Below are positions 1 through 54,395 of a stretch of DNA of 54,395 nucleotides, piece by piece. The notes below the pieces were generated by a model that was given only the letters and a program-made list of their open reading frames with translations, had not been told where the DNA came from and searched no databases. This DNA is from a virus, in the IMG/VR virus record IMGVR_UViG_3300032006_000010, positions 1 to 54,395 of that record, one strand, 5' to 3'. The translations under genes and the position numbers were made by a program. How positions within the stretch are numbered: the first letter of the stretch is position 1; every line of letters begins with the position of its first letter.

Positions 1-140
1 TAGTCTCAGTCCGGACCGTCGTCGTCTTGATATTTTCAAGGATTATGCATTACATCCTCATGTATCAGCAGACGGAGAACCATGCCTTGGTGGATTTTCA
101 CAACCTTGGAGTCAGTGTGTCAGTACAAATAATATTCCTT
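1..140. repeat. Terminal direct repeat, left copy (circular genome overlap)
   Basis: This segment recurs at the right end (54256-54395). The only difference is A at 127 versus T at 54382, a synonymous Thr codon change (ACA/ACT). The same open frame passes through both copies, so joining the ends gives one uninterrupted E2-like gene. I infer a circularly permuted genome or circular assembly whose ends overlap by 140 bp. A true physical terminal repeat is less likely because the repeat lies inside a gene. Confidence 0.93.
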
Positions 141-1249
141 CCCTAGTAAATGTAGCTCAAGCATTTCTTAATACTTGGACTCGTGGTGACCATTATTGGG
201 ATATAAATGGTTATTATAATAGCTGGAAGGCTGCTTATCCTGAAACTACTCATAGAAAAGAGTTTCCTTTTACTGAATGGTTAACACAAAGCTTCAAATG
301 GGACCATATGAAACGTAGAATAGGTATTGATGATAGAGCTAGATTATCATTCCGTGGTGCTTTCGAGTTTCCTAAGTTCTATTATAGTGAGGATTATAAG
401 GAAAAGAGACCAAAAGACCCGAATAAACATTGGAAGATGTTTGATTTATTCAATGGTGCTATGTTCTTTTATAGAACCAAGGAAGATACCGAGGATAAAT
501 TAAAAGAAACCCTTGTGAATCTATCAAAAATAGTAGGTGGCGCTCTTTGGAATATAAAAGAAAGCGTTGGAGCAGAAGTAGGAATTGAAACCAGACTTGT
601 AGATGGATTATTCGAAGATGTTCTTATGGAAAACGACTGGAGTAAATCTATTATAAAGGTTCCCGGTAGGGGTCCTAGGATAGAATATACTATAGCCTCC
701 GAGTTTAATGACCTTCATTATTGTTTAGACGGAGAAGCTAGAAAAAGAGCAGCTAATCTTGTAAACAATAACCCACTGACTTCTGATATGGTAAATGAAT
801 ATGCAAGAGCTATGAACCGTGCAGAACCTTGGGAATGTGGTGGATATTTAGAAAGGAATGATATTCTTGAATGTCTTTCCTATTATATGAGAAGGGGAAG
901 AACAAGAGCATACCCATATCTGCTTAGAGCCTTACGTAATATGATAAAGTTATTAGTAGGTTCGGATGTATGGAACAATGACCTCCTAATAGAAGGAGCT
1001 ACAGGTGTTAAATCTGCAGAAATTCTTTTAGAGGGTTTAATGATAATAAAGGATTTCACAGATGACGTAGATGAGTTCGATAGAGTCATTAGGAATCATT
1101 ATACTTATGAACTCTGCGATAGATATGAACAAATCCTTCGTAGACAAATCAAAGGAAGGATAACAGATGTCAAACGTAAGTACAGACCCATCATTCACAG
1201 TGCGACTACCGGAGCTGATAGTACAGAAAATCAATTATCTTTTGACTAG
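2..1249 (+). CDS. E2-like ubiquitin-conjugating protein, C-terminal part (residues 117-531)
   Basis: This is the downstream part of a 531-aa protein that begins at 53909 and crosses the junction; the frame is open from the first base, so the ATG at 308 is internal. Residues 134-146 read HPHV, six residues, CLG, which matches the E2 (UBC) pattern HPN(V/I)...G.ICL. That makes Cys144 the candidate thioester cysteine, followed by W152 and a helical stretch as in UBC folds. About 310 further residues (from roughly 219), mostly predicted helical and charged, match nothing I know and could recognise substrates. The end overlaps the JAB gene by 83 nt, and the modifier, isopeptidase and E1 genes are adjacent. 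Seen: motif and gene order. Known: E2 enzymes carry a modifier as a thioester. Inferred: E2 activity. Confidence 0.72.
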   Translation, partial: SLSPDRRRLDIFKDYALHPHVSADGEPCLGGFSQPWSQCVSTNNIPSLVNVAQAFLNTWTRGDHYWDINGYYNSWKAAYPETTHRKEFPFTEWLTQSFKWDHMKRRIGIDDRARLSFRGAFEFPKFYYSEDYKEKRPKDPNKHWKMFDLFNGAMFFYRTKEDTEDKLKETLVNLSKIVGGALWNIKESVGAEVGIETRLVDGLFEDVLMENDWSKSIIKVPGRGPRIEYTIASEFNDLHYCLDGEARKRAANLVNNNPLTSDMVNEYARAMNRAEPWECGGYLERNDILECLSYYMRRGRTRAYPYLLRALRNMIKLLVGSDVWNNDLLIEGATGVKSAEILLEGLMIIKDFTDDVDEFDRVIRNHYTYELCDRYEQILRRQIKGRITDVKRKYRPIIHSATTGADSTENQLSFD

Positions 1250-1910
1250 ATTCAAGGATATTGAATGGTCAGGTCCAGCATGGTATAGTGTCAGGAAACA
1301 GGAGGATAATGGTTTTCCAATTGATGTCGAACTAGCTTATTTCAAACCAATCCATTTAGGTAATGGTGCTGAAACTGAGCTTGATGGCAATAAAATGGGG
1401 AAACTGTTACCACGGATTTATAAGAAAAGTCCGGACTTAAAGGACTGTTTTCTTGGCTTAATTCATAGTCATCATACTATGGGAGCATTTCTAAGCTCCA
1501 CAGATGAAAGCACAGCCTTAGAGCAAGCAGTATTTGATGGATTGTTCTTCTCAACAGTTGTAGCCTCTAGTAAGAGTCCATTTGCTACATGCGTCACCTA
1601 TAGAGACCAGTTTGGTTATTCTAATATTATAGAGGGTGAAGTAGAAACAGATGTACAATTACATGTTCCTAAAGAATGGAAACAGGAAGCTACACGTATT
1701 GAGAAGGCTAAGAAGAAGGAAGATAAGAAAGCATACAAATACACTCCAATGCGTACAGCTACAAATGAGCAGCTAACTATGGGGTATACTCGTCCAGAGT
1801 ACTATCATAATGGTTGGGGCTATCAACGTACAATCGAAGATGAACCAGAAACTAAAAAAAAAGTGACAGTGGGAACGAACCGGTTCAGCAAGTTGACAAA
1901 AAGCAGTTAG
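1167..1910 (+). CDS. JAB/JAMM (MPN) domain metalloprotease, ubiquitin-like isopeptidase
   Basis: A 247-aa protein with a complete JAMM zinc-protease signature: Glu33 in EWSG, then H100-S-H102, seven residues, S110, two residues, D113. In this family the two His and the Asp bind zinc and the Glu is catalytic; members trim or remove ubiquitin-like modifiers at the terminal glycine. The N-terminus (FTVRLPELIVQKI then EWSGPAWY) fits the family, so the ATG at 1167 is chosen despite the 83-nt overlap with the E2 gene; AAGGAAGGA lies just upstream. A Lys-rich linker (residues 170-190) and a Tyr-rich tail follow. Near the end a run of nine A (1854-1862) would allow a -1 shift into an open frame reaching 2047, giving a protein of about 293 aa. 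Confidence 0.92.
   Translation: MSNVSTDPSFTVRLPELIVQKINYLLTRFKDIEWSGPAWYSVRKQEDNGFPIDVELAYFKPIHLGNGAETELDGNKMGKLLPRIYKKSPDLKDCFLGLIHSHHTMGAFLSSTDESTALEQAVFDGLFFSTVVASSKSPFATCVTYRDQFGYSNIIEGEVETDVQLHVPKEWKQEATRIEKAKKKEDKKAYKYTPMRTATNEQLTMGYTRPEYYHNGWGYQRTIEDEPETKKKVTVGTNRFSKLTKSS
1853..1865 (+). promoter_or_regulatory. Candidate -1 ribosomal frameshift site (A9 run)
   Basis: Nine consecutive A bases follow ACT in the JAB frame. The -1 frame is closed by TAA at 1853-1855 immediately before the run, then stays open to the stop at 2045-2047. The zero frame ends at 1908-1910. A slip on the run would append about 61 residues (SDSGNEPVQQVDKK onward), which include the 43-aa reading frame at 1916. 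A homopolymer length error in the assembly, or run-length variation between genomes, would look the same. Confidence 0.5.
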
Positions 1911-1915
1911 AGTGT

Positions 1916-2047
1916 ATGGATGACCTTACTACTCAATTCTTAGATAGTGAGTTATCTTATCATGAATACCTTGAAAAAGTTAGGGACTTCTGCCCAGACA
2001 TAGACCCGTTTATGTACATGGATGACCCTAAAAATTGGACAGCTTAA
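1916..2047 (+). CDS. 43-aa acidic protein, or C-terminal extension of the JAB protein
   Basis: An acidic peptide beginning MDDLTTQFLDSELSYHEYLE, of unknown function. It has no convincing ribosome site of its own, starts 5 nt after the JAB stop, and lies in the frame reached by a -1 slip at the A9 run at 1854-1862. I therefore favour it being the tail of a frameshifted JAB protein; a separately translated small protein coupled to the JAB stop is the alternative. The acidic, amphipathic composition would suit a protein-binding tail, but that is inference. Confidence 0.55.
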   Translation: MDDLTTQFLDSELSYHEYLEKVRDFCPDIDPFMYMDDPKNWTA

Positions 2048-2050
2048 AAG

Positions 2051-2286
2051 CTGACACATCATCTCAGAGACCCCATCCACAGCTACAATACAACTCTGAG
2101 ATACAGCTAAGGGTTCAGTTGTTTGTTTTAACAGTGAAAACTGGGGTTGGCAAACAGTGAATTAACACCACCTAGGACTAAGCCGTAATGGCTTCCCTAC
2201 GGAATGCTGAATCCTAAGATTTGAGGCATTTGGAGAGTGCAGACAGCCGCCAATGTAAGTCCTCAACTTTAACCGTTAACTAAGGA
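2051..2286 (+). ncRNA. Structured RNA leader between the JAB and E1 parts of the operon
   Basis: A gap of about 240 nt without a gene but rich in nested pairing. Perfect 9-bp stem 2061-2069/2094-2102. Stem TAGGA/TCCTA (2173-2177/2212-2216) enclosing CCGTA/TACGG (2183-2187/2198-2202). Final hairpin TTGAGG/CCTCAA (2221-2226/2261-2266) extended by CATTTGG/CCAATG with one bulged base. An ACCCCA/TGGGGT pair could make a pseudoknot with the first stem. The last hairpin ends about 15 nt before the AAGGAGG of the next gene. It may be a cis-regulatory leader, a processing site or an independent RNA. I see no group I intron core and no known riboswitch. Confidence 0.5.
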
Positions 2287-2292
2287 GGTAAA

Positions 2293-2550
2293 ATGACTAC
2301 TAAAACCTTACAGACTTTTAAGGAAATTCTAGACGATATGACAGAAGATGATTCAAATATAAAATATGAAATAACAAAAAATTCTTTAGACCTAAAAGTA
2401 AATGGCTGGACATATTCAATAGAAAAGAGCAGATGTTTAACAAGAGAAGATAGATGGGATTGGCTTGCTCACATGTCTGAAAAGAACTGGATTGATAACT
2501 ATACATTCATGGTAACATTTTTAAAGGCATGTAGAACTTGGGGTATATAA
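2293..2550 (+). CDS. Hypothetical 85-aa protein
   Basis: Not recognised. The start is set by a strong AAGGAGG seven bases upstream, right after the structured leader. The sequence (MTTKTLQTFKEILDDMTEDD start, then a Trp-rich middle with DRWDWLAHMSEKNW) suggests a small mixed alpha/beta soluble protein. Its stop overlaps the next start in a TAATG arrangement, so the two are probably translationally coupled. It sits between the JAB and E1 genes and could be an accessory of the conjugation module, but nothing in the sequence proves that. Confidence 0.8.
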   Translation: MTTKTLQTFKEILDDMTEDDSNIKYEITKNSLDLKVNGWTYSIEKSRCLTREDRWDWLAHMSEKNWIDNYTFMVTFLKACRTWGI

Positions 2551-2705
2551 TGGAAAAATGGTCAAACGAACGTATCCATTATCAACCAAAAATAAGAAAA
2601 ATGGCTATTGAACATGCAATGGAGCGATACCGAGAATCGTTCTGGTATTATAGGCTCCTTAAGAAACTTCGTTTAATTAAGAGAGGAGACAACGATGAGA
2701 CATGA
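2550..2705 (+). CDS. Hypothetical 51-aa basic protein
   Basis: A small Arg/Lys/Tyr-rich, probably helical protein (MEKWSNERIHYQPKIRKMAI start, ending LIKRGDNDET). It begins on the TAATG overlap with the preceding gene and runs 11 nt into the E1-like gene; the ribosome site of the E1 gene (GAGAGGAG) lies inside it. No family recognised. The tight coupling on both sides supports it being translated. Confidence 0.65.
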   Translation: MEKWSNERIHYQPKIRKMAIEHAMERYRESFWYYRLLKKLRLIKRGDNDET

Positions 2706-3480
2706 TTCTAGATTCTTAAGAAATAAAGACCTTATTGAACAAAGAAAACTTGACATGATAGGTATAGTAGGTCTTGGAGGCATAGGTTCGTTTCTTATAC
2801 AGTCGTTAGCAATAATGGGCTGGAGAGACTTATTCGGCTGGGATAATGATGTAATTGAAGCACATAATCTTAGTTCTACAGCATATCCTGTAAAATCAGT
2901 AGGCGATGATAAAAAAGACGCAGCCAAAGAGCTCTTTGCTAATTATAGTGAAGGGTGGCAAGGAATAGCAACAGCTGGAAATTTTACTGATGAGAATATA
3001 CCCTATCCAAAACAGATAGTATGTACCGATAATATGGAATCAAGAAAACTAGTGTATGAAAAATGGAAGAAACAATTAGAAAAGAGACATCCACGTGAGT
3101 TATTTAAGGATTCATTCTTTATAGACTTACGTATGGGTGCAACTAGTGTTGAGATGATAACCGTAACTCCAAATAATGATAATTATATGGACCATTGGTT
3201 ACCATCACACGACATTCCTCCCGCACCGTGTTCAATGAAACACACAGTATTTGCAGCTCAATATATTGCAGCACTTGGGATTTCTCAGGTGTATAATTTA
3301 GTTGCAGGTCTTGCATTTTATGACTACATTTGGACCAGCCTGAACCCAAATATGGTCAAATTTGGTACTTTAATAATTCCTAAAACAGAGGAGGTATTAA
3401 ATGATAGAAGTGAGGAAAGTAAGCACAGATTGGATGGCGATGCCATCCGGACTGACTTATCTCATTATCGGTCAGCCTAA
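2695..3480 (+). CDS. E1-like (ThiF/MoeB/UBA family) adenylyltransferase
   Basis: A 261-aa Rossmann-type E1 domain. The nucleotide-binding glycine loop GLGGIGS is at residues 26-32, the acidic/asparagine cluster D50-N-D52..E55..N58 follows the second strand, and CTDNMESR (110-117) is the conserved D-N-x-x-S-R ATP-site motif. Cys179 in PAPCSMKH sits where E1/ThiF proteins carry the thioester cysteine. No CxxC zinc pairs are visible, unlike MoeB/ThiF of cofactor synthesis. Known of the family: it adenylates the C-terminal glycine of a ubiquitin-like protein. The nearby modifier, E2 and JAB genes make this the activating enzyme of a conjugation pathway rather than thiamin or molybdopterin synthesis. 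Overlaps the next gene by 80 nt. Confidence 0.92.
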   Translation: MRHDSRFLRNKDLIEQRKLDMIGIVGLGGIGSFLIQSLAIMGWRDLFGWDNDVIEAHNLSSTAYPVKSVGDDKKDAAKELFANYSEGWQGIATAGNFTDENIPYPKQIVCTDNMESRKLVYEKWKKQLEKRHPRELFKDSFFIDLRMGATSVEMITVTPNNDNYMDHWLPSHDIPPAPCSMKHTVFAAQYIAALGISQVYNLVAGLAFYDYIWTSLNPNMVKFGTLIIPKTEEVLNDRSEESKHRLDGDAIRTDLSHYRSA

Positions 3481-4261
3481 AACTGGTAAGACAACAGCAG
3501 CATCAAGATGGAGTACAAAAGGACAGGACGGTGTTATCGTTCTGGACACAGACTTAGGGTCTGACTTCGTTGATGGTGTTAATGCTGTTACAGTTACCTG
3601 TTTGAATACACCTGAACGTCCGTTATTGAAAGACGGAAAACAGGTTGTAGCTAACCGTAAAGCGCAATACGAAGTAATTCCACCGGAAGAACGGGGTTAT
3701 TCATATCGTTCAGGCGATATGAAGGGGACTCCTATGCCAGTTTACAGTCTAATAGAGTGTTATAACTGGCTAGCTTCCAAGTGGGATGAACTCCCATACG
3801 ATACTATAGTTATTGATACTATAAATGAGGTCAATCTTTGGATTGAAGCTTCAGTTATAAATGAACTAGGTATCACAGCTATGGGAGAAGGTCAGTGGGG
3901 AGCTGATTGGGGAAAAGCCAAGCGTAAGAACTTGGATATCATCAAGAAGTTCCAAGACCTCATAAAAAAGAAAGGCGGAAATCTGGTATTAATAAGCCAT
4001 GCTAAATCAACGGTAATGACCGATGGTAAAGCACAGTTGGCACCAGAGCTCCCACGTGGACTCGGATATGGTCTGGCTGCTAAAGCAGACGTAATCGGGT
4101 ATACTACGGCATCAAAAGAAGATGGTGAATATAATATCTCATTTGAAGCATATGATGAGAGAGTAGTTGGTAGCAGATTGCGACCTCTTGCTCAGAAAAT
4201 ATTACCTCTTAGTTATGATGCTATAACTAAAGAAATATTAAGTTATAAGGAGGAAGAATGA
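3401..4261 (+). CDS. Sak4-like RecA-fold ATPase (AAA_24-type), recombination/annealing
   Basis: 286 aa. Walker A GQPKTGKTT at about residues 24-32, Walker B in DTIVIDTINE, and a later LVLISHAKS strand are the pattern of phage Sak4/AAA_24 single-domain RecA-like ATPases. Those proteins promote single-strand annealing together with an SSB; here an SSB-like gene follows directly (ATGA overlap at 4258-4261), supporting this reading. The start is fixed by GAGGAGGT 7 nt upstream, inside the E1 gene. A general phage NTP-binding protein is the fallback description. Confidence 0.8.
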   Translation: MIEVRKVSTDWMAMPSGLTYLIIGQPKTGKTTAASRWSTKGQDGVIVLDTDLGSDFVDGVNAVTVTCLNTPERPLLKDGKQVVANRKAQYEVIPPEERGYSYRSGDMKGTPMPVYSLIECYNWLASKWDELPYDTIVIDTINEVNLWIEASVINELGITAMGEGQWGADWGKAKRKNLDIIKKFQDLIKKKGGNLVLISHAKSTVMTDGKAQLAPELPRGLGYGLAAKADVIGYTTASKEDGEYNISFEAYDERVVGSRLRPLAQKILPLSYDAITKEILSYKEEE

Positions 4262-4890
4262 GTACAGCTCGTTTTCGCCCAGCAGAACTTGAGAGTAAAC
4301 AGATAGGTTCTAAATTCTTAGGTTTCTGTAATGTTGGTATTATTGATTGGGAGGACAGAGCAGACCAGTATGACTGGGCTGATGTCTACCTAGTTGCAAC
4401 TGTAGTTCCAGAGGGTTCACAATACTCTCAGGAATTTAAGATTGCTGGGTCTTATGATAGAGACCATAAAAATAATATCACCACCTGTACATTATTAAAG
4501 AGACTTTATTGGCTCTTTGATGTATTAGGATTTGACGGTGGACCGGATATAAACGGTACTATGGTAGATGGAGAAGGTGAACCAATAGATTTGGTAACTT
4601 ATTTCTCTCAAAATCATGTCACAAATCCCTTAGAACCTAAACATGAGTACATATGTTACATTTATAAAGAAGCTGGTCGTAAAGACCCTTCTAAGGTGTA
4701 TTCTACTGTATTCCCGAAACTAGTACACAATACTCCATCCGGACTAAAGGACTTAGAAGGTTATATAGCTTTTATGAAGTCTAAGAATCTTATTAAGGAA
4801 GTATCTGAACTAGATATCGCAGCAAACGCAGACCCAACACCAGATAATGGTGTACCGGCACCTTCTTCTAAAGGTCCAGTAAGGTTCTAA
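4258..4890 (+). CDS. Putative single-stranded DNA-binding protein (OB-fold like)
   Basis: 210 aa, beta-rich N-terminal two thirds, then a flexible Pro/Ser/Asp tail ending SKGPVRF. A terminal Phe after a disordered linker resembles SSB tails that recruit partners, although the usual run of Asp is missing. It lies between the Sak4-like ATPase and the primase-helicase, with an ATGA overlap upstream and a 1-nt overlap downstream, the usual place for a phage SSB (DUF669-like). Family membership is inferred from context and shape; no single diagnostic motif is seen. Confidence 0.6.
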   Translation: MSTARFRPAELESKQIGSKFLGFCNVGIIDWEDRADQYDWADVYLVATVVPEGSQYSQEFKIAGSYDRDHKNNITTCTLLKRLYWLFDVLGFDGGPDINGTMVDGEGEPIDLVTYFSQNHVTNPLEPKHEYICYIYKEAGRKDPSKVYSTVFPKLVHNTPSGLKDLEGYIAFMKSKNLIKEVSELDIAANADPTPDNGVPAPSSKGPVRF

Positions 4891-6674
4891 TGTTCGTTGA
4901 ATTGGCAATTGGGAGTCCCTCTAAACGGGGGACTCTCATTCCAGAAGAAGATATATGGGATATAGTCTATGAAAAAGGAGCAACTCAACCAGTATACAAA
5001 AGTGTTTACAGGTATGATGAAGATGCTCTTGAGTTTGTCAAGAAAAGTGGCAGTATAAAGAACTTCTTAGGAACCAGATATATTACAGAAGTTCCCATTG
5101 ACATAGATAAAGGTGACAATTCGGATGAACATACTCTAGAACAGACCAAACTTATAACTGACTTCTTATTTAAAGAATTAAGTTTAAAGGATGGTAATTA
5201 CGGTATCTATTATAGTGGCACAGGCTATCATATAGATATTAGTGCCAACTGTTTTATGTTTCCTCCGGGTCCAGAATTACCTTTTATTGTTAAACAAACC
5301 ATGATGACAATACTAAATGACTTTAGACCAGATTTATCTGTCTATACACGTACAGCAATCATTCGATTAGCCCACACTCTAAATATAAAATCACAACTAT
5401 ATAAAATCCCATTAACTATTGATGAGCTACATAGTTCTGTAGACAACATAGTGGCATTAGCTGCTGATAGAAGATTGGATTCAGGTGTGAAAGAATTATG
5501 GGGTGATGGCAGTCTTGAAGAACATGTCGTTAAAGAAGTACCCGAAGTAAAGAGTATGCAAAAAGTTTCTGAGCCTAATAATGTAGTTCCATGTATACAG
5601 ACTATGTATAGACGTGGTCCTGTTGAAGGCACAAGAAATAATACATTGTTAAGAATTGCATCTCATTTTAGAAGGCACGGACTACCAAGCGATGCAGCTA
5701 AGGCTGCCTTATTACATTGGAACGACAACAACCTTAATCCACAAGTGGTTATTGATAAGGTCGAATCAACATATAATCATGGATACAAGTATGGTTGTCA
5801 GGACGAATTGATGATGAAAGTGTGTGAACCAAAATGTATATATTATAAAAACAAAGATTACCTAGTAGATGTTATGACATCTGACGACTTACAACAAGAC
5901 CTAGAAGATAGGATAGAATCTGACTTCACAGGTAGAATGATAAATTTAGCTGAAATGTTCGGTTTTGTAAATAAGGACTGTTCTATTTATCCCGGTGAAT
6001 TGGTAACCATATTTGGTCCAACTGGAGCTAATAAGACAACCTTGGCACAAAATATAGCACTAGGCTACGATTTTATGAATGATGAAATAAGACCAGAGTG
6101 GCAAATGCCTACTTTATACTTATCTTTAGAGTTAAGTGGTTGGTATCTTCATCGAAGAAATCAACAGATTGTAAGTGGTATGAACAAGGATGATGTAACT
6201 ACTAATTATAAATATATCGGTAAAAACTATAATCAATTCTTAAAACATGTAAATGTACAGACTGTTGCTCCTAATACTGACTCTATTACCAAACAGATAA
6301 GAGAGCTTCAGCCACGTCTTGTAATTGTTGACTATATCGACTTAGTAGAAACCCCTAGAGGAATAAACGGTGAGTATGAATCAATAAGATACATTAGCCA
6401 TTATCTCTCCAACCTTGCTGTAAATAGTGACATAATTATCATTCAGGTTTCTCAAACTTCGAGAGAATACAGTAGAAACCAAATACTTGATATCTATGCT
6501 GGTAAAGGAAGTGGTGCGATAGAAAATGCATCAAGAAAGGTTCTTGGTATTAGTGGAATGCAAGATTCACCAGAAAAGAAGATATCTCTATTTAAGAACA
6601 GTGATGGTGACCTATTTGAAATAGACGTTAATTGGACACCATCATTTCGGTTACCCGTAAGGAGGAATCAATGA
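4890..6674 (+). CDS. Primase-helicase: AEP-type primase fused to DnaB/RecA-like helicase
   Basis: 594 aa with two modules. Residues 1 to about 190 look like an archaeo-eukaryotic primase: metal-binding D71-I-D73 in PIDIDKG, the SGTGYH motif (109-114), and an R159/N165/K171 strand set (RLAHTLNIKSQLYKIPL). A middle helical region contains a possible zinc cluster (CEPKC about 25 residues after CQDE). The C-terminal helicase has Walker A GPTGANKTT (from residue 376) and Walker B VIVDYIDL (Asp481), followed by an S-Q-T-S-R stretch as in DnaB-type helicases. It should prime and unwind at the phage fork. No DNA polymerase gene is present, so host polymerase is presumably recruited. Its stop overlaps the next start (ATGA). 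Confidence 0.85.
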   Translation: MFVELAIGSPSKRGTLIPEEDIWDIVYEKGATQPVYKSVYRYDEDALEFVKKSGSIKNFLGTRYITEVPIDIDKGDNSDEHTLEQTKLITDFLFKELSLKDGNYGIYYSGTGYHIDISANCFMFPPGPELPFIVKQTMMTILNDFRPDLSVYTRTAIIRLAHTLNIKSQLYKIPLTIDELHSSVDNIVALAADRRLDSGVKELWGDGSLEEHVVKEVPEVKSMQKVSEPNNVVPCIQTMYRRGPVEGTRNNTLLRIASHFRRHGLPSDAAKAALLHWNDNNLNPQVVIDKVESTYNHGYKYGCQDELMMKVCEPKCIYYKNKDYLVDVMTSDDLQQDLEDRIESDFTGRMINLAEMFGFVNKDCSIYPGELVTIFGPTGANKTTLAQNIALGYDFMNDEIRPEWQMPTLYLSLELSGWYLHRRNQQIVSGMNKDDVTTNYKYIGKNYNQFLKHVNVQTVAPNTDSITKQIRELQPRLVIVDYIDLVETPRGINGEYESIRYISHYLSNLAVNSDIIIIQVSQTSREYSRNQILDIYAGKGSGAIENASRKVLGISGMQDSPEKKISLFKNSDGDLFEIDVNWTPSFRLPVRRNQ

Positions 6675-6844
6675 AGAAGTATGTAGTTAAAACAGAAGTA
6701 ACTGCATCTGTGAAAATGGCTTTAGTAGAACTCGCTCAAAAGAACAAGCGGTCTCTAAAAAAGCAGCTTGAACATATGCTTGAATCTGTACTTATTGACA
6801 CTACAAGATTAGGAGGACATTTTGAAAAAACAGACAACTCGTGA
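6671..6844 (+). CDS. Ribbon-helix-helix (Arc/MetJ-like) protein, 57 aa
   Basis: Short N-terminal strand (KKYVVKTEVTASV) followed by two helices (KMALVELAQKNKRS, LKKQLEHMLESVL): the typical RHH_1 layout of small DNA-binding regulators. The start ATG at 6671 has AAGGAGG 6 nt upstream and overlaps the primase-helicase stop. A longer in-frame reading beginning at 6632 would be buried in the upstream gene and is not used. A transcriptional repressor of this block, or a nucleoid-type accessory to replication, are both plausible. Confidence 0.7.
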   Translation: MKKYVVKTEVTASVKMALVELAQKNKRSLKKQLEHMLESVLIDTTRLGGHFEKTDNS

Positions 6845-7349
6845 GCTTGTAGGAGAGTATATAGACCTCGAAATTCAGGCGGAACATGCGTCTGCTGAAG
6901 AGATTATCAATATATCCGATAAACTAGACACTCTTAAAGGTACAATAAAACGTAAAGTTGATGGTATAGACTACTTTATGGTAGAACTAGACCGTAAACT
7001 TCACCTTATTGATGCAGAAGTAGAGTCTATCAAGAAAGAGGAGGCTCGTCTAAGAGTAAGACGTCGTGCAACAGAATCATTAAAGAAATACTTTAACGGA
7101 GTTCTTATACCTATGGTAGTAGATGAAGTTGGAATAAACGGAGTCTATGAAACTGATACAGCGAGATATAAACTGTATGAAACATGGGGACCGGTAGTAG
7201 TTATGGACGAAGAAGAAGTTCCTGATGATTTTAAGAAGGTTGTTATGACAGAATCAATTGACAAAAAGAAAGCTCGTGAAACCTTGTCTAAGGGTGCTAA
7301 AATACCGGGACTTCATATTGAAAAAGTCAAGAGGGTAAAGCGCTCATGA
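6822..7349 (+). CDS. Siphovirus Gp157-like protein
   Basis: 175 aa. N-terminal coiled coil (to about residue 80), then LKKYFNGVLIPMV, and a beta-rich C-terminal part with VVMDEEEVPDDFKKV and a basic tail: the hallmark order of phage Gp157 family proteins, found in replication clusters and linked in some phages to resistance or DNA-associated roles. It starts with TTG at 6822, supported by AGGAGG at 6811-6816; no ATG fits. Overlaps the RHH gene by 23 nt and the next gene by 4 nt. Confidence 0.82.
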   Translation: MKKQTTRELVGEYIDLEIQAEHASAEEIINISDKLDTLKGTIKRKVDGIDYFMVELDRKLHLIDAEVESIKKEEARLRVRRRATESLKKYFNGVLIPMVVDEVGINGVYETDTARYKLYETWGPVVVMDEEEVPDDFKKVVMTESIDKKKARETLSKGAKIPGLHIEKVKRVKRS

Positions 7350-7570
7350 AACAAATGAATATAATACCATTTGTTCACATATCTTTACCTTATGGTGATG
7401 ATTATAGAGGAGCTTTCATTACATTGTTCAATATATTCCAGTTTGGAGTAGTAGTGGATAATGGATTTGTCGATTTATCACTATCTCTATGGAAATTAGG
7501 GGTTCATTTACACTTTGTAATTGAGGAGGAAAATAGATGCCTAGAAATAAGAAAAAGCAAAAAGAAATAA
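7346..7570 (+). CDS. Hypothetical 74-aa protein
   Basis: Not recognised. Hydrophobic, aromatic-rich (residues 8-58) with a charged C-terminal end (EEENRCLEIRKSKKK). It may be a small beta-sheet protein or a weak membrane protein. It begins in an ATGA overlap with the Gp157 stop and overlaps the next gene by 34 nt, so it is part of the same translationally coupled run. Confidence 0.65.
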   Translation: MKQMNIIPFVHISLPYGDDYRGAFITLFNIFQFGVVVDNGFVDLSLSLWKLGVHLHFVIEEENRCLEIRKSKKK

Positions 7571-7770
7571 TATTAGAGCTATTGCAGGGAGGTGTTAGTG
7601 TAACACCTATGTTGGCTTTAAATAGATGTGGTTGTTTCAGACTTGCAGCTATAGTACATCAACTGCGAGGCGAGGGACACGAAATAGATACCCATTACGT
7701 AAAAAGCCATACCGGGAATAAGTATGCAGAATATAAACTGGTTAGTTCCCAACTTGCCAGTGCACTGTAG
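7537..7770 (+). CDS. Small helix-turn-helix protein (HTH_39-like)
   Basis: 77 aa: a lysine-rich start, a helix ILELLQGGVSVTP, then ALNRCGCFRLAAIVHQLRGE, which is the conserved recognition-helix pattern (l..lGcfRLaarI..LR.eG..I) of a phage/prophage HTH family that often accompanies replication genes. Probably binds DNA, as a regulator or a replication accessory. GAGGAGG sits 6 nt before the ATG. Confidence 0.8.
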   Translation: MPRNKKKQKEIILELLQGGVSVTPMLALNRCGCFRLAAIVHQLRGEGHEIDTHYVKSHTGNKYAEYKLVSSQLASAL

Positions 7771-7778
7771 GGCTTATT

Positions 7779-7808
7779 GGGGAGGAGTTTGTGGAAATTC
7801 TCCTCCCC
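7779..7808 (+). promoter_or_regulatory. Leader hairpin upstream of 7833 gene
   Basis: Perfect 9-bp stem GGGGAGGAG / CTCCTCCCC with a 12-nt loop, between the HTH gene and the next ribosome site. There is no T tract after it, so it is not a normal intrinsic terminator. The hairpin ends 12 nt before AAGGAGG, an arrangement also seen at 2221-2266 and 9028-9117, suggesting an mRNA 5-prime stabiliser, a processing site or a pause. Confidence 0.6.
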
Positions 7809-7832
7809 ATTCCCATAGAAAGGAGGTCTTTA

Positions 7833-8147
7833 ATGGCAAAATCTAAGCCTAAGAAAGTATATAAAGTCAGAGAGATGAATGATAGAATAAAGAACCTAAA
7901 TAATTATATTGGTAAAACCCAGATAGTAATGTTTTATAAATGGATGCTCGATGAAGGAAAAATAAGCAAAGACGGAGCTGCAGCAAAACGGTTAGAAGAG
8001 TTGCAGTTGGAAAGTAAACGTGATAATATTCTAAACTCAAAACATATTAATAAACCCACGAAGGATATTCTACTGAACAATCTTGATAAAGAAGGAGTCG
8101 GAGATGCAAGAACCTCAGGATGGCGCAATAAAATTAGACAAAAATAA
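7833..8147 (+). CDS. Hypothetical 104-aa basic protein
   Basis: Lys-rich N-terminus (MAKSKPKKVYKVREMNDRIK) followed by helices; composition suggests nucleic-acid binding or a small terminase/tail-style helical protein. Not recognised. The ATG at 7833 is chosen over an upstream GTG (7791), because AAGGAGG precedes it by 6 nt and the GTG lies inside the leader hairpin. Overlaps the HNH gene by 44 nt. Confidence 0.75.
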   Translation: MAKSKPKKVYKVREMNDRIKNLNNYIGKTQIVMFYKWMLDEGKISKDGAAAKRLEELQLESKRDNILNSKHINKPTKDILLNNLDKEGVGDARTSGWRNKIRQK

Positions 8148-8568
8148 ATTTAAAGATGTACTATATCCTATACACAAAACCTATTGGCAAAAAGCTTACA
8201 AAAAGCTATCAGCTAAGATGAGCACATTGTACAGTAGTTTAAAAAGGAGGAGTGAGGATTATTCAGTCGAATTTAATATAGAACGAAACGATATACGTTC
8301 CATGTTCTATGATACTTATGGTAGTGAATGTAAATATTGCAATAGACAATTAAATTACCGCAATATAGCTTGTGACCACATTATTCCTCTTAGTAAAGAA
8401 GGTCCAACAAACAAAAAAAATCTGCAGCTTATTTGTAAAGCTTGCAACACTAGAAAAGGTCCTCTTGATGAGGATGACTTTGATGTGCTTATTCAGTTAG
8501 TACAGGAGCTTCCTGACGAAATTAGCACATATGTAATGAAGAAGCTCGCAAAAGGAGGTCGTTACTAA
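8104..8568 (+). CDS. HNH endonuclease
   Basis: 154 aa. The C-terminal half holds a complete zinc-bound HNH motif: C76-x2-C79, D91-H92 (CDHIIPLSKEG), N106, then C111-x2-C114-N115. The N-terminal 60 residues are basic and could bind DNA. Free-standing HNH proteins in phages act as homing-type nickases or aid packaging; this one is far from the terminase genes, so a homing or replication-related role is more likely. The ATG at 8104 has AGGAGTCGGAG upstream. Confidence 0.88.
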   Translation: MQEPQDGAIKLDKNKFKDVLYPIHKTYWQKAYKKLSAKMSTLYSSLKRRSEDYSVEFNIERNDIRSMFYDTYGSECKYCNRQLNYRNIACDHIIPLSKEGPTNKKNLQLICKACNTRKGPLDEDDFDVLIQLVQELPDEISTYVMKKLAKGGRY

Positions 8569-8569
8569 T

Positions 8570-8827
8570 ATGAGTAATTGGCGATTTGAAACAGGAGTAC
8601 CAATACCACCTGTCAATACTAGACATACAGGCGCTTATCGTTCTAAATATATGTTTATTACGGAGCTAAATGTTGGTCAATCTGTATTTGTTCCTGAAAC
8701 TAAATTCAAGCCACAATTGGTTAATCAAGCAACAAACCGATTTTCAAAAAAGCTTGATAGAAAGTTCGTAACCAGACGTAGAACCGAAGATGGTAAATAT
8801 GGAATCCGGGTATGGAGAACTCGATAG
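8570..8827 (+). CDS. DUF7303-like small phage protein
   Basis: 85 aa with the pattern GVPIPPV, then a strand pair around ELNVGQSVFVPE, then a basic helix and TRRRTEDGKYGIRVWRTR at the end. The same layout (short PIP start, M..GdSFfVp, basic end with G.RVWR) is widespread in phages as a small protein of unknown function, possibly DNA-associated. A strong AAAGGAGGT lies upstream. Confidence 0.75.
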   Translation: MSNWRFETGVPIPPVNTRHTGAYRSKYMFITELNVGQSVFVPETKFKPQLVNQATNRFSKKLDRKFVTRRRTEDGKYGIRVWRTR

Positions 8828-9021
8828 AGTCTGTTCCAGAACGTAGACTTACAGCTACTATAGAAGAAATAAGGCTTATTTTATCAGCTTTACATGTTCT
8901 ATATGAGCGTTCTTATCATGAAAATGACATGAACCTAGCTAAGAGACTTATGCGGTTAATAAACCTCATAAAAGAAAAGTCTAAGTGGACCAAAGAAGAC
9001 GAACTCACTCTGATTAATTAA
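8812..9021 (+). CDS. Hypothetical 69-aa helical protein
   Basis: Not recognised. Two or three predicted helices (LTATIEEIRLILSALHVLYE, LAKRLMRLINLIKEKSKW) with alternating charges, suggesting a small oligomeric helical protein. Overlaps the preceding gene by 16 nt, so translation is probably coupled. Confidence 0.65.
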   Translation: MENSIESVPERRLTATIEEIRLILSALHVLYERSYHENDMNLAKRLMRLINLIKEKSKWTKEDELTLIN

Positions 9022-9027
9022 CAATAG

Positions 9028-9117
9028 TAAGGGGAGTATAAAGCTTGTGTTGGCGCATGGCATGGTGAATACACACTAAAGTATGTGGGTGTGCACCTGA
9101 TAATCATACTCCCCTTA
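9028..9117 (+). ncRNA. 90-nt structured intergenic RNA with 12-bp closing stem
   Basis: TAAGGGGAGTAT (9028-9039) pairs perfectly with ATACTCCCCTTA (9106-9117), enclosing 66 nt that contains smaller pairings (TGTGT/ACACA, GGTG/CACC). It is followed by TTATTTAG and, 4 nt later, AAGGAGG of the next gene. I checked it for a tRNA: the 7-bp outer stem is present but there is no T arm (no TTCRA) and no anticodon arm of the right size. It could be an mRNA leader element or a partial terminator. Confidence 0.55.
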
Positions 9118-9133
9118 TTTAGAAGGAGGTATA

Positions 9134-9439
9134 ATGAGGGAACGAGATAATCTTATAAAGAAAAGAGTAGACCGTGAGGATTATCGAATAGGTTGGAAGG
9201 ATAATAAAATGGAAGTAACAGATGGCAATGTAGGTATAGGAACTGTTGAAGCACCTACTTTTTATGACACAGTAAAATCAATTCTTGAACCTTATGTAGG
9301 GCAGCAACTAAATTTCGATGAAGAATGGCTTGAGATATCAGGTAAGTTAACATCAGCAATACTTAATACTTATGAAGTAAAGGTTAAAGAGTTACTTGAA
9401 GAAACTTTTACCAAAGACAGGAAAACAAAACATGAGTAA
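9134..9439 (+). CDS. Hypothetical 101-aa acidic protein with a GNVGIGT motif
   Basis: Starts after a strong AGAAGGAGGT. Charged N-terminus, then DGNVGIGTVEAP (about residues 30-42), the peptide typical of long tail-fibre repeats, here in an early-type operon. The rest is helical (ILEPYVGQQLNFDEEWLEIS). Function unknown. The motif may be chance or a captured fragment; the fibre at 34112-39922 on the other strand carries the same heptapeptide. Confidence 0.75.
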   Translation: MRERDNLIKKRVDREDYRIGWKDNKMEVTDGNVGIGTVEAPTFYDTVKSILEPYVGQQLNFDEEWLEISGKLTSAILNTYEVKVKELLEETFTKDRKTKHE

Positions 9440-9638
9440 AGGGGCTTTACAAAGTATAGCTAGAAGAGAATGCGCTAACTATCATGATACCAAGTGTTTA
9501 GGGATAATGATGCAATCAGAAAAAACTGATAAAAATACAAAATTATATATGTGGAAGGATGATGATATGGCAGATAAGCCCTGTTCAGTAGAAAAGGGCT
9601 GTGGTTATTTCGATATTATCGTGACACCCGGACTCTAA
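9432..9638 (+). CDS. Hypothetical 68-aa cysteine-containing protein
   Basis: Last gene of the plus block. Start ATG at 9432 overlaps the previous stop by 8 nt. It has four cysteines spread as C-x7-C and C-x6-C (RRECANYHDTKCLG; KPCSVEKGCGYF), which could form a small zinc site or an iron-sulfur-like knuckle. The pattern (ECAN...CLG...PC...GC.YF) resembles small Cys-rich phage proteins of unknown role. Confidence 0.7.
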   Translation: MSKGALQSIARRECANYHDTKCLGIMMQSEKTDKNTKLYMWKDDDMADKPCSVEKGCGYFDIIVTPGL

Positions 9639-9668
9639 GTCCATGCCATAGCTAAGTCACGCAGAGAG

Positions 9669-9694
9669 GGGGGGCAATAAGCCCCCCTTTTTTT
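9669..9694 (+). terminator. Intrinsic terminator closing the plus-strand block
   Basis: Stem GGGGGGC/GCCCCCC (9669-9675/9681-9687) with loop AATAA and seven T (9688-9694): a textbook rho-independent terminator placed 30 nt after the last plus-strand gene and before the end of the convergent minus-strand genes. Confidence 0.95.
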
Positions 9695-9736
9695 AATTGC
9701 TAGTGAAAGGAAGCGGCAATGTAGGCATAGGGACGA

Positions 9737-9826
9737 CTACGGTTTAAAAACAGCCAGATAATATGCAACAGATAACATTATACCAGCAGTTCCTAACATA
9801 ACCCACCCAATATCAACACAAATCAC
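9737..9826 (-). CDS. 29-aa membrane peptide
   Basis: Starts with GTG in a GTGA overlap with the stop of the upstream 59-aa gene. The sequence is almost entirely one hydrophobic segment (IGWVMLGTAGIMLSVAYYLA) ending VFKP. Candidate single-pass inner-membrane peptide, last gene of the minus block. Function unknown; the coupling and clear membrane segment argue for translation. Confidence 0.5.
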   Translation of the reverse strand: MICVDIGWVMLGTAGIMLSVAYYLAVFKP

Positions 9827-10002
9827 AAATCTTCCCTTGTTGGCTTAAACCACCACCAACCATTGCCATTTCTTTTAAAACACTGTAATCTGTCTTTTTT
9901 CCATTCAGAATCATATGGTGCATCTTTCTTGTATTTCCATCCACTTTTCCATTGTTTCCAATCATCACATCTACGACTCTCTCTACTTACTACTTGACCC
10001 AT
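9823..10002 (-). CDS. 59-aa Trp/Lys-rich protein
   Basis: A short basic, aromatic-rich protein (MGQVVSRESRRCDDWKQWKS, later GNGWWWFKPTREDL). AAGGAGG precedes the ATG by 4 nt, so translation is likely. No family recognised. The W-x2-W and WWW content could suit carbohydrate, membrane or nucleic-acid contact. It is followed by the coupled membrane peptide. Confidence 0.65.
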   Translation of the reverse strand: MGQVVSRESRRCDDWKQWKSGWKYKKDAPYDSEWKKDRLQCFKRNGNGWWWFKPTREDL

Positions 10003-10021
10003 TATCCCTCCTTATAGTTAA

Positions 10022-10101
10022 TAGGGCGCAGGAATGATACAGGGAGGATTCTCGTCGGTGTAATCCTTAAACACAGCATACTCGTGTCACCCCACGCCCT
10101 A
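10022..10101 (-). ncRNA. Foldable 80-nt leader upstream of the 59-aa gene
   Basis: Read on the minus strand, TAGGGCG (10101-10095) pairs with CGCCCTA (10028-10022), enclosing about 66 nt with an inner GTGT/ACAC hairpin. It ends just before the AAGGAGG of the 59-aa gene, much like the plus-strand element at 9028-9117. It was checked as a tRNA and rejected for lack of a T arm. Confidence 0.4.
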
Positions 10102-10142
10102 AACTCAGAAAATTAGTTTGAAAATTAGTATAAAATCAAAAT

Positions 10143-10202
10143 GCAGTTTTTTTAGGGTTTTTCCCAAATTTCTCAACTTTTCTCTGCCAATTAGGTTGAG
10201 AA
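10143..10202 (-). terminator. Weak hairpin after the 501-aa internal virion protein gene
   Basis: Just after the stop of the upstream gene, TTCTCAAC (10202-10195) pairs with GTTGAGAA (10177-10170) over a 17-nt loop, followed by a small GGG/CCC hairpin with an AAAAA loop. No proper T tract follows on this strand, so termination would be partial. AT-rich sequence beyond it (to 10102) could hold a promoter for the two tiny terminal genes; a TATACT lies there but I see no good -35. Confidence 0.3.
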
Positions 10203-10207
10203 TCGAA

Positions 10208-11713
10208 TTATTCATCACCAAGGGCATAAACAACTGCTCCCCCACTTACTAAAGATGCAGCTCTTGTTGCGTAGAACTCAGCCTTATCTGCTAGTGGTAT
10301 GTCTTCCTTTAAAGCTTTAGTGAATACTTTCTCACCCTCGTCTAAAATTCTTCTATCAGCCTGAGACACAGAACCCCTCATACCTATCTTTTTTAGCTCA
10401 AAATCCTCAGCAGTCTCTTTTACAGTTTCTTTACGAATTGCACTAGTACTATGTCTCTGGGTCTTCTTTAAATTCTCTTTACCTAGTTCTTTTAATACCT
10501 TAGGTATGTCCTTTGTGGTATACTGACTAACATTTATTGTATCCTGACCTAGGCTGACTCCAAAAAGGTCCCTCTTGTCCGTAGCAAAGTAAGATACCTT
10601 GCCCGGTTTTCTAGGGTCAAAAATGAGACTTCCGTTATACCCTCCCCAGTTAAAGTTACTTTTTATACTTGGACTATACATCACCTGAACCCTACCGTCA
10701 GATAGCTTTTTAACATTACCAAGCTTAGACTGTCTAGCAAAACTAACAACATCGTCAGCTGTAAATTTACCAGTACCCAATCTTTTAAATAGATTATATG
10801 CTCGTCTATCGAACTGCATACCACGCATAACATCCTGTACTGGGTGACTTGATATTTGTAAATAGTTTGTAGCCCCACCAAGCTTTATACCTTGAGCTCC
10901 TACAGCATTAGCCATAACCTCTTCTCCTACTGAAGATATAAGCTTTTTCTCACTAACTGGTTTAACAAACTTATCAAAGTATTTAGCTACAAAGCTTTCC
11001 GGGACTTCTTTACCAAATAAAACTAAATTACTCTGGCTTGTAATCTCTTGGTGATGTAGCTCTTTTTGTGCGTCACGAACTGGTTTTGTTATATCCTTTA
11101 TCTTCTTTTTGTCTGCTTTTAGTGCTTCAGCAGCATCTTTCTTAGATAGTTTAGCATAGCTAGCTTGTTTCTCTGCAATCTTATCTAAATTAAGAGCTGC
11201 GTTATGTTCTATTGCCTGTACATTCCTAACCATTTCTACATCTTTTTGTCCCATACCAGACTTTCTTGAAGCATATCCTACATGGGGATTAAAAAAACGT
11301 TTAGCTATTCTTGGTAAAGCATCTTTTATTCCTTTAGCTACAGCAAGTTGTGGCGCAAAAACACCGGAGCCATAAAAACCGGGTAAATAATTAGGGATTT
11401 CAGATACAGCTGAGTGCCTATACCTACCGCCTGTAGCCTTGCCTGCAGCCTTCCTTATTATTTGAGATGTAACCTTTGGAGCTACAGCCATAGCGCCCAA
11501 CACAAGACCTCCTTGACCAACAACTTTTGCAGCATCTACTAAAGTCTCTGTTTCTAAGGCACCTTTCTTATGAGCTATAGATGCTCCAGCAGTACCAAGT
11601 ATAGTAGCACCTACTAATAGTTCTTTCTCCTGACCTTGTAAGGACTGACCAGCAGTCTTTACTCCTTTATAACCAGCTTCCTTAGCTAATTTTATTAGTG
11701 CTCTTGGGTTCAC
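10208..11713 (-). CDS. Putative internal virion / membrane-active protein, 501 aa
   Basis: Gly/Ala-rich hydrophobic stretches near the N-terminus (VGATILGTAGASIA; GGLVLGAMAVAP) are followed by a basic soluble middle with a coiled coil (about 170-230) and a C-terminal hydrophobic end (AASLVSGGAVVYALGDE). This layout, and its position after the giant virion protein, suggest a DNA-ejection or internal core protein that inserts into the host membrane. No enzyme motif is seen. Overlaps the upstream gene by 32 nt. Confidence 0.6.
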   Translation of the reverse strand: MNPRALIKLAKEAGYKGVKTAGQSLQGQEKELLVGATILGTAGASIAHKKGALETETLVDAAKVVGQGGLVLGAMAVAPKVTSQIIRKAAGKATGGRYRHSAVSEIPNYLPGFYGSGVFAPQLAVAKGIKDALPRIAKRFFNPHVGYASRKSGMGQKDVEMVRNVQAIEHNAALNLDKIAEKQASYAKLSKKDAAEALKADKKKIKDITKPVRDAQKELHHQEITSQSNLVLFGKEVPESFVAKYFDKFVKPVSEKKLISSVGEEVMANAVGAQGIKLGGATNYLQISSHPVQDVMRGMQFDRRAYNLFKRLGTGKFTADDVVSFARQSKLGNVKKLSDGRVQVMYSPSIKSNFNWGGYNGSLIFDPRKPGKVSYFATDKRDLFGVSLGQDTINVSQYTTKDIPKVLKELGKENLKKTQRHSTSAIRKETVKETAEDFELKKIGMRGSVSQADRRILDEGEKVFTKALKEDIPLADKAEFYATRAASLVSGGAVVYALGDE

Positions 11714-11957
11714 TCAACCACTCCTCATTATATTCGTCAGCAGTTGTAGGTTCTTGCTCAACCTTCTTACAACCACAATTAGTATGACTATCTTTATATA
11801 AAATTCTATACATATCACCAGCTATCCATCTTACAGCAGACTCAGATGCTAGATTAGCCGTTGAATACTGCCTAAGAATGCGTCTAAACTCACGCTCGTA
11901 ATCATTATTATCCTTAAGAATAGTAAAATTAGACGTATGTTGGATAACCTTAGTCAT
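11682..11957 (-). CDS. Hypothetical 91-aa protein
   Basis: Start chosen at 11957 because it makes an ATGACTAA overlap with the upstream zinc-finger gene and has AAGGGAG just before it; an ATG at 11984 would lie deeper in that gene. N-terminal helical part (YEREFRRILRQYSTANLASE), then CGCKK and an acidic tail. Unknown function; could be a virion accessory by position. Confidence 0.65.
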   Translation of the reverse strand: MTKVIQHTSNFTILKDNNDYEREFRRILRQYSTANLASESAVRWIAGDMYRILYKDSHTNCGCKKVEQEPTTADEYNEEWLSEPKSTNKIS

Positions 11958-12123
11958 CACTCCCTTCTGAGCTTGCATTTTCACTGGGTAAATAATCCAT
12001 TGGTTCCCCAGTTGAGGTTGTCTTCACCATATTCTTTATCATCTTATCTTTACAATCATCACACATACCATCAGAGTTCATAGTAGGACTATCACAATCG
12101 TGACACATAAATGGTGTAGGCAT
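11950..12123 (-). CDS. 57-aa zinc-knuckle protein
   Basis: Two Cys pairs, C7-H-D-C10 and C21-D-D-C24, eleven residues apart, make a compact zinc-ribbon candidate, followed by an acidic disordered tail (SENASSEGSDD). It starts on a TAATG overlap with the preceding 36-aa gene and ends in an ATGACTAA overlap with the next, so all of these are one coupled chain. Role unknown: nucleic-acid or protein contact is typical of such modules. Confidence 0.7.
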   Translation of the reverse strand: MPTPFMCHDCDSPTMNSDGMCDDCKDKMIKNMVKTTSTGEPMDYLPSENASSEGSDD

Positions 12124-12233
12124 TATTTAAACCTACTATCTATCCAGCACTTACCATAGTACATTAAACCTATCCAAACAGATATTTCAATCACCTCAAT
12201 ATACCCAAGCTCGTTTAATACTTCTATGTCCAT
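12123..12233 (-). CDS. 36-aa hypothetical protein
   Basis: MDIEVLNELGYIEVIEISVW followed by IGLMYYGKCWIDSRFK: an acidic head and a short hydrophobic, aromatic stretch. It begins and ends with TAATG stop-start overlaps, which is the main evidence that it is translated. No family recognised. Confidence 0.5.
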   Translation of the reverse strand: MDIEVLNELGYIEVIEISVWIGLMYYGKCWIDSRFK

Positions 12234-12403
12234 TATTTTCTAAACATCTTTACTACCGCAATCTTTAGTGCTGCACAAACAATAATGATTAAGAGTACTG
12301 TAGCAATATCAACAAAATGGTTACCCGAATCAGATTCAATGGTTCCATAAGGAGTTTCTATTGAAATCTTTTCTTGACGTTCTCTTACTGCTGTCTTCTG
12401 CAT
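12233..12403 (-). CDS. 56-aa single-pass membrane protein
   Basis: A charged N-terminal half (MQKTAVRERQEKISIETPYG) is followed by one clear transmembrane helix (VDIATVLLIIIVCAALKIAV) and a basic end VKMFRK, predicting an N-out/C-in topology. It starts on the TAATG overlap with the giant virion protein stop; GGAGGAAGG lies upstream inside that gene. It could help virion proteins at the membrane or be an extra holin, but the sequence does not decide. Confidence 0.65.
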   Translation of the reverse strand: MQKTAVRERQEKISIETPYGTIESDSGNHFVDIATVLLIIIVCAALKIAVVKMFRK

Positions 12404-15400
12404 TAGTACAAAAACCTTCCTCCTAAATGAGTAGCCGGGTCATCCTTTACCATCTTAGAGAACTGCATTACAGGAAGACCTGTAAACTTAGTTATTGCGT
12501 AATATGGATTCTCTATAGCACCGCCCGGTCCAACTACATCTCTTATTAATCTACCAAATGGAGGCATGGTCCATAGATAATAACCAGTAAGCTTATCAGA
12601 ATCACCAGTTACCAGCCACTTAAACATAGGTGGCAGCAATCGTAACGCAGGTGGTGTAACAGCTTGAAATGGTCCTATTATAGAGCCATAGAACGCTCGT
12701 TCTTTCTCTTTCTCATCGCCCATTAGGAAATCAGCAGTATCTTGGAACCAGTTATACGGAGCTGGTAAAGCATTCTCAAAGAGACTGTACATAAACAGGC
12801 TTGATAATGACATCATAAATAAGTCAGCCTGAGCCATTCTCTTGTAGCGTTCAAACTCCTTGGTCCCCGGTTCCCAACCGTATATATGCGCTTGCCTTAT
12901 TGTGTCGTTTCTAAAACGTACACTATTCCAACTCCATAGCTGGAACCTTGAAAACACCCTACCCAGAGTACTGTTAGCCCACATCGGTCTAAACGGTGAG
13001 CTGTATAAAAATTGTGTGCCCTTAACACCACGCTTAGCCATTTCAATAAGAAATGGATTATCAAAATCTTTTATAGCACCGCCAAACTGTTCACGTGCCT
13101 GTAAATAGTGAGCCATAAAGGCATCACGTCTCAACATCCGTTCTGGTATACGCATAAAAGAAGCAGCAAAGTTCCAAATACTGTCAGTAACACCATGCTT
13201 TTTTCTTAATGCATTCAAACTAGTGTCTGAAAAATCAGGGTCTTTCTTTATCTTAGCAGTGGCTTCACGTAAAAAACTTTCAAACTTCTTAGACTTTATC
13301 TTTGGGTTAAGACCAGCTTCATAAATTAGAAACTCTTCTATAACTCCTTGTTTCTGTATCCAGCGTTCGACATCCTTCATACTTTCCCACTTTGGGTTGA
13401 TGTTTGTTTTTAAATAATCAAAGTTCCTTCCTTTACGTAAATTACCATAACCAGCACTAATCCAAGTGTGAACTGTACCACCATAAAGATTTGCTATAGA
13501 ACTCTTAGGATGAGCAAGTAGGGAAGCTAACTGCCACTTTGCTTCTAAGGAACCCCATCCTTGCATTTGACTATACTCTACTCCACTTAATTCATCAATA
13601 GTTGTCTGGTCTAAGTCCCACTCCTCTAGCCTTTTACGACCAATACCTAAACGTTTCCTTATATAGTCAATCCTTTTCTTTGCCTGACTATCTGCTAACC
13701 ATTTATATGGAGTTCCTTTTATCTTCATACGGGGGTCATTCATTACCTTCTCTGGTATCTGAGTAGGGTAACCCATAGCAGACTGAGTATATAGCTTAAA
13801 GAAATTAGTCCAATCGTTAGTAAGCTTTGCGTCCTTAGTCTGTTTGTAGAAACGCTCGTTAAAATTATTCATAGTTATTCTACTTGCCAGCTGCATTGCT
13901 TGTTTATAAAATGTATCAACAGAGTTTTTCATATAAGATTCGTAAGCTTCTGGGTCCCTAGACCAACCACCTATATGAGCAGAACGACTGAACTGATTAC
14001 CAACCTTCTTTAGGTCAGACATTAGGATGTTCTTAGCCTTATTAGACCTTCCGGATGCATATTCTTTCATTACTTTCTGTACAACATCAAAATTATCTGT
14101 CATTTCATCCCTAGCCATGAAATCTCCAGTAAGCTGTTTATAATGATAGAATATTTTACGAGCCTCTGCCTGCTTCTCTTCTTTGGTGTAGTTAGGGTCT
14201 GAAAAAAGATTTTTTATTGCTCCTCTTAATCGTATATCCACCTTCTTCCTATCAAATGATACATGGGGATAATAAATATCAGATGGGAACTCCCCCGTCA
14301 CATCAAAAGGAGTAATCTCAAGCTTCTTAGATACCTTTGCCCATTCCTCTGCTGTCATTAGTTTCCTAGGCGTCATACTTAATAAAATCCTTTTAGTAAT
14401 CTGCCTAAGTCCATCTATACCGAACTTTTCAATTGGTATCTGCTCATTATTCTTAGCTTTCTTAGTGATATAGGCATAGAACTCTTTTCTTAGTTTCTGA
14501 AGCGACTGAAAGTTCTCCCTTCCGTCCTTTGTCCTTCCTTTGGCTAACCAACTCTCAACATAGTCTGGGTCACCACGCATCCACTTATAAGTTGCTTCAT
14601 TCTGCTTCGTAAGGATGTCGTTTATAGAGCGTATAATTTCATCCCCTGACATCAGCCTTGTTCCGCCTTCCATAGGGACACGATAAGTTTTACCCTTTAA
14701 TCTCTCATAAGAATCCTTCACCTCATTCCAATGGCTCTCATAAGACATCTCCTGCATTGTAAGCTTATGATTATTATCCTTATACTTTCTCCTAAGAACC
14801 CTTGGTATAATTCTTCTCTCTCTCATAGCAACGGCTATATCATATAAAACATCACCATCCTCAACGGCTCTTATAAATGGATTTAATTTTTCCCTAAACC
14901 TTTCTTTCTCTTCCTCGTTTTTCTGCATAGATAGTTCCTGATGTTTATAAGCCCATTGCTGTATCTCTCCAAGGGTACTAGTAGGTCTAACAGTCCTACC
15001 ACTTATAGTATTACCAAGTCTATCTTTGTATGGACCAACATCTTCTACCCACTGTACCATACCGGGATGCCTCATAAGGTCCCTATCTACAGCTTTAGGA
15101 AACATCCAGTAGTATGCTCTACGTATTTTAGGTCCCTTATCCTTACCAAGCATCCAATCAACTGTTTTCTTAAACCAAGTACCATCACGCATTTCATTAA
15201 AATATCTATCTAAAGTTTTTAGGTCATATTTTGTAGCTTGATTTATATTCTTACCAAAGAGACCACGAAACAGTCCGTTTAAATTTCGTGTATCAAGATT
15301 GTGATAGTGTTCAAGGTGTCCTTTAAGACTATGGTATATCTCCCTAAGCTCTGGGTCTTTAACTTTACCTCTATTAACGCCTACAAACGGAGCAATATCA

Positions 15401-18400
15401 TCAAGATACGTTCTATCTTTTTCTGAAAGGTCGGACGACTCTATTATCTCTCCCTTTATAAGATTACCCTCATCATCTTTGACGCTCTTAATTTTTTCTC
15501 TACCCTTATACTCGCCAATTATTAGTTCCTGTTCTTCCTTTGAGAGGTCAGTCTTTGTCTTACTTAAAAGAGCATCGTAATCACTAAAGAACTTTTTAAG
15601 ATTACTATCCTTAACAGCTTTAGAGTTCATAGCAGAGCGAACAAGAGAAGTGTTTTGCACCTGCTTCTCTAGCATATCGACAACTTTCCAATCAGCTGCT
15701 TTCTTACCTTTCTTCTTTTCAAGGCGCATCTTCATTTCTTGTACAGCCTTAGGATAACCACGTTGATATGTACCCATTAATAATATATCAAACAAATCCT
15801 TCTCTGCATTACTCTGATAACCCTTCTTAACTGTTCTAATAGCAGAGTCAATCTGTATCTGGTCAAGCTTAGCTGTACCAGTATCTTCTATACCAAAATT
15901 TTCACGCATCATTTCATTAACCTTAGAAGCCTCTTCATTCTGAGTAAAGGCAGAATCCTTTAAAGTATCGTCTCTATCACGCCTTCTCCTAGCCATGTGT
16001 ACACCCATATTCTTTATCTCATTAGCGTCTGCGTGTATCTTTGAGATGCGCTCTGGTACTATACCATGCTTACCTACAATATCTGTGATAGATTTGAGTG
16101 AAGCCATTGTGCTCATATCATTAACTAAGAAATCTTCTCCCTGCAAAACAAGTTTCTCTAGATAGCCTCTCCTGTAATCATAGCTACCATAATTAATAGG
16201 TCTCCACTTGCCATCAATATTACCCATAACAAGTCTCTCTTCACCAGTTGGCTTGTGAACATAGGTTTCATTCAATAGCCTTCTAAAGGCTTCCTCGTCA
16301 CGAGCAATTGTTTCTAATCCTTCCCTAGTATACAATCTATTAGAGTATATCCTATCAATAAACTTATTCCAAGGAGCCGCCAATGTAGTTCTGCCTAAGA
16401 TGTCATTCAGCCAGTCCTCTCTTTCGGTCATATTTTGGTGGGTATCATAAAGAGCCTTTACTCTTTTATAATCTGTGTGTCTAAATAAATTATCAGACCA
16501 GTTTACATCTCTCAAACTTTCAGACAATAGAGGCATAAGGGTATTACGTGAACCTTCTGGTAGAAACTTCATAGCTTCTAGACCAGCAGATATGTCAGCA
16601 TAAGACCATCTCCTAGCTTCAGTATAATTCTTACCATATAATAAACTGTTAGTCCTAAAGAACATCCTGTGTAAACCCTTACCCTTTAACCAATCAAGCT
16701 TACCATCTTGAAGTTTCTTAGTAAGAGAAGGATTAGGCTTCGATACCTTACCTTTAATACTTCTTATCTCATAATTGAATAGTGTATCAAGAACCTTAGA
16801 AGAAAATACATCTATCCCTTTCAAGCCAGCTTCATCCATTGGGTCAGAACCAAGTGCAACAGTAGCACGAGCCATTTCTCTAAAGCGCTGTAAATCTTCT
16901 TCCCCTGTCTTAGCCTTAAAAACTATACGGTAACGCCTATTCCCCATAATAAATGGTATACTATATTGCCCCCTACCAAGCCATACAGTACCAGTAGCTA
17001 CTTCTCCGTTCTTATTCCTTACCTCGCTGCCCTTTACCTCTAGAATTATATCTTTCATGGCTACGTTTTCACCCGTATGTCCACGTATTGCGTTATATGC
17101 GCCGATTACAGCAGCCCTATTAGTAACAGCAAAACCAAGCATATCACGACCACTTGCAGCCCCCTCACTCATAAAGCCCCTCCAATAAGGACTGTACTGT
17201 GAGCCCGGATGTAGTCCTTCTTGCTGTATCTCCTTACTTCTAACAGCAAGCTGTTCACCATAGGTCTGTCCTGTCTTTGGGTCTATAGCTTCTTTGTTAT
17301 GTTTCTCTGCATTAGTCTTAGAGTCAACATATTCATCTTTCTGTGAATGGTACATCTCTCTCCATGACTGTTTAAAACCGCTTTTGTCTCCACCAAAAAA
17401 GATAAAGGCTTTATCCCCATCTAAATCAGCCCCTCCCAGAGCTTTCATGGTTCTTGGATGCAAGAGTACCCCGTACCCCTTAACCCCCGTAAAACCGGCA
17501 AATTTGAGCGAATGAGCACCACTTATGGAGTCCATAGGAACTCTCATGGCTGCAGCATGCAGTATTTGAGCTACTTTATCCTTATTTGCCTTGTATTTAC
17601 CAGCATTAAAGTCTTCCCAAACGTTTTCCAAGGTTTCTCTACCTTTTATAATAAGAGGGTCCTTTATACGAAGCTTCTTAAATCCTTCGTCCAGATAGAA
17701 TATATCATCAGTATCACGCAACCTAGAGATATCTGAGTCCTTCATTCTCATACCTATATCCCAAGGGCGCATACGTGCTGTAGCTGAATTATACATTCTA
17801 GGTCTAGTAAGTTGTGTAACCACATAGTTACGCATTGCTGCCATGCGGTAATCACGTGAAAACTTATGAAGATAAGCTCCAATAGAGCCTTCAGGGAATA
17901 CACGATTTAATCTTTGAACAATGCTTTCAAACTCAGCATTTACTTCACGCTCCTGTTGAATCTCAGACCTTGACAGTTCACCCTCTTCAGCCAATGCTTC
18001 AACATACTCATTATTAAGCTTGAGTATTTTCTCATAAGCCTTAGATGCAAACTTCTCATGCTTTGGGTCTCTCATCATTTCAAGAAGCTTAGGAATACTA
18101 ATATCCTCTAGATTGTTAATTGCCCTATTAAGATTAGCGTTGCTAGGGTCATCCTTATAGGCTTTAAGCATTTCATTAGCCTCAGGTATACCCTTAAAAG
18201 CCCTGTTAGAAAGAGTTTCATACATATCTTGGATAACCTCAGGCTTTACATCTTTATAACCATAAGAACTAAGTGTAGTAAACATCTGTTTAGGTAATCT
18301 CTGGGGTTTTATATACTTATCACTGGTAATTTCAGACATAATAGTCCTAAAACTACTGATAGGAAGCTCGTACCCTTCACCATTAAACCCTATCTTCCCC

Positions 18401-21129
18401 TTATTATCAATAAAAAGGTCCCCAGATTGTCTTGTACCCATCTGTTTAGCTGCCGATTCGGGTATAAGCATGTGTAAATCGTTCTCTTTCATATACTTAG
18501 CGAGCTCAGCTGAAGGAGCATGCATCATATACTTACCAAGTACAGCTCCATATTCTGCGTTAGGCGCTACAATAAAGGACTTGTTTACATTACCACTAGT
18601 TGGCAATCCTTTATCAACATTATGAGCATCAATAATCTCTTCCCTAGCTATAATAGCACCATCAGTCATCTCTGTATATTCATCAGCCTTAGACTTTAGA
18701 GTTATTTTCTTCTGGTCATAATACCCATCTGCGTCCTTGAAAAACCCTACCCGGTAATTCCTTCCACCAATAACGTTAACACCCCTATCTTTTAAATAGG
18801 TGAAAACGAAATTAGGATTAGCTGATAGACCTGTATTAAACCAAATCTGCGCTCTTTTATTATAAGCCTTAGCATTATTAATCATACCCTTAGCAAGAAC
18901 CTTGCCCATATTAAGTTCTATCTCTTTTGGCTTAGTCCCAGAACTAAAACCATTAAAGGTCATGTCGTACAAAACATTAGACACATACATTTGTCTGTAT
19001 CTATCTGCTGCATTCTTTAGGTTGGGGTATCTTTCTTTAAATTTCTCTAGTCCAGCACGATAATTTTTCTTTACTCCCTTTATACCGTTCTTTCTCATGG
19101 CTCTCTGTATACTATTTAGAACCTTCTTGCTTTCCTTAGGCTTGGCTGCCACCCTAGGATGTTTTCTTACAAAATACATCTTCTTATTATCACCCTTACC
19201 ACCCATATAATAGTAACCCTGTTTCCACATAGAGTCCATTAATCTGTTGTAAGCCTTGTCAATTTTTATACGAGCTTCAGAGCGAGCAATATTTTTTAAT
19301 TCTGTAGGCGTAAAGTCCTGATATTTATCTGACTTAGATTTCTTTATCCTTATTAATTCGTCCCTAGCTAAGCCTTCATGCACACGTGTTAAATCATACT
19401 CCTTATTACCCCATATCATATGGTCAAGTACTCTAAAGAAGCCCTCTTCTGGTCTAGGAGGCTCCTTAAATACAGAAACATGCTCAGCGTCATATCTATC
19501 TTCTACTACAAGTCGCTCCTGTGAGAGGTCTTTCTTATTACCCACAGCATTAGTCTTACCCTTAAGTATGCCAACTTTACCGTCAACCAATGAAATCTGG
19601 TCGACCCATTCCTTTTTCCTAGTGCTTTCCGCCCAGCGTCTCCACCAACCTGATTGCTCTTCATTTAATGTCACCCCATACTTCTTTTCAATGAACTTGG
19701 TTATCTTTTCTTCAGCACCTAAGGTTGGTTTACCATCTTTATGATGCTTTGTCCACTCAGAATATATTTCATCAGCAACTTTAATCTTTTTTATATCAGG
19801 ATTTTTAGAGGTCTCCCAAGCTTCTTTTAGATTCTGTTCAACATATCCACCTCTACCAGCTACTCTACCCGGTATATCACCAAGTTTGGCAATGTGCATA
19901 TCTAAATCATGTGGGTCTTCAAACCTTGGGTCATCTTTATAAGCATCTCTATAGGATTTTAAGTCTTCCTTATTTAAACCAAACGATACTTCTCCAGTAT
20001 TCGTGTCAATGTCAGTCTTTCCTTGGTACTCCTTAGCTAGTTTGTCTATGTCCTTTATATCAATACCCTTACCACGCATTAGGTCATAGACAACATACTG
20101 TGATTCTTCTGGACCAAAGAAGTGTTTGAAATCATTCTTAACAATACCCTGCATCTCTGGAGTTAAAGTATCCCACTTAGGATTAAGCTCAGGGTCTGGT
20201 CCATGATTACCCTTGAAGGATTCGTTTAAAAACTGTCTACTAGCTCTAGTTTGATAGGGTGTTTCCTTGAAACCGAAAAAAGCACCAAGAGCATAAGCAT
20301 ATACTTGTTCTTCTGTAGTAGCATTTTGTGCTGTTGCTGGTAATCCAGTAAAAGCAGCACCAGCCATAGTTCTAGCTGTAAGGTCAGCTATCTGCCCGGG
20401 CTCCAACTTCTTTAGATTAGGACTACCATTTGGCTTTAACTGGTCTGCTGATAATCTTTTTCCAAAACCGGGAAGATTACCTATACCTCTAAAAGCACCA
20501 CCTGCTACTGCTCCAAAACCAGCACTATGAAATACCTCATCAACTCCATGAGTCCAACTTGATACCCCACTAGCTACACCAAGATGGAAAGCTCCAGAAG
20601 CCATATCTCTTAATACTCCACCCTCTGTAATAAAATTTGGTAGGTCTTTTAAGAAAGGTTGAGCAACCTTACTCACTTTCCTAGAAGCCATATCAGCGGC
20701 TTTCATAGGAACACTCTTCCCTTTTATACCTCTCAGAGTTCCAGCTAGTTTAACTGCACCAAGTGCTTTAAGTATACGAGCACCCGGCATGTAACCAACG
20801 AAGCCAGCAAGATGCCCAAGGTTTCTTGCAATTCCCTCGGCTGTGTCTCTAGGCTCACTACCGACTCCTAATTTTTCAGGCGGAAGTGTGGTAAATCCTT
20901 CCCACCACCCAGAGCCAAATTGTTTTATTGTCTTAAAAAGGAAACTGTCTTGGTGTTCCTTTGTCCTTGCAAAGGGAATAGCATAATGAGCTGCATGGTC
21001 TTCGAGGGTCTGTATATCATCATCCTTACCGTCAAACTGATAAGGTCTAAGACGATACTCAGTTATGAGATTGTCTATATCTTCCCGACTGTGCTTAGGT
21101 TGCCAGTCGGTACTCAACGGACCTGCCAA
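12403..21129 (-). CDS. Giant virion protein with two-barrel RNA polymerase signature (2908 aa)
   Basis: Residues 1196-1239 contain R-V-P (1196-1198), L-H-P (1223-1225) and A-D1235-L-D1237-G-D1239. The bacterial RNAP beta-prime subunit has the same series, R-x-P ... L-H-P ... N-A-D-F-D-G-D, with nearly the same spacing (35 residues from Arg to the first Asp in E. coli, 39 here; ten versus eleven from His to Asp). Upstream, Lys895 (PESAAKQMG) and Lys947 (RLPKQMF) are candidates for the two lysines of the partner barrel. Known: crAss-like phages and the YonO family hold both barrels in one chain, and crAss-like phages pack it in the virion. The N-terminal 270 residues are Gly/Ala-rich and the last 150 hydrophobic (LSSLFMYSLFENALP), suiting an ejected protein. 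Inferred: virion RNA polymerase. The function of the other 2000 residues is unknown. Confidence 0.78.
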   Translation of the reverse strand: MAGPLSTDWQPKHSREDIDNLITEYRLRPYQFDGKDDDIQTLEDHAAHYAIPFARTKEHQDSFLFKTIKQFGSGWWEGFTTLPPEKLGVGSEPRDTAEGIARNLGHLAGFVGYMPGARILKALGAVKLAGTLRGIKGKSVPMKAADMASRKVSKVAQPFLKDLPNFITEGGVLRDMASGAFHLGVASGVSSWTHGVDEVFHSAGFGAVAGGAFRGIGNLPGFGKRLSADQLKPNGSPNLKKLEPGQIADLTARTMAGAAFTGLPATAQNATTEEQVYAYALGAFFGFKETPYQTRASRQFLNESFKGNHGPDPELNPKWDTLTPEMQGIVKNDFKHFFGPEESQYVVYDLMRGKGIDIKDIDKLAKEYQGKTDIDTNTGEVSFGLNKEDLKSYRDAYKDDPRFEDPHDLDMHIAKLGDIPGRVAGRGGYVEQNLKEAWETSKNPDIKKIKVADEIYSEWTKHHKDGKPTLGAEEKITKFIEKKYGVTLNEEQSGWWRRWAESTRKKEWVDQISLVDGKVGILKGKTNAVGNKKDLSQERLVVEDRYDAEHVSVFKEPPRPEEGFFRVLDHMIWGNKEYDLTRVHEGLARDELIRIKKSKSDKYQDFTPTELKNIARSEARIKIDKAYNRLMDSMWKQGYYYMGGKGDNKKMYFVRKHPRVAAKPKESKKVLNSIQRAMRKNGIKGVKKNYRAGLEKFKERYPNLKNAADRYRQMYVSNVLYDMTFNGFSSGTKPKEIELNMGKVLAKGMINNAKAYNKRAQIWFNTGLSANPNFVFTYLKDRGVNVIGGRNYRVGFFKDADGYYDQKKITLKSKADEYTEMTDGAIIAREEIIDAHNVDKGLPTSGNVNKSFIVAPNAEYGAVLGKYMMHAPSAELAKYMKENDLHMLIPESAAKQMGTRQSGDLFIDNKGKIGFNGEGYELPISSFRTIMSEITSDKYIKPQRLPKQMFTTLSSYGYKDVKPEVIQDMYETLSNRAFKGIPEANEMLKAYKDDPSNANLNRAINNLEDISIPKLLEMMRDPKHEKFASKAYEKILKLNNEYVEALAEEGELSRSEIQQEREVNAEFESIVQRLNRVFPEGSIGAYLHKFSRDYRMAAMRNYVVTQLTRPRMYNSATARMRPWDIGMRMKDSDISRLRDTDDIFYLDEGFKKLRIKDPLIIKGRETLENVWEDFNAGKYKANKDKVAQILHAAAMRVPMDSISGAHSLKFAGFTGVKGYGVLLHPRTMKALGGADLDGDKAFIFFGGDKSGFKQSWREMYHSQKDEYVDSKTNAEKHNKEAIDPKTGQTYGEQLAVRSKEIQQEGLHPGSQYSPYWRGFMSEGAASGRDMLGFAVTNRAAVIGAYNAIRGHTGENVAMKDIILEVKGSEVRNKNGEVATGTVWLGRGQYSIPFIMGNRRYRIVFKAKTGEEDLQRFREMARATVALGSDPMDEAGLKGIDVFSSKVLDTLFNYEIRSIKGKVSKPNPSLTKKLQDGKLDWLKGKGLHRMFFRTNSLLYGKNYTEARRWSYADISAGLEAMKFLPEGSRNTLMPLLSESLRDVNWSDNLFRHTDYKRVKALYDTHQNMTEREDWLNDILGRTTLAAPWNKFIDRIYSNRLYTREGLETIARDEEAFRRLLNETYVHKPTGEERLVMGNIDGKWRPINYGSYDYRRGYLEKLVLQGEDFLVNDMSTMASLKSITDIVGKHGIVPERISKIHADANEIKNMGVHMARRRRDRDDTLKDSAFTQNEEASKVNEMMRENFGIEDTGTAKLDQIQIDSAIRTVKKGYQSNAEKDLFDILLMGTYQRGYPKAVQEMKMRLEKKKGKKAADWKVVDMLEKQVQNTSLVRSAMNSKAVKDSNLKKFFSDYDALLSKTKTDLSKEEQELIIGEYKGREKIKSVKDDEGNLIKGEIIESSDLSEKDRTYLDDIAPFVGVNRGKVKDPELREIYHSLKGHLEHYHNLDTRNLNGLFRGLFGKNINQATKYDLKTLDRYFNEMRDGTWFKKTVDWMLGKDKGPKIRRAYYWMFPKAVDRDLMRHPGMVQWVEDVGPYKDRLGNTISGRTVRPTSTLGEIQQWAYKHQELSMQKNEEEKERFREKLNPFIRAVEDGDVLYDIAVAMRERRIIPRVLRRKYKDNNHKLTMQEMSYESHWNEVKDSYERLKGKTYRVPMEGGTRLMSGDEIIRSINDILTKQNEATYKWMRGDPDYVESWLAKGRTKDGRENFQSLQKLRKEFYAYITKKAKNNEQIPIEKFGIDGLRQITKRILLSMTPRKLMTAEEWAKVSKKLEITPFDVTGEFPSDIYYPHVSFDRKKVDIRLRGAIKNLFSDPNYTKEEKQAEARKIFYHYKQLTGDFMARDEMTDNFDVVQKVMKEYASGRSNKAKNILMSDLKKVGNQFSRSAHIGGWSRDPEAYESYMKNSVDTFYKQAMQLASRITMNNFNERFYKQTKDAKLTNDWTNFFKLYTQSAMGYPTQIPEKVMNDPRMKIKGTPYKWLADSQAKKRIDYIRKRLGIGRKRLEEWDLDQTTIDELSGVEYSQMQGWGSLEAKWQLASLLAHPKSSIANLYGGTVHTWISAGYGNLRKGRNFDYLKTNINPKWESMKDVERWIQKQGVIEEFLIYEAGLNPKIKSKKFESFLREATAKIKKDPDFSDTSLNALRKKHGVTDSIWNFAASFMRIPERMLRRDAFMAHYLQAREQFGGAIKDFDNPFLIEMAKRGVKGTQFLYSSPFRPMWANSTLGRVFSRFQLWSWNSVRFRNDTIRQAHIYGWEPGTKEFERYKRMAQADLFMMSLSSLFMYSLFENALPAPYNWFQDTADFLMGDEKEKERAFYGSIIGPFQAVTPPALRLLPPMFKWLVTGDSDKLTGYYLWTMPPFGRLIRDVVGPGGAIENPYYAITKFTGLPVMQFSKMVKDDPATHLGGRFLY

Positions 21130-21141
21130 ATTAGCCTCCGC

Positions 21142-22746
21142 TTAATCTACTTCGTTTAAAATGTTATATATTGTATAAACATCACCAGCTAAAAGAGCAC
21201 CAGTAAGAGCTATTCCTACTGGACCACTCATGCCTGTAGCTAATCCACCTAAGACCCCCTTAGCCGCCAGTCTAGCAGCAAGCTTTGGCCCTCCTTTAGC
21301 AGCTACCTTTTTAAGAACGTATGGAGCTCCTTTTTTCTTAACTACATCAGATATCTTTTGATAAACATGTGGAGCTGCAAGAAATCCAGCAGTACCTGCG
21401 GGTACACCAGCGATTTCTCCAGCCTTTCGTGCTGTTTCATCACTAGCTCCCATTATACCTGCTGCCCCGCTAACGCCAACCTCTGTAAGAGCTTGTAAAC
21501 CTAGACCAGCGCCCATTCCAACGCCTATACTCTTCATTAAGCCCATGCCTTTTAGGGGACCAAGGTTAAGCTTCTTACTATTAACAGCATGCATTAGAGA
21601 ACTACCACGAGTACCTAATCGTTTTATCCCTTCATAAACATTCTTAGTGGTAATGTTTTGTCCTTGAGACCTGAGTGATTTTATGACACCCATTAGTTGG
21701 TCACCAGTAGACTGTGTCAGTTTACCATCTTTTACCAAGCTACCTACTGCTTTCTGTACATTCTTTATCTGGTTAGGGTTTACTACGTCATCAACAACAT
21801 TCCAGCTAGCTATTTGATTCCACTGTTGAGGTGCTCCTTTTCCTATCGACTGAGCTTTAGTGGCTAACGAAGCAGCAGAGGATGGAATCTGAAGTGGTGG
21901 TTTACCACCCAATCTACCTGCACTAGCAGCAGATTTAACTGCCCCAGAACCAATGCCTATAGGACTACCAGCACCAATCTGTTGTTGTAATGGAAGTTTA
22001 CCAATAGGACCAGAAAGAGAACCTCCACCTCCGCCTTTTTTAGCAGCTTCACTAATAAGTTTAGCGGCTGATTTTGCCCTCCCTCTTTTTATGAGAGCAG
22101 CGGCTCCACCAAGAGCAGCAGCTCCACCAGCTACGGCAGCAGCGCCACCAAGAAGCGGGTTTTCTTCAGCAACTCTTCCACCCCATTCTCCCCAAGACAT
22201 GAACCTTTCTGGGTCGTAATATTGATTAAGTGCACCAAGTGTCTGGTCGTCCAGAGAACCCATTAAGCTTTGCCTAGCTGCTGGGTCCATAGAGGTAAGC
22301 GTATTCGTCACATGTTTACTCCATGCTCTTTCGCCATACTTAGCCGGGTCCCGCATAAGATTACGCTTAATACCGTCTAGTTCTGACTGTTTACCGGCTT
22401 GCCAGTATTGTTCAAACGCTTGCATATTACCACCAACGTTCTCTTTCCAATTCTTTAAAGCTTCAGACCTTTTACCTTCACCTAGAAACTTAAAACTTGC
22501 TGGGTTTAAAATATCGGCTTTCCTACCATCGGGATAGTTACTAAAAAGAAAGTTTTCAGCTCTCTTATTAATATAGTAATCCTTCTCAGCTCTCTGTAAA
22601 CCCTTTATCTGATACCTTCCAAGAGCCTGTTGCAAAGCAACCTGACTATTTTTCCGCATCTTATCCTGCCAAGACTCCTGTCTTTGGACAGAACCTACAG
22701 GGTTATATGAGGGAGTTGATAGGTTTAGAGGTTTAATTTCGGGCAT
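21142..22746 (-). CDS. Gly/Ala-rich internal virion (ejection) protein, 534 aa
   Basis: A helical charged N-terminal third, then several membrane-type Gly/Ala segments (PLLGGAAAVAGGAAALGGAA; near the end AARLAAKGVLGGLATGMSG and GIALTGALLAGDVYTIYNI). Such proteins form part of the internal core of podoviruses and are ejected to build a channel across the envelope. The gene lies immediately upstream of the giant protein (12-nt gap), so the two probably travel together. No enzymatic motif seen. Confidence 0.65.
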   Translation of the reverse strand: MPEIKPLNLSTPSYNPVGSVQRQESWQDKMRKNSQVALQQALGRYQIKGLQRAEKDYYINKRAENFLFSNYPDGRKADILNPASFKFLGEGKRSEALKNWKENVGGNMQAFEQYWQAGKQSELDGIKRNLMRDPAKYGERAWSKHVTNTLTSMDPAARQSLMGSLDDQTLGALNQYYDPERFMSWGEWGGRVAEENPLLGGAAAVAGGAAALGGAAALIKRGRAKSAAKLISEAAKKGGGGGSLSGPIGKLPLQQQIGAGSPIGIGSGAVKSAASAGRLGGKPPLQIPSSAASLATKAQSIGKGAPQQWNQIASWNVVDDVVNPNQIKNVQKAVGSLVKDGKLTQSTGDQLMGVIKSLRSQGQNITTKNVYEGIKRLGTRGSSLMHAVNSKKLNLGPLKGMGLMKSIGVGMGAGLGLQALTEVGVSGAAGIMGASDETARKAGEIAGVPAGTAGFLAAPHVYQKISDVVKKKGAPYVLKKVAAKGGPKLAARLAAKGVLGGLATGMSGPVGIALTGALLAGDVYTIYNILNEVD

Positions 22747-22747
22747 C

Positions 22748-24307
22748 TTAGTACCTCCTCTTTTTCATAAAATCAAACATTCGTCTTGAGTTATTACCAG
22801 AAACCATACCGCCCTCTTGATAATGGTTTAATGATATCATATTATCAAGATTAGAGTGTGCATAGTCACCGTTTTGGTAAGCCCTTCCTATAAGGCCACC
22901 ACCTGCTTTTTCCTCAACTTCTTCTGGGTTTAACGAATAATCTATATCAGAACCATACCAAGGGCTTCTAGGGTCTGGGTTTATCCCTCCTGATAAATTT
23001 AAATTCTGATTAGTAGCAGTACTAGACGCAGGCACATCTGCAACAGGTTCTTCTAAAACAACCTCATTCCTATCTGCAATCTCCTTAGATATATCTTTAA
23101 GACCTCCTCCCCATATACTTTTATCTGTAATATCCTCCATAGCTTCTTCACGGGACAGCCCCATCTCTTCGGCATAATCGCCTACTTCATCATCAGGTCC
23201 TAGTATTGGACCCTTCTTAACATTTTCTGCAACTGGAGTATCTGAATCTACTTTCCTAGAAGGAGCCACATCCCCTAGAGCTGGAGTGTCATCGCCCTTA
23301 TATCTTCCATAACCTTTTAGGTTACCCCTACCTTGTCCGGGGGCAGCAAATTCGCTCATAAGACTACTAAGCATACCTAAGCCTTTTCCAGCTCTCTGAT
23401 ATAGGCTTCCTTTTTCCTTACCAGTTAAAACATCCTGATAGTTCTCAGCCTTACCAGCGCCTAAATATTTATGAAGATTTCCGAGTCCCTCTTTCGCATC
23501 AATACCAGCCTGTATAGCAGGAAACTGTACATTTTGTTCTAAGAAATGACCAGCCTTCTCACCAAAGCCTCTTAAGCTTTCCTTTAGTCCCATCTTTTGT
23601 GGAGCTTCTGGTGCAAGAGGATTATAATCTTCACTCGCTTTAAAAATACCATGAGGGTCATAGGTTTCAGAGCCAGCTTCTGGTTCTACTTCTTCAGAAG
23701 GTATTGGTGCAGAACCGTACTTCTGAGAAAAGAATAGCTCTTCTTCACTAGGTGAATCCACAACAGTTTCATCTTGTTTTTTAAATTTACTCAGCAGCTT
23801 ACTTCCTAGGCTATCCTTCATATAGTCGGGGGTAGGTGCTTCCTTCATATATTTTGAGGTTATACTTGGTTCACCAAAGGCTTCCTGATAGTCTTCTTCA
23901 TCAGAGGTACCAGCACTCATCGCAAAGTCACTAGGTCTACCAGCCCAATCTTGAAAATCAGATTCATCACTAGCTTGAGGTCTTAACTTTTTATCAGATA
24001 TATCCTTTACAGCCATCTTTCTAGCTGCAGGAGTCATGTTTCGTAAATCAAAATCACCAGCATTAGTTAGTCCAGCAGGGGCTTTAAACTTGTCGAACAT
24101 TGATTTAACAAAGCCTCCAAAAGCATAGCCATCCACCTTTCCACCTTGAGCATACCTAGGGGCTATCTCATAGTTCAACTTATCTAGATACTCCTTCATT
24201 CCGGGTATAGCAAGAACATTTCTATTCATTACATACTCTCCCTGCTCAAGTTTACCATCTATCGTATCTCCCGGATAAGGGCTATTACTTCCATATTGTT
24301 TAGCCAA
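22748..24307 (-). CDS. Putative internal virion protein, 519 aa, with KLEQGEYV motif
   Basis: Starts with TTG at 24307: GGAGGTGAG lies 5 nt upstream inside the end of the previous gene. The early segment GDTIDGKLEQGEYVMNRNVL is a recurring phage motif (GKL..GEYV.N) found at the start of virion/ejection-associated proteins, followed by GGKVDGYAFGGFV-type glycine loops and acidic low-complexity sequence. It ends with EGGMVSGNNSRRMFDFMKKR. Probably structural, inside the capsid or at the portal; no known enzyme domain. Confidence 0.6.
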   Translation of the reverse strand: MAKQYGSNSPYPGDTIDGKLEQGEYVMNRNVLAIPGMKEYLDKLNYEIAPRYAQGGKVDGYAFGGFVKSMFDKFKAPAGLTNAGDFDLRNMTPAARKMAVKDISDKKLRPQASDESDFQDWAGRPSDFAMSAGTSDEEDYQEAFGEPSITSKYMKEAPTPDYMKDSLGSKLLSKFKKQDETVVDSPSEEELFFSQKYGSAPIPSEEVEPEAGSETYDPHGIFKASEDYNPLAPEAPQKMGLKESLRGFGEKAGHFLEQNVQFPAIQAGIDAKEGLGNLHKYLGAGKAENYQDVLTGKEKGSLYQRAGKGLGMLSSLMSEFAAPGQGRGNLKGYGRYKGDDTPALGDVAPSRKVDSDTPVAENVKKGPILGPDDEVGDYAEEMGLSREEAMEDITDKSIWGGGLKDISKEIADRNEVVLEEPVADVPASSTATNQNLNLSGGINPDPRSPWYGSDIDYSLNPEEVEEKAGGGLIGRAYQNGDYAHSNLDNMISLNHYQEGGMVSGNNSRRMFDFMKKRRY

Positions 24308-24962
24308 CTAACTCACCTCCCATACGTGTACGAATATTCATTGGTCCTTTTGGTCCCATAATCATACTAAGCATTCCCCCGCTACCATCTATATACCCGC
24401 CTTCTTGAGCACCCATCATCATTGTAGGTGGCATACCAAAAGCCATCTGTCCCAAGCCTCCAAGCATACCAAGCGTCTGCCCCATAGCATTTGAGTCTAT
24501 CTGGGCATTAGCAAGTCTCTGATTCTGCATAGCATTCATCCTACCACCCCTTAATTGCCCTATGTTAGCCATAGCACCACTCATCATTCCAGCGCCACCA
24601 GCATACTGTTGCTGAAGATAGTTATTAAAAGCATCCATAGAGCCAGCAGTAGCCTTATTACTAAGGTCTCCCATTTGTTGAGTTAAAGCACCAGAAGCAC
24701 CCCCCCCTTGCATAGCTGCAAGACGCTGCATATTTCTAAACATCTGCGACTGACCTTCAGCAGACTGTTGCCCAAACCTTCTATAAGCACCCATATTCTT
24801 TGCAGAATAGGGGTCCATCATCTCTTTACCTTGGTCCTGTAGCCAACTATAATCTTCTTGGAGACCACCATAGGCTTCATCCCATTCACTGCCTATAGTT
24901 TTTGGTTTAACCTTTTGGTTTTGACCAGTTAATTTCTTCCAGCCTTCGCTTAACCAACTCAT
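24300..24962 (-). CDS. Putative internal virion protein, 220 aa, Met/Gly/Gln-rich
   Basis: Helical, Gln/Met/Ala-rich, with the pattern MSWLSEGWKKLTG at the start and methionine-glycine repeats later (MLGGLGQMAFGMPPTMMMG; GGYIDGSGGMLSMIMGPKG). It resembles the small core proteins (gp14-type) of podovirus ejection sets. The end overlaps the next gene by 8 nt; the glycine motif EGGYIDG is shared in style with that gene, suggesting related roles. Confidence 0.6.
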   Translation of the reverse strand: MSWLSEGWKKLTGQNQKVKPKTIGSEWDEAYGGLQEDYSWLQDQGKEMMDPYSAKNMGAYRRFGQQSAEGQSQMFRNMQRLAAMQGGGASGALTQQMGDLSNKATAGSMDAFNNYLQQQYAGGAGMMSGAMANIGQLRGGRMNAMQNQRLANAQIDSNAMGQTLGMLGGLGQMAFGMPPTMMMGAQEGGYIDGSGGMLSMIMGPKGPMNIRTRMGGELVG

Positions 24963-25010
24963 AATATCACCTTTTTATCCTTATTAATTTAACCTAAACC
25001 TTTACTTTAA

Positions 25011-25409
25011 TCAATTCTCATAATTTACGCTTACATAAGCCATAGGGGTTACATTTGCTATGTTTTCTGGCGAAAAATTAGCTGTGCTAACATACTCTCC
25101 CCAAATTTTCTTACGACCTTCTATTGTAATTGGCTGTATACCTGACCATATAACCGAATCTCCATCCATACAATAAGCGTGGAAATAAGCCTCAAACTCG
25201 CCTTCGTCCATTAAATATATATAATAAGTAAAGACAGGACGCCATGAATTAGTGTTTTCTGCCTGCTCTGCATCAGCATAGAAATATATAGGTACTTTAT
25301 TTTCTGCATCAATTAAATTTCGCTCAATGGTCATATAATCATCTCCACATGACCAAGCATAAAAAGTGAATAAGCCAGCTAATAATAATCCTGATATTAG
25401 ATTGCTCAT
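25011..25409 (-). CDS. Putative secreted or lipoprotein-like 132-aa protein
   Basis: A hydrophobic N-terminal segment (LISGLLLAGLFTFYAWSCGD) reads as a signal or lipoprotein-type leader with a cysteine in place, followed by a beta-rich domain (VPIYFYADAEQAENTNSW, FTYYIYLMDEGEFEAYFHAY). It overlaps the upstream gene by 4 nt. A periplasmic or virion-surface role, superinfection exclusion or spanin-like function are possible; the sequence does not distinguish. Confidence 0.6.
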   Translation of the reverse strand: MSNLISGLLLAGLFTFYAWSCGDDYMTIERNLIDAENKVPIYFYADAEQAENTNSWRPVFTYYIYLMDEGEFEAYFHAYCMDGDSVIWSGIQPITIEGRKKIWGEYVSTANFSPENIANVTPMAYVSVNYEN

Positions 25410-25711
25410 TTTTTTTCCCTTAATGTGAACCCACTAGCAGAAGAGCCATCGCTCCTAATCCAACCATCATTAGTCTTTATCTCTAAAAAGTAAACCTTTT
25501 TATCCTTCACAACCCTAAATGCCCCAGATTCAGAAGTATCCTCAGGTTCCTCTACCTGTCCAGTAGGTATGTCTACTTTCTTAGCAATCTTAGAAATAGT
25601 ATACTCTAAATCAGAGTATCCACGACTATTATCGCTATTATCTCCATAATGATTAACACGTTGCCCCGTGCTTCTTACTACTGGATTAATTATTTTTCTC
25701 TTAATAGCCAT
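25406..25711 (-). CDS. Hypothetical 101-aa structural-region protein
   Basis: Basic N-terminus (MAKRK-like: MAIKRKIINPVVRSTGQRVN), then a mostly beta C-terminal half (FRVVKDKKVYFLEIKTNDGW). Not recognised. Coupled on both sides (1-nt overlap upstream, 4-nt downstream) and placed after the nozzle-like gene, so a tail accessory is likely. Confidence 0.65.
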   Translation of the reverse strand: MAIKRKIINPVVRSTGQRVNHYGDNSDNSRGYSDLEYTISKIAKKVDIPTGQVEEPEDTSESGAFRVVKDKKVYFLEIKTNDGWIRSDGSSASGFTLREKK

Positions 25712-28700
25712 TACTTTATACTCTTAGGCTTGTATACAACTCCCATAGAATAACCCCTAGCATCGCTAGCCGTAGCATCGTTCTCACCTGTAGCTTTCAT
25801 CTGTATCCAATGATTTTTATTATCAGCAGCTATAACCTTCTTTATAGTATTATTATCACCACTAGAGGAAGAACTTATATCTGTACCATTTTGCCAAGAA
25901 GTTCCATCTACTTTATAATATAGTCGTGTCCTAGGAAGGGCGTTACTATTGTTATCAATACTTGCATCAAGCTTGACATTTCTAAGCTTCTTATCCTGTG
26001 TATCGCTACCAAGGGTCAACTTTTTAGATACAAATGTCCAATTACGTTTATTAGGTCCACTAAGATACTTACATATTGTTCCGTCACTAAGTAGCAATAG
26101 GGAATGCCCATCACTAGTATAAGCACTGTCCATAACCTTGCCCGGAGTTTCCCATAGGTCCCACCTATTGTCCTGAGTATTATAAGCCCAGCACCTATTG
26201 TCGGTGTTAGTAAAGAATATAAGATAAGACTTTCTTCTAGAATCGTAACCAATAACAGAAGATTCCTTAACACTATCACTCAAACCAAGCCACCCATGAG
26301 AATCGGCTTCTAACATAGGAGTACCAACCTTCTTTATCTGCGGAGAAGCTAGATATGCATTTGTTTTATCAACCCAAAATAACCCATATGAAGTACTATA
26401 AACGCTTTTCTGCCCCATGCATCCAACGCCTTTTAAAGTATCCTCTATATACATAGACTCAGGATTTATGACAGCCATTTGCGTTGCTCCAAATACGTAG
26501 ACCTTACCCATAAACCCCGCTAATGCAGTAGGTACAAATGGCAACTGTAAAAAATCCTTAGACCAATCGAATATGGAATACTTACCCGGCTGAGAACGGA
26601 ATATAAAGTTTTCTGAATCCTCAAACTGAGTATGATTACAATTCCCAACAAATAAATAACCATTTTGTTCGGTGCTTACGGAGTAGTTCAGTGGTAGTGA
26701 GTGGATACCTTCAGATACCCCATTTATACTTCCATAAGAACCCTCTGAATAACCACTATCAATAACAGTATACTCCCATATTTGAGAAGTGCTATTCCAG
26801 TTAAATTTTACCAAGTCAATCTCTTTGACAAACCTATATAAACCATCTGGTTCAGTATCTGTTTCCAATATACTATCTGCTCTATAAAGAACTATACTTT
26901 TAACCCTTCTTGGGAGTTCTGCGCTAGCATCAATCCTTATGTTAAAGGTTATTGGTTGAGACATAACACTACCACCATCTGCAAAAGTTACATCAGCACC
27001 CATTAAAGCATTTTCTTGATAACCATCATAGACCAGAGCAACCTTGTAAAAAACCTTCTTCACAGTATCTGAACCAACCCAATTATCTGCACCAGTTTTT
27101 GCTGGAGCAGTAAATGTTAACCAATCTGTCAAGTCACCGAGTAAATTTGTAGGCTCAGTGTCTGTATCAGTCCAAGTATTACCCGCATCGGTTGCATGTT
27201 GTACTTTTATATATTTCCTAATTGTAGAGTCTGAGTATTCAGAATCATGCGGACTCATAGCAAATACCTTACTAAAAGTATTTGGTAGTCTTGGGGTTTC
27301 TATTCCGGGCCCTATAATAAAAGGATAGTCTCCCAATCTCCACCTTCTGCCGTCTCTCCAACTACCAGACCCAAGATATACGCTTTTACTATTAGGTTGG
27401 TCGTCATACTCAGCACCTATACTACCAGCTTCACCATATTTTGTGTAAACCCAAGACCTAGGATTGGGAAATATGTGAGGAAAAGTAGTTGCAATCCAAT
27501 GAGTCTGTTCCATAGACTCTTGTAACGGAGTATGGAAAGTCCTAACCCTTCTAGTGCCTGCATCTATATACATTAGCCAACTACGCATACCCGGAGAAGA
27601 ACCTTGTGAAGTTGGCATAACAACAAACTTTCTATTAACACCGCAATTAGGAGTGTTAGCTGGTGGCATATAACGATTACATATTGCTCCTCCTAACCAA
27701 TCAAACTTATCGAAAGGACTTCCTCCGGGGTAATCACGCCATGCATTATTAGAGTCGCTTGAACTGCTTATATTGTCTCGTATATGCATCAACATTGGTT
27801 GAGAAGCAACGCCAGTGGCATCTAATGGAATATTGAAGGTCGCCCAATTAACTACCCAATACGCTTTACCAGACGCAGATGTTGAATCCTGATAAACTGG
27901 ACCAAAGTAAGTATCAGCGTTTAAATCATATAACTCTTCCCATTCAGTCGCTTCAAGCAACTGACCAGTAAACATGACTGTTGGGTTTATAGTAGTTGTA
28001 TCTGTTCCATCAAGACACCCAAATACTAGATTACAATCTGCTACATGCTTCCACTTATTTTCATAGCCGTTAGTAGTTTCGGCTATATGTGTAGAGTTAT
28101 ATTGAGCGCTAGATTTCTTTAAGTAAACAAATTTTCCTGCTGCTCCGTCTTCTCCATCCCAATTAATTTTAGGAGATATTGAAACATAGGACGTTGCTGC
28201 TATTTCTCCAGCATCAGAAAGGTCATCTACGTTCTCATACTTGAACAATGGATAACTTAGTTCACCTATAGCACTAGCGGTACTAGTTGAAACAACCAAA
28301 TGAAAATCTCCAGTAGTATAATGAGTTGTGGCATGGTACTTAGTTGGAACAATTAAAAAGTCTGTAAATTTTTCCATAGCCTGTTGTTCTGGTGCATTAA
28401 GATGGATAATCTTATCTCTGTTAGCACCTTCACCTTCAACGCTACCATCATTCATACTCCAAAACTCTATGCTATTTATATATTCCTTTCCAGAAACATT
28501 CTGACCAGCGCATAAAACAGCTACACCCTTAAGTTCTCCATTTGCTGTACTAATACCAGTATCTCGTTGAGCATAATCAGGTCTAACACGTAAAGGCTGA
28601 CTTAAGCATTCAAACTTAAAAAGCTTATCATCGTCTATATTCATTACATATAGATGACTATCACCCTCCTTTATACCAATTATCAATTTAGAGCCCCCAC

Positions 28701-29370
28701 CACCATAACCATCACTTGACATTAATACAAAATCAGTGAAAGCATCTGCTTCAATAGCATCTTCTGCTTCAACAAGGTCTATCGCCTCCTGAACGATAAA
28801 CTCTGGCTTGGTAATTGTACCACTTAACCCATTGTGCGATACATATCCTGCCCACTTAGGCTTATTATTCCTGCCTGTTGCTATATATAATTCTTTATTC
28901 TTATTCTGTATATCAATACTATCAGAAGGACCAATATTAAATCTAGTATCTAACTTCTTTGGAGCTGAAGATTCATAATCCTCTATAACTCCAACCTCTC
29001 CAGACCCCTTACTAACAATAACTAAATCTTTTCTATCTGCGTGTTCTATAATACCCATATCAGTAAAAGCAGATGTTGTTTCAGATATCTTAAAATTAGG
29101 ATAAGCTATGAATGTCCAAGTATCACCATCGTTATAATCAGTTTTAGAGCCTGCAGTAAACTTTACCTTCACTCCATCACTAAGTGTTACATCGTCATCT
29201 AAAGTAATTCCAGAAACATTTGTTGCAGAACTCCAAGAGGCTCCAGCTAAACGTTTCTTCCACTGAAAAGAATCACCATCTTCATCTGTAATCTTAACAA
29301 AGAAGACAGTCTGTTTCGTTCCTGTAAAGGTTCCGCTTACAACTAGTTTATCTTCAGTATTAGTAGGCAT
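25711..29370 (-). CDS. Tail nozzle-like protein (large part), 1219 aa
   Basis: Long beta-rich protein with stretches typical of podovirus nozzle/tail-tube B proteins (P22 gp10 or T7 gp12 type): LPFVPTALAGFMGKVYVFG, then INPESMYIEDTLKGVGCMG, GLFWVDKTNAYLASP and YNTQDNRWDLWETPG, i.e. repeated propeller-like blades with G-x-V-Y-V-F-G strands. N-terminal insert of about 90 residues (GTFTGTKQTVFFVKITDEDG) is an extra beta domain. Its expected N-terminal strap seems to be encoded separately by the gene ending where this one begins (TAATG overlap). Family call is by pattern, without alignment. Confidence 0.65.
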   Translation of the reverse strand: MPTNTEDKLVVSGTFTGTKQTVFFVKITDEDGDSFQWKKRLAGASWSSATNVSGITLDDDVTLSDGVKVKFTAGSKTDYNDGDTWTFIAYPNFKISETTSAFTDMGIIEHADRKDLVIVSKGSGEVGVIEDYESSAPKKLDTRFNIGPSDSIDIQNKNKELYIATGRNNKPKWAGYVSHNGLSGTITKPEFIVQEAIDLVEAEDAIEADAFTDFVLMSSDGYGGGGSKLIIGIKEGDSHLYVMNIDDDKLFKFECLSQPLRVRPDYAQRDTGISTANGELKGVAVLCAGQNVSGKEYINSIEFWSMNDGSVEGEGANRDKIIHLNAPEQQAMEKFTDFLIVPTKYHATTHYTTGDFHLVVSTSTASAIGELSYPLFKYENVDDLSDAGEIAATSYVSISPKINWDGEDGAAGKFVYLKKSSAQYNSTHIAETTNGYENKWKHVADCNLVFGCLDGTDTTTINPTVMFTGQLLEATEWEELYDLNADTYFGPVYQDSTSASGKAYWVVNWATFNIPLDATGVASQPMLMHIRDNISSSSDSNNAWRDYPGGSPFDKFDWLGGAICNRYMPPANTPNCGVNRKFVVMPTSQGSSPGMRSWLMYIDAGTRRVRTFHTPLQESMEQTHWIATTFPHIFPNPRSWVYTKYGEAGSIGAEYDDQPNSKSVYLGSGSWRDGRRWRLGDYPFIIGPGIETPRLPNTFSKVFAMSPHDSEYSDSTIRKYIKVQHATDAGNTWTDTDTEPTNLLGDLTDWLTFTAPAKTGADNWVGSDTVKKVFYKVALVYDGYQENALMGADVTFADGGSVMSQPITFNIRIDASAELPRRVKSIVLYRADSILETDTEPDGLYRFVKEIDLVKFNWNSTSQIWEYTVIDSGYSEGSYGSINGVSEGIHSLPLNYSVSTEQNGYLFVGNCNHTQFEDSENFIFRSQPGKYSIFDWSKDFLQLPFVPTALAGFMGKVYVFGATQMAVINPESMYIEDTLKGVGCMGQKSVYSTSYGLFWVDKTNAYLASPQIKKVGTPMLEADSHGWLGLSDSVKESSVIGYDSRRKSYLIFFTNTDNRCWAYNTQDNRWDLWETPGKVMDSAYTSDGHSLLLLSDGTICKYLSGPNKRNWTFVSKKLTLGSDTQDKKLRNVKLDASIDNNSNALPRTRLYYKVDGTSWQNGTDISSSSSGDNNTIKKVIAADNKNHWIQMKATGENDATASDARGYSMGVVYKPKSIK

Positions 29371-29621
29371 TATGCTTCTGGCTCCCCAGATGTTCCACTA
29401 CTAGTCCCACCTTGTTTGTATACTAAGTCACTATAATCAAGGGATGAAAATCCATTACCCTTTAATAGTAAATCATCAGGTATAGCTCTAAGTTCCCCTC
29501 TTCCAAGAGAATCAAGGTTTAAAGCATCAGTAGCAGCATTATCAGGGATATCTCTAGAATCAGTTGGATGAGATACAATCCCAAAATTAAAGTTCCTTAT
29601 TTCAAAATTCTGTTTAGGCAT
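29370..29621 (-). CDS. N-terminal piece of split nozzle-like protein, 83 aa
   Basis: FNFGIVSHPTDSRDIPDNAA then LNLDSLGRGELRAIPDDLL is the normal beginning of podovirus nozzle proteins (D-I-P-x-N-A-A ... N-x-D ... G-x-L). Here it stops after 83 residues (SGTSGEPEA) and the 1219-aa part begins on the same TAATG. Either two chains assemble, or a frameshift joins them, or the split arose by mutation. Confidence 0.7.
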   Translation of the reverse strand: MPKQNFEIRNFNFGIVSHPTDSRDIPDNAATDALNLDSLGRGELRAIPDDLLLKGNGFSSLDYSDLVYKQGGTSSGTSGEPEA

Positions 29622-29626
29622 ATTTA

Positions 29627-30172
29627 TTATCCCGGAAACTTAGATTTCTTTGGTTTTAAATTAGCTCTAATTCTTCCAGAGCCATCATATTTAGATTTTG
29701 TTCCGTGTAAATATTCATCATAAAATCTTTTTCTAGTCGCTTTTTTTTGTGCGACTGTTCCACTTTTAAGATATGAATTTTTTATACTATCTAATTCATA
29801 TGCTTTTGGGACTTGAGATTTATATCTTGCTTCACCTATCTTAAGTTGAGGGTGACCTTTTTTTCCGTATTCAATCCCCCTTGCTCCCTTTGGCAACATA
29901 AATGAACTCCAGTCTTTATTTACATATTCATTTTTAATAGCTTGTTCTATAGGAGAAAGATTCGTTCTTTTACCTGTTATAAGCAATCTTTCGCTAGCCA
30001 TTTTATTCATTACTTTTGGAGAAAACCCAGTTCCTTGAGAAATTAAATTTAATTTTCTTAAATTTTCTGGATTCTGATTACCATACAATCTGCGAAAAGC
30101 CTCAGCAGTTCTAGGTCCCCATCTAAGAAATATGTTTTGACCAATTTTATATATTTTGTAAGGATTAGGCAT
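29627..30172 (-). CDS. Hypothetical 181-aa basic protein
   Basis: Strongly basic throughout (for example TGKRTNLSPIEQAIKNEY and a C-terminal RANLKPKKSKFPG). Helical N-terminal half. Not recognised. Overlaps the phosphoesterase gene by 8 nt. Base composition is more AT-rich than the neighbours (long runs of A/T codons), which may mark a recently acquired gene. It could be a toxin- or nuclease-like cargo, or a virion protein; nothing decides. Confidence 0.65.
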   Translation of the reverse strand: MPNPYKIYKIGQNIFLRWGPRTAEAFRRLYGNQNPENLRKLNLISQGTGFSPKVMNKMASERLLITGKRTNLSPIEQAIKNEYVNKDWSSFMLPKGARGIEYGKKGHPQLKIGEARYKSQVPKAYELDSIKNSYLKSGTVAQKKATRKRFYDEYLHGTKSKYDGSGRIRANLKPKKSKFPG

Positions 30173-30959
30173 TTCCGTCTATAACCTTTCCCCACAAAGA
30201 GGTGACACCATCAATAATATTAACAATATGTACAGTGAAATTTCCCGATTGAAAGTAGTCAACAACTGCAAAGGCATGTGCCCAATTACTTTTTCTTCTA
30301 CCCATAAAATTATTCGCCTCATGCGACATATCCTTTAAGCATCCAATTGACCACGCAGATTTCGGTCCATCCATCTGTGTCGCAGTGGTTTGCTGAAGGT
30401 CGTGATGGTGACCATACATAACGTTGCATCCAAGCCGCAATAAGTGATTGCGAGTATGCTGTATCCCAGCGTAGTGGTTCCCGTGATAATACCATAACTT
30501 ACCTATCTTAACATACTCTCCGTTGGGGTGGTATTCATATCCACGTTGTTCAAGAAGTAGAGCGTCTTTAACTCGTAGCCCCTGTAAATAGGGGTTTTCT
30601 TCAGAAAAACTGTTGAGCCACATTTCGTGGTTTCCTTCACAAAAATGTCTTTCTTTGACTCCAGCTTTGTCGAGGGCTCTGTCAATGTAGTCCATTCCTT
30701 CATTTATTTTACCTAAATCCTCATAAACCTTTGGGAGTTGGTACTCAAGCGGTGGTCTCCTTTTTCGTTTCCACTGCCAATGAGAAACCGACTCGAACTC
30801 TCCCACATCCCCGAGGTCAATATAGAAGTCTGGTTTAATAATCTTAATTGCCTTGCATACGGCATTGATTGCCGGTTGGTCGTGCAAAGGGAAATGCTTG
30901 TCTGGTGTAATGATTCCACGTTTAGTTACTCCAACATCTAATTTGGTACTTGCTCCCAT
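30165..30959 (-). CDS. Calcineurin-like metallophosphoesterase, 264 aa
   Basis: All five metal-site motifs are visible: D20-x-H22 (PDKHFP), G50-D51-x2-E (LGDVGE), G109-N-H-E112, H159 (YYHGNH) and G183-H-H-H186. This two-metal phosphoesterase fold hydrolyses phosphomono- or diesters. In phages it appears among late genes; a role in nucleotide, RNA-end or capsid-linked phosphate processing has not been settled. It overlaps the zinc-ribbon gene by 22 nt and the next gene by 8 nt. Confidence 0.88.
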   Translation of the reverse strand: MGASTKLDVGVTKRGIITPDKHFPLHDQPAINAVCKAIKIIKPDFYIDLGDVGEFESVSHWQWKRKRRPPLEYQLPKVYEDLGKINEGMDYIDRALDKAGVKERHFCEGNHEMWLNSFSEENPYLQGLRVKDALLLEQRGYEYHPNGEYVKIGKLWYYHGNHYAGIQHTRNHLLRLGCNVMYGHHHDLQQTTATQMDGPKSAWSIGCLKDMSHEANNFMGRRKSNWAHAFAVVDYFQSGNFTVHIVNIIDGVTSLWGKVIDGNA

Positions 30960-31243
30960 ATTCTATCCAATCCTTCTAAGTCAACGAATAAGTCTACTGT
31001 CTTATCCAAATGTTTAACAGTCGTCTTCTTAGTAAATCGCAACATTCTTTCACCACAGTGATTACACTCCCAAAACAACGGACCATCATATGCAGCAAGT
31101 ATCTCAATACCCTGCACACTCCCACCAGTGCAACAATAAGGGCACTTGTGTGGTGGGTGTTCTCTCCATCTTTTAGTACCCTTAATTGACAATCCGTCAA
31201 ATAGGTTTATACCTGTTGGCTCCTTCTGTACCATCCGTACCAA
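30938..31243 (-). CDS. Zinc-ribbon protein, 101 aa
   Basis: Two cysteine pairs, C-P-Y-C (HKCPYCCTGGS) and C-N-H-C (WECNHCGERMLRF), frame a small zinc ribbon; the phrase GPLFWECNHCGE resembles small proteins common in T4-like and marine phages near tail genes. The C-terminal end is acidic (DLFVDLEGLDRIW). Unknown function. It overlaps the muramidase gene by 37 nt and the phosphoesterase gene by 22 nt. Confidence 0.75.
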   Translation of the reverse strand: MVRMVQKEPTGINLFDGLSIKGTKRWREHPPHKCPYCCTGGSVQGIEILAAYDGPLFWECNHCGERMLRFTKKTTVKHLDKTVDLFVDLEGLDRIWEQVPN

Positions 31244-31683
31244 TATTTCTCCATCTTCGGTTTTCTTTTTACTAAGTTAGCATAATACTTCACTCTATAA
31301 CTACGTAGTCTCTCCGGTTCCAAACCAGACTTCTCAGCCATCGCTATTGTATTAGGTCCAATACGACCATCAACAACAGTAAACCATCCTTTTGCTGAGA
31401 TAGCTTCCTGCAATATCTTAACAGCTCTACTTCTACCCATATTAACAACCATGTCAAAATAGATAAGTTGTAAATTATCAGGTATATGGCTCACTCTAGC
31501 CTTTACCCAGTAGTCATTAAAATATATCTCAGCTGCATCATCCTGAGTAAGGTTTTTTATGTCTAGGTCTGGATATGCCCTTTTAGAGATTCCCATATTG
31601 GTTTCTCCTCCGGGGTCATTCTTATCGTTTACATAACCACCTTCGTGCTTCAATACAACTGAAACTGCTTCAGTGAAGTCCAA
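31207..31683 (-). CDS. GH108-type peptidoglycan muramidase (endolysin)
   Basis: LKHEGGYVNDKNDPGGETNMGISKRAY is split here as: H13-E14-G-G-Y, then DPGGETNMGIS, the N-terminal signature of GH108 lysozyme-like enzymes with Glu14 as catalytic acid; later NMGRSRAVKILQEAI matches the PG_binding_3-type C-terminal part. 158 aa if translation starts at TTG 31683, where AAAGGAAAAG lies upstream and the family N-terminus begins; a longer reading from 31839 runs out of frame across the previous gene and is rejected. With the adjacent membrane proteins it forms the lysis cassette. Confidence 0.85.
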   Translation of the reverse strand: MDFTEAVSVVLKHEGGYVNDKNDPGGETNMGISKRAYPDLDIKNLTQDDAAEIYFNDYWVKARVSHIPDNLQLIYFDMVVNMGRSRAVKILQEAISAKGWFTVVDGRIGPNTIAMAEKSGLEPERLRSYRVKYYANLVKRKPKMEKYWYGWYRRSQQV

Positions 31684-31684
31684 A

Positions 31685-31915
31685 TTAATCTTTTCCTTTG
31701 AACATTCCAGCAAGGATATCAGTAACAACATCAACAACCTTTTCAAAGAATATTTGCTCCTTATCTTCCGATACGAAGGGAATATCAATTTTCTTGTTAA
31801 TTGCAGTTGCAATTTTATCTGACATCTCATCAGAGGCAAGCTTACTCATCATGTCATCTTTCATTTGGTCTGCTTGCGACTCCGCCATTTCAATAAACAT
31901 CTTTTTAATATCCAT
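31685..31915 (-). CDS. Hypothetical 76-aa acidic helical protein
   Basis: Helical, Met/Asp/Lys-rich (MDIKKMFIEMAESQADQMKD) with a C-terminal hydrophobic patch (FFEKVVDVVTDILAGMFKGKD). AAGAAAGGA precedes the ATG; the stop adjoins the muramidase start. It may be a lysis regulator or anti-holin by position, which is inference only. Confidence 0.7.
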   Translation of the reverse strand: MDIKKMFIEMAESQADQMKDDMMSKLASDEMSDKIATAINKKIDIPFVSEDKEQIFFEKVVDVVTDILAGMFKGKD

Positions 31916-32062
31916 TTATGAGTCCTTTCTTATTTTTGTTATTTTATAAGCTAGGTAGACTATCGTCATAACAGCCACCATGCATTGTAAAGCAAGGCTA
32001 ACCTCTGTTAGAGATAAGCCATAATTAGCTAGACTGACGCATGCTACTTTGCAACTATCCAT
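31916..32062 (-). CDS. 48-aa membrane protein, holin candidate
   Basis: Cysteine-containing N-terminus (MDSCKVACVSLANYG) followed by one transmembrane helix (VSLALQCMVAVMTIVYLAY) and a strongly basic tail (KITKIRKDS). GGAAGG lies just upstream, and it abuts neighbours by one or two bases on both sides. Single-TM basic-tail proteins next to an endolysin gene are common pinholin-type holins, so this is one of two holin candidates in the cassette. Confidence 0.65.
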   Translation of the reverse strand: MDSCKVACVSLANYGLSLTEVSLALQCMVAVMTIVYLAYKITKIRKDS

Positions 32063-32063
32063 C

Positions 32064-32384
32064 TCACGACCTTCCATTTATCCTTGATACTGCGCCTTTA
32101 ATTTCCATTAAGACATCAGATATATCATTCATTTCCTTCACCATATTTTCATGTCTTCTATCACGGGTCTCGTCAGAGCGATTCCATCTTTCTATCAGCT
32201 TTATAATCATGCCTTCCATATTCTCCATAGTTTCAGACTGACCCTTATTTTCAACCATAAGGTCTCCTATATCATCAGCATTCTTATGAGAACTTTTAGT
32301 TATATGATACACCATATAGACACACATTGCCCCAACAATTCCAACCATTCCTGTCTGACTGTATATTTCAAGAAATTCCGTCAT
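32064..32384 (-). CDS. 106-aa holin-like protein with coiled coil (BhlA/UviB type)
   Basis: N-terminal transmembrane helix (TGMVGIVGAMCVYMVYHITK) followed by a long charged coiled coil to the end (MVENKGQSETMENMEGMIIK onward). BhlA/UviB-type holins have the same one-helix plus charged-tail plan. It could alternatively be a tail-associated membrane anchor. Sits four genes before... directly upstream of the 48-aa membrane protein in the lysis cassette. Confidence 0.65.
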   Translation of the reverse strand: MTEFLEIYSQTGMVGIVGAMCVYMVYHITKSSHKNADDIGDLMVENKGQSETMENMEGMIIKLIERWNRSDETRDRRHENMVKEMNDISDVLMEIKGAVSRINGRS

Positions 32385-32418
32385 TTAGTCCTGCCATAGC
32401 TAAGCGACACCTCTGGGA

Positions 32419-32790
32419 TTACTTTTCAGCAATAAGCCATTCGAGAGCCATCATATCACGAGCCGTCAGGTTTGCACCATTTAGCTCAGACAGTTTTATT
32501 TTCCGCACTTTGACATCTACCTTCTCCTCTAGCATAGAGATAAGTTCCGTTTGGAACTTTTCTGCTGTACCATTAGCAAAGTTGTATTGAATCTGCCCAT
32601 TCTCTTCGTCTGAATCAACTTTTTCGCCAAACTTTTCGAGCAGTTCCTGTCGAACTTTTTCGTACGTTTCAAAATGTGGAGACAGCTCTTTACTCAACCT
32701 ACCCAATCTAAAAGCAGTTCTTGCTTTCAGAGGAGCGTCGAGTAACTTATTAATCGCTTCAATACCAGCGACTATTTCGCCTAAGACCAT
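32419..32790 (-). CDS. Hypothetical 123-aa tail-region protein
   Basis: Helical N-terminal half (VAGIEAINKLLDAPLKARTA, FETYEKVRQELLEKFGEKVD), then a small beta part and a last helix (ARDMMALEWLIAEK). The plan matches a widespread small phage protein found near tail fibres or tail assembly genes whose role is unknown (DUF1617-like in style). Strong AAGGAG upstream. Confidence 0.65.
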   Translation of the reverse strand: MVLGEIVAGIEAINKLLDAPLKARTAFRLGRLSKELSPHFETYEKVRQELLEKFGEKVDSDEENGQIQYNFANGTAEKFQTELISMLEEKVDVKVRKIKLSELNGANLTARDMMALEWLIAEK

Positions 32791-32809
32791 AGTCTTTCTC
32801 CTTTTTTAG

Positions 32810-33049
32810 TTATTCTTTTTCGGCAGCGGCTTTAACCTTTGCCATTTCTGCGACAATCTCAGCAATGCGGTCATCACAAGATGCTTTTTGAGCTTCTTGA
32901 CTTGCTTTTTGCTGCTCCAACTGTCTGTAAGTCATATTAGACTTTACCTTTGGTGGTTGTGATTCTTTCTCAACAGCCACATCCTTCCAAGCATCAGCTG
33001 CTGGAGATTCAACCGCAGGAGCTGCTACTTTTGTATATTTATCAGCCAT
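32810..33049 (-). CDS. Hypothetical 79-aa Ala/Lys/Glu-rich protein
   Basis: An Ala/Pro-rich disordered first half (VAAPAVESPAADAWKDVAVE) and a C-terminal helix likely to form a coiled coil (RIAEIVAEMAKVKAAAEKE). No family recognised. AGGAG lies upstream; spacing to the neighbours is 15-20 nt. A tail-fibre or assembly accessory by context. Confidence 0.65.
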   Translation of the reverse strand: MADKYTKVAAPAVESPAADAWKDVAVEKESQPPKVKSNMTYRQLEQQKASQEAQKASCDDRIAEIVAEMAKVKAAAEKE

Positions 33050-33064
33050 TTGTTTCTCCTATTA

Positions 33065-33319
33065 TTATTCGGCAATACTGCCATTTTCGTTCCAATCCTC
33101 TGCTCCAAGTAACTCTCTAATTTCAGAGTGACTCCTCACAGCTTCTTTAGTAGTAAGAGAATTTACCGAATCTGGCATATCTCCGTCATACTTAATAAAA
33201 GTTTTTTCACCATTAAGTGATAATCGTAGTGTATCAGCACTATTTTCTAACACCTCATCATACTCTATACTATCTTTTTCAGATACATTAAACACTACAT
33301 ATTTTCTATTTTCACTCAT
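33065..33319 (-). CDS. Hypothetical 84-aa tail-region protein
   Basis: Contains DEVLENSADTLRLSLNGEKT followed by FIKYDGDMPDSV, a pattern (vl.ts.dTlR.S.dG...vKy.g..P) frequent in short proteins encoded next to phage fibre genes. Predicted beta-hairpins then a helix (EAVRSHSEIRELLG). Probably a fibre or baseplate accessory. Confidence 0.7.
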   Translation of the reverse strand: MSENRKYVVFNVSEKDSIEYDEVLENSADTLRLSLNGEKTFIKYDGDMPDSVNSLTTKEAVRSHSEIRELLGAEDWNENGSIAE

Positions 33320-33321
33320 AA

Positions 33322-34128
33322 CTAATCAAAATAAGTTTTATCATTAGAGTATATCGTATTTACTTCACTTGAAGTCAGCGCCCTATCCCATATAATAAAC
33401 TTTCCTATTTGCCCATTCCAGCACTCACCAGCTAGTTGTTGACAGCCTAAATAAATCTTTTTACCACTAATAGACCTACCGTCACTAGTTGTTTGGTCTA
33501 GCGCTCCATCTTCATAAATCTTTAAATCTGAACCATCATATGTAAAAGTTATGTTTTGCCAATCACTTTGGTCTAAGGAAATACCTGCGATATCAGACCA
33601 AGCTCCGTCATAGAACCTTGCTTTATCGCCCGAAGTCTCAGCAAACTCAAACTGATAACTGTCCATACCAAATATTCTTTCATAATTTCCTCCTTGTGTT
33701 CCTGTATGATTTACCCATACAGCAATAGTCCAAGCACTGCCCGGAGAAATAGTGTCGTCTGTCACAATATAATCATTAGTACCATCAAATTCGTAATGTG
33801 CAGGTTCGCTTGAAGTATATGAAGTTCCATTATTAACAGACATATTTGTATCATTACCATATACTGATTTCCAATTACTACTATTACCAGACCTAGCATC
33901 CCAAAAATCTACTATAGAAGCAGATTGGACACTTACAGATGGGTAATGTTGGTACCCATGCCATTCACTCATTGAGTGAGGTGCACCACCACTGTGCTCA
34001 GCAGAATGATTTAGCGTGCCATAATCTCCATCCTCAGCCTTTTTTAACTGTATAGTAGCAGTAGAACTGCGACGTAGCTCAGTATTTATCTGAGACATAG
34101 AGATTGTTCCACTAGCTGGCAGCGCCAC
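33322..34128 (-). CDS. Fibre/adhesin-like protein with LamG (concanavalin-like) domain, 268 aa
   Basis: N-terminal MALPASGTISMSQINTEL followed by RSSTATIQLKKAEDG is a common tail-attachment segment of phage receptor-binding proteins. From about residue 75 a LamG/concanavalin-A-like jelly roll follows (EFDGTNDYIV, SAWTIAVWVNHTG, GQIGKFIIWDRALTSSEV). Such domains bind carbohydrate. It overlaps the long fibre gene by 17 nt, so the two receptor-binding candidates are co-expressed. Confidence 0.8.
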   Translation of the reverse strand: MALPASGTISMSQINTELRRSSTATIQLKKAEDGDYGTLNHSAEHSGGAPHSMSEWHGYQHYPSVSVQSASIVDFWDARSGNSSNWKSVYGNDTNMSVNNGTSYTSSEPAHYEFDGTNDYIVTDDTISPGSAWTIAVWVNHTGTQGGNYERIFGMDSYQFEFAETSGDKARFYDGAWSDIAGISLDQSDWQNITFTYDGSDLKIYEDGALDQTTSDGRSISGKKIYLGCQQLAGECWNGQIGKFIIWDRALTSSEVNTIYSNDKTYFD

Positions 34129-37100
34129 GTAGCACCTCCACTTCTTGCTTTAATTCTTTTATAGCCTCTATTAAATAACTCGTCAAGTTACCATAAGAAA
34201 CAGATTTATATTCACCATCGTGTACTAACTCTGGAGCAATAGATTCTAATTCGTCAGCTAAGACACCTGCACCGCTTTTACCATCTTTAATTCTGTCAAA
34301 TGTTACTCCACGCATTTTTACTACTTTGTCTAATGCTGAATCAATAGTATTGATATTTTCTTTAAGTCTAATATCAGAGTATGCAGTTACATCGCCAGCA
34401 AATGTGGCTGAACCATCAGAATTAAAAGTTTGCTTTGCACCATTGCCATTATATTCATATATAAAAGTATCAGATGCACCTCCTGTATTAAAAATTATAT
34501 TACTGCCTGTTCCTCTAATATTATGAAAAGCATTAGATGATGCAGAACCCCCTCCATATACACCACCCTTACTACTAAATACTATTCTGAAGTCTGCATC
34601 GGTAGAACCCAAATGAACCATATCGCCTTGAGTTACTATATCACCAGCAATTGTGGTGTCGCCATTTCCTTTTACACTAAATAAATCTGTTCCTACTGAA
34701 TAATCTCTAATATGCAAAGCTGACCTAGTACCACTAGCGGCATGAATGTATACTCCAAATCCATCTGAAGAAGTATTTTCAATCATTGCAGCATATTTAT
34801 CAGTACCAGATGCACCTTTAATATGCATTAATTGATTTGTTAAACTCGGACTACCACCACCTAAAGCTATTTTCCCACCAAATGTGGCGTTTCCAGATGT
34901 GTCTAATTCTAAATACTTTGTGTCACCTGTTCCTGTTCCCGATGTGCCATAAAATGCAAATGCTCCCTTTGTACTACTATCTACACCATAAGAGAAAAAG
35001 TCTGACCTACCTGTGTCCCCTCCTTGATGCCAAATTGCCAATGACTGTAGGCTATCACCTGCATTTTTCTGTTGTCTAAATGTTCCAACTACACATAATG
35101 GTTCAGCAAGAGTTGAGCCATTTACTGCAACATTACCAGTAAATGTGGCGTTGTCACCTAGCGTAAAGACATTATTCCCACCTGTCCAAAAGTTTAGATG
35201 GTCTGCACTAGCTGAGTTTATATAAGTATTAGACCCACCATCATAATAAATACTTTTACCTTGGTCTACCCAGATATTATCACTTGAAGATAGATTCCCA
35301 GTGACATCAACATTGCCAGTGAAATTAGCGTTACCTGCTGAATCAAATGTAGTCGTTACTGTAGCAGTTGCACCTGTCCCTCCAGTCATAAATTGAATAG
35401 CACCAGTTCTATTAAATTGAATACCACAGGACTCTTCACCAGTATTAAATCTTGCAATAGCACCACCCGAGCCTGTAATTAAATTTGAACCAATCAACAA
35501 TGAAGTACCAGAAGCATCCTCATAAGTAGATAAAGCGGCATCTCCAGTGACACCAGCCGCATTTTGAAATCTTATTTTTGGTGTATTAGAATCAGATGCA
35601 TCAAAACTGAGTAATCCCTCTGGAGCCGTTATCCCAATACCGACATTGCCAGTTGTAAAGCAATTTACACTCCCACGAAATTCTAATGGGATATTTGCAC
35701 TATTAGCATCATTAGTACCCATTATACATACACCAGTAGCAATATCGCCACCACCAGCAAAAGAAATATTTCTATTTGTAGCTGTTTTAACGGTCAACTC
35801 TGTTTGAGGACTAGTTGTCCCGATACCAACTTTGCCATCTGGAGTAACCCTCATTGATTCATCAGGGTCTCCAGAAGCGCTGGTTTTAATTATAAATTCA
35901 TTGTTAGCCCAGACTGCTACATAATAATGATGTATATCCATATAAGAAGTACCATTTGTATGTGATACTCTCAATTGTGGTGCGGATGCAGTGTTTATTC
36001 GAACTTGTCCAGCAAATGTGGCGTTTTGAGAGTCATCCAATGTTAAAGCTAGTGTTTTTGTCCCCAACTTATCGTCATTGGTTTTATCAGTATAAAAGTT
36101 GATTGCACTATATCCAGTAAGATTTAAGTAATGGTCATGTGAAACTGTTTTAGACCATATACCCTGATTATCATTTCCACCAATAGAAATAGCACCTGCT
36201 CCTCCTACTGCATTGCCACTTCTAACATTTAAAGAGGCTGAATTAGCAACAGACTCATCAAAAGAACTTTTCTTTATTACTGCTTGCCAAGTAACGCCTG
36301 ACAAACCGTGATTTCCTATATCAACCCTCCCTGTAAATGTAGCGTTTTGTGAACTGTCAAGAGTTAATGCAAGGGATGGGGCTCCAGTACTTCCTGACTT
36401 AGTATAAAAAGCTAAATCTCCAAGATTGTTAGAACCTCTATCTATATGAACTATCGCACCGCCAATATGGTCTGCTCCATCATTTGCAAAGGCAATACCA
36501 GTACCTTGACCTGTTGTATATGGTTGACGAATAACTATTGCATAATCATCAGCATCGCCTAAATCTCCGACTGCATTTAAAGCAGAAGAATTTATATCAA
36601 CATTTCCACCCGATACTGAAATATCACCAGCAAATGTGGCTGTTCCAGTTCCAAATGTTACCGCATGATTAGCTGGTGCAATTTGAAGGACATTACCAGA
36701 AGACAATTTTAGCAATTCCCTCTGAGTTCCACCTGAGTCTTCAGCTTGTAAAGCCTGAGCATTGTTCATCTTTATATACCCAGCAGTTCTAAAACCAGTG
36801 GATGAATACACATCACCAGTGAATGCAGCTGAATTATCTGATGCAGTAAGAGTAAAAAGTTTAGTAGAACCATTATCATCTGATATATAAAACTTACCAG
36901 CGTCCCATGCAGTCATTCTCCATGTTGTTACTGTGCCATTTGTATTAGCAATTTTTAATGTGCCTTCCGTAGCAGAAATATTTACATCCCCAAAAAAAGC
37001 AGTGCTTAAATCGTTATTGAATTCTACAACTCTTGCATCTGTACTTGTCCACCTTTCAAGAGCAATGCTTGGAGTGGTGGTAGTTGCTCCATCAGGATTC

Positions 37101-39922
37101 ATTCTAAAAGTCCAACACCCATCATCTTCAGCATCATTAGTCCTAAAGCTAACATCTGCCGTACCACTTGTGCTTGTTCTGTCTATGCTTACTCTTGGAG
37201 AATGATTAGCTGACCTTACATGGAGAGGTTGAGATGGTGTATGCGTTCCACCTACTGCAACATTCCCAGCAAATGTGGCTGTCTTGTCAATAGCAAGATG
37301 TAATACATCTACTCCACCTGCTCTAAACTGAAGAGGTTCAACGGCTATACCTGCGGTAGCTGCATTATCTATCTCCCCAATATATAAAGCAGTGCCATCT
37401 CTATATATTAATCTTTGCGCACCCGTATCCAAAACATTGCCAGATGATGGCAATACAACCTTACCGGCAAATGTGGCATTACCATCTATATCGACTAAGA
37501 AATTATCTGTGAATCCTCCTGAACTACCATAACCTTCTGCTTTAATTAAATATCTACCTGTTTGTCCAGCATCATTGCTTTTACATTTTATATGAAGTCC
37601 TTGAGCAGTTCCATTATCATTATAAAAATATCCAGTAAAAGCACCTGAATCTTTTATAACTTGAAGTGCTGTTGTATTAGCACTCATATTAAACTCTGCT
37701 ATTGCGGTTGCAAAATCCGAATCACCTATTTTTAAATTGTTCATGTTTTGCCCGAACCCAAGCCAAGCGGATGCACCTGATGACCTTGTACCAATATTAA
37801 ATTTAGTATTCGTTCCAAACCTTATATCCCCATTAACTGTCAATACATCACTAGAAGCATTACCAAGAGTAGTATTTCCATTTACTTGGAGAGCAGAGTA
37901 TAATGTAGCATCGCCTTCAATTCCGACATCCCCAGCAAATGTAGCGTTTCCTCCATCTGCAATAACCAACTGTGAAGCAACTCCCTCTTCATTGATAAAG
38001 AAACGATTATTACTTGCATCATAACCCATTGCCCATTGGTCTGAACCGCCCTCTTTAAAAAGCATCGTTGAATAAGTTGTACCATCTACAGAAATTTTTG
38101 CTTCACCACTACTTTTCTTAACGTGTAATAGTTCAGCTGGACTCGATGTACCTATACCGACATTGCCACTTTGGTCAATGACCATATTTTGATTTAAATC
38201 ACCATCAGATGCTCTCGTCCAAAATCCCATTTCACTAACATAATTAGCATTTGTAGATTTTCTTACAGTAATCCTGCCTACACCTGCATTTGTGGTGGTG
38301 CTTGCCTGTTGCCCAGCATAAAAGAATAAACTTGCAAAACTCCCTACTTCATTGTTCGCACTATTGTGAATTACCAATTCGCCATCAGTATATGGCGCAT
38401 AAGAATTTAGATTACTAACATCGTTTGAAGTCCCTAACGTAGCACTACGAGTAAATTTTACAGTAGCATTTTTATTAAATGTAGCTTCCTGATTATATGT
38501 TGTACCACCATCTGCGATGACGATAGCATCGTCATCTCCGTCTGTTCCTAAATAAAGATTACCAGTAGATTTTACAGTACCATTAGCTGTGTCAAGTGTA
38601 ACATTCCCAGCGAAGGTAGCGTTACCTGAAGTGGGTGCTAATTTTAATTGACCACCAGAACTACCTAATCCATCTCCATAATTAAAAACAAGAGCATTAT
38701 CAGTATTATCCCTTCCAATAGACCAGCGAACTGATGATGCATTTTTAAATTGTAGATAACCATCTCCACCTCCTGAATCTATTGTTATATTTCCACCAGA
38801 AGGTTTGTCAATAAGTATATCACCAGCAAATGTAATGCTTCCATCGTGGTCAAAAATATGCTGTTTTCCACCATCGCTTAATTCAAATATTATGTCATCT
38901 CCAGCACTAGAACCTTCGTGTTTTAATCTTAAACTGCCACCCGTACTTTTTAGAATATATTGATTACCCGATTTAGTGAAACTGTGATTTCCTGCACTCT
39001 GTGTAATATTTCCAGTAAATGCGGCGATTTGACCATTTATTTCTTGTATAGTTGCAACACCAGTAACCTCTAAATCTCCATCTGTTTCAATGTTAGAAGC
39101 AAACACATCACCATCTACATTAAGTTCATACTGTGCGCTTTGTGTCGAAGATGCCCCAATATTTAATCTAGAAATACCAGATACTGAGCCCTCATGATTA
39201 GTGGTTGACTGAGGCAAGAAGTCAGATGTCCAACGAGCAATGCCTTTAGAAATACGAAATTCATCAAGATAACCTTTTAAATAATTTATATTATTATCAT
39301 CACCAATTTTCAAATCATTAGCAGTGGCTGTAATTGCACAAACTGCTGCACCTGAATTTATACGTACACCATTCTTGAAAGCATAAGCCTTGTCATTATC
39401 CGCATCAAATACTAATGCTATATGTTGCCATACATTATCTGAGAGGCTAACCCCGGTCTCCCATTCAGAACCAGCAGAAGCTACATTTACCCCACCCCAA
39501 AAAAGATTACCTGTGCTTTGTTGATAGTATAAATAATGGTCACCAGCATTTGCTGAATTATCACCAGTTCCCCAAGAAGAAAATATAGTAGGATTACCAG
39601 AAGAAGCAGTAGGATAAATCCAAAAATCTACAGTAAAATTATCACTATTTGTAAAATTATGCTCTGCACTATCTGGGATAGTTAGAAAGTCGCCAGAACC
39701 ATCAAAATAAATAGAGGTTTTACCAAAACGTTTTTTATCTGTTTCATGGTGAACATTACCTGTAGGGGTAATAGTATGCTCAGAAGGACTGGAATCAGTA
39801 AAAGTAGTGCTACCATCATCAGTATCTGAGTGGATTAATATCTTGGTAAAAGAATCTGGAAGTATCCCACCACCACCAGCAGCTGAATCGCCCTCCATCA
39901 GTATTTTTTTCCAAGTAGCCAT
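34112..39922 (-). CDS. Long tail fibre with LamG and S74 intramolecular chaperone domains, 1936 aa
   Basis: N-terminal MATWKKILMEGDS (shared in style with the 390-aa protein at 40252), then a LamG-like domain at about 40-225 (YFDGSGDFLTIPDS, FTVDFWIYPTAS). The central 1500 residues are an array of NATFAG(N/D)V-type repeats at irregular 60-150 residue intervals, mixed with SGNVGIGTSSP and DGKVGIGTTSP motifs, as in trimeric beta-helical fibres. The last 90 residues (SDIRLKENINTIDSALDKV) are a Peptidase_S74 autoproteolytic chaperone: the Ser-Asp at its start is the expected cleavage position. It should bind the host surface as a trimer and be trimmed after folding. Confidence 0.9.
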   Translation of the reverse strand: MATWKKILMEGDSAAGGGGILPDSFTKILIHSDTDDGSTTFTDSSPSEHTITPTGNVHHETDKKRFGKTSIYFDGSGDFLTIPDSAEHNFTNSDNFTVDFWIYPTASSGNPTIFSSWGTGDNSANAGDHYLYYQQSTGNLFWGGVNVASAGSEWETGVSLSDNVWQHIALVFDADNDKAYAFKNGVRINSGAAVCAITATANDLKIGDDNNINYLKGYLDEFRISKGIARWTSDFLPQSTTNHEGSVSGISRLNIGASSTQSAQYELNVDGDVFASNIETDGDLEVTGVATIQEINGQIAAFTGNITQSAGNHSFTKSGNQYILKSTGGSLRLKHEGSSAGDDIIFELSDGGKQHIFDHDGSITFAGDILIDKPSGGNITIDSGGGDGYLQFKNASSVRWSIGRDNTDNALVFNYGDGLGSSGGQLKLAPTSGNATFAGNVTLDTANGTVKSTGNLYLGTDGDDDAIVIADGGTTYNQEATFNKNATVKFTRSATLGTSNDVSNLNSYAPYTDGELVIHNSANNEVGSFASLFFYAGQQASTTTNAGVGRITVRKSTNANYVSEMGFWTRASDGDLNQNMVIDQSGNVGIGTSSPAELLHVKKSSGEAKISVDGTTYSTMLFKEGGSDQWAMGYDASNNRFFINEEGVASQLVIADGGNATFAGDVGIEGDATLYSALQVNGNTTLGNASSDVLTVNGDIRFGTNTKFNIGTRSSGASAWLGFGQNMNNLKIGDSDFATAIAEFNMSANTTALQVIKDSGAFTGYFYNDNGTAQGLHIKCKSNDAGQTGRYLIKAEGYGSSGGFTDNFLVDIDGNATFAGKVVLPSSGNVLDTGAQRLIYRDGTALYIGEIDNAATAGIAVEPLQFRAGGVDVLHLAIDKTATFAGNVAVGGTHTPSQPLHVRSANHSPRVSIDRTSTSGTADVSFRTNDAEDDGCWTFRMNPDGATTTTPSIALERWTSTDARVVEFNNDLSTAFFGDVNISATEGTLKIANTNGTVTTWRMTAWDAGKFYISDDNGSTKLFTLTASDNSAAFTGDVYSSTGFRTAGYIKMNNAQALQAEDSGGTQRELLKLSSGNVLQIAPANHAVTFGTGTATFAGDISVSGGNVDINSSALNAVGDLGDADDYAIVIRQPYTTGQGTGIAFANDGADHIGGAIVHIDRGSNNLGDLAFYTKSGSTGAPSLALTLDSSQNATFTGRVDIGNHGLSGVTWQAVIKKSSFDESVANSASLNVRSGNAVGGAGAISIGGNDNQGIWSKTVSHDHYLNLTGYSAINFYTDKTNDDKLGTKTLALTLDDSQNATFAGQVRINTASAPQLRVSHTNGTSYMDIHHYYVAVWANNEFIIKTSASGDPDESMRVTPDGKVGIGTTSPQTELTVKTATNRNISFAGGGDIATGVCIMGTNDANSANIPLEFRGSVNCFTTGNVGIGITAPEGLLSFDASDSNTPKIRFQNAAGVTGDAALSTYEDASGTSLLIGSNLITGSGGAIARFNTGEESCGIQFNRTGAIQFMTGGTGATATVTTTFDSAGNANFTGNVDVTGNLSSSDNIWVDQGKSIYYDGGSNTYINSASADHLNFWTGGNNVFTLGDNATFTGNVAVNGSTLAEPLCVVGTFRQQKNAGDSLQSLAIWHQGGDTGRSDFFSYGVDSSTKGAFAFYGTSGTGTGDTKYLELDTSGNATFGGKIALGGGSPSLTNQLMHIKGASGTDKYAAMIENTSSDGFGVYIHAASGTRSALHIRDYSVGTDLFSVKGNGDTTIAGDIVTQGDMVHLGSTDADFRIVFSSKGGVYGGGSASSNAFHNIRGTGSNIIFNTGGASDTFIYEYNGNGAKQTFNSDGSATFAGDVTAYSDIRLKENINTIDSALDKVVKMRGVTFDRIKDGKSGAGVLADELESIAPELVHDGEYKSVSYGNLTSYLIEAIKELKQEVEVLRGAAS
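34380..39110 (-). repeat. Degenerate fibre repeats (TFAG units)
   Basis: Within the fibre gene a 14-base core, on the plus strand CCAGCAAATGTGGC and close variants, recurs (for example near 34397, 36010, 36630, 37267, 37465 and 37930) and encodes ATFAG. About a dozen protein copies (ATFAGNV, ATFAGDV, ATFTGNV, ATFGGKI) are visible. Recurrent identical DNA suggests recombination or duplication inside the fibre and would let the shaft length vary. Confidence 0.75.
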
Positions 39923-40071
39923 TACTTAGCGTTTTCCTTTTCTACCTGCTTTGAGAAATAATTACCAACTTTCTTTAGGATACTAGAGACCATAGGAGCG
40001 TCCTTTCCTTTTATAGTAATATTTTCAAGCGCCTGTAATATTACAGCAATCTCATCACTCGTCAGTCTCAC
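39922..40071 (-). CDS. 49-aa protein between fibre genes
   Basis: Starts with GTG at 40071, with GGGAG upstream and an overlap of 17 nt with the preceding gene; it ends in a TAATG overlap with the long fibre gene, strong evidence for coupled translation. The sequence (MRLTSDEIAVILQALENITI, then KGKDAPMVSSILKKVGNYFS) is helical. It may be a fibre assembly accessory. Confidence 0.6.
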   Translation of the reverse strand: MRLTSDEIAVILQALENITIKGKDAPMVSSILKKVGNYFSKQVEKENAK

Positions 40072-40252
40072 CTAAGTACTCCCTATGAATATTTGCAAGT
40101 TTATCCATCACAGTACTGGCTATTTGCAATTCAGAGCCATCAAAAGTGCTCCGTAAAATAAGTTTTAGTAAAAAATCAGTATCTTTTACACCAAGTCTAA
40201 TTGTTTTTTGTAACGCCTGACTTTGCCCCGACTGAGCTAATACTTTGCTCAT
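40055..40252 (-). CDS. Hypothetical 65-aa protein
   Basis: Helical (QSQALQKTIRLGVKDTDFLL then STVMDKLANIHREYLGETDE). Not recognised. It starts on the stop of the 390-aa fibre-base protein and is followed by the 49-aa GTG-start gene, so all are one coupled set. Together the two small helical proteins may form an assembly chaperone pair for the fibre. Confidence 0.65.
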   Translation of the reverse strand: MSKVLAQSGQSQALQKTIRLGVKDTDFLLKLILRSTFDGSELQIASTVMDKLANIHREYLGETDE

Positions 40253-41424
40253 TAGTAGACTCTAATATAAAGAGCATCATCATTAGTATTGTAACAGAAA
40301 GAACCCGGACCTTGAGAATTACCATTAGGCGCACCAGCGTCAGACTTAAAATCCATGATAGCTATTGGAGAAGAAGCCGCATTAGATGTCCTAGCGTTTT
40401 TTAATCCCCAACCAGTAAGACCATCAGCAGCACCAGAGCCATCTCCATTACCACCTCCTTGGGCTTTGGTCCATTTTATAGAGGGATAATTAGCTACAGT
40501 CGAAGTATGCTCTACCTCTATTCCGGCACCATCAGCAGTATCAACTGTAGGAGATGCTACATTCGCAATTTTTATTACTGCATCCTGTACATCTAAATTA
40601 GTAGTATTGATAGTTGTAGTCGTACCAGTAACAGTTAAATCTGCTATAGTAGCCGTTCCAGCGACATCTAAATCACCACTCATAGTAACCTTTTCGGCAT
40701 CAGTTTGAGTATCGAATACAAGCAAACCAGCTTTACCAGCAGTATCAAAAGACAGGGCAGTAGCACTATTATCATCCAAATCCCAATCTATTGAATCTAG
40801 AGTAGTGTTCACATCTGACCTGAGTTTCACACCTGACGCAGTACCTTGAAATAGTACTTCGCCAGCATCTATAGTTATTGACCCTCCAGTTGCATTACCA
40901 ATTAGAGTTATTAAATCCATTTGGCTGTTTTCAGTGCCACTGCTAGTGCCACTTTGGTTTGATACTCCAATATTCAATCTCCCGGGCACAGCATTACCAG
41001 TACTGGCACCACCATAAATATTTGTAGTTTGACCAGCTACGTTAGTGCCTACTGGAGTGCGAGGCTTCATAGTTAGTGGTTTTCCTATTGTAGTGGTTAG
41101 GTTACCAGTATCTAAATCAACGTCACCCCTCATAATAGTCTTTCTTCCAGCATTACTAGTCTGGTCCGTATGACCAATAAGTATCTCAGAGCCGGTTAGG
41201 TTAGCTAATCTATCAAGACCGTTCTGGTTAGAAATCTCGATAGTTACCGCAGCATCTGCGTGTGTAATTGACGAATAAGTACCCTCTGTTAATCTAGCGG
41301 GTTCATATCTATCTTGGTCGTTATTATAGATAAGAAGTTGCCCAGATGCATCACCATCTGCATGGACATCAGCAAGTTTGCTAATCTTGTCCTGTTCGCT
41401 TATTATCTGTTTCCAAGTTGCCAT
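40252..41424 (-). CDS. Fibre-base or tail-spike-like protein, 390 aa
   Basis: Begins MATWKQIISEQDKISKLADV, the same opening as the 1936-aa fibre (MATWKKILMEGD), suggesting a shared virion attachment segment. The rest is beta-helical (TATIADLTVTGTTTTINTTN, VLFQGTASGVKLRSDVNTTL) with Gly/Asn turns and a C-terminal SFCYNTNDDALYIRVY ending that is common in phage collagen/fibre-type tips. Probably a second, shorter fibre or the fibre's proximal part. Confidence 0.75.
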   Translation of the reverse strand: MATWKQIISEQDKISKLADVHADGDASGQLLIYNNDQDRYEPARLTEGTYSSITHADAAVTIEISNQNGLDRLANLTGSEILIGHTDQTSNAGRKTIMRGDVDLDTGNLTTTIGKPLTMKPRTPVGTNVAGQTTNIYGGASTGNAVPGRLNIGVSNQSGTSSGTENSQMDLITLIGNATGGSITIDAGEVLFQGTASGVKLRSDVNTTLDSIDWDLDDNSATALSFDTAGKAGLLVFDTQTDAEKVTMSGDLDVAGTATIADLTVTGTTTTINTTNLDVQDAVIKIANVASPTVDTADGAGIEVEHTSTVANYPSIKWTKAQGGGNGDGSGAADGLTGWGLKNARTSNAASSPIAIMDFKSDAGAPNGNSQGPGSFCYNTNDDALYIRVY

Positions 41425-41439
41425 ACTATTTCTCCTTTA

Positions 41440-41802
41440 TTAAATGGCTACATAAAGACTTCCGTTTATCATCGAGATATCACCAACACTTGGCGAACTC
41501 GGCTCGGAAGACTTATCAGCGAGATTTAGTGTACCCGCTACCGTTACAGTTAAATCTCCAGCAACCTGAAGACTATTTTTTCCTATCCATAATGGGCTGC
41601 CTACGCCATCCCCATCGAATACTCTTTTGACACTTTCAGTGAGACCCTCATTAACCGTCCCACCTACTACTGTCAGTAAATCTTTTTGTATTACATCAAC
41701 GGTCCCATCGTCTCTTTTAAACTTCCCTGAGACATCATCGTAAAAAACCAGTTTAGTATAAACGTCTTTTACCTTATTCGGACCTGAAAGTGAACCTGCC
41801 AT
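41440..41802 (-). CDS. Tail fibre-associated 120-aa protein
   Basis: N-terminal helix-strand part (NKVKDVYTKLVFYDDVSGKF) and a C-terminal beta region with LQVAGDLTVTVAGTLNLA and PSVGDISMINGSLYVAI, the type of ending found on short phage head-fibre or tail-knob proteins. Overlaps the upstream gene by 1 nt. Function in the virion inferred from position. Confidence 0.65.
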   Translation of the reverse strand: MAGSLSGPNKVKDVYTKLVFYDDVSGKFKRDDGTVDVIQKDLLTVVGGTVNEGLTESVKRVFDGDGVGSPLWIGKNSLQVAGDLTVTVAGTLNLADKSSEPSSPSVGDISMINGSLYVAI

Positions 41803-42080
41803 TATTGTACCCTCGTGTAAGTTGGTGCTACCGTATTAATCTTTGTCATAACCGATGCTACTGGCTTATCAATCCTTGTAACTGTTGATATTGCTGGCTT
41901 TGAGACTCTTAAGTACGCCCCGGATGAGATATCATCGAATGATATATTTATCTGGTCAAAGGAAAAAGAGATAGCATTAAAAAATCTATTTCCAATTCCA
42001 GCAAATGAGTTCACATCATCAGAAAGTGTACTGAATGATGGTGAAGCTACTGAAAGCCTAGTAAAAGTTGTAGCTGCCAT
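41802..42080 (-). CDS. Hypothetical 92-aa beta-rich virion protein
   Basis: Ser/Thr/Phe-rich repeats with a rough heptad of strands (TFTRLSVASPSFSTLSDDV, then RVSKPAISTVTRIDKPVASV) and no charged clusters; reads as a small beta structural protein. It overlaps both neighbours by 1 nt. Not recognised; probably a connector or fibre-base component. Confidence 0.6.
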   Translation of the reverse strand: MAATTFTRLSVASPSFSTLSDDVNSFAGIGNRFFNAISFSFDQINISFDDISSGAYLRVSKPAISTVTRIDKPVASVMTKINTVAPTYTRVQ

Positions 42081-42547
42081 TAAAACTCCATTGGTTTAGA
42101 CATTATCTGTGAACCATCTCTCCCTCTGGATGAATATCTCTTCGCATCCCTGAGCGACATATCATATTTTGCATCAAAGTACTGAGCTAATTTAATAGTT
42201 TCTACTGACTTTTCATAACCCCTTGCTATTGCCCTATTTATAATAGCTTCGTGAAACTGAGCCGGAATTTCAGCGACCTGATTATCAAAATCGGCAACCG
42301 CTAATTGAACGCTACTATCTAGGTTTACACCGAGATAAACATCATTAGCTTCAAAACCATCTCTTTCAGGTGTTTCACCCGGCATGAGAAACTTATCAGG
42401 ACGCTGTATATAAAATATGGTAACCTTTGTTCCAGCAACACTTGGTGATGTAAATAAATCTGTATCAGCGCTGTAATAACCAAGATGTAAAGCATCTCTT
42501 TCCAGCCACCAAAGCCACTGACTAATATTTAAACTCTGTCGTTCCAT
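42080..42547 (-). CDS. Head-to-tail adaptor, C-terminal piece (155 aa)
   Basis: The strand TVTIFYIQRPDKFL-like segment (KVTIFYIQRPDKFL), then EIPAQFHEAIINRAIARGYE and LAQYFDAKYDMSLRDAKRYS are the second half of the common short-tailed phage adaptor fold (Y...P..l ... iPe.fh.aii..A...gy). The first half is the separate 87-aa gene just upstream, joined through a TAATG overlap. It ends in RGRDGSQIMSKPMEF. Confidence 0.7.
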   Translation of the reverse strand: MERQSLNISQWLWWLERDALHLGYYSADTDLFTSPSVAGTKVTIFYIQRPDKFLMPGETPERDGFEANDVYLGVNLDSSVQLAVADFDNQVAEIPAQFHEAIINRAIARGYEKSVETIKLAQYFDAKYDMSLRDAKRYSSRGRDGSQIMSKPMEF

Positions 42548-42810
42548 TAGGTTAAATCTCTTTTCTTAGGTCTTCCAATAAGTTTCTTTATCTGAGAACC
42601 ATCGTAATCAACATGCTTTATCTTAATGATATGGTCCTTTAACTGATAGACTCTCTGGTCCACTACAGTATCAAATTGGTCAGCAGATTCGATAAGCTCT
42701 GCATGAAACCCCATATCATTCATTGCATCATTCAAAGCATGCACTATCTCGGTCAAACCCATCTCTGGATGATGCTGACGAACTCTCTCAACCATCTCTT
42801 TTAACTTCAT
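42547..42810 (-). CDS. Head-to-tail adaptor, N-terminal piece (87 aa)
   Basis: MKLKEMVERVRQHHPEMGLT, then IVHALNDAMNDMGF and VYQLKDHIIKIKHVDYDG: the usual beginning of phage adaptor proteins (L.elv.rvR ... e.i..alN.A... ... Y.Lp..i..i..v...g). It stops at RPKKRDLT where an intact adaptor would continue, and the next gene carries on. The junction AAGAAAAGA is A-rich, so a -1 shift is conceivable, but re-initiation at TAATG is simpler. Confidence 0.7.
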   Translation of the reverse strand: MKLKEMVERVRQHHPEMGLTEIVHALNDAMNDMGFHAELIESADQFDTVVDQRVYQLKDHIIKIKHVDYDGSQIKKLIGRPKKRDLT

Positions 42811-43787
42811 ACTCTTGTCGCCTTCTGTGTATCATCAACATAATTACCAACATGTGCTTGTAAAAACTTTTTCATATCTTTCTCAACACTAGCCAACTGC
42901 TGTCCGAGCAATTGAAACTCCTGCATCAACTTAGCAAGTGTCTTATCATCAACTGTCATATCTTTCTGATGCTCGGCTATATACAACTGAGCCCTAGACA
43001 GTTCCTGTTGTGCGGTCTGAAGATTTGCTGTTACCATCTCATTGTCTTCATCTACTAACCAGTAAACAGCGCTAAGAGCATCATTAGAACCTTCTGATAG
43101 GGTTCCAACTATCAGTTTCCTTGCATTTTCTACAGCAACACCAAAAGCTGACGAATCAAAATCAGCGGCAGCATAATCTGGGAGACTAGCACGAATTGCG
43201 TTTAACTTCTCCTGTAAAATAGCCCTAGCCGCTGCCATTACTACATAATCTTTCCATACTAGTGGGAAAGCCTCTGAAGCTGCAGTAGTCGCACCTCCAA
43301 GAGTAAGTGCAGCATCTGTTATTGTCTCCGCATCCTCATCTATTACCTTACCACTTGAATTTACTACATGAAAAATATTTACCCTTCTTTTAGAATCATC
43401 AGAAGATGGTAGGTCAGGGTAGACCTCTAAATTTGATTCCATATCAACAGAATAAGATGGAGACAGCTCTGTTGCATAATGTATACTGCCAGAATCCTGT
43501 GCATCATGCCGTATTTCCTCTGGAACCTGAACTACTCTATAGGTTCTTTCTGTACTTGCAATTCTTTCAATTCTTATTATTTCAAAAACATGTTTTGCCC
43601 TGATATTAAGCGGAGATACATTCATCTGGGTAATACATGTATGCTTACGTGAAAACTCAGGTAGTTTTTCAGGCGCCATCTGACGAACTAATCCAAGAAC
43701 CTCATCTACTGCCTTTTTCAAGGCTATACCAAGATTCTCAGAACCTATAGTTCCGCAGTAGGTTACCATTTTATTACTAAATGCCAT
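42807..43787 (-). CDS. Putative head-completion / portal-associated protein, 326 aa
   Basis: Mixed fold with an early beta part (IRAKHVFEIIRIERIASTER, TYRVVQVPEEIRHDAQ) and a C-terminal coiled coil (QQELSRAQLYIAEHQKDM, LAKLMQEFQLLGQQLASVEK). Lies between the capsid gene and the adaptor, which is the place of head-completion proteins. The stop overlaps the adaptor start (ATGA-type, 4 nt). No specific family recognised. Confidence 0.6.
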   Translation of the reverse strand: MAFSNKMVTYCGTIGSENLGIALKKAVDEVLGLVRQMAPEKLPEFSRKHTCITQMNVSPLNIRAKHVFEIIRIERIASTERTYRVVQVPEEIRHDAQDSGSIHYATELSPSYSVDMESNLEVYPDLPSSDDSKRRVNIFHVVNSSGKVIDEDAETITDAALTLGGATTAASEAFPLVWKDYVVMAAARAILQEKLNAIRASLPDYAAADFDSSAFGVAVENARKLIVGTLSEGSNDALSAVYWLVDEDNEMVTANLQTAQQELSRAQLYIAEHQKDMTVDDKTLAKLMQEFQLLGQQLASVEKDMKKFLQAHVGNYVDDTQKATRV

Positions 43788-43800
43788 ATTTTCTCCCGAA

Positions 43801-43825
43801 TTAGGGGCTCAAAAAGAGCCCCTAA
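43801..43825. terminator. Strong hairpin between capsid gene and downstream genes
   Basis: Perfect 10-bp stem TTAGGGGCTC/GAGCCCCTAA with loop AAAAA on the plus strand, i.e. TTTTT on the transcribed minus strand. It lies directly after the capsid gene. The T tract is in the loop rather than after the stem, so it may act as a partial terminator or an mRNA 3-prime protector that keeps capsid message abundant. Confidence 0.75.
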
Positions 43826-43837
43826 AACATTAGGTAT

Positions 43838-45178
43838 TTACGCAACCCATTTCATAATAGCGTGAGTTTCTGGTAGACTGATTTCCAAACCGGCTTCGGT
43901 TAGAATCATATCTTTCCGTCCATCAACATTATTATTCTGCACATTTGTTACAATATGCGTGTCACGTGAGACACCATTCCCAGCGAGAGGACGATACTTA
44001 ACATTAGCTAAATCAATAGCCATTGCTATATCTTCATCCTGTCCCCGAAACAGAGGTTCAGCAACAAAGTGAAGGTTACCAAAAATGGTATTAACTCTAG
44101 TCACTGCGTGACCAAAGGAACCTTTTATGTTTTGAACATCTAGCTTATATGAAGAAGAAGTGACGGAGTTCTTTAATAGACCATCTCCACTTAACTTCTG
44201 CAACCAAGCCAAAATCTTGCGTGAAGCAAGTACTAGCTTGTCGCCACTGTTTCCGGATTCAGGTGCAAAGAAGTCCTTCATTGCATCGATAAAAGTGTCA
44301 TAGGTTGAGGATGAATAGTCAAAATTCATTATTGTACCATTCGCCTCAGTGTAGGGTACTATACCATGAGAGTACCGTAAGGGTGCATTGTCAGTAGCAG
44401 CATCATCGGAAGCACCAACACCAAACAACATAGCGTGTTCAATGTCCATTTTGTGTTCCATGAGCTTATCTGCCCACACTCTACGATATTCATCAGGGCG
44501 CCCACGATAGCGGGTTGCCAGAGCTGTACCAGAGAATAACTGGATTGCTGTCTTAAATATCTGACAGTATCCTTCTCTTGAATACAGTTCGTCTTTCCAG
44601 CCTTCTGGGTCAGTTCCACCTTCACCCCATGCACTACCGATAACCTGACCTTGAGTACCTACTTCTACATCACCCTCTGCAACAGCTTCTAGAGCTGTAC
44701 AAACGATTGAAGTATAAGTAGCAGCAGTAGAACCATTAAAAGCAGCAGCAACACCATCGCCTGCTGTGACAGAAGTAATTCTAAGGGCTTTTTGCCCTAT
44801 CCTTACTACTTGTCCAACAAGTAAGTATTGCGGTGCAGCTGTATCTGTTCCACCACCTGCGGTCAAGTCATTACCATATTTGTCATAATCACTTACGACT
44901 TTATATGTTTCACTTTCTCCGGCAGCTTTTGCGCCTCCATCTGTCTTAGAAATAAAGTTACGACGTTGCCATTGATGACGTTGTTCAAGAAACTTGAATA
45001 CGGGGTCATCAGTAGCTTCTTTCGCTACTTTAGATAGATAGACGAAGAACGGCGATTGCTGAGGAGCCAGTTCAGAGACTCTTTCACCAAAATTATAAAC
45101 TCGACGGGAGTCGTTGATGCTTACAGAGGCTAAAGAGCCTGCTGCATCACCTGTGCTTACTGACCAACTATTAGCCAT
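43838..45178 (-). CDS. Major capsid protein, 446 aa (SU10/DUF5309-like)
   Basis: SPFFVYLSKVAKEATDDPVF then FLEQRHQWQRRNF near the N-terminus and SREGYCQIFKTAIQLFSGTA in the middle match the HK97-fold capsid proteins of short-tailed phages of the SU10/DUF5309 group, as do VWADKLMEHKMDIEHAMLFG and the C-terminal NVKYRPLAGNGVSRDTHIV with TEAGLEISLPETHAIM. It follows a scaffold-like gene and precedes a strong hairpin. A Gly/Thr-rich insert at about 105-180 could be a surface domain. Confidence 0.88.
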   Translation of the reverse strand: MANSWSVSTGDAAGSLASVSINDSRRVYNFGERVSELAPQQSPFFVYLSKVAKEATDDPVFKFLEQRHQWQRRNFISKTDGGAKAAGESETYKVVSDYDKYGNDLTAGGGTDTAAPQYLLVGQVVRIGQKALRITSVTAGDGVAAAFNGSTAATYTSIVCTALEAVAEGDVEVGTQGQVIGSAWGEGGTDPEGWKDELYSREGYCQIFKTAIQLFSGTALATRYRGRPDEYRRVWADKLMEHKMDIEHAMLFGVGASDDAATDNAPLRYSHGIVPYTEANGTIMNFDYSSSTYDTFIDAMKDFFAPESGNSGDKLVLASRKILAWLQKLSGDGLLKNSVTSSSYKLDVQNIKGSFGHAVTRVNTIFGNLHFVAEPLFRGQDEDIAMAIDLANVKYRPLAGNGVSRDTHIVTNVQNNNVDGRKDMILTEAGLEISLPETHAIMKWVA

Positions 45179-45201
45179 AGCGTTTTACTCCTTTCCTCAG
45201 A

Positions 45202-46200
45202 TTAACTCCAAGGATTTCGTTTTTTATAATCGTTCAACATTGAATCCATCATGGAAGTTGATTCATCTGTAGCGCCAGCTTGCGTCTGACCGGGAACTAC
45301 GCCCATAGGGCTTGGGACCGATTGTGCTCTTTTTCGTTGCTCAAAACTCTCATTAGAGGGCGTTTGAGCAGCTACTGGAGGTGCATTAGTCGGACTCATG
45401 TTCCCGCCATTCTGCATTCTGTACAGTTGAAACAAATTGTCCACAGTAATATTCTCCGGATTATCCATTACCTCAACGAATTTCTGAATTTCTTCAGGCG
45501 TAGCCTGATATTGTTCAGTTAGATGAGTAGACATCTTTTGCATATTACTATTATATGCTTCCCTTTCCGCCTGTTGCTTTAGAATAGAATCACGTTCCTT
45601 CTTCAATTTGCCTTTTTCCTCTTCCATCACTGCAACGGTATATTGAGAATGCAGACGATTATACTCGTCCATATTGTCTCTCCATTCGTCCATTGAATCC
45701 AAGTATTTAGCTGAATCAGAACTATTATCATCATAAGCATCTGCCCTATTGAAACCCGAAGGTTTCTTAGGTTTTTCTGGCGGGGGAGGAAACTGTTCCA
45801 TTGCGGATTCCTCTTTTTCCGTCACCTGAGGCTGTTGTGCCTGTTGAGTTTCGACTGTATTAAGCTTATCCTTAAGAGCCGCTATCTCATTACGAGCCTT
45901 ATCAGTCTCAGATTGCCAGTATTGATAACGCTTGATATCATTATCAACATCAGTAGGTTCTGCCGTTGCTTGCTGAGGTACTTCATCCACGGGTTCCATA
46001 GGAACTGGTGAAGGTTCAGCCGACACAGGTTGCTCTTGAGCTTCCTTGTTGACACGGAAAAATTCATCTACCAAACCAGAGTTTCCTTCCAATAGTGGGT
46101 CGACTTGCGACTCACTCTCAGGTATCATTCCTACTGGTTCATTAACTTGCGGTTGTTCTGTGATTTCCTGAACTTCAGGGGTAACCAAAGGTTCTGCCAT
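45202..46200 (-). CDS. Putative capsid scaffolding protein, 332 aa
   Basis: Acidic, Pro/Gln/Glu-rich N-terminal half (disordered), a central coiled coil (QYWQSETDKARNEIAALKDK; VAVMEEEKGKLKKERDSILK) and a C-terminal stretch with a last basic segment (LNDYKKRNPWS). Length, composition and its place between portal and capsid genes are typical of scaffolds, which bind capsid through a C-terminal basic helix. No protease domain seen. Confidence 0.8.
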   Translation of the reverse strand: MAEPLVTPEVQEITEQPQVNEPVGMIPESESQVDPLLEGNSGLVDEFFRVNKEAQEQPVSAEPSPVPMEPVDEVPQQATAEPTDVDNDIKRYQYWQSETDKARNEIAALKDKLNTVETQQAQQPQVTEKEESAMEQFPPPPEKPKKPSGFNRADAYDDNSSDSAKYLDSMDEWRDNMDEYNRLHSQYTVAVMEEEKGKLKKERDSILKQQAEREAYNSNMQKMSTHLTEQYQATPEEIQKFVEVMDNPENITVDNLFQLYRMQNGGNMSPTNAPPVAAQTPSNESFEQRKRAQSVPSPMGVVPGQTQAGATDESTSMMDSMLNDYKKRNPWS

Positions 46201-46232
46201 AAGTTATAACTCCTTATTCATGCAAGCACCCA

Positions 46233-48404
46233 TTAGGACTTGGATGGTTTTGCGTTTTGTTTTGATGAGCGTACGGCTTCCCGTACCTCGCTCTTTACTT
46301 GTCCTAGAGCATCATCAAGGCGTTTCTCGAATAATCTGCCTGAGGCTTTGCCTTGGGTTGAGACTTTATCGAGGTCTGCTTTGAATTTTTCAAGTTCAGC
46401 TCTTTGTTTAGCATGATATACTTCTCTTTCACGAGTCTGCATATCACCCTTGAGCTTTTTAATTTCTTCGCTAGCCTGCTCCAGCTCGCCCTGAAGTTTA
46501 CCTACTATATCGGTGCGAGTTAATACACCTTCCATATCGAAAACTTCAGTTTTCTTTAAAACTTCTTGCTTATCAATAATACCCTTTTCGTAAGCATCCA
46601 TATACATTTCAAGCTGGGCAAAACGATTAGTGGGTAATGTAGAACCAGTGATTACAACTACATCGAATGCTCCTCTTGAAATATCGTTAATAACATTTAA
46701 TTCTCCGCTTTTATCATCATAAAGCTTTTTATTTATAGCATACTCAGTGATACTATTATTAGGCTGTACAATTCTTACAACTTTTTCGGCTTGGTACAAC
46801 TGTTGCATAATAGGTATGGCTACACGAGCTATGCGGACTAGTCCACTTTCAATATCCTGAAGCTTGGACTTTATCTTACGCTGACCAAACTCATCAAGAG
46901 AAACTGTAGCCTTATAAGTATGTGGTGCCGCTTCAGAATTTCCCTGCATTAATTCATATAAACCAAGAGCATGGTCAATATCTGTTTTTGCGACCTGCTC
47001 ATTCTGATATAATGTATTAGGTAAAGGAGTTGGCTGAATAGGCTGTGGAGCACCTTGGTCCATATCAACTTCTATTGCAACTCCGGGTTGTGCCCATCTA
47101 TTCTCAAAATCCTGCATATCAACGGAACCAGATGGAATTAATATCTTAGTATTAGTAGATGTGGTAGCATGAGCAACAATCAGAGACCGTGTCTTGTTTA
47201 TATACTCCTGTAAGTCCTTTACCATCCTAACATCAGAAACCGGGTAGGGTGTTCTATTGTGTATATTCATGAAGAACACGATAGGATAGTTTTCAACGGG
47301 CAATATGCGAGAGTACAAGTATTGGTCTCCCATGATGACGCACATTTTTACCCTTTGGACCGGAACAGACACGGTCTCGATTAAACCTTCTTCAACCAAA
47401 TCAGCATGAGAGAGCTCTTCTATCTGTGGCATTGGAGGTGCGTCCATCTCATCTTCCATCTCAGCAGCCTGAACACCTTGCTCATACTTCATCATTAGCT
47501 GGTCAATAATACCCTTAGCTTTCTCAGCATTTGTAATTACCTGACCATTAACTCTAATTGCTGGTCTAGCCATGTATTCAGACATTTCTTCTTCCAGCAT
47601 AACCTCTTCGGTCTTATCAACGTTATTCTTGATATGAAAACGCTTTACCCAAATTTTGTAGTAACGTTCATAACCCCTAATATACTCACTGTTTTCTCCC
47701 CAAGAAGCGTCAGTCTTTGTCTGAGTATCCTCTGGAAAGACAATACCCTTATCATCAACACGGGAAGTTGTAGGTCTATCTGTATCTAGGTCACTAGTAG
47801 CATTTTTTATTGCATCCTTATACATGGGATACATCTGCATTGCCTGCTCTTTTGTGAATAAGCGTGAAACAATAATATTCTCAGCGTCATCTCCCAGCTT
47901 TTCACGACTATTGGGGTCAATATAAACATCGAGAGGGTCTACGTCCTTTATACAGACTTCACCCCTGCCATAATCTTTCAAGGGGTCAATATATACCATC
48001 ATAGCGCCCATACCCATTACATAGTAATCGTCTATTACATTACGGAGAGCCTGATTTCCGTCTGATACATACCACATGTATTCGAGTAATCCATTGAAAA
48101 CCTGTGCTACTTTATTATCGCTGTCTTCTCGAGGAGATACCCTGAATTGTGGTTTGCCTGAAGTGAGGAGAGCCTTTGCGGCCTCCACTGCGGGGTGGAT
48201 ACGGTTTACTACGAGGGGTGCTTGACCCCTCTCAAGTAAAATTCTTTGCTGTTCAGCAGTCCACTGTCTGCCTAATCTAAATTCTTTGTCTTCCTGAGCC
48301 TGTAAAGCCCAAACATCACGCTTTTGAGAATACGATTTCCATATCTTATGCGTGGTGTCTACTATATCTTCAGGAACTTCGGTTTCTTTTTCGATATACG
48401 CCAT
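46233..48404 (-). CDS. Portal protein (P22-like), 723 aa
   Basis: Wing and stem signatures of P22-type portals: WALQAQEDKEFRLGRQWTAE, VCIKDVDPLDVYIDPNS, RVVKDLQ-like segment MVKDLQEYINKTRSLIVAHA, then LPNTLYQNEQVAKTDIDHAL and FGQRKIKSKLQDIESGLVRI, with a C-terminal coiled coil (GELEQASEEIKKLKGDMQTR) forming the barrel/tail. The 723-aa size matches P22 gp1. The ring is the DNA channel at one capsid vertex. Terminase large subunit lies immediately upstream. Confidence 0.9.
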   Translation of the reverse strand: MAYIEKETEVPEDIVDTTHKIWKSYSQKRDVWALQAQEDKEFRLGRQWTAEQQRILLERGQAPLVVNRIHPAVEAAKALLTSGKPQFRVSPREDSDNKVAQVFNGLLEYMWYVSDGNQALRNVIDDYYVMGMGAMMVYIDPLKDYGRGEVCIKDVDPLDVYIDPNSREKLGDDAENIIVSRLFTKEQAMQMYPMYKDAIKNATSDLDTDRPTTSRVDDKGIVFPEDTQTKTDASWGENSEYIRGYERYYKIWVKRFHIKNNVDKTEEVMLEEEMSEYMARPAIRVNGQVITNAEKAKGIIDQLMMKYEQGVQAAEMEDEMDAPPMPQIEELSHADLVEEGLIETVSVPVQRVKMCVIMGDQYLYSRILPVENYPIVFFMNIHNRTPYPVSDVRMVKDLQEYINKTRSLIVAHATTSTNTKILIPSGSVDMQDFENRWAQPGVAIEVDMDQGAPQPIQPTPLPNTLYQNEQVAKTDIDHALGLYELMQGNSEAAPHTYKATVSLDEFGQRKIKSKLQDIESGLVRIARVAIPIMQQLYQAEKVVRIVQPNNSITEYAINKKLYDDKSGELNVINDISRGAFDVVVITGSTLPTNRFAQLEMYMDAYEKGIIDKQEVLKKTEVFDMEGVLTRTDIVGKLQGELEQASEEIKKLKGDMQTREREVYHAKQRAELEKFKADLDKVSTQGKASGRLFEKRLDDALGQVKSEVREAVRSSKQNAKPSKS

Positions 48405-48419
48405 CGTATTAATTTAATA

Positions 48420-49934
48420 CTATAATGTCATCCAATCAAGTATCTTTCTAGCTTTATTTACCCCGCTTGGGTCAATGTATTTCTTTTGCCTACAAGCCTT
48501 AATTCCATCCATTGCGTAATATACAGCATCCAGTATATCATCATGTTTACCCCTTGGATAGGATAAAAACTCCTGTTGGGCTATAATATCCTCTGGTCTG
48601 AAGTAAAACTCTCCTCTAGCAAGTGGGGCTACCAAGGAAAGCAGTCTCTCGGACTTTCTTTGTCTCGGTTTTATGCCCTTTTCCAGCCCGGGTATATACA
48701 GGGACTGTTCAAGCATCATTTTTCGTACGCTAGCCCGGAGAGCTTCTTGGTAGCCCACCGTCTCTATTTTCATCCTTTTTGGATGATACTTCTTAAAAAT
48801 CTTGACGATAGTCTCTGGCTGTATTGCCGGGTCAATCTTATCACGGAGAATATCGATAATATACTTATTATTATCATTGTCAACACCCACAGTAGCAACA
48901 GCAAAGAAATCGCTACGACTAGATAGACTACTAGCAGGGTCAATGCCGCAATAGATGTCAACAGGCTTACGCTCCTCCTCGCCATCAATTGTCCGAACGA
49001 GAAGATTCTGACCGTCGACTCTCTTATAACTGTAATGATGAAGTTTAATGTATTCCGGTTTAAAGGGTGCATTGTCTGGAGATTGCGCTTCATTCATATA
49101 CTCCTGATAAAAACCATTTAGATTGCCAACAGATTCAAATTCTGCCTTAATCTGTAGAATTCTCTCCTTAGGAAAACGCTCATGCCATATACTACGACCT
49201 TTTTCATCGTATATAGCATACCAAAGAACATTCCATGCCGGAGATTCCCTAGCCCAATATAAGAAACAATCTTCAGAGATGACGGTTCCAATAAGTATTA
49301 TTCGACCATCATCGGACAAAGACGGGATAACGGCTTCGGTCATCCATTTTCTATTCTTAGCCCTGCCTTCCTGAGTGGAGGCATTTAATTCTGACTCATA
49401 ATCATCTACGATAATGAGATTAGGACGAGTATCACCTTCAAGAAACCCACGAACACGCTGACCAGTACCGACAGCCACAATACGTGCCCCATTAGCCAGA
49501 ACAATATCATTATTAGTCCATCTTTTTGCCGTCGTGGGTCCATAATCACCAAACATCGCCTTGAAATTCGCACTATTCTGGAGATGATACTTGATTCTAG
49601 AGAGGAAGTTAATGCTTTGTGACTGTGATTCCGAGATAATAACGATAAAAAGGTCCCTGTCTGATGGTTTAAAAGCGATTTTGTGGAGGGGTAGTATTAA
49701 GGAGGTCACTGTACTCTTCGCTGTCCCCCTAGGGGCTGCGATAAGTACTCGCTTTATAGTGTCATCAGACAGGGATTTATAAATTTCGTAGTGAAAAGGT
49801 GGTACATCACGGCTTAAAGCCGTAGGAAACATGGTTTTTCCGAATAAACCAATATTTTTCCTTAATTTCTTTAGGGCATTCTCTTCAGCCCATCGAGATT
49901 CAAAATCTTCAGTCTGTTTCTTCTTCTTTACCAT
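48420..49934 (-). CDS. Terminase large subunit, 504 aa
   Basis: ATPase motor: Walker A APRGTAKST (about residues 67-75), Walker B NLIIVDDYES, and C-motif ILIGT. RNase H-like nuclease: YCGIDPASSLSSRSDFFAVA, then PKRMKIETVGYQEA and HDDILDAVYYAMDG at the end. ATG 49934 is chosen because AAGGAG lies 9 nt upstream; an earlier non-ATG start at 49967 would add 11 residues without a ribosome site. Overlaps the upstream gene by 26 nt. It packages DNA through the portal. Confidence 0.93.
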   Translation of the reverse strand: MVKKKKQTEDFESRWAEENALKKLRKNIGLFGKTMFPTALSRDVPPFHYEIYKSLSDDTIKRVLIAAPRGTAKSTVTSLILPLHKIAFKPSDRDLFIVIISESQSQSINFLSRIKYHLQNSANFKAMFGDYGPTTAKRWTNNDIVLANGARIVAVGTGQRVRGFLEGDTRPNLIIVDDYESELNASTQEGRAKNRKWMTEAVIPSLSDDGRIILIGTVISEDCFLYWARESPAWNVLWYAIYDEKGRSIWHERFPKERILQIKAEFESVGNLNGFYQEYMNEAQSPDNAPFKPEYIKLHHYSYKRVDGQNLLVRTIDGEEERKPVDIYCGIDPASSLSSRSDFFAVATVGVDNDNNKYIIDILRDKIDPAIQPETIVKIFKKYHPKRMKIETVGYQEALRASVRKMMLEQSLYIPGLEKGIKPRQRKSERLLSLVAPLARGEFYFRPEDIIAQQEFLSYPRGKHDDILDAVYYAMDGIKACRQKKYIDPSGVNKARKILDWMTL

Positions 49935-50691
49935 TAGATACTGGCTCCTTGACACTTCTGGTGGCAATTAGCTTATTCTCTTCCTCATTTATATTATCTA
50001 TCAGCTTTTTCGTCTGTACAGCCTCTATCCTATCCGTTGTAGTCACTGTTTCCTTGTCTTTCATGCCATGAATCTCAAAACCATCGTTAACAAAGCCACG
50101 AATAGCGTTAACATCCTTCTTTTCCTTAGCCATATCAACGCCATCCTTCATAAGATTAATAAAATAATCTACATCAAGCATATTGTCATCTAATAATTTC
50201 TGTGCTTCGTCTCTTTTCATAGACCTAAAGTTCTCCGTTCTCATGTGTCGCCTTAATTTGCGACGTTTTCCTGCACTAACACTACCAAAAACCTTATCTA
50301 TAGCGATATCACGGTCATCTGAGATAGCTGCCCATAGTGCTAAATCCTTATAATCCTTACTATTACAGCGTACATCAAGCCATTTCTTACCAGAAAAGGT
50401 ATTATTAGCTACCCTTCCACCAGCACAGAACTTCTTATTTGGATATCTAGCATCCCACATAATATAACCAAAAGGCATGCGGTAGTAATAAGAAGGTCTA
50501 CCACTAGTATCAAGATACTCCTTCTTTTTTATTACCTTCGCTACCCAGCCGTCGTCTGTGACCGCCCAGTCTCCTGCGTCGCACTTTTGCCAGCCTTTGA
50601 ATGGTATTCCTTCTTTTTCTGCTTCTTCCTGTAGATATATCGGGTATTCCGTGACCCCCTTATCCCTATGGTTAATGGTTACTGTGTACAT
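49909..50691 (-). CDS. Putative terminase small subunit, 260 aa
   Basis: First long gene of the late block, directly upstream of the terminase large subunit. N-terminal beta-rich domain (YTVTINHRDKGVTEYPIYLQ, WAVTDDGWVAKVIKKKEY), a central helical part with a basic patch (SAGKRRKLRRHMRTENFRS) and a C-terminal oligomerisation-type helix region (TTTDRIEAVQTKKLIDNINE). The helical half fits DNA-recognition subunits; the N-terminal domain is unusual. Family assignment is by position and shape only. Confidence 0.6.
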   Translation of the reverse strand: MYTVTINHRDKGVTEYPIYLQEEAEKEGIPFKGWQKCDAGDWAVTDDGWVAKVIKKKEYLDTSGRPSYYYRMPFGYIMWDARYPNKKFCAGGRVANNTFSGKKWLDVRCNSKDYKDLALWAAISDDRDIAIDKVFGSVSAGKRRKLRRHMRTENFRSMKRDEAQKLLDDNMLDVDYFINLMKDGVDMAKEKKDVNAIRGFVNDGFEIHGMKDKETVTTTDRIEAVQTKKLIDNINEEENKLIATRSVKEPVSNGKEEETD

Positions 50692-50694
50692 AAA

Positions 50695-50763
50695 TCAGGG
50701 TATAATCCACCTCATAAAAGAAAAACTACCAGTTTTGTGCTCCTTACTTAAGTCACCCGTCAT
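50695..50763 (-). CDS. 22-aa leader peptide candidate before terminase genes
   Basis: Minus-strand reading MTGDLSKEHKTGSFSFMRWI, then IP, ends 4 nt before the ATG of the terminase small-subunit candidate. AAGGGG lies upstream. A GAGGTGG further in could serve the next gene. It could be a translated leader controlling the late operon or chance; low confidence because it is very short. Confidence 0.3.
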   Translation of the reverse strand: MTGDLSKEHKTGSFSFMRWIIP

Positions 50764-50941
50764 CTGCGGTGTCACCCCTTAATAATTAAATCAACTACTA
50801 AAAAAAGTAAAAAAACTTAAACCCAGTTTACAAAAAAAACAATAGCTATTATTTACTTTATCGCAGAAGCGTTAAGTTTCAATATAGATGCACTTAGGTG
50901 GTGGCACCTAGTTTTGTTCAAAAGCCATATATTAAGTAGGG

Positions 50942-51169
50942 TTGCAAATCCAACCAAAAATTACCGTAGAATGGGAGTACGTGGTATACATTGCACCGTA
51001 CCCGTGCGTTTTTCACGGCACGGGGGTCCCTGCCCAGTTGAAACAGAACCGCTGGTTCTATTCCATCTGGTCACCCCCATCCCGCACACCGCACGTGTAC
51101 TGGCGCCCAGCCCCTGCTAGCCACTGCGTGGCAGATACGTACCCTATGCCTTTAGGCATAGCTACGTAG
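50942..51169 (+). CDS. Possible 75-aa aromatic-rich protein
   Basis: Starts with TTG (no good ribosome site) and reads KITVEWEYVVYIAPYPCVFH, then NRWFYSIWSPPSRTPHVYW, rich in Trp/Tyr/Pro. The GC-richer composition resembles the next gene at 51216. It may be real or a chance open frame across foldable RNA; the competing overlapping frame from 50914 looks less protein-like. Confidence 0.3.
   Translation: MQIQPKITVEWEYVVYIAPYPCVFHGTGVPAQLKQNRWFYSIWSPPSRTPHVYWRPAPASHCVADTYPMPLGIAT
51136..51168 (+). promoter_or_regulatory. Strong hairpin upstream of 51216 gene
   Basis: TACGT..CTATGCC, loop TTTA, GGCATAG..ACGTA: a 7-bp stem continued by a 5-bp stem across a small internal loop. GCCAC/GTGGC forms a second hairpin just before it (about 51120-51132), and CCTTT/AAAGG (51192-51196/51201-51205) holds the only ribosome-site-like AAAGG of the next gene, which could limit its translation. 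Confidence 0.6.
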
Positions 51170-51215
51170 CCATTGAGCAATAACCCCTCAACCTTTCACG
51201 AAAGGCATCAGTCTT

Positions 51216-51557
51216 ATGGCATCAAAGAAAGTATCGATACGAGTATCGAACACTTTCCGTGGCTCCGTAGACCGACACGGTGAGTTCGTTAGGGAAGAAG
51301 ACCGAAACGGTCGTTGGATTGCATCCAACAACCTGCGTATCATATCTGATACGTCGGCTTCTTTACCCGCCGTCCTCACTGCCAAGCGTATCACGTCACT
51401 TGTAAAGCAGAAGCCTGCTCTACAAGTAACTGATGGTACGGACTATCAGCTTACCAACAAGGTAGACCTTGATGGTGACGCTGAGCGTGGCTTAGACCCT
51501 GCTACCGCATGGTATTACGCCCCGCAAAGTCCTCCCGTTACGCTTGACATCGGCTAG
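51216..51557 (+). CDS. 113-aa hypothetical protein encoded in hairpin-rich sequence
   Basis: A 113-aa frame with a basic N-terminal half (MASKKVSIRVSNTFRGSVDR, then GEFVREEDRNGRWIASNNLR) and an acidic C-terminal half. Family not recognised. The frame is open for its full length and composition is GC-richer than the rest of the genome. Six or more perfect hairpins lie inside it (for example 51300-51312, 51313-51329, 51336-51353, 51398-51427, 51458-51471), far more than expected by chance. It is the first real gene candidate of the plus block; a strong terminator follows at 51608. Confidence 0.6.
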   Translation: MASKKVSIRVSNTFRGSVDRHGEFVREEDRNGRWIASNNLRIISDTSASLPAVLTAKRITSLVKQKPALQVTDGTDYQLTNKVDLDGDAERGLDPATAWYYAPQSPPVTLDIG

Positions 51558-51607
51558 GACACGGTAGTGCATTGCGTGCTATTGGCACGTACGCATTGCA
51601 TGCTCAA

Positions 51608-51660
51608 ACCTGTGCTTCCCCCTACACACAGTAGGGGGGACACACACAGGTCTTATTTTA
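51608..51660 (+). terminator. Intrinsic terminator after 51216 gene
   Basis: Outer stem ACCTGTG/CACAGGT (51608-51614/51645-51651) and inner stem CCCCCTAC/GTAGGGGG (51618-51625/51631-51638) with loop ACACA, followed by CTTATTTTA. Very stable; should end transcription of the 51216 gene or act as an attenuator. A GCGTGC/GCACG-type hairpin precedes it (about 51565-51600). Confidence 0.85.
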
Positions 51661-51691
51661 TCACACCCGTGAAAGGAATCAGCAATAGCTG

Positions 51692-51787
51692 ATGTATTCA
51701 ATATTTCGTAATTTCAGTAAGCTATGGTACTGCATAGTGAGTCCGGATGGTAACCCAATCGACGTAGACAACCAGACCAAAGGTTAA
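51692..51787 (+). CDS. 31-aa peptide MYSIFRNF...
   Basis: Reads MYSIFRNFSKLWYCIVSPDG then NPIDVDNQTKG: a hydrophobic, basic start and an SPDGNPID-type loop, which looks protein-like. GAAAGGA lies 14-19 nt upstream with the ATCAGC/GCTGAT hairpin (51679-51684/51689-51694) in between, which would bring the site close to the ATG. No family; short, so moderate doubt. Confidence 0.4.
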   Translation: MYSIFRNFSKLWYCIVSPDGNPIDVDNQTKG

Positions 51788-51814
51788 CACAGTTGATTAA
51801 ATCCCAAACAGTAA

Positions 51815-51848
51815 GAGAGTAGCCCCAGCCTTAAGCTGGGGCGCTCTC
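51815..51848 (+). terminator. Very strong hairpin (attenuator or terminator-like)
   Basis: GAGAG TA GCCCCAGC, loop CTTAA, GCTGGGGC G CTCTC: an 8-bp GC-rich stem continued by five base pairs across a small bulge. No T tract follows, so it is more likely a transcript end-protector, processing site or RNA-unit boundary than a simple terminator. It marks the start of the tandem RNA array. Confidence 0.6.
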
Positions 51849-51855
51849 GTATTCG

Positions 51856-51943
51856 TTACTTGTAATGAGGTCACAATTAAGTAGCTTCTTTTGTGGTTGG
51901 TTGAGGTGCTGAGGTGCAAATCCTCACGTGTAATTACAAGTAA
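51856..51943 (+). ncRNA. Structured RNA unit 1 (three-way junction), 88 nt
   Basis: Perfect 11-bp closing stem TTACTTGTAAT/ATTACAAGTAA. Inside are hairpin CACAA/TTGTG (51872-51876/51891-51895) and hairpin TGAGG/CCTCA (51910-51914/51922-51926) with the 7-nt loop TGCAAAT. The last looks like a T arm but a tRNA fold fails (closing stem too long, no anticodon arm). No frame is open through it. Confidence 0.5.
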
Positions 51944-51949
51944 GTATTT

Positions 51950-52048
51950 ATCAGTCTACAGCCCTAGACGTGGGGCGGTCGTCATGGCGGCTGGGAACTA
52001 CAAAATATGGTGGTGATGTTAACAAGACCGTTCCCAACGTAGGCTGAT
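51950..52048 (+). ncRNA. Structured RNA unit 2 (three-way junction), 99 nt
   Basis: Closing stem ATCAGTCTAC/GTAGGCTGAT (10 bp with one G-U), hairpin GCCC/GGGC (51961-51964/51973-51976) and hairpin TGGGAAC/GTTCCCA (7 bp) with a long loop, then TTCTTTATTTAA. A GGTC/GACC pair could form a pseudoknot. Same plan and same kind of T-rich end as units 1 and 3. Confidence 0.5.
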
Positions 52049-52062
52049 TCTTTATTTAACCG

Positions 52063-52133
52063 GGGGAAGAGCGTGGACAGATGATATGTCCTGTGTCAGC
52101 AAGCACTGAATCTTCCCCTTTTTATTTTATTTA
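52063..52133 (+). ncRNA. Structured RNA unit 3 ending in a terminator-like T tract
   Basis: Closing stem GGGGAAGA/TCTTCCCC (52063-52070/52111-52118), hairpin GGACA/TGTCC with 7-nt loop GATGATA (52075-52091), hairpin TCAG/CTGA (52096-52109), then TTTTTATTTTATTT. Could be a stand-alone small RNA with its own terminator. Confidence 0.55.
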
Positions 52134-52139
52134 GTGAAC

Positions 52140-52850
52140 CAAATCTAAACAGTGGCTACTGATTTCTAGAATCACACGAGTGCACATCGTGCCGGCTGAC
52201 GAGGCTGGGTAGTCCAGAACTTTATTTATTTATTGGGTGTTCTATAGTTGCAAATATAGAGCATTTTAGCAGTGTGACTGAGTGCGTTCTCGAGTTGAGG
52301 CGTAAGGTACATTCCAAGGAAGTATGTTCCGCATCGAAGTAAGTACTTAGATGAACCGAATAAGTATCGGTGGGGTGGTCAGTTGGTAAAGTTGGTGTTT
52401 CCCTCGAGAAGGGGCACTAATTAGAAAAGAAGGATTCTTCTTGCTCTGTTTACAGGCGGCTGAAAGGCTAATCCTGTGACTATGTAGACTGGTAGCTAGC
52501 CTTAAGATGGGGCTCCAGTATCATTACATGCTATAGTAGCAGCATTGACGAGGTGTACGCCTAAAGCGGAACCCAGAGATGAACCAACGACAGTTGGGTA
52601 ATGAGTGCAGAGTATCTATACTATCTTCCAAAAACACGAGGTCCTTGTATCCTCGTCATTGCTACCAAATTTATACCAAGGCTGTGGTCCAAAGTCCTGA
52701 GAGACTAGTACGGATAAACTCAGAGAGACCTGAGAATTGGGCGAGTAGTGCACCTCCACCCTAATAACAAACTCCACGGCCTTAAATGGGGTAGTATGCT
52801 GATGTAAGTCTTCCAATGGATGCATTCAGTGTACTGCCAAGATATCGTGA
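52140..52850 (+). ncRNA. About 700 nt of apparently non-coding, highly foldable RNA
   Basis: No convincing gene (the short open frames have no ribosome sites and poor composition). At least ten small perfect hairpins are visible, including CACGA/TCGTG (about 52178), CTGG/CCAG followed by TTTATTTATTTATT (52209-52240), TCTATA/TATAGA (about 52250), AAGAAG/CTTCTT (about 52428), ACTGG/CCAGT (about 52488), CCAAC/GTTGG (about 52583) and ACGAGG/CCTCGT (about 52636-52655). TTCTCGAG (52287-52294) and CTCGAGAA (52403-52410) are complementary at long range; each also contains the self-complementary CTCGAG. It ends just before the AAGGAGG of the next gene. A large ornate phage RNA (GOLLD/ROOL scale) or a leader/origin RNA are candidates. 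Confidence 0.5.
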
Positions 52851-52862
52851 AAGGAGGCTAAA

Positions 52863-53003
52863 ATGCCGACAGAACAAATAAACATAGTAGATAAGTATAA
52901 TAAGGAATTAGACGATTGTATTAATTCACAAATAGATGCAGATAAAATAGATGATTTTGATGCAAAAGTTCAGTGTGAAGAAATATTAGTCGAATCATTC
53001 TAA
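52863..53003 (+). CDS. 46-aa acidic protein
   Basis: Strong AAGGAGG upstream. The sequence MPTEQINIVDKYNKELDDCI and DDFDAKVQCEEILVESF is acidic and helical. The stop overlaps the zinc-ribbon start (TAATG), so they are coupled. Function unknown; first gene of the early block after the RNA region. Confidence 0.7.
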   Translation: MPTEQINIVDKYNKELDDCINSQIDADKIDDFDAKVQCEEILVESF

Positions 53004-53260
53004 TGAATCCGGTTCCAACAGGCGGAGACCCAGCAAATCTGGAGTGTTCTAAATGTGGTTCAAGCAACACAGAGTTCGAAGAATACATGTCAACAGGGTA
53101 TGCAGCTCATCATCCTTATTGGATTAGGCGTAACAATCCCGTAGAAGTATCCGAATATGGCATTAAATGCCAAGATTGCGACCACGAAGAAGACCCTGAT
53201 ACGTTGGGTCTGCGCTTTGAACCAAATGACCCAGATGATGGAAACTGGGTAGGAAGGTAA
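53003..53260 (+). CDS. 85-aa zinc-ribbon protein next to the conjugation genes
   Basis: C-x2-C (ECSKCGSSNTEFEEY, about residues 15-18) and C-x2-C (IKCQDCDHEEDPDTLG, about residues 56-59) about 37 residues apart make a single zinc ribbon. The loop between them has HHPYW. The tail is acidic (DPDDGNWVGR). Starts on the TAATG of the 46-aa gene. It might help target a modifier to substrates (E3-like adaptor) or bind nucleic acid; only the zinc motif is certain. Confidence 0.72.
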   Translation: MNPVPTGGDPANLECSKCGSSNTEFEEYMSTGYAAHHPYWIRRNNPVEVSEYGIKCQDCDHEEDPDTLGLRFEPNDPDDGNWVGR

Positions 53261-53262
53261 AC

Positions 53263-53379
53263 ATGACAAAATACATACAGTTCTTAGAAAATGTTCTTGT
53301 AGTCTTTTTCTGTAGTCTTCTAACAGTAAGCATTATCTGGGGTGCAGCCAATATAGTTTGGCTTTTATGTAAGAATTAA
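53263..53379 (+). CDS. 38-aa single-pass membrane peptide
   Basis: MTKYIQFLENVLVVFFCSLL and TVSIIWGAANIVWLLCKN: one long hydrophobic helix with few charges. AGGAAGG lies 5 nt upstream. Early small membrane peptides in phages may modify the host envelope or block superinfection; no family recognised. Confidence 0.65.
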   Translation: MTKYIQFLENVLVVFFCSLLTVSIIWGAANIVWLLCKN

Positions 53380-53399
53380 ACCCTAAAAAGGAGACGTAG

Positions 53400-53591
53400 A
53401 TGAAAATACTCTACAGAGCATGGAGGCGGTTCACCAGCCTCTTTAAACCTTGGAAAAAAGGTCAGAGAGCTATCTGGTATCAATTAAGATGGCTTAAAAA
53501 TAGTGTGAATGAAATAAACCTCGACTTGGAGGCGGTAAGGGCAAAGTTGGAATCAAAGCCTAAACGTGGACGTCCCAAGAAGAGTTCTTAA
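53400..53591 (+). CDS. 63-aa basic protein with AT-hook-like tail
   Basis: Arg/Lys/Trp-rich N-terminal half (MKILYRAWRRFTSLFKPWKK) and a C-terminal KPKRGRPKKSS that matches the AT-hook core (R-G-R-P). AT-hooks bind the minor groove of AT-rich DNA. Start follows AAGGAGA. It lies just before the ubiquitin-like modifier, so it is a possible substrate or adaptor, as well as a DNA-binding regulator. Confidence 0.7.
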   Translation: MKILYRAWRRFTSLFKPWKKGQRAIWYQLRWLKNSVNEINLDLEAVRAKLESKPKRGRPKKSS

Positions 53592-53619
53592 AACCACGTA
53601 GACGTACTAAGGAGACCAT

Positions 53620-53823
53620 ATGGCTAAAGTACTAGTACAGACCTTTGGTGGCGTTGTCAAGACAATGGAAGCTGAAAATCCTGCTGCATTAGCAGAGCAA
53701 TTAGGCTTGGCATTGGACAATTCCACAATTAACGTCAATGCTAAAGCGGCTGAAGCAACGACTACGTTGCGAGATGACGATTTCGTTGCATTTGTGACGG
53801 ATAAAGTCCAGTCGGGTAAGTAG
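53620..53823 (+). CDS. Ubiquitin-like beta-grasp modifier (ThiS/MoaD/PRTRC-C type), 67 aa
   Basis: Short strand-turn-strand start (KVLVQTFGGVVKTMEAE), helix (NPAALAEQLGLA), then TINVNAKAAEATTTLRDDDF and VAFVTDKVQSGK. The C-terminal half matches the ThiS/MoaD pattern (v.vNg......tLkdGD.V.fv..v.gG): N-V-N-A-K, a Leu-Arg-Asp-Asp-Asp turn, then strand VAFV. It ends Ser-Gly66-Lys67: one residue after the glycine, as if the JAB protease must trim it before E1 activation. AAGGAGA precedes the ATG. E2, JAB and E1 genes follow within 3 kb. Fold assignment is by eye and is the least certain of the four parts. Confidence 0.62.
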   Translation: MAKVLVQTFGGVVKTMEAENPAALAEQLGLALDNSTINVNAKAAEATTTLRDDDFVAFVTDKVQSGK

Positions 53824-53908
53824 GGACAAAGAGATTCGGTTACTGGCGTGACTTTGGGAACGGAACTATTCCGACCTATGAGTTGCGCCATCCGATGAAA
53901 GGAGAAAT

Positions 53909-54395
53909 ATGTCTGAAGATAATCTATATAAAACAACCTTTGTTAAAAAGTGGCTAAAATCAAATATAAATTATCATAATCAAGTTCACATGTCGAATGA
54001 AGAATTGACTAATACAGCCCAACATTTTGTGGAAAAACTAGATATTCATGATTGTAGTATAAATCCCGGCTCATCTCATATGAATTTTAGAGTTCGTGTA
54101 GGTAGACCAAAGTTCAGGGGCAGTGGAAACTATATACTACCTAAACATTCTCTAGTTTTTAATACCTATGAACCTTCAAAGGTTAGAATCGTTATGGACG
54201 GTTCAATGGAGCCAGAATGGTGGGGAGACCATGAAGCATACATAATGGAAAGAAATAGTCTCAGTCCGGACCGTCGTCGTCTTGATATTTTCAAGGATTA
54301 TGCATTACATCCTCATGTATCAGCAGACGGAGAACCATGCCTTGGTGGATTTTCACAACCTTGGAGTCAGTGTGTCAGTACTAATAATATTCCTT
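53909..54395 (+). CDS. E2-like ubiquitin-conjugating protein, N-terminal part (junction-spanning)
   Basis: Start ATG 53909 follows AAAGGAG, 85 nt after the modifier stop. Residues 1-162 are encoded here and the frame continues from position 2 of the window through 1249 (531 aa in all). The early part is mixed alpha/beta (SNEELTNTAQHFVEKLDIHD, then MNFRVRVGRPKFRGSGNY and the strand KVRIVMDG, as in UBC folds), ending in the HPHV...CLG motif with Cys144 shared with the left copy of the terminal repeat. A 531-aa length is much more than the usual 150-aa UBC domain. Confidence 0.72.
   Translation, partial: MSEDNLYKTTFVKKWLKSNINYHNQVHMSNEELTNTAQHFVEKLDIHDCSINPGSSHMNFRVRVGRPKFRGSGNYILPKHSLVFNTYEPSKVRIVMDGSMEPEWWGDHEAYIMERNSLSPDRRRLDIFKDYALHPHVSADGEPCLGGFSQPWSQCVSTNNIP
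54256..54395. repeat. Terminal direct repeat, right copy
   Basis: Matches positions 1-140 with a single mismatch (54382 versus 127, synonymous). Shows that the window is one full turn of a circular map plus 140 bp. Confidence 0.93.

Follow-up and report, generated by a model that had tools for sequence, protein, structure and literature searches.

Putative ubiquitin-like conjugation and deconjugation pathway encoded by an uncultured group of tailed phages

Ubiquitin-like protein conjugation in bacteria is known so far mainly as a means of bacterial resistance to phages. In the CBASS systems, Cap2 combines an E2 and an E1 in one protein and adjoins a CD-NTase. In the Bil system (BilABCD), an ISG15-like anti-phage system of bacteria, BilA comprises two ubiquitin-like (Ubl) domains, BilB is hallmarked by a CEHH motif (His after the Cys), and BilD harbors two adenylation domains (PMC11354881). 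The E2 of the group 6d operons described by Iyer et al. in 2006 is devoid of the classical upstream His and possesses a conserved His after the Cys (PMC1779556). Here, a phage locus combining separate genes for a Ubl, an E2-like enzyme, a JAB protease and an E1 is described and compared with these systems.

Organization of the locus

The stretch of DNA analysed (the window) is the entire record IMGVR_UViG_3300032006_000010 (54,395 nt) from a virus of bacteria. The record ends share a 140-base overlap with one mismatch (54256–54395 repeats 1–140), which yields a circular map; because of this mismatch, the record is labelled linear in IMG/VR. On the circular map, the genes follow in the order Ubl, E2, JAB, E1 on a single strand (Table 1). 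The cluster spans about 4.1 kb, close to the 4.2 kb of the preliminary description, and precedes, as claimed there, replication genes: a Sak4-like recombinase, then a gene for a 210-aa protein, then DnaB/primase. The capsid, portal and tail genes are located on the opposite strand, and the module is grouped with the replication genes.

Table 1. Features of the module and its immediate neighbours in the window
Feature	Coordinates	Strand	Remarks
Zinc-ribbon protein	53003..53260	+	85 aa (CxxC...CxxC); upstream of Ubl; weak Zn-ribbon Pfam matches
Ubiquitin-like modifier (Ubl)	53620..53823	+	67 aa; predicted beta-grasp; ends VQSGK
E2-like enzyme, 5' part	53909..54395	+	contains HPHVSADGEPCLGG, Cys144; gene crosses the record ends
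E2-like enzyme, 3' part	1..1249	+	C-terminal half: mostly helical extension that evolves fast
JAB/JAMM metalloprotease	1167..1910	+	247 aa; 83 bases in common with the 3' end of E2
43-aa ORF	1916..2047	+	JAB C-terminal tail of relatives, detached here as the frame changes close to the A9 run
E1-like adenylyltransferase (ThiF fold)	2695..3480	+	261 aa; Cys179; 80 bases in common with the Sak4 gene
Sak4-like recombination ATPase	3401..4261	+	phrog_124, E 5e-26; overlaps E1

The separation of E1 from the other genes by a leader and two small genes, noted earlier as an odd split order, is present in this record; it is an insertion of some subclades and not the general design, since JAB abuts or overlaps E1 in many relatives. 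The description of the leader (2048–2292) as structured did not hold up well: it folds barely better than shuffled sequences (z −2.0), and no RNA family was matched in an Rfam search of the window.

Predicted components of the module

Every motif attributed previously to the four proteins was found in the sequence. The E1 is the most readily recognized component, with a ThiF match (PF00899) of 46.2 bits against a cut-off of 28.1 and profile matches to MccB, UBA5, UBA1 and Cap2. It displays the motifs GLGGIGS and CTDNMESR, and the conserved residues comprise GGIGS, D50, D52, K73 and D112. Cys179 is invariant, including the crAss-like phages and Flavobacterium phage FpV4, and the six motif exceptions retain the Cys; both the ATP-binding domain and the position of the predicted catalytic Cys thus agree with the E1/ThiF superfamily. 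Single-sequence matches of the other components are weak (JAB, Ubl) or absent (E2); their assignment draws on motif, profile, fold and synteny evidence.

For the Ubl, the single-sequence Pfam match (ThiS, E 0.012) is below the cut-off, and profiles match ThiS (2cu3) and SAMP2. The AlphaFold2 (AF2) model (pLDDT 86) is a beta-grasp, as proposed earlier for this 67-aa protein, and its Foldseek search returned 28 hits with E ≤ 0.001, mostly ubiquitin and SUMO along with Mth1743 and TtuB. The only invariant columns among 37 aligned Ubls are S65 and G66; the predicted fold and the C-terminal Gly of this invariant SG place the protein among ubiquitin-like beta-grasp modifiers. The predicted mature C-terminus is Gly66, leaving Lys67 as a one-residue tail. 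Residues after the SG vary and are unrelated in sequence, forming tails of 0, 1, 2, 3, 8, 9 or 14 residues; together with the long C-terminal extensions of the crAss-like Ubls, they look like the tails of a protease-trimmed precursor.

The candidate protease carries the zinc-site residues E33, H100-S-H102, S110 and D113, all of them (with S101) invariant in an alignment including crAss-like phages, and the HSH-x7-SxxD motif is found in 127/128 loci. This site (Glu plus HxH-x7-SxxD) assigns the protein to the JAB/JAMM family, with a Pfam score below the cut-off (Prok-JAB, E 6e-4) and profile matches to CSN5, RPN11 and AMSH. The frame of this record drops the C-terminal tail, in frame in relatives, at the A9 run (1854–1862).

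The two parts of the E2-like gene join into one 531-aa reading frame retaining HPHVSADGEPCLGG and C144, and single-contig relatives match it at full length (28–30% identity over ~541–561 aligned positions, E ~1e-60). The protein evolves fast: in an example of the same locus pairs, E2 identity was 36–48% vs 77–86% for E1 and Ubl, and in the C-terminal half it drops to ~12–15%. Among 38 relatives, invariance is confined to the start Met, H-P-H, C, G and a single N. Counted from the third residue of the motif, the Cys follows at a distance of 8 in 82 loci and of 7 in 17; a spacing of 8 is the HPN-to-Cys distance of eukaryotic E2s. Sequence-family searches with E2 gave no family match, and a single-sequence scan of viral contigs for E2 found none either, the patterns being too specific for a fast-evolving protein. 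The AF2 model, made for the homologue L037 and not for the window protein (pLDDT 86), retrieved UBC/UEV/RWD folds as all of its top 11 PDB matches at weak E-values of 0.25–1.1. The retrieval of UBC/UEV folds by the E2 model is weak but consistent, and the protein may have the UBC-type fold expected from the preliminary description (E 0.25 at best).

Conservation in the phage group and beyond

Scans of viral contigs recovered ~140 related loci. All four genes, in the order Ubl-E2-JAB-E1, are present in each of the 31 non-redundant loci with enough upstream sequence and in 8/8 contigs with 10 kb upstream found independently via the terminase gene; six further terminase-anchored contigs reaching the position contain the Ubl. 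An apparent absence of E1 from terminase-bearing 42-kb contigs was dismissed, as these contigs stop ~2.7–3.5 kb upstream of the terminase, short of the module. Given this co-occurrence and an E1 above the ThiF cut-off, the four-gene set is not a chance assembly, and the earlier proposal that the phage owns a four-part conjugation module is supported. The module is core to this large uncultured phage group, being found in every relative that allowed the test, and all four genes are under purifying selection (dN/dS about 0–0.3 for Ubl, 0.05–0.22 for E1, 0.06–0.34 for JAB and 0.15–0.57 for E2). The strongest evidence is the conservation pattern, as the invariance falls on what appear to be the functional positions: the Ubl SG, the E2 H-P-H/C/G/N, the E1 Cys and the JAB metal ligands.

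The Sak4 gene follows E1 in 133/137 loci, mostly overlapping it, and ties the module to replication/recombination. The zinc-ribbon gene lies upstream of the Ubl in 52 of the 66 loci with sufficient upstream reach; its product is a possible accessory component.

The same gene order was revealed in crAss001, cr128, cr126, cr111, Dulem 41, DAC15 and FpV4. The modules of crAss001, DAC15, cr126/cr111/cr128 and FpV4 share with the present one the HSH...C-x-G E2, the SG-ending Ubl core, the E1 Cys and replication-gene neighbours, which in the crAss-like phages of the gut are primase, UDG and nuclease; they differ by a long C-terminal extension of the Ubl, a His-to-Cys spacing of 16–20 in the E2 members measured, and a lack of the Sak4 overlap. 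Profile comparison of the Ubls of the present group with those of the crAss-like phages was not significant (P 0.39), and that of the E2s was modest (P 0.0012, probability 20%). A tblastn search with E2 among deposited phages gave no match, yet homologous-looking proteins are located at the expected place in crAss-like phages. The module is unrecognised in the annotations of the crAss001, DAC15, cr126/cr111/cr128 and FpV4 records; its proteins there are annotated as ThiF, “metalloprotease” or hypothetical, and in crAss001, DAC15 and FpV4 “thiamine biosynthesis protein” also occurs among the labels. In the jumbo phage PhiXhv-15, the neighbours are topoisomerase and ligase, and JAB was not found there by Pfam or by a profile lacking a positive control. 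A literature search covering mostly openly accessible papers found nothing on phage-borne E1/E2/Ubl/JAB or on crAss with ThiF. A pattern-limited scan of ~85,000 bacterial species genomes yielded two loci, one of them (L223) a crAss-like version of the module.

Proposed pathway and comparison with known systems

From gene content and order, conserved overlaps, selection, the invariance of the catalytic residues and the fold predicted for the Ubl, we read the module as being, with high probability, a pathway by which the phage conjugates and deconjugates a ubiquitin-like modifier; every chemical step and the target are our inference. The JAB protease would cut the precursor of the Ubl just behind the invariant Ser-Gly, which in this phage takes off Lys67; the E1 would use ATP to adenylate Gly66 and then carry the Ubl as a thioester on Cys179, handing it to Cys144 of the E2. 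The UBC-like N-terminal half of the E2 would bear the HPH...C active site, and its variable helical C-terminal half may act in cis like an E3 and select the substrate. The E2 would then join the Ubl to a target lysine or terminal amine, and JAB may also take it off the target.

Our best, admittedly tentative, guess for the target is proteins of DNA replication/recombination, from phage or host, since several phage lineages carry the module next to replication genes; early genes commonly sit beside replication genes, which is no proof of the target. A broader and rather doubtful proposal is that several major lineages of tailed phages have Ubl conjugation as a core pathway specific to phages, controlling DNA replication/recombination with a self-contained E2-E3 enzyme, in parallel to the control of PCNA by SUMO and ubiquitin in eukaryotes. 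The lineages concerned are this uncultured group, crAss-like Steigviridae, Flavobacterium phages and some jumbo phages.

The fast evolution of E2 relative to E1 and Ubl, with the divergence of its C-terminal half, is what a target-facing part would show, and the gene position is of the early type. Both features would also suit tagging of host defence or regulatory proteins by the same chemistry, for takeover or counter-defence, with the fast half tracking host targets. This alternative seems somewhat unlikely, as counter-defence genes are usually patchy, whereas the module is core in all testable relatives and its Sak4 linkage is conserved. Virion assembly or maturation driven by tagging virion proteins with the same chemistry recalls the tail-assembly Ubl/JAB pairs of lambdoid phages (PMC1779556) and the tagging of phage tails by Bil, according to work cited in PMC12135933; the placement of the module with replication genes, on the strand opposite to the virion genes, makes this option improbable.

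A different chemistry would apply if the Ubl were a sulfur carrier like ThiS, MoaD or TtuB, serving tRNA, nucleotide or cofactor thiolation, and the “E2” something else. The Ubl is indeed nearest in sequence to ThiS and SAMP2, the E1 is of the ThiF type, and some sulfur-carrier operons include JAB (PMC1779556). However, no rhodanese domain or thiolase was seen adjoining the module, every locus encodes an E2-like partner with H-x-H...C-x-G, and operons of JAB, E1 and E2 were interpreted as conjugation systems by Iyer et al. (PMC1779556); this explanation is therefore very unlikely. Still less credible is a decoy set sabotaging host Bil or CBASS conjugation without conjugating itself: related machinery is used against phages by bacterial hosts (PMC10097602, PMC12135933), but neither the E1 nor the E2 of a decoy would have to be active, and strong constraint acts on all catalytic residues throughout the four parts.

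On the favoured conjugation reading, a complete pathway appears as core phage equipment under purifying selection, nearly absent from bacterial genomes within the pattern-limited scan. Its E2-like proteins add a divergent lineage whose active-site spacing resembles that of eukaryotes, which bears on how ubiquitin signalling originated. As crAss001, DAC15 and FpV4 can be grown with named hosts, protein tagging by phages and its targets are directly testable.

Compared with known systems, the module resembles lambda tail-assembly proteins I and K as a phage-borne Ubl and JAB pair (PMC1779556); the latter lack E1 and E2 and are located in the tail cluster. It shares separate Ubl, JAB, E1 and E2 genes with the Iyer group 6d operons and PRTRC cassettes, differing from the former by the invariant HPH upstream of the Cys and scoring far below the cut-offs of the latter (PRTRC_A 12.2 vs 101.8 and PRTRC_ThiF 17.1 vs 144.75 bits). 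The E1/E2/JAB chemistry is common to CBASS Cap2/Cap3, whose Cap2 is reached by the E1 profile; unlike type II CBASS, the module comprises separate E1 and E2 genes and a dedicated Ubl, with no CD-NTase among the neighbours searched. With Bil it shares Ubl, E2, E1 and a JAB exposing a reactive glycine. Overall, the arrangement falls outside PRTRC, CBASS and Bil, from the last of which it is distinguished by a single Ubl, an HPH before the Cys in place of CEHH, a single-domain E1 and ownership of the genes by the phage.

Organization of the module and its surroundings

The record has a 140-base terminal overlap that contains a single mismatch, and its map therefore closes into a circle; IMG/VR classes the record as linear. 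The E2 gene spans the junction as a single 531-aa ORF, reading HPHVSADGEPCLGG with Cys144, and E2 genes that relatives carry in one piece match almost all of it (E about 1e-60). The gene of the ubiquitin-like modifier (Ubl) lies upstream of E2, and those of the JAB metalloprotease and the E1 downstream, all four on the same strand within about 4.1 kb. Every residue on which the preliminary description had based its phage-encoded conjugation module is present in the sequence. The JAB frame is broken close to a run of nine A, beyond which the C-terminal tail is encoded in a different frame, unlike in relatives, where the tail is in frame; the break may be a sequencing error, an indel or a programmed frameshift.

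The recombination ATPase gene Sak4 directly follows E1 in 133 of 137 loci, mostly overlapping it by about 80–100 bases, and E2 and JAB overlap in all loci. The split order described earlier, with a leader and two small genes between JAB and E1, does exist in the window but represents an insertion: JAB adjoins or overlaps E1 in many loci, with no gap. The leader folds slightly better than its shuffles (z -2.0), and an Rfam search with it matched no family. A zinc-ribbon gene is found just upstream of Ubl in 52 of 66 loci, its product being a possible fifth component.

Features of the module and of its surroundings in the window
Feature	Position	Remarks
Portal and major capsid protein genes	43838-48404	P22-like and SU10-like, respectively
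tRNA-Leu(TAA)	49781-49858	predicted by ARAGORN; strand opposite terminase gene, near its 5' end
Gene-poor region	51000-52860	about 2 kb separating the two divergent blocks of genes, few of its own convincing; perhaps a control or origin region
Zinc-ribbon protein	53003-53260	85 aa; CxxC...SExGIxCxxC
Ubl	53620-53823	67 aa
E2	53909-54395 + 1-1249	
Terminal overlap	1-140 and 54256-54395	
JAB	1167-1910	
A9 run	1854-1862	
JAB C-terminal tail	1916-2047	
Leader	2048-2292	245 bases, intergenic
E1	2695-3480	
Sak4	3401-4261	

Distribution among phages and bacteria

Alignment scans yielded 80 loci with E1 and 80 with JAB. In all 85 loci with enough upstream sequence, JAB is preceded by the gene of a 420–712-aa protein with H-x-H...C-x-G, and this E2-like gene has upstream of it the gene of a small protein with SG and a short tail at its C-terminus. 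Profiles detected all four genes in 31 of the 34 non-redundant loci in which 5.2 kb or more of sequence precedes E1; in the other three, from crAss-like and Flavobacterium phages, Ubl was located by position and motif. As a guard against circularity, a second set was collected with the terminase alone: the module was complete in all eight loci with 10 kb upstream, and Ubl was present in each of six more reaching its position. The module is core in the group of the window phage, which seemingly lacks a close deposited relative in INPHARED, since its terminase is only about 26–27% identical to the best matches there.

Searches with E1 and JAB (tblastn) retrieved crAss-like and Flavobacterium phages, and the gene order of the window recurs in crAss001 (genes 79-76), DAC15, cr126, cr111, cr128, Dulem virus 41 and FpV4, next to primase, uracil-DNA glycosylase and nuclease genes in the crAss-like phages. 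Databases name the crAss-like and FpV4 module proteins ThiF, metalloprotease or hypothetical. Their E2-like proteins keep H-S-H...C-x-G invariant; their Ubls have an invariant SG at the end of the core and, beyond it, a long extension at the C-terminus. One of the seven aligned Ubl proteins matches the C-terminal domain of ribosomal protein L7/L12 (E 5e-12); judged by eye, it is probably that of cr126_1 (L225:2275-3201), the match lying in the extension after SG. When the profiles of the two groups were compared, the E2s aligned at their HxH...C-x-G site (P 0.0012, with a low probability) but the Ubls did not align; a shared ancestry of the complete module is therefore likely, not proven. In the jumbo Xanthomonas phage PhiXhv-15 (L229:2733-6612), ThiF adjoins an 892-aa protein with HPH...CLG, preceded by a protein ending in ASGG; profile and Pfam searches found no JAB there, which fits a Ubl needing no trimming. 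A pattern-limited scan of about 85,000 bacterial species genomes gave only two loci, both in MAG contigs, one of them (L223) of the crAss-like type.

Conservation, predicted folds and putative function

Ser65 and Gly66 are the only invariant columns in 37 Ubls. Among 44 distinct proteins, SG is followed by 0 (7), 1 (18), 2 (11), 3 (3), 8 (1), 9 (3) or 14 (1) residues of unrelated sequence, a hallmark of precursors whose tail can be cut off. Across 38 E2s (mean column identity 19%), Met1, H, P, H, C, G and one N are invariant; mean pairwise identity is 57% in the active-site segment, mostly 21–31% in neighbouring UBC-like segments and 12–15% over most of the C-terminal 300 residues. The E1 cysteine and the JAB zinc site are invariant, crAss-like phages included. 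All module genes have a dN/dS below 1; E2 has the highest value, and the lowest are those of Ubl and E1.

The Ubl model is a beta-grasp (pLDDT 86) retrieving SUMO, ubiquitin, Mth1743 and TtuB. For E2, the homologue L037 was modelled (pLDDT 86); the 11 top-ranking PDB matches of this model are Vps23/TSG101 UEV domains and an RWD-type protein of the kinetochore, but with E-values of 0.25 or worse, and a UBC fold is likely, not proven. As single sequences, E1 exceeds the ThiF cut-off and is also matched by CBASS E1-E2 models, JAB has a match to Prok-JAB that stays under the cut-off, as has Ubl to ThiS, and E2 gave zero family matches. Profile neighbours include MccB, UBA5, UBA1 and Cap2 for E1, and CSN5 and RPN11 for JAB.

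JAB would trim the Ubl precursor, E1 would activate Ubl, and E2 would transfer it to a target chosen by its variable helical half, the attachment being reversible by JAB. Given the replication genes around the module, its targets may be proteins of replication or recombination; a host target, which the fast evolution of E2 would suit, is less probable. Sulfur transfer by Ubl is unlikely, because the module includes an E2.

Comparison with known systems

Bacterial ubiquitin-like conjugation is an already known kind of system (Iyer et al. 2006, PMC1779556), to which the module parts belong. NCBIfam PRTRC models score the window proteins far under their cut-offs, and the literature covered by our incomplete search contained no report of such a phage module. 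The window module lacks the features that were tested as defining Bil, CBASS, PRTRC and group 6d, and is set apart by being phage-specific, by its separate genes, by an HPH E2 with a large extension and by an SG Ubl with variable tails.
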